Assembly (NCBI RefSeq): GCF_026151205.1
Contig: NW_026971872.1
Location: 1-25,454 of the forward strand
Direction: 5' to 3'
Length of the DNA stretch: 25,454 nucleotides
Source: Bolinopsis microptera
Taxonomy: Eukaryota; Ctenophora; Tentaculata; Lobata; Bolinopsidae
Of this stretch, positions 1-25,454 are shown in pieces. How positions within the stretch are numbered: the stretch's first letter is position 1; every line of letters starts with the position of its first letter. Below the pieces are notes generated by a model, which was given only the letters and a program-made list of their open reading frames with translations, was not told the DNA's origin and made no database searches. A program made the position numbers and the translations under genes.

Positions 1-1165
1 TCCCCACCTCTTCGCCCAGGTGCACTCCACTTGAAACATTATAGGCAACCTTCCCAAGTCCCTTATCTTCTTTCTTTCCTTTCTTCCTCTGGCAGCAGAA
101 CAGCAAGCCCAGAGCGATAGAGACTACCATCAGGAGCCCTGTGGTACAAGCTAGTACCGGCACTAATATAAGTTTTTTTAGAATAGACAGACAAGACCCG
201 AGCTCATCTTCTGTTCGGTTAGATTTTGCAGTTTGAGACTCTAGGCTTACTTTGATCTTCTGGAGCTCGTCTTCTGTCCGATTAAGTAGGCCTGTTACAT
301 TTCGTAACTCATCCTTTATGCTATTAAATTTACTGGTCAGTGTTTCTAGATCGCCTTCAGTCGTGTTGACTTTACTAGTGACTGCATCCAATTGTTCCCT
401 CAATGCCTTTATTTGCACCTCTTTTTCATTTAACTGACTCTCCATGAATTCCTTAGGTACCGTATTATCACATTCACACCCTTTAACTTCAACCACAGAC
501 CCATTTCTTGGCTTTGCCAGCACGTCCTCCCACCGAAGTTGTCTGCTGCTGATAGTCTCCTCTACTTCAGCACACAAACCACCGTCTACTATTCTTTTTA
601 TTGTCTCCGAACTCAGCACCTCTGTATACATATTAAATCTGTATATTTGGCCTCCAAAAACATAACCATCATTAACACTGTTACCCCGTCTATTAAACCA
701 CACAGTCCCGTTAGTATACAGTTCTCTTCCATGTGAAATCTGACCACTAGCTGCTAGTTCCCCGTCCAGGTAAAGCTGCATAATCCGTGGGGAGGAGGAC
801 CAAGTCAGACAATAATGGAACCATTCTTTGTACGGGGTAGTGAACTTACTTTGTAAGTCGTCCAAAATACCATCTCCTGCTACTATGTTGTATCGCCCGT
901 TAGATGTAATATGTATCTCATAAGTATTCATATAATCAGTCGAGTTCCCCTGGTAGTGGAACACCGTATATGTATGGTAGGTCCCGCTGGTAAATCGCTT
1001 AACCCAGAAGCAGATGGTCAATGATTTACGGAACGGGGTCAAGTCGTAATCAAAGCTTATGAAGTCACTTGAAGCGGACCCAAACTGCAGGGCGGGGTTC
1101 TCTCTGTCCACTGCTTCAGTAACAGGGAACACAAGGAAGATTGCGAAAAGGAATAAAAGCAACAT
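1..1165 (-). CDS. LamG/pentraxin-like coiled-coil transmembrane receptor, copy 1 (3' end beyond window)
   Basis: The minus-strand frame is open from ATG at 1163-1165 to the left edge: 388 codons, no stop and no intron. It begins with a hydrophobic signal peptide (about residues 1-18). A LamG/pentraxin-like (concanavalin A fold) domain follows, about residues 25-197, with the family hallmarks KEWFHYC-TW, LYLDGEL and FGGQIYRFNMY. Next come a Cys pair (GCEC), a charged heptad-rich coiled coil with several N-glycosylation sequons, a hydrophobic membrane segment containing ILVPVLACTTGLLMVV, and a basic stop-transfer (QRKKGKK). The last 20 or so residues of the tail are off the window. Compared with the paralog at 14122-15357 it lacks an 8-residue stretch just before the membrane. 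Likely a type I cell-surface protein, possibly oligomerised by the coiled coil, binding a glycan or protein ligand through LamG. The ligand is unknown and the family assignment is from pattern recognition. Confidence 0.82.
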   Translation of the reverse strand, partial: MLLLFLFAIFLVFPVTEAVDRENPALQFGSASSDFISFDYDLTPFRKSLTICFWVKRFTSGTYHTYTVFHYQGNSTDYMNTYEIHITSNGRYNIVAGDGILDDLQSKFTTPYKEWFHYCLTWSSSPRIMQLYLDGELAASGQISHGRELYTNGTVWFNRRGNSVNDGYVFGGQIYRFNMYTEVLSSETIKRIVDGGLCAEVEETISSRQLRWEDVLAKPRNGSVVEVKGCECDNTVPKEFMESQLNEKEVQIKALREQLDAVTSKVNTTEGDLETLTSKFNSIKDELRNVTGLLNRTEDELQKIKVSLESQTAKSNRTEDELGSCLSILKKLILVPVLACTTGLLMVVSIALGLLFCCQRKKGKKEDKGLGKVAYNVSSGVHLGEEVG

Positions 1166-1605
1166 TGTGGAAAGTTATGATACAGAAATAAAACTAGAGT
1201 TGGTGACTGGGTGCTCTGTTGACGTGGTTACCAAGGAAATATAATGTAGAGAATCAGTGGAGCAAGTAATTACTGAAGTTGTGAATGTGTAGTGAACTGG
1301 AGAAGTTTTAGCGTCAGATAATCGAGCAGGGTAGCAGGACACAATCCAGCTGGCATGGACCAGAAATCTGATAATTTATATTACATATTTTGGTATTAAA
1401 TGTCAGGATTCATCAAAATTCAGATGCGAGCGATTAACACACGATAATTTGCACAAATTCAATCAAGTTTCCTGCACAAAGATAAGAAGTCATTCCCTGT
1501 TAAGTTATAACAGTTTAAGCGAACTGTTGTATTAATTATGCACTGAAGGTTATGAAATACTTGGACACCGAAAATTTGTTCAAATAAAGGCCATATTTTT
1601 ATTCA
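1166..1605 (-). promoter_or_regulatory. Upstream region of receptor copy 1, shared with copy 2
   Basis: About 400 bp before the ATG is nearly identical to the DNA upstream of the second receptor gene (15358-15750, continuing at 16103). A TATA-like stretch reads attatatt on the minus strand at 1238-1245, some 75 bp before the ATG, and is conserved in the other copy. High conservation fits either recent duplication or a shared promoter; the sequence alone does not separate these. Confidence 0.45.
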
Positions 1606-1700
1606 TCTGGAGTGGCACTTTTTGAAGAGAGCTGTATAGTCTGCAGTAGGAGGTTTTTAGTCCGGTAGAGGAGATATCAGTCCAGAATAGGAGCGTTTGG
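1606..1700 (-). promoter_or_regulatory. Repeated-motif array upstream of receptor copy 1
   Basis: Read in the gene direction, this holds repeats of a roughly 15-base motif of the form CTCCTMTWCYGGACT spaced about 20 bp apart (two clear, one degenerate). The same array lies upstream of receptor copy 2 (16140-16275) and, inverted, at 5182-5275. It could be a cluster of transcription-factor sites or a piece of a dispersed repeat. Confidence 0.45.
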
Positions 1701-1881
1701 GCCAATAGGCATTATCTTGTGAAACCTAATTTCAACCAACAAACTATAGGACCGGTGTTGTTTTTTCATTTTTGTGGTCTTTTCGCCTTAGTAATAGTAT
1801 CCACATTTAAACAGATGTAAAGATATAACTTACAGAGAATATTTAGTTTAGGCTTACTTTTCACATAATGTTAGCCTGACT

Positions 1882-2498
1882 GTAAGCCTCCCAGGCCTCC
1901 AAATTGCCCACAATAACATAACTTTACTGGGGCGTAAAGTCCCTATTATTGGAGATGTAAGCCTCCCAGGCCTCCAAATTGCCCACAATAACATAACTTT
2001 ACTGGGGCGTAAAGTCCCTATTATTGGAGATGTAAGCCTCCCAGGCCCCCAAATTTACCATAGAGCCTTAATTTTATCGGGTCGTAAAGTCCCTATTATT
2101 GGAGATGTAAGCCTCCCAGGCCCCCAAATTTACCATACAGCCTTAACTTTACCGGGTCGTAAAGTCCCTATTATTGGAGATGTAAGCCTCCAAGGCCCCA
2201 AATTTACCATACAGCCTTAACTTTACCGGGTCGTAAAGTCCCTATTATTGGAGATGTAAGCCTCCCAGGCCCCAAATTTACCATACAGCCTTAACTTTAC
2301 CGGGTCGTAAAGTCCCTATTATTGGAGATGTAAGCCTCCCAGGCCCCAAATTGACCATACAGCCTTAACTTTACCGGGTCGTAAAGTCCCTATTATTGGA
2401 GATGTAAGCCTCCCAGGCCACAAATTTACCATACAGCCTTAACTTTACCGGGTCGTAAAGTCCCTATTATTGGAGATGTAAGTATCCCAGGCCCCGGC
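1882..2498. repeat. 75-bp minisatellite, eight full units and one partial
   Basis: Units begin with gtaagcctcccaggcc at 1882, 1957, 2032, 2107, 2182, 2256, 2330, 2404 and 2478. The first four steps are 75 bp and the later ones 74 bp. Units 1 and 2 form one sub-family (ggggcgtaaag, gcccacaataacata) and the later units another (cgggtcgtaaag, taccatacagcc), so the array grew in at least two stages. It lies upstream of receptor copy 1 and is absent from the matching position of copy 2. Confidence 0.95.
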
Positions 2499-3120
2499 TA
2501 TGCCAAGTGAAAATCTATATTAAAACACTTTCTAGTATTAGCCACAATAATCCAGATGGAACTTACAGTTACATTTAAGCCCCACTCCAAGCCGGCTTCC
2601 ACTTTGGTAATTCATGTTTTGGCAACCCCGCACGGTGCTCTATGTTACATATTGCACCAGTCCAGCGGAGCGCTATGAAGCCTTAAATCATCCCCAGTGG
2701 CTAAGTACCCTTTCTTTGTTTCATAAATGTCTAAATGAGTCCTAAGATAATGCTTTCAAGCAAACTAGATATCCCAATCAATGATTATCACGTTACCTAG
2801 TATTCCTCTAACTAATATAGCCCAAGGCTTAAAAGGCGGCCCATACACTGACCAATTCATGGGCCAAAATTTATTAAATTTGGTGCATATGGGCGTAATT
2901 TGTACCAAATATGGGCGCGGGAAAAATTTGCCCTGTCCCGTTCAAATCGTGGTGCGTTAGTATAGCTCTATAGTGATGACCAGGATTGTTGAATTTGTGT
3001 TAATAACTATAAGATTGTAACAGTGTCTTGTGTCATGTCAGCCGTGACTGGCATACAATTTGTAAGTAAAATATCTTGTCTACATTAAAAAACAATTTCC
3101 ACACTTATAATAATATATAA
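2499..3120. other. Unassigned AT-rich stretch
   Basis: No open frame, RNA gene or repeat was recognised here. A short self-similar patch with 'atgggcg' and 'accaaat' words lies at about 2860-2935. Confidence 0.5.
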
Positions 3121-3445
3121 TTGACCAAAACCCATAATCATGGGTAGAGTGTACCGCTGCCAGTGTCTCTCTTTTCCAAACAAAAGGAAATGATATTAAT
3201 TTGAGGAACCGTCCGCTAATGCAAATTGATACCGAGAATGAAATCGGTCGCTCGCTTTTCCCATTCATTCACGGCTTACGAATTGTAATAAAGCTTATTA
3301 AATGGGAAAAGCGAGCGACCGATTTCATTCTCGGTATCAATTTGCATTAGCGGACGGTTCCTCAAATTAATATCATTTCCTTTTGTTTGGAAAAGAGAGA
3401 CACTGGCAGCGGTACACTCTACCCATGATTATGGGTTTTGGTCAA
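3121..3445. repeat. Perfect long inverted repeat (145-bp arms, 35-nt spacer)
   Basis: Left arm 3121-3265 and right arm 3301-3445 are exact reverse complements by base-by-base reading, around the spacer 3266-3300. Pairing breaks at the base just outside each arm. A transcript from either strand would fold into a 145-bp hairpin. No transposase-like coding and no clear target duplication is seen. It may be a foldback/MITE element, a hairpin-RNA locus, or a recent inverted duplication. An open frame on the minus strand inside it is only a by-product of the arm sequence. Confidence 0.93.
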
Positions 3446-4470
3446 ATATCATTTCTTTTTGATTATAATGTCAGGATAATTTACACAATCGAAACTTCAT
3501 TAACAAGGAGGTAATTCCGACGATTTCGAAATTCTGCCTTTGAAAACGTTTCCTTGTGTTTAGTTAGGTATATCTGTCGATAACCGACTGAATATGGCAC
3601 TTTTTACTCATTCAAGTTGGCATTAAATTCATATACAATGCCATTTAAATATCGTGGAAAGCAGAATATATTCGAAATCACGAATGAGCAAAATTCTCAC
3701 CTTTCGCACGTGCAAACTTTGAGCGGACGTTGCGTGCGCATACAATATTGAATCACCGTAAATTTTTGCATAGTGGTATTTATTATATAGTTTGATAAGC
3801 ATGCAAAGTTTCAGAAGATTTCAAAAAGAACTTGGATCACAACGGGACTCCAAAGTTGATAAAAATCGTGAAAATCAAAATTTTTAGTAATTTTAGCTAT
3901 TTTAAATAAATTTGGGCGTGTCCCCACGTGTGCAACTTTTTGATTTTTAACTTTAAAACTAGCCTATAACACAATTTACACCTTTAAGAAGCAAAATTGA
4001 GCTCCACAACCCAAGGGATGACCTAACACCAGAGAATACTAATTCACAACTTTTGTGTTTTTATAAAATTATTCTTCAAAAAAGCACTAACTTCAATAGC
4101 AAATATCTTTATGAAGGAGCAAGGTAGGAAACTATTCCGGTAGATTTTCGGAATGCTTGAACAATTATCTAAGATAAAAATGTCCTCAGATTTTGAATAA
4201 AATTACTCCTTAATAGCGTAAAATCGATTTGAAAAGTTGTTACTTTGTCAAAAATCAAGTTTTTAAAACACTTAATTTGATGACGTCATCAAGTGATGAT
4301 GATGACGTTAAATTATTTTTCAATACAATGTAAACTGAAGTTTAAACGATTATCTTTAAAACCTGTGGTTCGAGATGACTGTATCGTTTATACTTTCGAA
4401 TCTACGGACACTTAAATGTAGGCTACAATTGACTGCAAAAAGCGTCTATATTATATAATATATATATATC
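3446..4470. other. Unassigned AT-rich stretch with a CRE-like palindrome
   Basis: No coding frame was recognised. The only clear point feature is a 16-bp perfect palindrome TTGATGACGTCATCAA at 4277-4292, containing the CREB/ATF-type core TGACGTCA. No gene lies close by, so its role is doubtful. Confidence 0.4.
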
Positions 4471-4893
4471 TTCACGACAATCTGTTGTAAAACAGGGGTT
4501 CCAGAAAACCCACTTCACGATACTCCTGAAACATGAAATTTTTTTTACAGTCGATTTGGACAAGGTCTAGACGCCCTGCAAAGTTTCAGATCTCTAACTC
4601 AATTTTAACATGGTTTTTAAGGCACCTGAATATGGCGATTTTGGGTTTTTTACCTAATTTCGTATAACATGCTGGCGCGTATTTTGCGCAAATTTCTTAA
4701 AAACCTCCATATAACTATTTCTTATTCCTGTCATCTTTAACATTGAATTAGAATGTTTTGAACTTAAATGTACCTGCTGATCTACTTTCGATGAGTCTTA
4801 ATGCCTGGAAATCAATAAAGGGGATATAATAGTATAGGGGGTAAATAGTATTGTGAATATAAGGGCGACGGTAATGCTTGCCAGCATTGTGAT
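4471..4893. repeat. Dispersed repeat, copy 1 (second copy 18163-18586)
   Basis: About 423 bp, starting ttcacgacaatctgttg and ending gccagcattgtgat, recurs in the same orientation at 18163-18586 with only scattered changes, such as a lost aacatgctggcg segment in copy 2. Flanks are AT-dinucleotide-rich and differ between the copies, so this is a mobile or dispersed repeat, not part of the receptor-gene duplication. It has no open frame of note and the class is unknown. Confidence 0.85.
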
Positions 4894-5181
4894 TATAGGT
4901 AGGTAAATATGAAGTTTATAAAGTTGAATGGGAAAGTAAATAAATGGGTGATATTTATTCGGAAAAAGTCTCAATAGATCGTCTCATCATTGAGAATAAG
5001 GACATAGCCAGCACGTCACCGCATCAAATAGCTGACCCGAAATGTCAAGTATGTACGAGATCTACTTTATTCAAATAAACGATAATTATGGCTCAAAATT
5101 ATGTCAAACGATAGTTTAGTCAAACTCAACTGATGATCTTAGCATTATTTTGCTACAATGAAAGCTTCGATCTATAATATT

Positions 5182-5275
5182 CCAAACGCTCCTATTTTGG
5201 ACTGATATCTCCTCTACCGGACTAGACACCTCCTCCGTGGACTAAACAGCTCTCTTCAAAAAGTGTCACTCCAAA
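5182..5275 (+). repeat. Third, inverted copy of the receptor upstream motif array
   Basis: It matches the arrays at 1606-1700 and 16140-16275 in opposite orientation, with three motif copies (CTCCTATTTTGGACT, CTCCTCTACCGGACT and a CTCCTCCGTGGACT variant) followed by the shared cagctctcttcaaaaagtg tail. Downstream on the plus strand there is no receptor gene; mobile-element sequence begins by 5396. It may be the remnant of an inverted third gene copy, or evidence that the array itself is a dispersed repeat. Confidence 0.75.
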
Positions 5276-5395
5276 TGAATAGTCTTCAATGTCAGCTCTT
5301 TAATTTTGGAAATAATAGTTTTGGAAATAATGTTTTGATCTACAAATAAAGAAGAGTGTATAATGAAGTTTAATTAATTAAATTCTGTTGTTTTT

Positions 5396-5609
5396 ACAAG
5401 AGACAGGGCTTGCTACGCAAGGGAAGAAAATCGGGAAAAACAATCACAAATTTTACAATTAAATATTATAAAACCTAGAAAAAAGAAATGCAAACAATCC
5501 TACACTACTACAAATGTTTATTACATACTACAATGTAATACACGATAAATAAAAGCTGTATAATCAAGAAATAGGGCTTGCAGAGCAAGGGACGGAACAC
5601 AGGAACTGC
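5396..5609 (-). repeat. Monomer array segment with two 'gggcttgc' cores
   Basis: Two monomers carry the core acaagaRacagggcttgc followed by a GCAAG half (5396-5423 and 5563-5590), 167 bp apart. The same monomers recur at 7458, 7953, 9540, 9683, 10012, 10179, 10344 and 11085. The core contains the short stem CTTGC/GCAAG. On the minus strand each monomer carries an AATAAA-like word and the cores follow the 3' ends of the RLE-LINE copies, so they may derive from LINE 3' UTR or from its target satellite. A 1.73-kb TIR element interrupts this segment at 5610. Confidence 0.8.
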
Positions 5610-6408
5610 AGTAGAGGCTCTTACGGGCATTGTCTGCATGATACGCTAGGGACCCCAGATACACCTTACTAGACGTATTTTTGACCGTAGAATCGATTAA
5701 AAGTGGTTTCAAGATGATTGGACTGAGTTAGCGTGGTCAAAATCGCACCGATTTTTGGGCCAAAAAAAGGCCAAAAAACCATGTTTTTTGATATTTTGAG
5801 CAAGTTAATTTTGTTGGCATGTCGGCAAAATTTGCACAAAGATAGCTAAAAGACAGCCGCACAAGATGGTATAAAAATAAAACAAATCCCTCTATTTTAG
5901 CGCAGGTAAAAATCCAAAAAAGTGGTAAAAATTTTGACTTTTTTGCTTGAAGTTTGAATATTTTTTGCAGTTGTATTAAATCAACCCAAAAATAGTCACA
6001 TCGTGTTTGCCTAAATTTTTCCTTTCTGAGAAGTACCCACTTCATATACTTTATCGAAGTTTGAATATTGTCACTCCGCAAGCGTTTTTGCCAAATTTTA
6101 GACGCGCACTACGCGCAAAAGCATTTAGTTGTTATCAATTGGCACCCGCGCGTTCATCATAAATTTCAAACAGCTATAACTCAGCGAGATTATGTCCGTT
6201 CTAGCTCATATTTTCACACTAAATAGAAAATAATGTGATCTTATTGCTGACAAAATATGAATATGATTACTTTATTTGCCTTAGAGAAATAGACTGTCAA
6301 AGTTTAAAACGCGCTTTGGTATAGCACGTGACTAATAAAGCCAAATTTATATTTCTTAACATATTATCGATCCTTAGACATCATACTATTGTGTCTAATT
6401 AGCGGTTA

Positions 6409-7287
6409 CCTTACTCGGGAATATTATAGCGGGTTAATTTATGACTGGGAAAATTAATAACCGGGAAAAATATGGCGGAATTTCCCAAAACCCGCCAAAT
6501 TATCCCGGTCATGTATTTACCGGTGGCCGACCTTTCAAGTTTTTTTTCAGAGGCCAACAAATTTTCAACCGAAATTTCTGTTTTTGTTACTTGTTAAAGA
6601 AGTTATTTCAATTTACAGTTACTGATATTACTCAGAAATAGAAAAAAAGACACGTCTAGTATTTAAAGGAAAATAAATCTATAGCAATAATAAGTCAAAT
6701 CTTCATTAAAGCGTATTCTCATTCTCATTATCGCTAATGTCCCCTCCATTATCATTATTGATATCCCCCTGCTGCTGGCCGTCAAATTCGAAGTTGTATT
6801 GTTGTCTTAACAAGACTTTCATTTTGTCCGCTAATGGGGCTACTGCTCTGAAGGTCAGCCGGAGCTTAATTTCCTGCCCACCGCTTGGTATTGGGGAACG
6901 TCTTGGCTTTGCATCTTCAACTGCTCCAGTAATCAATCCACCGTGGACCATGAAATAGTGGCACAGTTTACTCACTAATTCATGGGCAAGAAAAGTGAGA
7001 ATCACGGTCCACCCTGAAATCTGATTTCTATAACCAAATTGTGATTTTTATAACGAAATTATGGTAGCAACCGCCAATAAAGTTACAGCCCTCCATCCAC
7101 TGCTTCAAAAGTCTTCTCTAGCACATATGAGACTTCAGGTAAAATATGATGATCACCACCCCCTTGGAACCCCTTAATCTGAGTCGGCGGGTTTTTTTAT
7201 GACTGGTAAAATTTTTGACCGGGAAAAATATGGCGGAATCTTCCAAAACCCACCACTTTATCCCGGTTATAATAATCCCGAGTAAGG
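6409..7287. mobile_element. 879-bp TIR element nested in the 1.73-kb transposon
   Basis: The end CCTTACTCGGGAATATTATA at 6409-6428 is inverted at 7268-7287 with 19 of 20 matches. TA flanks both ends (6407-6408 and 7288-7289), fitting a TA target duplication as in Tc1/mariner-like elements. Subterminal copies of a ccgggaaaaatatggcggaa motif occur near both ends (about 6463 and 7218), a typical place for transposase-binding repeats. A fragment lies inverted at 18749-19108. It holds the open frame at 6706-7005. Confidence 0.85.
6706..7005 (-). CDS. Hypothetical open frame inside the nested TIR element
   Basis: This is a 99-codon frame that can be read slightly further upstream, to a stop near 7040; no ATG lies at its upstream edge. 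The N-terminal half is hydrophobic/mixed with a Gly-rich 'MVHGGLITGA' stretch. The C-terminal tail is very acidic, alternating Asp/Asn/Glu/Gly. The related copy at 18749-19108 keeps a recognisable version of the same frame but with deletions and stops, so coding may once have been real. I do not recognise the family. It could be the end of a transposon protein or a chance frame. Confidence 0.3.
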   Translation of the reverse strand: MILTFLAHELVSKLCHYFMVHGGLITGAVEDAKPRRSPIPSGGQEIKLRLTFRAVAPLADKMKVLLRQQYNFEFDGQQQGDINNDNGGDISDNENENTL

Positions 7288-7343
7288 TAGGTCTCTAAAC
7301 TTGTAGCAGAATACACGTATTTTTGCCCGTAAGAGCCTCTACT

Positions 7344-7626
7344 AACAGAGTGTATAAAACAGTGATTCAGCAAGTACCCATTGGGTATTGCTGAATCTGA
7401 CCCACAAAATACTACAATCAATACAAGAATATACAATATAACAAACATCATGTTTATACAAGAATCAGGGCATGCAGAGCAAGAGAAGAAAAATAAGAGA
7501 AAAACTCCAACACATGTATACCCCTGAGTCCAGCAAATAACAATAATTACTTGTACACAAAACTGTATAATATAAAATACATAAAAAATACACAGTCTAC
7601 CCAATAAACGAGATAAAAATTGTATA
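7344..7626 (-). repeat. Monomer array segment with hairpin, copy A
   Basis: This matches 10213-10376 joined to 10946-11083. It includes an imperfect hairpin built on GATTCAGCAAGTACCCA and its complement (about 7358-7393, again at 10245-10280) and one 'cagggcatgc' core at 7458-7485. The long minus-strand frame over this stretch runs across element junctions and is not a gene. Confidence 0.75.
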
Positions 7627-7951
7627 ATACAATAATACCTTGGCTGCTTCGGGCCGCTCGTGATAATTCCCGACAGCTTACTGGAGGGAATTTGCGGCCC
7701 GAAGCAGCCAAGGTATTATTTCTTATAATACATTTCGGTTCCGATTGAAAGAAGTGTAATGTGATACGTGCGCATGATACAATATAGTGTCTAATATATA
7801 GAACGCCAGTGTTATTCGTTTTACAACTTGCCGCCAGCCAGTCTGAGTCTATGCTGATAATACCTTCGCTTCCCTTGCGGGAAAAATGTGCAAATTATCA
7901 GCTCTCGGTGTCCTCGAGTTTTAGTGGATATAATTCCCGGAAGGTATTATA
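7627..7951. mobile_element. 325-bp hairpin-bearing insertion (MITE-like)
   Basis: The sister copy at about 11075-11092 reads straight through ('attgtataaacaag'), so this segment was inserted. TATA flanks it at 7623-7626 and 7948-7951, a possible target duplication. Short terminal inverted repeats read aatacctt / aaggtatt. Inside, 7631-7657 and 7694-7720 form a perfect 27-bp stem (core ggctgcttcgggccgc) with a 36-nt loop that can itself pair (aattccc/gggaatt). No coding. Confidence 0.7.
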
Positions 7952-8088
7952 AACAAGAGACAGGGCTTGCATAGCAAGGGAAGAGATATAAGAGGACCAG
8001 GTAAAAAGTGTTTATTACAGTATCCAGTGAAGAATAAACTAAATATAGAGTATCTACAGTGTATTATACTCTCAATTATATTATATGT
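7952..8088 (-). repeat. 3' tail / monomer following RLE-LINE copy 1
   Basis: It is nearly identical to 11084-11220, which follows the other LINE copy, so it belongs to the LINE 3' UTR or its constant flank. On the minus strand it contains AATAAAC (about 8010-8020) and the core cccttgctatgcaagccctg (7953-7980 complement). Confidence 0.65.
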
Positions 8089-9378
8089 CTAAGACCATGT
8101 CCTGAGAATTCTGGCTGATCCAAGCAGAGCTGTCTTCTGGAGATTAGAGATGCTCAGATTGCAGTGGACTGCGTCGAGGTGTTTACGAAAGTTAATGGTG
8201 ATAGTTCCTAATGCGCCTATCACCACAGGTACGATTGTGACCTTTCGTAAATTCCAGTTCTTCTTAATTTCTCTTTTTAGGTCTTGATATTTCAGTATCT
8301 TTTCTTGTTCTCTATCCAGGATCCGGGTATCTCCTGGGACTGCAACGTCTATGATGGTTGCTGCGTTGGTTACCTTGTCTACCAGGAGGAGATCCAGTCT
8401 GCAGTGTTCGATAACGTGGTCCGACTGGACATGGAAGTCCCACAATATCTTGACTTGTCCGTTCTCCAGCACCTTCTCTGCCCGGTGTTCGTACCACCTT
8501 TTACTGCGTGGGAAGCCGTATTCCTTGCACAGACTCCAGTGCAATGCGGCAACTACTTTTTCATGCCGACACTTATATTCTGTCTGTGAAAGTTTTGGGC
8601 ACCCATTCAGTATGTGGTCTATTGTCTCGTAATGATTTCTGCAGAGTCTGCAGAGGGGAGAACTGAGAAGAGCCAGGTGTTTTGCCAATCCTGTGCTTCA
8701 CATAATTAGTCCTAAGTGCTTGGTCTTGGGCTGTTATCAACAATCCTTCTGTCTCCTTCTTCAAGTCTTGTTGAATGAGCCAGTTCCAAGAGGTTAACGG
8801 GTCCGCTATACCCATCATCTGCTTTGGGAACTGTCCGTGCATCACTTTAGCAGTCCACTTCTCCTTGCGGATTTCCTCGCGTTGTGTTCGGTCGATATCT
8901 TTCTCTATCTCTTCACCCAAGAGTATCTTGTCTTTGACACTAGTCCTTCAGAGCAATCAGTTCTGGGTCTCTACTTCTCACCACATAAGTGGTGAGTGCA
9001 TTCTCCTCTCTATTTACGACTCCCTCTATACTATGTAGCCCACGGCCACCCAGTTGACGGCTGACGTATAACCGATCAACATCTCCTTGGGGTTGGTGAG
9101 CTCCATTTATCCTCATCAGTTTCCGGGTCTTGACATCTAAGGCTTTGGTCTCTCCAGCATTCCATGAGAGAATTCCAGCTCCATATCTTATCACAGGTAC
9201 AGCCCAGGTGTTAATTGCTTGTATACTATTCCTGCCATGAAGCTGGGATTTTAAAACCTTTTTAACTCTTCTGATATACTCTTTTGTAACCAGTGCTTTC
9301 ATCTCTTTGTGTAGTATATCATTTGCTTCTAGTATTGCCAGATACTTATAGCCCTCGTCCTCCAACTCATGGATCTGT
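8089..9378 (-). pseudogene. RLE-type non-LTR retrotransposon (R2/HERO-like), 5'-truncated copy 1
   Basis: Three minus-strand frames (about 9378-8940, 8940-8573, 8688-8089) together give the C-terminal third of a LINE polyprotein. In order they hold the post-RT segment (GYKYLAILEA, WAVPVIRYGAG), a CCHC zinc knuckle (C-x2-C-x8-H-x4-C in CRLCRNHYETIDHILNGC) and the restriction-like endonuclease region (DLLLVDK...IIDVAVPGD). The reverse transcriptase catalytic core is absent through 5' truncation. There are frameshifts near 8940 and 8660 (a 7-base difference from copy 2). The endonuclease PD motif has become LD. The 3' end has an extra two bases near 8097 that change the last codons. Not functional. 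It ends upstream against the tail of a SINE-like unit. Confidence 0.88.
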
Positions 9379-9383
9379 TCTTT

Positions 9384-9523
9384 TTATTATTATATCGGGT
9401 CTCAATAAGAGGTCTCGACTGCCTAGGCATCAAACCTTGGCAATCGGTAATTTTCCTCTGGCCCGGAGTCAGCTGACCCTAGGGACTGCAGAGGATAAAG
9501 ACGTAGAGACTGTGTGTATCTAC
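9384..9523 (-). ncRNA. SINE-like structured unit 1
   Basis: Read on the minus strand, the unit runs from gtagatacacacagtctc to a TAA-rich tail (9384-9396). It has a possible Pol III B box (GGTTTGATGCC, compared with GGTTCGANNCC) in the loop of a stem (CGATTGCC / GGCAGTCG), a second stem CCTCTG / CAGAGG, and an outer GTCTC / GAGAC closure. Related units are at 9762-9844 and 9848-9990. The position next to a LINE and the TAA repeat tail fit a retroposed SINE. Confidence 0.55.
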
Positions 9524-9529
9524 AAAAGT

Positions 9530-9761
9530 GGATGTTTTTACAAGAGACAGGGCTTGCAATGCAAGAGAAGAAAAATGGGCGAAAAAATCATAAAGTGTAT
9601 ATTAAATGAATTAGCAAATAGAAATTCAAACAATCCTACGCTACAATAAATGTTTATTACACAATTATAATTTGTTATATAGACAAGAAACAGGGCTTGC
9701 AGGGCAAGAGATGGGACACAAAAGAGCTGGTAACAGAGTGTATATTACAGTAATTATTATT
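9530..9761 (-). repeat. Monomer array segment between SINE-like units
   Basis: Two 'acagggcttgc' cores lie at 9540-9567 and 9683-9710, 143 bp apart, with the tgtttattaca word between them. The order SINE unit then monomer pair is repeated at 9866-10240, so a composite of about 480 bp seems to have been duplicated. Confidence 0.7.
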
Positions 9762-9844
9762 ATAAAGGGTCTCAATAAGAGTTCTCGACTGCCTAGGCGT
9801 CAAACCTTGGCAGTCAGTAGTTTTCCTCTGGCCCGGGATCAGCT
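9762..9844 (-). ncRNA. SINE-like structured unit 2, 5'-truncated
   Basis: It matches the last 68 bp of unit 3 plus a TAA repeat tail (9762-9776), and on the minus strand begins abruptly at gtcagctgatcc after the tail of unit 3. A 5'-truncated copy joined to another unit's tail is what target-primed retroposition would leave. The B-box-bearing stem is kept, with one change (GTCG to GTCA) that remains a G-U pair in the minus-strand RNA. Confidence 0.5.
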
Positions 9845-9847
9845 GAC

Positions 9848-9990
9848 TATTATTATTATTATAAAGGGTCTCAATAAGAGGTCTCGACTGCCTAGGCGTC
9901 AAACCTTGGCAGTCGGTAGTTTTCCTCTGGCCCGGGATCAGCTGACCCTAGGGACCAGAGGGTAAAGGTGTAGAGACTATGTGTATCTAC
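9848..9990 (-). ncRNA. SINE-like structured unit 3, most complete
   Basis: Minus-strand order: gtagatacacatagtctc, stem CCTCTGG...CCAGAGG, stem CGACTGCC...GGCAGTCG, GAGACC closure, then a TAA tail (9848-9865). The second stem carries GGTTTGACGCC, one mismatch from the Pol III B box, with a 7-nt loop TTTGACG like a tRNA T loop. An A-box-like aGGGTCAGCTG lies about 33 bp before it, with two mismatches. A tRNA-derived SINE is the best reading, but the A box is weak. Confidence 0.55.
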
Positions 9991-10002
9991 AAATCTTTCG
10001 AG

Positions 10003-10376
10003 GTTGTTTTTACAAGAGACAGGGCTTGCTACGCAAGGGAAGAAAACCGGGAGAAACAATCACAAATTATACAAATAAATATTATAAAACCTAGCAAAAA
10101 GAAATTCAAACAATCCTACACTACTACAAATGTTTATTACATACTACAATGTAATACACGATAAATAAATGCTGTATAATCAAGAAACAGGGCTTGCAGG
10201 GCAAGGGACGGAACACAGGGACTGGCTACAGAGTGCATAAAACAGTGATTCAGCAAGTACCCATTGGGTATTGCTGAATCTGACCCACAAAATACCACAA
10301 TCAATACAAGAATATACAATATTTAAACAAACATCATGTTTATACAAGAATCAGGGCATGCAGAGCAAGAGAAGAA
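10003..10376 (-). repeat. Monomer array segment with three cores
   Basis: Cores at 10012-10039, 10179-10206 and 10344-10371 are spaced 167 and 165 bp. 10003-10180 is close to 5387-5562. It includes the hairpin at 10245-10280 and reads through the site where the 5610-7343 element is inserted in the sister copy, supplying its empty site. Confidence 0.8.
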
Positions 10377-10945
10377 CAAGAAATGCGGCCGCTTTTTTTT
10401 TGTGCATGGCCGCTCAATTTCCCGATCCGTGATGGCGTATTTTATCATTTTCTATACAACCTGAGGACCCCAGTTTTTACTGTTTATAAGTATGCAGATA
10501 TGGCGAAGTGACAGGCCGAGCGCCACCAAGTTAATATAATTCCATATTGAATTTGAAAATCGTGTATATTTTTAAAAACCATCTGCTTATTGTTTATGCA
10601 ACCTGACACCCGACACGGATGTGTGCAAAATAGTATAAGTAACTCAAAATAATAATAGTATGCTATCAATTAGTGCCTAGTGGGATATGTACATGGTGAA
10701 ATTAACAATGTACTTGGTCAGTTCAGCGCCGCGCGCCAACAATTAGCTGATTCGGATTATTCAGCAAAATAACTTTGCGCAGGTAGTCACGTGGGCGATT
10801 ACAGTGTACGTGTGCAGGCAGGTACGGTCGCTCGCACGCTCGCAGGTACGGTCGCAAAGCTACCATATACAAAAAAAAAACCTCGTTCGCTAACCCTTGT
10901 CCTTGACTCTTTTGTGCCTTCGGCACTTTGAGTCATGGATCGGGA
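10377..10945. mobile_element. 569-bp insertion with TTTCCCGATCC inverted repeats
   Basis: The sister copy reads 'agagaagaaaaataagagaaaaactcc' (7483-7509) where this copy is interrupted. Inverted repeats tttcccgatccgtga (10418-10432) and tcatggatcgggaa (10933-10946) lie near its ends, the left one about 40 bp inside the junction. Part of it (about 10440-10560, core cctgaggaccccag and gacaggccgagcgc) is related to 23390-23510 in reverse. It also has a repeat of gcaggtacggtcgc at 10815-10855. No credible coding; class unknown. Confidence 0.6.
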
Positions 10946-11220
10946 AAAAATAAGAGAAAAACTCCAACACATGTATACCCCTTAGTCCAGTAAATAACAA
11001 TAATTACTTGTACACAAAACTGTATAATATAAAATACATAACAAATACACAGTCTACCCAATATACGGGTTAAAAATTGTATAAACAAGAAACAGGGCTT
11101 GCATAGCAAGGGAAGAGATATAAGAGGACCAGGTAAAAAGTGTTTATTACAGTAGCCAGTGAAGAATAAACCAAATATAGAGTATCTACAGTGAATTATA
11201 CTCTCAATAATATCATATGT
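10946..11220 (-). repeat. 3' tail / monomer following RLE-LINE copy 2
   Basis: It matches 7490-7626 joined to 7952-8088. It has one core at 11085-11112 and, on the minus strand, AATAAAC between the end of the LINE frame and the core. It gives the uninterrupted version of the site occupied by the 7627-7951 insertion. Confidence 0.7.
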
Positions 11221-12396
11221 CTAAGACCATCCTGAGAATTCTGGCTGATCCAAGCAGAGCTGTCTTCTGGAGATTAGAGATGCTCAGATTGCAGTGGACT
11301 GCGTCGAGGTGTTTACGAAAGTTAATGGTGATAGTTCCTAATGCGCCTATATCACCACAGGGACGATTGTGACCTTTCGTAAATTCCAGTTCTTCTTAAT
11401 TTCTCTTTTTAGGTCTTGATATTTCAGTATCTTTTATTGTTCTCTATCCAGGATCCGGGTATCTCCTGGGACTGCAACGTCAATGATGGTTGCTGCGTTG
11501 GTTACCTTGTCTACCAGGAGGAGATCCGGTCTGCAGTGTTCGATAACGTGGTCCGACTGGACATGGAAGTCCCACAATATCTTGACTTTTTCGTTCTCCA
11601 GCACCTTCTCTGCCCGGTGTTCGTACCACCTTTTACTGCGTGGGAAGCCGTATTCCTTGCACAGACTCCAGCGCAATGCGGCAGCTACTTTGTCATGCCG
11701 ACACTTATATTCTGTCTGTGAAAGTTTTGGGCACCCATTCAGTATGTGGTCTATTGTCTCGTAATGATTTCTGCAGAGTCTGCAGAGGGGAGAAGAGCCA
11801 GGTGTTTTGTCAATCCTGTGCTTCACATAATTCGTCCTAAGTGCTTGGTCTTGGGCTGCTATCAACAATCCTTCTGTCTCCTTCTTCAAGTCTTGTTGAG
11901 TGAGCCAGTTCCAAGAGGTTAACGGGTCCGCTATACCCACCATCTGCCTTGGGAACTGTCCGTGCATCACTTTAGCAGTCCACTTCTCCTTGCGGATTTC
12001 CTCGCGTTGTGTTCGGTCGATATCTTTCTCTATCTCTTCACCCAAAAGTATCTTGTCTTTGACAAAGTAGTCCTTCAGAACAATCAGTTCTGGGTCTCTA
12101 CTTCTCACCACATAAGTGGTGAGTGCATTCTCCTCTCTCTTTACGACTTCCTCTATACTATGTAGCCCACGGCCACCCAGTTGACGGCTTACGTATAACC
12201 GATCAACATCTCCTTGGGGGTGGTGAGCTCCATTTATCCTCATCAGTTTCCGGGTCTTGACATCTAAGGCTTTGGTCTCTCCAGCATTCCATGAGAGAAT
12301 TCCAGCTCCATATCTTATCACAGGTACAGCCCAGGTGTTAATTGCTTGTATACTATTCCTGCCATGAAGCTGGGATTTTAAAACCTTTTTAACACT
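11221..12396 (-). pseudogene. RLE-type non-LTR retrotransposon (R2/HERO-like), 5'-truncated copy 2
   Basis: One long open frame (12405-11434, 323 codons, of which LINE homology starts near 12396) covers the post-RT segment (WAVPVIRYGAGILSWN), the CCHC knuckle (CRLCRNHYETIDHILNGC) and the endonuclease motif PDLLLVDK...IIDVAVPGD with its PD intact. It stops early at 11434-11436, where GAA (Glu) in copy 1 is TAA here. A 2-bp insertion near 11353 also shifts the last part. The RT core is missing. Copy 1 and copy 2 share the 3' flank but carry independent lesions, so both are dead copies of one family. Confidence 0.9.
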
Positions 12397-12584
12397 TATT
12401 ATCATTTAACATTATTAATATCCGTTCATAAAGCTCCGATTATAAGATTCTAAGGTTTATCTCACAGACGTACATAATAAATGTGCTGATAATGAAATAA
12501 TCCCACCTTTAAAAAATTGAATGAAAAATACCAGGACAGCTTATTTCTAAACTGTTCAACACAAAATTGTTAGTTTCATTATTG
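12397..12584. other. Short unassigned spacer between LINE copy 2 and the hAT element
   Basis: AT-rich, with no frame or repeat recognised. Confidence 0.4.
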
Positions 12585-12592
12585 GTTATAGT

Positions 12593-13555
12593 CTTAGTTG
12601 TAGTGAACGCTGAACTTAGTCGTACTGATCACGTACGTTCCAGTCGTACTGAACGTACGTTTATGTTAACGCAAGTTTGCGTTCATAAGACGCAAACTTG
12701 CGTTAACATAAATAAGGTCTCGCTGCTTGTCAACTGTGAGGCGGTTTCTTTTTTTTTGTATATCACCCAGTCGTACAAGCTCCAATTCGTCTCACAGGAC
12801 GTGAGGCTGATGTAGATTGCGACAGCGCTTTCATCGCAAAACTCTGTATTTCCGAGTTCGGGTACCTCGCAACCGAAGTTGCTCCACCAAGAGACTGGAT
12901 CGTCAGAATCTTGGCTAAAACTTGAGGCAGCGTCAGTAGAGAATAAGCCTATTTTCTCTCGGTAGAACGTGTACTGCGAAAGTATCTTCTTCTTTGTTGC
13001 GCCGTCACACCACGTGTCCATGACATCTAGAAACTCCTTCCAGACATCCTGATTCGTGTGCTGATCATATCCCTGATAAGCCGGGTGAACACAAAACCCT
13101 ACTGAATGTAGGGGGGAATGGAGCTCGAGCCACCTTTTGTTAGCAAGACTAACCATATATCACTTTTATGGTTTCAATTGCGAAAAGCAAAATTTGCTAA
13201 CTTTAAGGTGAACAGATAATATTTGTAATCAATTACACCGATGAAACCAACAGGAATGTTAACACTATTGTCTGAAAATCTAAGCAAGACTATTAGAATT
13301 GAGCATAAATAGTCGACTTCTATCCATAAACACTAGCGGAGTTTTAGGGCCTGAAACGTGCATGCAATGCATGCGCGCTAAAATTACTCTTCTAACTCAT
13401 CTAGAACATGTAAAATTGCGGGAAACGATGGCGTGTCGACGTGTTAATATTCTAAATCTGATTAACGTTTCTTATGTTCCGAACGTTAAAATCTTTTAGC
13501 GAACGCGTTCACAAACTATTTTTAGTGAACGTTCCGTACGTTCACCACAACTAAG
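12593..13555. mobile_element. hAT transposon, 963 bp, internally deleted, with exact 8-bp target duplication
   Basis: The terminal inverted repeat CTTAGTTGTAGTGAACG at the left is mirrored by CTTAGTTGTGGTGAACG at the right, 16 of 17 matching. GTTATAGT occurs immediately outside both ends (12585-12592 and 13556-13563), the 8-bp duplication typical of hAT elements. Subterminal DNA is full of GAACGTACG/GTGAACG-type words, likely transposase sites. A perfect 22-bp palindrome with 7-nt loop sits at 12661-12711. The element keeps only the end of a transposase gene. Confidence 0.93.
12716..13156 (-). pseudogene. hAT transposase C-terminal (dimerisation) fragment
   Basis: The minus-strand frame from 13156 shows the ordered landmarks of the hAT C-terminal domain: RWLELHSPLHSVGF, then the DVWKEFLDVMD region, the YRE--GLFS region, DPVSWW-NFG, and SCETNWSLYDWVIYKKK, matching the family pattern S-CERNWS-(F/Y)---H-KKRN. 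The N-terminal zinc finger and the catalytic first half are absent. The frame runs on into the internal palindrome to 12683, giving a foreign-looking tail. Non-autonomous remnant. Confidence 0.85.
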
Positions 13556-13563
13556 GTTATAGT

Positions 13564-14121
13564 AGTAAACATTTTTCCCCCGTTTTCTGTTAGTGTTAAG
13601 TAAGCTTCCCATAAGAAACATTTTTAAACAGTTAAACTTCGAGGAAAATTAAAAGTCAAAGAATTAAAGTAATACGATGTAGTTCACAACATGTGGTCTT
13701 TAAAAAGGTTCAATAATTTCCAAAAATACACTCCAACTAATAACTTTATTATAAGTTTAACTATTCTGTCAGAAAAACTTGTCGTCATCTTAATCATATA
13801 AAGATCGGTTAGTTCAAACTTCAAAACGAAATAACTGTTCACAAATTTCTTAAGTTTTTGCGGTCCTTAACAGTTCCAAGATGATTAATCCTGCAAGAAG
13901 AAGATGCTATCAAGCGGAAGAAACGTCACTGCTGTACTTCTTGCTTTGTAAGGTTCACCTGAGGTTGTAGAATAAAGTTGGTTATTGGTGTACCGTGTAA
14001 TAGTTAATAGAGTGTCAAAGACCAATTTTTAAAAAGATAGTGATACAGATAACGTGGCTTAGTGGCATATGAAATGTGCTTGAAGTTGAAGTATTGCCAA
14101 ATTATCAAAAAATATTTACCG
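13564..14121. other. Unassigned spacer downstream of receptor copy 2
   Basis: AT-rich. It should contain the 3' UTR of the receptor gene, but I found no clear AATAAA in the gene direction close to the stop codon. No other feature seen. Confidence 0.4.
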
Positions 14122-15357
14122 TTAAGTTTCATAGTTCTCGTAAATGTTGTCAGATGTGTCATCTACACTAGGAGAACTCCCCTCCTCTTCACCCAGGTGC
14201 ACTCCACTTGAAACATTATAGGCAACCTTCCCAAGTCCTGTATCTTCTTTCTTTCCCTTCCTTCTCTCACAGCAGAACAGCGATCCTAGAGCAATAGAGA
14301 CTACCATTAGGAGCCCTGTGGTACAAGCTAGTACCGGCACTAAGATAAGATCTTTTAGAATATAAGATATTTGGTCTTTTAGAATAGACAGACAAGACCC
14401 GAGCTCGTATTCTGTTCGGTTAGATTTGGCAGTTTCAGACTCTAGGCTTACTTTGATCCTCTGGAGCTCATCTTTTGTCTGATTAAGTCGGCCTGTTCCA
14501 TTTTGTAACTCATCCTTTATGCTTTTAAATTTACTGGTCAGTGTTTCTAGATCGTCTTCAGTCGTGTTGACTTTACTAGTGACTGCATCCAATTGTTCCC
14601 TCAATGCCTTTATTTGCACTTCTTTTTCATTTAACCGACTCTCCATGAATTCCTTAGGTACCGTATTATCACATTCACACCCTTTAACTTCAACCACAGA
14701 CCCATTTCTTGGCTTTGCCAGCACGTCCTCCCAGCGAAGTTCCCTGCTGCTGATAGTCTCCTCTACTTGTGCACAGAAACCACCGTCTACTATTCTTTTT
14801 ATTGTCTCCGAGCTCAGCACCTCTGTATACATATTAAATCTATATATTTGGCCTCCAAAACAATAACCACCATGATTGAAAGATGCTCTATTGATCCACA
14901 GAGTCCCGCTAGTATGCAGTTGTCTTCCATGTGAAGTCTGGCCACTAGCTACTAGTTCCCCGTCCAGGTAGAGCTGCATAGTCCGTGGGGAGGAGGACCA
15001 AGTTACACAATAGTGGAACCATTCTTTGTGCGGGGTAGTGAACTTACTTTGTAAGTCATCCAAAATACCATCTCCTGCTATTCTGTTCCACAGCCCGAAA
15101 TCTGTAATATGTATCTCATAAGTATTGTATTCACTAGAATCCGCCTGGTAGTAGAACACCGTCCGGTGTGAGCACCGCCTGGCTACTACCTTAAACCAGG
15201 AGCAGAGGGTCAACGATGTACGGAACGGGGTCAAGTCGTAATCAAAGCTTATGAAGTCACTTGAAGCGGACCCAAACTGCAGGGCAGGGTTCTCTCTGTC
15301 CACTGCTTCAGTAACAGGGAACACAAGGAAGATTGCGAAAAGGAATAAAAGCAACAT
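14122..15357 (-). CDS. LamG/pentraxin-like coiled-coil transmembrane receptor, copy 2
   Basis: A complete intronless 411-aa frame, ATG at 15355-15357 and TAA at 14122-14124. Signal peptide 1-18. LamG/pentraxin-like domain about 25-195 with KEWFHYCVTW (111-120), LYLDGEL (129-135) and FGGQIYRFNMY (167-177). GCEC at 226-229 could form inter-chain disulfides. Coiled coil about 235-335, with sequons at N218, N264, N286, N292 and N313. Membrane span about 337-362, basic ERRKGKK, then a 40-residue acidic tail ending NIYENYET. Y406-E-N fits the GRB2-SH2 pattern YxN. It differs from copy 1 mainly in residues 47-95 and 153-167 and by 8 extra residues (about 327-334) made by a local duplication of the LKD segment. 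The start is supported by the signal peptide and by identity with copy 1. Probably a cell-surface recognition receptor; ligand unknown. Confidence 0.88.
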   Translation of the reverse strand: MLLLFLFAIFLVFPVTEAVDRENPALQFGSASSDFISFDYDLTPFRTSLTLCSWFKVVARRCSHRTVFYYQADSSEYNTYEIHITDFGLWNRIAGDGILDDLQSKFTTPHKEWFHYCVTWSSSPRTMQLYLDGELVASGQTSHGRQLHTSGTLWINRASFNHGGYCFGGQIYRFNMYTEVLSSETIKRIVDGGFCAQVEETISSRELRWEDVLAKPRNGSVVEVKGCECDNTVPKEFMESRLNEKEVQIKALREQLDAVTSKVNTTEDDLETLTSKFKSIKDELQNGTGRLNQTKDELQRIKVSLESETAKSNRTEYELGSCLSILKDQISYILKDLILVPVLACTTGLLMVVSIALGSLFCCERRKGKKEDTGLGKVAYNVSSGVHLGEEEGSSPSVDDTSDNIYENYET

Positions 15358-15753
15358 TGTGGAAAGTTATGATACAGAAATAAAACTAGAGTTGGTGACT
15401 GGGTGCTCTGTTGACGGCGTTACCAGGGAAATATAATGTAGAGAATCAGTGGAGCTCGTAATTACTGAAGTTGTGAATGTGTAGTGAACTGGAGAAGATT
15501 TAGCGTCAGATAATCGAGCAGGGTAGCAGGACACAATCCAGCTGGCATGGACCAGAAATCTGATCATTTATGTTACATATTTTGATATTGAATGTCAGGA
15601 TTCATCAAAATTCAGTTGCGAGCGATTATCTCACCATAATTTGCACAATTTCAATCAAGTTTCCTGCACAAATATAAAAAGTCATTCCCTGTTAAGTTTT
15701 AACAGTTTAAGCGAACTGTTGTATTAATTATGCACTGAAGGTTATGAAAAATA
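15358..15753 (-). promoter_or_regulatory. Upstream region of receptor copy 2
   Basis: It is nearly identical to 1166-1560, with the same TATA-like attatatt (minus strand, 15430-15437) about 75 bp before the ATG. The match stops where a LINE is inserted and resumes at 16103. Confidence 0.45.
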
Positions 15754-16102
15754 AATCCACGATTGGATACCCTTACTAAGGTTCCAGCTGTCCGTAGAAA
15801 AAGCTCAGCTGCTCACCAGACTCTATATGAAACATCATTTGGTGTAATGGGTCCCAGACTCTGGAACTGTATACCTTCGCACATACGTGCAGTCTCCAAA
15901 CATGATGGCTTCAAGCATCATATGACGGCATTCATGCTTTCCTCGCCGGATAAACCGCCAATCCGGGGCTTCACATCACCGAACTCCAATTCTATACTGG
16001 ACTGGCGTAACGATCGAGAGGCATCTGCTCTCTGGGGTGGTCAGCAACTCTGATGGCCTGTCGAGGTTCGACGAAGCAGATCAAAGGTATCAAAGGTAAG
16101 GT
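15754..16102 (+). mobile_element. 5'-truncated CR1/Jockey-type LINE inserted upstream of receptor copy 2
   Basis: Copy 1 of the duplicated region reads 'ggttatgaaatacttggacacc' (1549-1568) without this segment. Here AAATA flanks it on both sides (15749-15753 and 16103-16107), a likely target duplication. The insert ends in an aggta-type short repeat (tatcaaaggtaaggt), as CR1-like 3' ends often do. It encodes only the last 96 or so codons of a LINE polyprotein (15763-16053). Confidence 0.85.
15763..16053 (+). pseudogene. C-terminal end of LINE reverse-transcriptase polyprotein
   Basis: A 96-codon open frame contains FGVMGPRLWNCIPSHIR, FKHHMTAFMLSS and NSNSILDW, the signature of the extreme C-terminus of CR1/L2/Jockey-type ORF2 proteins (pattern GPRLWN-(L/I)P--(I/L)R ... 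FK--L). Endonuclease and RT domains are missing through 5' truncation, so the apparent ATG is internal and it is not a functional gene. Confidence 0.85.
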
Positions 16103-16139
16103 AAATACTTGGACACCGAAAAGTTGTTCAAATAAAGGC

Positions 16140-16275
16140 CATCTTTTTTATTTATCTGGAGTGACACTTTTTGAAAAGAGCTGTTTAGTCTGCAGTAGAG
16201 GAGGCGTCCACTGCGTCCACGGAAGAGGTTTTTAGTCCGGTAGAGGAGATATCAGTCCAGAATAGGAGCGTTTGG
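16140..16275 (-). promoter_or_regulatory. Repeated-motif array upstream of receptor copy 2
   Basis: In the gene direction, four copies of a motif near CTCCTMTWCYGGACT occur over about 85 bp (16187-16270), one more than in copy 1 because of an extra gcgtccactgcgtccacgg segment. The shared flank cactttttgaaRagagctgt is present. It lies about 0.8 kb from the ATG here, 0.35 kb of that being LINE insertion. Confidence 0.5.
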
Positions 16276-16748
16276 ACTGTTGAGTTAAATAAAGAGGAAT
16301 TCTTAGAATCTCATAATTACCTTTCGTATTTTTCTGCAGAACTTCACTTTAAATTTCTGTGAGATTGCTGATAACAGATAAGACTAGCATTATTCAATAT
16401 AAGGGTATGGTTGCAAACTGTATGCTCGAAAAATTTACCTCAAATTACATTTGGTATTTTTGATTAGGGTATAAATACCCATGTATGAAGACAGAAAGTA
16501 AATTCTCAATTTCGTTCCTTCATTTATACTTCTCATCACGAACGATATACAAATGGATTGTGTATTTTATTGCATTATATTTGCACTTGATGATGCCACC
16601 ACCCATGTGAAATTGATTTTAGAGAAAACTACTTACCAACCCATTATATATTTGTGTTTGGAGGAGGGATATAGTTAGTGGTTTTACCGCTGGTGATCAG
16701 GTACCTACATCATTTTAAAAAAATTATATCCTGATATATTACTTCAGA
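16276..16748. other. Unassigned AT-rich stretch
   Basis: No coding frame or repeat recognised. Confidence 0.4.
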
Positions 16749-17049
16749 GGGTAGGAACCGAGAGTGCGCCTTTTTCCTATGGTTTGTTGAATACTGTCGT
16801 TCCATATCATTCCTTGTCATTTCTTGTCATTCCCTGTCATTCCCTGTCATTCCCTGTCATTCTTTGTCATTTCCTGTCATTCCCTGTCATTCCCTGTCAT
16901 TCCCTGTCATTCCCTGTCATTCCTTGTCATTCCCTGTCATTCCCTGCCATCCTCTGTCATTCCCTATCATTCCCTGTCATTCCCTGCTCATATTTACACA
17001 TCTTGTCGTAAAATTGTCATGACATTGGGGCACTCTCGGTTCCTGCCCT
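16749..17049. mobile_element. TIR-flanked minisatellite (MITE-like, about 300 bp)
   Basis: GGGTAGGAACCGAGAGTGC at 16749-16767 is mirrored by gcactctcggttcctgccc near 17030-17049, 18 of 19 matching. Most of the interior is a 10-bp tandem repeat. No clear target duplication. Short TIRs enclosing a minisatellite are known among non-autonomous elements of marine invertebrates, which is the favoured reading. Confidence 0.6.
16801..16985. repeat. 10-bp minisatellite, unit tgtcattccc
   Basis: About 18 units of tgtcattccc with variants (tcattcctt, tcatttcc, tgccatcctc). The open frames across it (repeating VIPCHSLSF in two frames) come from the repeat and are not genes. Confidence 0.95.
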
Positions 17050-18138
<1,089 letters not shown>

Positions 18139-18162
18139 TCTGGTGTTATTAAGGTGATATAC

Positions 18163-18586
18163 TTCACGACAATCTGTTGTAAAACAGGGGTTCCAGAAAA
18201 CCCACTTCACGATACTCCTGAAACATGACATTTTTTTACAGTCGATTTGGACAAGGTCTAGACGCCCTGCAAAGTTTTAGATCTCTAACTCAATTTTAAC
18301 ATGGTTTTTAAGGCACCTGAATAGTGAATATGGCGATTTTGGGTTTTTTTACCTAATTTCGTATATGGCGAGTATTTTGCGCAAATTTCTTAAAAACCTC
18401 CATATAACTATTTCTTATTCCTGTCATCTTTAACATTGAATTAGAATGTTTTGAACTTAAATGTACCTGCTGAACTACTTTCAATGAGTCTTAATGCCTG
18501 GAAAACAATAAAGGGGATATAATAGTATAGGGGGTAACTAGTATTGTGAATATAAGGGCGACGGTAATGCTTGCCAGCATTGTGAT
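18163..18586. repeat. Dispersed repeat, copy 2 (first copy 4471-4893)
   Basis: Same orientation and nearly the same length as 4471-4893, with small indels such as an extra tagtgaa at about 18322-18328 and a missing ten or so bases near 18364. It follows the CA tract by 25 bp, while copy 1 follows a TA-rich tract, so both lie beside dinucleotide repeats. Confidence 0.85.
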
Positions 18587-18748
18587 ATATATTATAATAA
18601 TAATATAACGGGTTGAAATTAATTAAAAAACAAACAAATGATGTCATCCTCTCATCAACTGAAAAACTATTGTATATGTACTGTACACAATTTAAAAATG
18701 ATTATTAGCGCTCTATCATAATCAGTGCAGGTATAAAACAATTTTCTC

Positions 18749-19108
18749 GCTCCAGCTGACCTTCAGAGCAGTAGCCCCACTATAGCGGACAAAACAATAC
18801 GACTTCGAATTTGACGGTCAGCAGCAGGGGGATATCAATAATGAATAATGGTGATGGAGGGGAAATTAGTGATAATGAGAATAAGAATATGCTTTAATAA
18901 AGATTTGACTTATTATTGCTTAGATTTATTTTCCTTTAAATAGACGTGTCTTTTTTTCTATTTCTGAGTAATATCAATAACTGTAACTTGAAATAACTTC
19001 TTTAACAAGTAACAAAAACAGAAATTTCGGTTGAAAATTTGTTGACCTCTGAAAAAAAAACTTGGAGAAGTCCGTTATATTTTTCCCTGTCATTAATTTC
19101 CCAGTCTG
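18749..19108. repeat. Inverted fragment of the nested TIR element
   Basis: The reverse complement matches about 6441-6870, with a deletion of about 60 bp near the subterminal motif and several small indels. The frame seen at 6706-7005 is broken here. The terminal TIR is not preserved. A TGACGTCA-containing palindrome (gtgacgtcac, 19117-19126) lies just outside. Confidence 0.8.
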
Positions 19109-19126
19109 TCTTTTACGTGACGTCAC

Positions 19127-20067
19127 ATTATCCCTTAGTAAATTTATGTCCCGCTTATATCGACAACCAGTATCATGATGAATAAAAATTGCTGATGTGG
19201 TATTAATTTCGTGTTCTTTGGTAATCCCATGGTGCTACTCATATAGCTGCTTCACTGTCGGCGTTGCTGCACGCTATCGGATCACATAGGCATTTGATTC
19301 CTTGACTCATGATTGGGATTAGGGATAACAACTACATGTTCATATGGTATAACTATATAGGCCCATGAAGGTAAAGTAGTCGTATAGAACATCATGTCCT
19401 TTATAATTTTACCGTAACTTCTGGCTCACGGAACTTTATCAAATTTCATATGCGACTCAAAATTGTTCGATAAAAAACTAAATTGAAAGATATTCTGAAT
19501 TACTAAATTTATCTATATGAATATCTTTCTCATCCAGTCTAAGTTCTTTTGTCGAACTTGAGTGCGTGTCAAACTAAAGTAGGTGTATACCGTATGATAT
19601 GCACCCTGGATTTAGAAAATGGGAAATTTTTGAGTTTGGTTATTATCTTACCACTAAAAGACTGTGTGATCAATGATATTAGATTCATCTGACCACATAG
19701 GTAAGTCAGCCAAAAAATACACATTTTACCAAGGCTGAAAGTCAGCTATGAGGATGCGCGCGTGGGATACCATATAGTCGTTTCACGCAATATCCCTTTA
19801 GAGTTTAGTACAGTGCTTCAATGCTTCATGCAGTGGGAATGTATTATGTACATTATGTATTATGTACATTATGTATTATGTACATTATGTATTATGTACA
19901 TTATGTACATTTCTGTAATGTGAACTCTAGAGCTCTAGGTATAGCCCATTCCTAACTCAATCAAATTGTATCTATGAATCAATCGTCACTGATTGGGTGA
20001 CATGATCTGTTCTGTCAGGATCAGGAGGTCTGCCTCGTATCATGATGTATAAGTCTGTGTATTCTGA
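19127..20067. other. Unassigned stretch with a small tandem repeat
   Basis: Apart from the 16-bp tandem repeat at 19840-19911, I see no gene, RNA or mobile element in this stretch. Confidence 0.4.
19840..19911. repeat. 16-bp tandem repeat, 4.5 units
   Basis: Unit tgtattatgtacatta is repeated four times without change, plus a tgtacatt remnant. Confidence 0.95.
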
Positions 20068-20250
20068 ATCCATGCAAGGCCCACACTTACGAGAATTATT
20101 AAACAAAGCTTGTACAATTTAGAAGCACGGAAAGGGGCCGTGGCTTTATCCCGCTTTGTCTCTCTCAGAGGGGGAATAAGCAAACGACACGTTGATCACA
20201 TTGACTCGTGTCACTTGCTTCATGATGCTAATCGCAGAATTCTGTTTTAG
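20068..20250 (+). other. Open frame of 60 codons, possible decayed exon
   Basis: Open from a stop at 20065 to TAG at 20248-20250, with no ATG. The product has a non-repetitive, charged composition (LEARKGAVALSRFV, then GGISKRHVDHIDSCHLLHDA) in a locally GC-richer patch. The frame continues after the TAG for another 20 or so codons. It looks more protein-like than its surroundings, but I recognise no family and see no clear splice sites. It may be a transposon remnant. Confidence 0.25.
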
Positions 20251-20749
20251 ACTTTAGTTAATAACTTGTTCGATGTAACAGGGTCAGTAATTTATTTGGT
20301 GCTTATTTCTTGTTTCAAGTTGAAGGTTGCACCAGCCTTTTTAATGTTAGTTGAGGGTGGACTTATTTTGTACATTTTATGTTTTAACACAGATTTGACC
20401 ACCGAATAACCTCTTTGCCAGCTAGGTTAATGTCTGGTCTCCTGAAGTTAATCAGCATTTATATTTAATTTCACAGCTACAAATAGCAATTTGTGTTGAG
20501 GAAATGCTGGTTATACAATATACATATATTGTTAATCAGAGAGTCCATTTCTCGGTTATTTTTGAGCTTTCGTTCAGAAAATAATTCGGGACCTTTAAAG
20601 GGGAGTAGTTTCGGTATTGTGACTATCTAATACGTTAACAATAAATATTGATTCATCCTCTTCAAGCTCAACATTTCAGAAATCGCCGAGTCTACTTTTA
20701 GGAGGCCAAAATAAGGCTTATAAGTAATTCGACCGCATTTTAACTTTAA
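20251..20749. other. Unassigned stretch
   Basis: Nothing recognised. Confidence 0.4.
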
Positions 20750-20959
20750 TGTACGGGAACATGTAATAGACCCTCTACAAAACTTGTAATTGTAGCCCGA
20801 AGGTTATTGAGACTTTATCGAAACTTTTGTGAGGTTGGATCGAGGCTACCTTCCCTCCTTGACGCAAAATTGAGGCTATCAGATTCACTACGCAGTCAAA
20901 CGCCCATTGCACTAATTGTCGTGAGACTACCTCAGGTAATTAATTTAAGTCTTTGCTAG
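20750..20959 (+). other. Open frame of 69 codons with possible 5' splice site
   Basis: Open without ATG from a stop ending at 20749 to TAG at 20957. CAG|GTAATT at 20935/20936 would serve as a donor site. The composition is Arg/Leu-rich and no family is recognised. Weak candidate exon only. Confidence 0.15.
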
Positions 20960-20985
20960 TAGTAGAACTGTTTGCTACAGTATAA

Positions 20986-21055
20986 GGCCCCTTACTTCTA
21001 TGGAGCTCTCCGGCCAATTGCTTTGGCAATTGCTCTGGCAATGCTCCATGGGGCC
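20986..21055. repeat. Compound hairpin
   Basis: GGCCCC and ATGGAGC on the left (20986-20991, 21000-21006) pair with GCTCCAT and GGGGCC on the right (21043-21055), with an 8-nt bulge. The loop holds three near-repeats of ggcaattgctct. It could be part of an LTR end or a transposon tip. No gene is adjacent. Confidence 0.6.
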
Positions 21056-21376
21056 ATGTAATATCACATGATCTGATATCATGCCAAATTAGGCTTTATA
21101 AACTATAAAGTGTAATAATAATGGAACTGTTTGAGAACGTTTTACAAGGAAAGTTTTTATTTCGCTTGACACATTTCAAACGAAATAATCAATCAATTCT
21201 GGTTTATAAATGCACGATACTTTAATTATACGAAACAAAATTATTGAAAAACAATATCTTTCTCGGATTTCTTACTCTGGCTTATTTAGTTAACTGTACA
21301 TATTGTATAAAAATTCACCGTATAAAATTCGTGTTATACTCAAAAACAATTGTGTGTAAAATCTTAACGTTCGATC
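21056..21376. other. 3' flank of the Gypsy fragment
   Basis: AT-rich. On the minus strand it follows the stop of the integrase frame, so an LTR would be expected here, but I cannot define its ends. Confidence 0.3.
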
Positions 21377-22430
21377 TTAACGATATATTTCATAAGATCG
21401 TTTAGGTTTTAGAGCTAACCGCTCTGACCTGCGAGTTTGGTTAGTTTCTTGAACTGGGGTTATTGTTAAGTTGTTAGTTAACTCTGGTTCGTTCGTTCTG
21501 AGAAGTGTGTTAGGTAAATCGACTTCGGTTAATTGTTCTGACAACACAACCGTACTAGAATAAGGTAAAGTAAAACATTCAGTCTCTGGAGAATTGTCCT
21601 TTTCCGACGTCTCTGCTTGTTGTAGTACCGGTACTGATCTTTGCTTGATATGGTCTGCGTGTTTAATCACATTTCTTCCATCAAACATAACTTCGTACAT
21701 GTTATAGTTCCCGGTTCTTAGTTGAATTTCTCCTTGACTCCAAGTGTCTTAGTTCTGTGGTTGCACGTATACTTTCTGTTTGTCTTCAAACTGGCGGTTT
21801 CTGATTCTGCTGGCATTCAGTATTTCCTTTCTTTATCCATGTTCAATCTTTCAGAGGTTTCACGATCTGCTGGATACGTTATTCAACCTTGTTCTTACAG
21901 AGAGCTTCTTAAATAGCGCTTCAGACGGTGGTATCCCAGTAACGCTGTGCGGAGTGATTCTGTAGTTAACCAAGAAATTTGCTACGTTCTTGTCAACATC
22001 TTTACAGTTTTCATACATCTTCTTCATCGCGTCTTTGAATGTTCCTACAAATCTCTCGCAGCATCAATTATTTTAGGGTGATACGTTCCTGTCTTTAAGT
22101 GGTGTATGTTGTTCCTCTTCAAGAAATCCCCGAACTCCTGCGAAGCTTAGTAAAGTTTGTTCCGTTGTCACGTACTATAACAAACGGTAGTCCGAATCTA
22201 CTGAAAATGGTTCTCAAAGCTCTGATCGTTGCTGATGATGTGGTGTTATTATTCATCTTTACCACTTCAGGCCAACGTGAATAAGCGTCATGAACTACTA
22301 ACCACATGCTGTTGAGAAACGGTCCAGCGTAATTATTGTGAACTCTATAAAAGTTATTCTCTCGTCCCAGGGTAAAGGTGACCAGAATACCTGGGCCCCT
22401 TTGGCAAACTTCCTGAACTCAGGCAGCTTG
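21377..22430 (-). pseudogene. Ty3/Gypsy integrase, decayed
   Basis: Minus-strand pieces in order: a short PWDER-type approach and an AGPF motif; the catalytic core with VVHDAYSRWPEVVKM and FGLPFVIVRDNGTNF (the first and second Asp of the DDE triad) at 22307-22119; an FLVNYRITPHS / GIPPSEALF segment near 22050-21940; and the C-terminal region (MYEVMFDG...HADHIKQRS) at 21700-21377, ending SERLALKPKR before its stop. Several frameshifts and stops separate the pieces. No RNase H or RT is found on this strand. Confidence 0.88.
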
Positions 22431-22902
22431 AACGACTAAATTTGAAAAGTAAAACTTCTTGTCTGAATGAACTATTAGAGTATTAGAACCTCAAGAAGCT
22501 GATCCGCATGTCTCCGCTACTAAAATGTTTAATGAGCCCAATCACTCATCACTTCACGGTTTAATCTTCAAAGTGAGTTGTACAATCTAGGTTGTTTTAA
22601 GTAGCTGTTGATAGTGTAAAACAGGAGTGACCTGATCGTTTTCATAACTTCGCTTTACAATTTGTACCATAATAAAACTAGCACTGCCATGGGGTTCAAA
22701 AAGGGTCATTGTAAGCCTCCAGCGTAATGGTCCTAAGTCTCTGCCCCATGCGGTGCCTGTCAGCATCAGCTAACAGAATAGCCCTAACATAACGATAAAG
22801 CCACAAATTAGGTTCCTATAATGATCTTATATTGTTGAATAAAGAGATTTGAATATAATATTTGTATTATTCTGAATATCTGTTTTATTTTGAACTCTCT
22901 GC
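22431..22902 (+). other. Possible LINE-type 3' tail
   Basis: No open frame. 22690-22855 is GC-richer and ends gttgaataaagagatttgaata, resembling the polyadenylation end of a LINE or a gene 3' UTR in plus orientation. Class not established. Confidence 0.25.
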
Positions 22903-23106
22903 CAAGGCATTGATGGTCTGGTCAATGAGTGTTCGATGTGATGTTGCAGAGTGGACGACATCCTCGTTTCCGGAAAGGACAGAGAGGAACACCTGAGAAT
23001 ACTCAACAAAGTGATTAGTCGATTGGAAAACCAAGGATACAGATGCAAGATGGAAAAGTCAGAATTCTTGAAAGACTCTGTGATTTACCTCTCTGAGGGT
23101 CTCTGA
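22903..23106 (+). pseudogene. Ty3/Gypsy reverse transcriptase fragment
   Basis: The plus-strand frame reads QGIDGL, then VDDILVSGKDREEHLRIL, then ENQGYRCKMEKSEFL and an IYL end, which are RT motifs of Gypsy polyproteins around the catalytic (Y/F)xDD box, here preceded by Arg where Tyr is usual. A TGA at 22939-22941 interrupts it before the box and it ends at TGA 23104. It lies on the opposite strand to the integrase fragment, so it comes from another copy or from a rearranged one. Confidence 0.85.
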
Positions 23107-23580
23107 CTAAGAGGTAAAAGGCACACACAGGACTGGAATTCGACAGGACTAATATGGACAATACTAACATTCACAGACTTACTTACACATGGGGGAAAAA
23201 TCAAAACAAGAAGAAATAGTAGTCTTTGATCTTTTCAGTGTTCATGTCTCCAACCAATAATCTCCTAAAATCTGGTTTTCCAAGATTGTCCCATTAATGA
23301 TGGACATTTTCCTTTCACAATGAATAAGTCAAGCCGAATAAAAGTATGAAAATAAAATCTTAAAATTTAACCGCGTTACAATATCACGAAGTGGAAATAA
23401 AATCAAATTTACTGGGCCGCGCTCAGCCTGTCATTCCGCCAAATCTTTATTCGGTTCCTGAACATAATAGCCTGGGGTCCTCAGGTAAAAATCCAATATA
23501 ATAAATTTAAATGTTAATAAAAATTCTGGATGTGTGCATAAAATCAAGTTCAAGGAGATAGGTTAGACTTAAAGACTACG
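23107..23580. repeat. Stretch including a relative of the 10377-10945 element
   Basis: About 23390-23510, read in reverse, shares acctgaggaccccag and a gacaggcNgagcgc core, similarly spaced, with 10440-10560. Nothing else recognised in this stretch. Confidence 0.55.
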
Positions 23581-23693
23581 ATAAGTTGATGAGAGGTCTT
23601 TGGGTACCGGGCCATCCTGGTTACCCTGCTATGGGCCGTTCCCCTGGCTTCTGCAGGTCTAGTTTACCCATATATATATATAAGTTGATGAGA
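23581..23693 (+). mobile_element. Small retroposed insert with 14-bp target duplication
   Basis: ATAAGTTGATGAGA at 23581-23594 is repeated exactly at 23680-23693. The 85 bp between (23595-23679) is GC-rich, unlike its surroundings, and ends in a TA repeat tail. The long direct flanking repeat and simple tail fit target-primed retroposition of a short RNA or truncated SINE. The source RNA is not recognised. Confidence 0.7.
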
Positions 23694-25454
23694 CGATGAA
23701 GGAGATGAGTAGGGGACGTGAAGCGAGGATTAGGACTTATTCTTAGGATTTCGAAGGTTTGAAGAGTCTGTTAGGTGGTGATTACTATGACTTCTTAGGA
23801 GGTGATTACTAAGACTATATCTTCAGTTCCTTGAATGAGATCAATCTGAAAATTGGCGACGACGTTCCAATAAAGCTTTCACAACTGTCCGAAAAATTTG
23901 GTTGATATCGGAGTTGATATAGTGATCAAAATGGGGCAAAATACGCTGCTTTTAGCTGTAACGTAATTTCTGATTAGATGGTTGGATATGCTTTAAATTT
24001 TTCGGACACTTTCCTTGTAAGTCTATGAGTAAGCTTACCAATTTTTGTTGCAATTGGAGGTGGGGAAGGATACTCAATATTTATTCGTTTGAAGAAAATT
24101 GTGCTGGCCGAAATTAGCGCTAAAAAACCATCCTACAGTCGGCACGCGCGGCTCACTGTCGATGGCGCACTACCTATTATGGAGTGTTTATAATTTACTA
24201 GGGTTACTTGGTTGGAGCTATCGCCAGGATAGTTAGGAATTGTTTAGCTAGGGCAAGTACTGTAGTAAAAGGTTTAACATATGTTTAGGTCAACACGAGG
24301 TTGATTTATGGAGTGTTTATAGATTACTAAGGTTACAATGGCGTGGCTATCGACTGGATAGTGGAGGATTGTTTAGAGATTGCTAACACGGAGTGGAAGA
24401 TTGTTTAGACTATCAGGGGCGGGAGGGAGAGAGGGTTAGCTTTTTGGGATAGAGGAGTGACAGTTTACCCGATCGAGAGGTGGGTCAATTTGATACCGTG
24501 CAGGTTCGGGCGCTAGAACCTGTTAAGGTTATGTCGCTGAATTAGGTAGGTGGTTATAGTGGTTAGTATATTAATGGCGGTCGTATGATAGTGGAGCATT
24601 ACGTAGTTACTGTTATCGGGATATAGGCATTTGTAAGTGTAGTTTAAGGGTAAGACTCCGTCAGAGACGGCCAACGACGGTTGACCGTGATAAGTAAGGG
24701 CAGAGTAAGAACGGGCGTTTTATATTGAGGGCGATTAAAGAGTAATTAGGAAGTATATTTAGTAGTAATTGGATTATTAGTCATTTTGGTTCTTACCCTA
24801 TTCGATAGAGGGTCATGATTGATGCCGGACTATTATAAGAGACCAGGACCAGTTATGGTTGGATTCTGGATACCTAGGTTGGATCCTGGATACCTAGGAT
24901 GGGGCCTGTCGTTACACTTATATTACGGGGAATCAATAGTGGTTGATTCAGGTCATCTAAGTTAAGGATAAGTTAAGGTACGGTCAAGGCGAGTTGACCG
25001 TACTATCTGTATTTTATATTAGAGTATTAGATCTTTGGGCGTTTTTGGGCGATACGAGTCGGGTTAAGTATGATTTGAAGTAGAAGTTTGTCGGATTATT
25101 TATTGTGTTGTTTTATAGTTTAATATCTTGTAACCTTCGTTATCACGCTCGTTTCCATTGTCCAAGCCCTTAATTAAATACGAATAAACTTCGAACCGGT
25201 AAGCACACTGCTTAGAGAAGTGTGGCTCACCGGTCACTTAATGTCACTTAATGTCACTTAATGTCACTTAAAGCTCGATTATAGCGACCATGTCTTGCCA
25301 CCTGAGGCAACAAGTGCATATGATCTTTACACGAGATATCCTTGTGTTTGGCTTTTACTAGCTCTAATTGGGTATTTAGTCACCAGTCATGCGAATTGAT
25401 AGCCAGCAAAACTTACAGGCTTTTGTTTTAAATTTTCATGACTCTTGAAATTCG
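23694..25454. other. Unassigned right end with degenerate tandem repeats
   Basis: No coding frame of note. A unit starting atggagtgtttata recurs at about 24179 and 24308 (period about 130 bp, diverged), with 'aggattgtttag' words inside. ggat(t/c)ctggatacctagg is doubled at about 24862-24898. Plus-strand purine-richness is marked from 24170 to 25080. It may be part of an uncharacterised satellite or retroelement. Confidence 0.4.
25195..25270. repeat. Hairpin followed by 10-bp tandem repeat
   Basis: accggt-agc-acac (25195-25208) pairs with gtgt-gct-accggt (25220-25234) in an interrupted stem. Directly after it, cacttaatgt is repeated three times plus cactta. Confidence 0.8.

Follow-up and report, generated by a model that had tools for sequence, protein, structure and literature searches.

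The window analysed here, a small, unplaced contig of the ctenophore Bolinopsis microptera (25,454 nucleotides, the complete 25-kb contig), carries two LamG receptor genes, copy 1 (c1) and copy 2 (c2), which on balance are probably, together with their family, diversified receptors and lectins for non-self recognition. Both would be type I membrane receptors whose pentraxin-like LamG head sits on a coiled-coil stalk, followed by a membrane span and a short tail with tyrosines. Most of the family would be pentraxin-like lectins with coiled coils and a secreted look, and codon tests indicate that their ligand-side loops diversify under positive selection. A few members would be membrane receptors, whose anchor and tail are otherwise those of SRCR/Cys-rich receptors. 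Duplication and exchange, which the observed mosaic suggests, would maintain the similarity of the signal peptide, stalk and tail as the heads diverge, and one locus seems to exist in a hyperdivergent alternative version, possibly allelic given its collinearity and divergence. The putative function is the recognition of variable non-self surfaces, in which secreted members may act as opsonin-like lectins and membrane members may signal through their tail. An immune role of the receptors is what we infer from their sequences. Photoproteins of the genome are 85-90% identical to berovin, and one of them matches berovin at 2.1e-125 and mnemiopsin at 4.5e-125, as against 5.6e-19 for the best obelin in PDB, which points to a ctenophore and rules out a cnidarian origin.

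All features of the two genes are on the minus strand (-). c1 (2..1165) is one open frame of 388 aa that is cut by the contig end, and its parts follow in the order signal peptide, pentraxin/LamG head, coiled coil, membrane segment (98..172) and an incomplete tail running up to the contig end. Its variable patch 1 is found at 875..1027 (residues 47-97) and its variable patch 2, which is aligned with the pentraxin calcium loop, at 659..709 (residues 153-169). c2 (14122..15357) is a receptor of 411 aa, complete within one open frame, with variable patch 1 at 15073..15219 (residues 47-95), variable patch 2 at 14860..14907 (residues 151-166), the coiled-coil stalk at 14383..14652 (residues ~236-325), the membrane segment at 14275..14349 (residues 337-361) and the cytoplasmic tail at 14125..14274 (residues 362-411, C-terminal NIYENYET). 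By eye, neither an ITAM nor an ITIM, that is, a YxxL/I pair or (I/V/L/S)xYxx(L/V/I) in the tail, was found in the c2 tail KVAYNVSSGVHLG...NIYENYET, and its YEN presumably fits a Grb2-type SH2 site.

An earlier note on this DNA described two intronless receptors that share their first 46 residues and upstream DNA and differ in patches of the LamG domain, and the comparison of the copies bears this out. Each is a single-exon open frame, residues 1-46 are exactly the same with 1 silent change, and homology between 1-1557 and 14178-15749 extends past the genes at 90.3% identity, so that the copies have upstream DNA in common (1166..1557 and 15358..15749, both (-)). The patches differ most, with 29 replacement and 9 silent changes in codons 47-95 (dN 0.31, dS 0.35) and 13 replacement and 2 silent changes in codons 151-166 (dN 0.47, dS 0.22), and counterparts of C62 and C166 of c2 are absent from c1, as had been noticed. 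The copies differ at 125 of 1548 aligned bases, and these differences cluster: the longest identical run of 130 bp was reached in 6 of 5000 permutations, and the dispersion of the differences is 3.7 versus a permutation mean of 0.90 (0/5000). Other parts of the first description have to be revised. The coiled coil, said to be nearly all shared, has 11 replacement changes in 87 codons (columns 241-330) and is adjoined by an 8-residue gap. The membrane segment and tail are conserved in protein but not at silent sites (dS 0.26, columns 331-414). Divergence is concentrated in the LamG patches but not strictly confined to them, and its limitation to LamG is ruled out by the silent divergence of the anchor and tail, which is also high. 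A simple recent tandem duplication is likewise ruled out by the 90% and patchy identity. As for the proposed gene conversion, silent divergence is uneven (1 silent change in codons 1-46 versus 9 in codons 47-95, Fisher P 0.013) and one anchor/tail occurs with three kinds of head. Both findings support a mosaic exchange, for which conversion would be a candidate mechanism. The relationships of heads and tails disagree in trees, the tail tree being weak. Diversifying selection had been expected to fail if silent divergence were equally high in the patches and dN/dS well below 1; patch 1 does show elevated silent divergence, yet dN/dS there is ~0.9.

Both heads are recognized as Laminin_G_3 (66.5 bits for c1 and 61.1 bits for c2, with a curated Pfam cut-off of 27.6) and as Pentaxin (41.5 and 34.5 bits, cut-off 25), and PTX3 and CRP are among their best solved relatives (PTX3 8.7e-9 for c1 and 3.8e-6 for c2). 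The calcium ligands of CRP, which we take to be D60, N61, E138, D140, E147 and Q150, agree in their letters with the CRP sequence. At these positions, the alignment gives T79, Y80, A158, a gap, a gap and Y165 in c2, and D, N, D, D, Q and Q in the type-B head L053. Judged from such alignments, c1 and c2 have lost the pentraxin calcium ligands and would not belong to the calcium-dependent pentraxins of the CRP/SAP type. It is scarcely probable that the family provides a diversity of cell identities or of synaptic adhesion, as in the neuronal pentraxin receptor system, even though L053 is closest by sequence among solved proteins to neuronal pentraxin-1 (3.3e-18) and a pentraxin head combined with a coiled coil and a membrane span is reminiscent of the neuronal pentraxin receptor. 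The aligned neuronal pentraxins retain the GQEQD loop that is lost in c1 and c2, and positive selection would be unusual in an adhesion code.

The family is large and dispersed, with at least 112 matches; 101 of 391 candidates were scored. The secreted-type hallmark was observed in 28 of the 36 relatives' loci scanned (L046 and L048 left out) and the membrane anchor/tail in 5 of these 36. A family made up wholly of intronless receptors is ruled out, since exon 1 of most relatives read ends at a splice-donor-like site and is followed by short exons. Reading frames were obtained for 40 members (c1, c2 and 38 loci), and 33 were kept for the alignment and tree, from which L010, L046, L047, L048, L051, L052 and L054 were left out as partial or broken. 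For L003, the start used lies 7 residues downstream of its first Met, so that its codons 1-7 alone are affected. Over the 33 heads, mean entropy is 1.65 in the patches versus 1.22 elsewhere, a moderate contrast, and of the 40 residues with the highest variability, 19 fall in the patches, where about 12.6 are expected. The family thus consists of expanded paralogs with a conserved frame and a variable module. No description of this lectin family was found in the titles and abstract starts searched, a scope outside which most subscription journals fall.

The diversifying selection that had been proposed for the LamG patches is supported by site models (M1a versus M2a) on four paralog clades: A with 7 genes, including c1 and c2, and B, C and D with 8, 7 and 4 genes, which are independent of the two copies. 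Six members of the tree (L008, L030, L049, L050, L053 and L055) are in no clade test, and L029, almost a duplicate of L025, was included in clade B at the first run and is absent from later fits and from the gap-distant test. The 2dlnL values are 31.0 (A), 36.1 (C), 24.8 (D) and 25.2 (B), and 19.1, 26.8, 24.3 and 20.3, respectively, in gap-distant columns alone, to be read knowing that exchange between paralogs can inflate site-model tests. The codon-model code was written in-house, with 21 null simulations on clade C as its only check, in which 2dlnL was at most 5.38. The patches alone, on their own trees, gave 19.1 (A), 35.0 (C), 10.1 (D) and 9.6 (B), and the rest of the domain, fitted for clades A, C and D, gave 1.3 (A), 0.15 (C) and 9.8 (D); sites 32, 35 and 142 outside the patches are behind the value for clade D. 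Other selected sites outside the patches are 32 in clade A and 222 in clade C. Clades B and D are the weaker cases because in their patch-only fits the neutral class is absent and half of the sites fall into a broad selected class (omega 1.9 and 3.3, respectively). High-posterior sites fall inside the patches of the earlier note in 5/6 cases in clade A (P 0.015), 11/13 in C (P 1e-4), 16/22 in D (P 5e-5) and 6/8 in B (P 0.016). Clade-wide, patch dN/dS is 0.78-1.31, and omega in the rest of the domain is 0.24-0.46 in clades A, C and D. When mapped onto CRP, the selected sites of clades A, C and D align mostly with CRP 42-48, 53-60, 64-74, 79-83 and 137-151, including D60, E138, Q139 and Q150. 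On this alignment to CRP, positive selection is concentrated on the predicted ligand side, with a few sites elsewhere.

Some members do look damaged: the tail of L004 is out of frame with its own head, in L012 the head is followed by an in-frame stop, and L054 also contains a stop. Together with the small, unplaced nature of the contig, this could point to decaying duplicates under relaxed constraint, or to errors of alignment or assembly. We hold this to be most improbable, as constrained positions lie next to particular sites at which omega exceeds 1, several selected positions recur between clades (e.g., 89 and 158), the signal is robust in gap-distant columns, the frames of c1 and c2 are open over 388 and 411 aa, and repeats of the contig match chromosomes of the same assembly. 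Fast-evolving reproductive lectins of sperm-egg recognition would be another reading, since gamete proteins, too, typically show positively selected binding loops and numerous duplicates, as found here. The size of the family, its secreted-looking and membrane members and the tail shared with SRCR proteins in our judgement fit immunity better, which makes gamete recognition very unlikely.

The membrane members of these putative non-self receptors share their anchor with another kind of protein. The 94-aa anchor/tail module of c2 has 12 matches genome-wide and is common to LamG-A, LamG-B and SRCR heads, with 87.4-96.5% DNA identity among 8 copies; in this genome, the anchor/tail of c1 and c2 is also carried by proteins that begin with SRCR (SRCR/Cys-rich receptors). 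No SRCR match was found in c1 or c2 with Pfam up to E 0.1 or in PDB sequence searches; the SRCR of the receptor on chromosome C13 likewise escaped Pfam at E 0.001 and was revealed by PDB sequences. The lectins may have acquired the anchor and tail from SRCR/Cys-rich receptors. An SRCR expansion with unusual architectures has been described in Mnemiopsis (PMC11797021), and in the text of that paper 'laminin' and 'pentraxin' each occur 0 times. c1 and c2 would be like such ctenophore SRCR receptors in their anchor and tail, as carried by the SRCR/Cys-rich receptors here, and unlike them in their pentraxin-like heads.

Beside c2, the contig is collinear with a locus on chromosome C13: 16093..17143 corresponds to C13:10179150-10180247 with 5.4% substitutions, and 17256..24609 corresponds, with large indels, to C13:10160419-10172747 in six aligned blocks with 0.36-1.12% substitutions. 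Because of this second flank, the contig is probably a hyperdivergent alternative haplotype of the C13 locus. Divergence from C13 is 12% in the receptor gene versus 0.4-1.1% in the flank blocks, and it peaks in LamG at 25.7% in the 250-bp bin 15000-15250, which overlaps patch 1 of c2. The versions also differ in gene content, with two membrane LamG receptors on the contig versus one secreted-type LamG gene and an SRCR receptor on C13, where the tail belongs to the SRCR receptor 12.8 kb away. At the DNA level, the C13 LamG gene shares 88.2% identity with a C8 paralog over 1666 columns but 86.1% with c2 over 1296 columns; therefore, the versions may be paralogs that have replaced each other instead of diverged alleles. 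The contig/C13 pair may also be a duplication. The sharp step between collinear versions (peak 26%) and their different gene content would suit allorecognition, with membrane members at a polymorphic self/non-self locus. This we consider rather unlikely, as it rests on a single pair of versions and as clades B, C and D, in which every tested member has the secreted-type hallmark, are under equally strong selection. In addition, injured ctenophores reportedly fuse with non-kin, which would speak against allorejection. A histocompatibility-like ctenophore locus, where secreted and membrane forms as well as whole ectodomains (LamG-A, LamG-B and SRCR) on a common signalling tail are exchanged between allelic haplotypes and balancing selection keeps the divergence, is unlikely as well.

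To our knowledge, little is known of how ctenophores recognize non-self. Variable recognition would be a new role for the pentraxin fold, here in a strongly diversifying family that exchanges ectodomains on a common tail and has one locus with a hyperdivergent version, in a phylum placed sister to all other animals (PMC10232365). Immune or self-recognition genes would be expected to have two such different versions of a locus, and the genes described here offer concrete loci for asking whether ctenophores have polymorphic self/non-self receptors. Among known pentraxins, PTX3 acts in innate recognition and the neuronal pentraxin receptor is membrane-anchored. Like these, c1 and c2 combine a pentraxin head and a coiled coil within one protein; unlike the long and membrane pentraxins, their coiled coil comes after the head, their calcium ligands appear to be lost, and their family is large and hypervariable, with the SRCR-shared anchor and tail on some members. 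Diversified recognition families of other invertebrates include the FREPs of snails, the VCBPs of amphioxus, Alr of Hydractinia and fester/BHF of Botryllus. These are similarly large or polymorphic families that carry a variable binding part on a conserved remainder, with diversifying selection and mosaic exchange. Unlike them, the ctenophore family, as known here from the sequence of one genome, belongs to another phylum and uses a pentraxin/LamG binding fold.

The two receptor genes lie on the minus strand of a contig (C113) that is complete at 25,454 bp, in an assembly of 264.65 Mb in 232 contigs. Copy 1 (c1, 2-1165) is incomplete, running into the contig end, and copy 2 (c2, 14122-15357) encodes 411 aa. 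A single open frame in each runs from the signal peptide through the LamG head and the coiled coil to the membrane segment and tail. The heads belong to the pentraxin-like fold family: Laminin_G_3 and Pentaxin both score above the Pfam cut-offs in a profile search, and the nearest solved structures in a PDB sequence search are forms of PTX3, with CRP ranked lower. Stalk length differs by repeated 28-aa (84-bp) coiled-coil units, few in c1 and c2 and many more in the relatives L003 and L006. Between the genes, a retrotransposon-like stretch is present in two copies that are 97% identical (7948-9270 and 11080-12397), with a weak zf-RVT match under the cut-off. Upstream of c1 is a tandem repeat with a unit of approximately 74-75 bp (1898-2495), and upstream of c2 an imperfect 10-bp tandem repeat (TGTCATTCCC-like, 16754-17026), which a low-complexity frame on the large contig C13 resembles (C13:10179230-10179835). 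An inverted repeat at 3117-3449, with 149-bp arms, a 35-bp spacer and related copies on C13, is possibly a small DNA transposon.

c1 and c2 are 90.3% identical over 1581 alignment columns, including approximately 390 bp of upstream DNA, which confirms the shared upstream sequence described in an earlier note. The differences are clustered in patches, as was also described (dispersion 3.7 vs 0.90 permuted, 0/5000 permutations), and the longest identical run, 130 bp, was equalled in 6/5000 permutations. The first 46 residues are identical as claimed, with no replacement and one silent change, followed by 29 replacement and 9 silent changes in codons 47-95 (patch 1), 8 and 5 in codons 96-150, 13 and 2 in codons 151-166 (patch 2) and 3 and 5 in codons 167-226. 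Silent divergence in these five segments is 0.03, 0.35, 0.15, 0.22 and 0.14, respectively, and silent changes differ between the first two (Fisher P 0.013). Such unevenness is the trace expected of exchange between copies, on top of selection. Of two observations that had been named as jointly speaking against the earlier reading, one, raised silent divergence, is seen in patch 1, but the other, a dN/dS well below 1, is not, as the value there is approximately 0.9.

The proposed diversifying selection on the patches is supported in four paralog clades. Since the patches were defined on c1 and c2, which belong to clade A, this clade is not an independent test, whereas clades B, C and D are. Pairwise dN/dS in the patches vs the rest is 0.85 vs 0.42 in clade A (21 pairs), 0.66 vs 0.31 in B (36 pairs), 0.81 vs 0.27 in C (21 pairs) and 1.01 vs 0.42 in D (6 pairs). 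Codon site models, run with custom code, favour M2a over M1a in clades A (7 genes, 2ΔlnL 31.0, selected-class omega 8.0), C (7 genes, 36.1, 5.6), D (4 genes, 24.8, 4.8) and B (8 genes, 25.2, 3.7). Columns more than two positions from any gap give 19.1 (A), 26.8 (C), 24.3 (D) and 20.3 (B), and null data simulated under M1a for clade C (n = 21) reach at most 5.38. When the patches (codons 47-103 and 151-166) are fitted on their own trees, 2ΔlnL is 19.1 in A, 35.0 in C, 10.1 in D and 9.6 in B, where the selected-class omega is only 1.9; the rest of the domain, fitted for clades A, C and D, gives 1.3, 0.15 and 9.8 (sites 32, 35 and 142 in D). High-posterior sites fall inside the patches in 5/6 cases in A (P 0.015), 11/13 in C (P 1e-4), 16/22 in D (P 5e-5) and 6/8 in B (P 0.016). 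Across 33 heads of the family, entropy is moderately raised in the patches (1.65 vs 1.22 elsewhere), which hold 19 of the 40 most variable residues in 64 of 203 residues.

Sites were mapped using an alignment of CRP, neuronal pentraxins and distant LamG (type-B) heads. CRP D60, N61, E138, Q139 and Q150 correspond to c2 T79, Y80, A158, S159 and Y165, and CRP D140 and E147 lie opposite gaps in c2; the calcium motif is retained in the relative L053. In clades A, C and D, the selected sites map to CRP 42-48, 53-60, 64-74, 79-83 and 137-151, which we take to surround the calcium/ligand face of CRP, except for CRP 16, 19 and 122 and two sites without a CRP counterpart (c2 97 and 222). Of the two cysteines that c2 has in addition, C62 lies in patch 1 and C166 in patch 2, and one might guess at a bridge linking both loops.

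A genome search with c2 gave at least 112 matching stretches, a lower bound because 101 of 391 candidates were scored, mostly at 30-45% identity and spread over C113 and all but one of the 13 large contigs (C1-C13). Besides C113, all matches to c2, the window repeats, the anchor/tail module and the photoprotein are on C1-C13 (16-24 Mb for the 11 measured). Loose patterns were used to scan 36 relatives' loci (28 from the c2 search and 8 fetched) for two hallmarks of a secreted type: a first exon whose end resembles NITRWDVLYTPPYFNKVF...SW, in most cases ahead of a GT donor, and a short FVGVNITEGVVDHF-like motif in a downstream exon. At least one hallmark was found in 28/36 loci in the two scans combined, some possibly by chance, and the membrane anchor with its cytoplasmic tail in five (L004, L005 and L053-L055, the last three being stretches that stop soon past the tail, where later exons could not show); no locus has both and 3/36 have neither. 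By eye, no membrane segment was seen in 13 loci read further downstream, and last exons there terminate in short polar tails, e.g., CENDTDTES. Because of these hallmark counts and downstream readings, the secreted form appears, by sequence, to be the usual state of the family. Two family pairs with near-equal scores lie in opposite orientation on the same contig (C4:1362749/C4:1505093 and C1:605302/C1:188325), which suggests inverted segmental duplications or assembly duplicates.

Elsewhere in the genome, a ctenophore photoprotein query gave 59 matches, the full-length ones being 85-90% identical; one matches berovin at 2.1e-125 and mnemiopsin at 4.5e-125, compared with 5.6e-19 for its best obelin match, which marks the genome as that of a ctenophore. 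Tandem arrays are located at C5:17012652-17026413, C13:11082373-11094352, C1:21999334-22006938 and C3:3415412-3427375. Their genes have nearly identical match scores, many are spaced approximately 940-1030 bp apart, and the arrays would reflect strong homogenisation or very recent amplification.

The 94-aa anchor/tail module has 12 genome matches and is common to receptors with different heads: c1 and c2, two C8 genes (one with the tail out of frame relative to the head), three type-B genes (one on C5, two on C13), two C13 receptors that start with an SRCR domain and continue into Cys-rich repeats, and a further three, distant matches, two read as SRCR/Cys-rich and one Cys-rich in the part fetched. 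For the C13 10.19-Mb gene, SRCR identity comes from PDB sequence matches to PIT54 (1.3e-18) and CD163 (1.5e-15), with no SRCR domain reported by Pfam at E 0.001; the other receptors are labelled by resemblance. Module DNA is 87.4-96.5% identical among eight copies. For the c1 tail, the nearest copy is carried by the C13:9.19-Mb SRCR receptor (93.6%), ahead of the copy in c2 (91.3%), whose head is the sister of the c1 head, but support in the tail tree is weak (18-86). The head-module junction reads ...ELGSCLSI in genes with a c1/c2-like (type-A) head and ...YAVTSK in type-B genes. Since L053 has a c2-like stalk (91.1% over 56 bp) directly before a c2-like tail (92.6% over 297 columns), type-B genes probably acquired the beginning of the stalk together with the tail from a type-A gene. 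L054 and L055 (C13:5555400-5556660 and 5561660-5562930) are a near-identical type-B anchor/tail pair approximately 6 kb apart; both terminate early within the tail, and the head of L054 is interrupted by an in-frame stop.

The locus probably has a second version on C13. Window 17,256-24,609 is collinear with C13:10160419-10172747, with large indels and 0.36-1.12% substitutions in six blocks. Divergence then steps up to 5.6% in a 110-bp block (17,148-17,257), 5.4% at 16,093-17,143, 11.9% across c2 (14,465-15,749), with a 250-bp peak of 25.7% within the LamG head, and 9-10% in blocks 3' of c2. c1 and c2 both align to one C13 LamG gene of the secreted type, with a 564-aa frame, repeated 28-aa coiled-coil units and the downstream exon motif; on C13, the anchor/tail sits in an SRCR receptor 12.8 kb beyond it. 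C113 is most likely an unpurged alternative haplotype with different gene content. Paralog replacement or exchange, instead of plain alleles, is equally possible, as the C13 gene is closer to a C8 paralog (88.2% identity) than to c2 (86.1%), and a segmental duplication on a single chromosome copy is also possible. For Bolinopsis microptera, 97.23% of bases are reported to lie in 13 chromosome scaffolds, with a k-mer-based size of approximately 254 Mbp and haplotigs removed (Schultz et al., PMC10232365); for Mnemiopsis leidyi, 247.97 Mb and 13 chromosomes are reported (Koutsouveli et al., PMC11797021).

Among the papers listed in literature searches, no title or abstract opening describes such a family; 'laminin' and 'pentraxin' are absent from the available text of the Mnemiopsis immune-repertoire paper (PMC11797021), as are 'laminin' and 'lectin' from that of the Mnemiopsis speciation paper (PMC13231562). 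The heads may oligomerise via the stalk, the diversified loops would contact variable non-self surfaces, secreted members could act as opsonin-like lectins, and membrane members might signal via tail tyrosines. The tail shows no ITAM or ITIM by eye, and its YEN fits a Grb2-type site. Microbe recognition is our first choice of function and allorecognition the second. Hypervariable receptor families are already known as a kind; to our knowledge, a ctenophore family with hypervariable pentraxin heads, in which several kinds of head are joined to one tail, is new.
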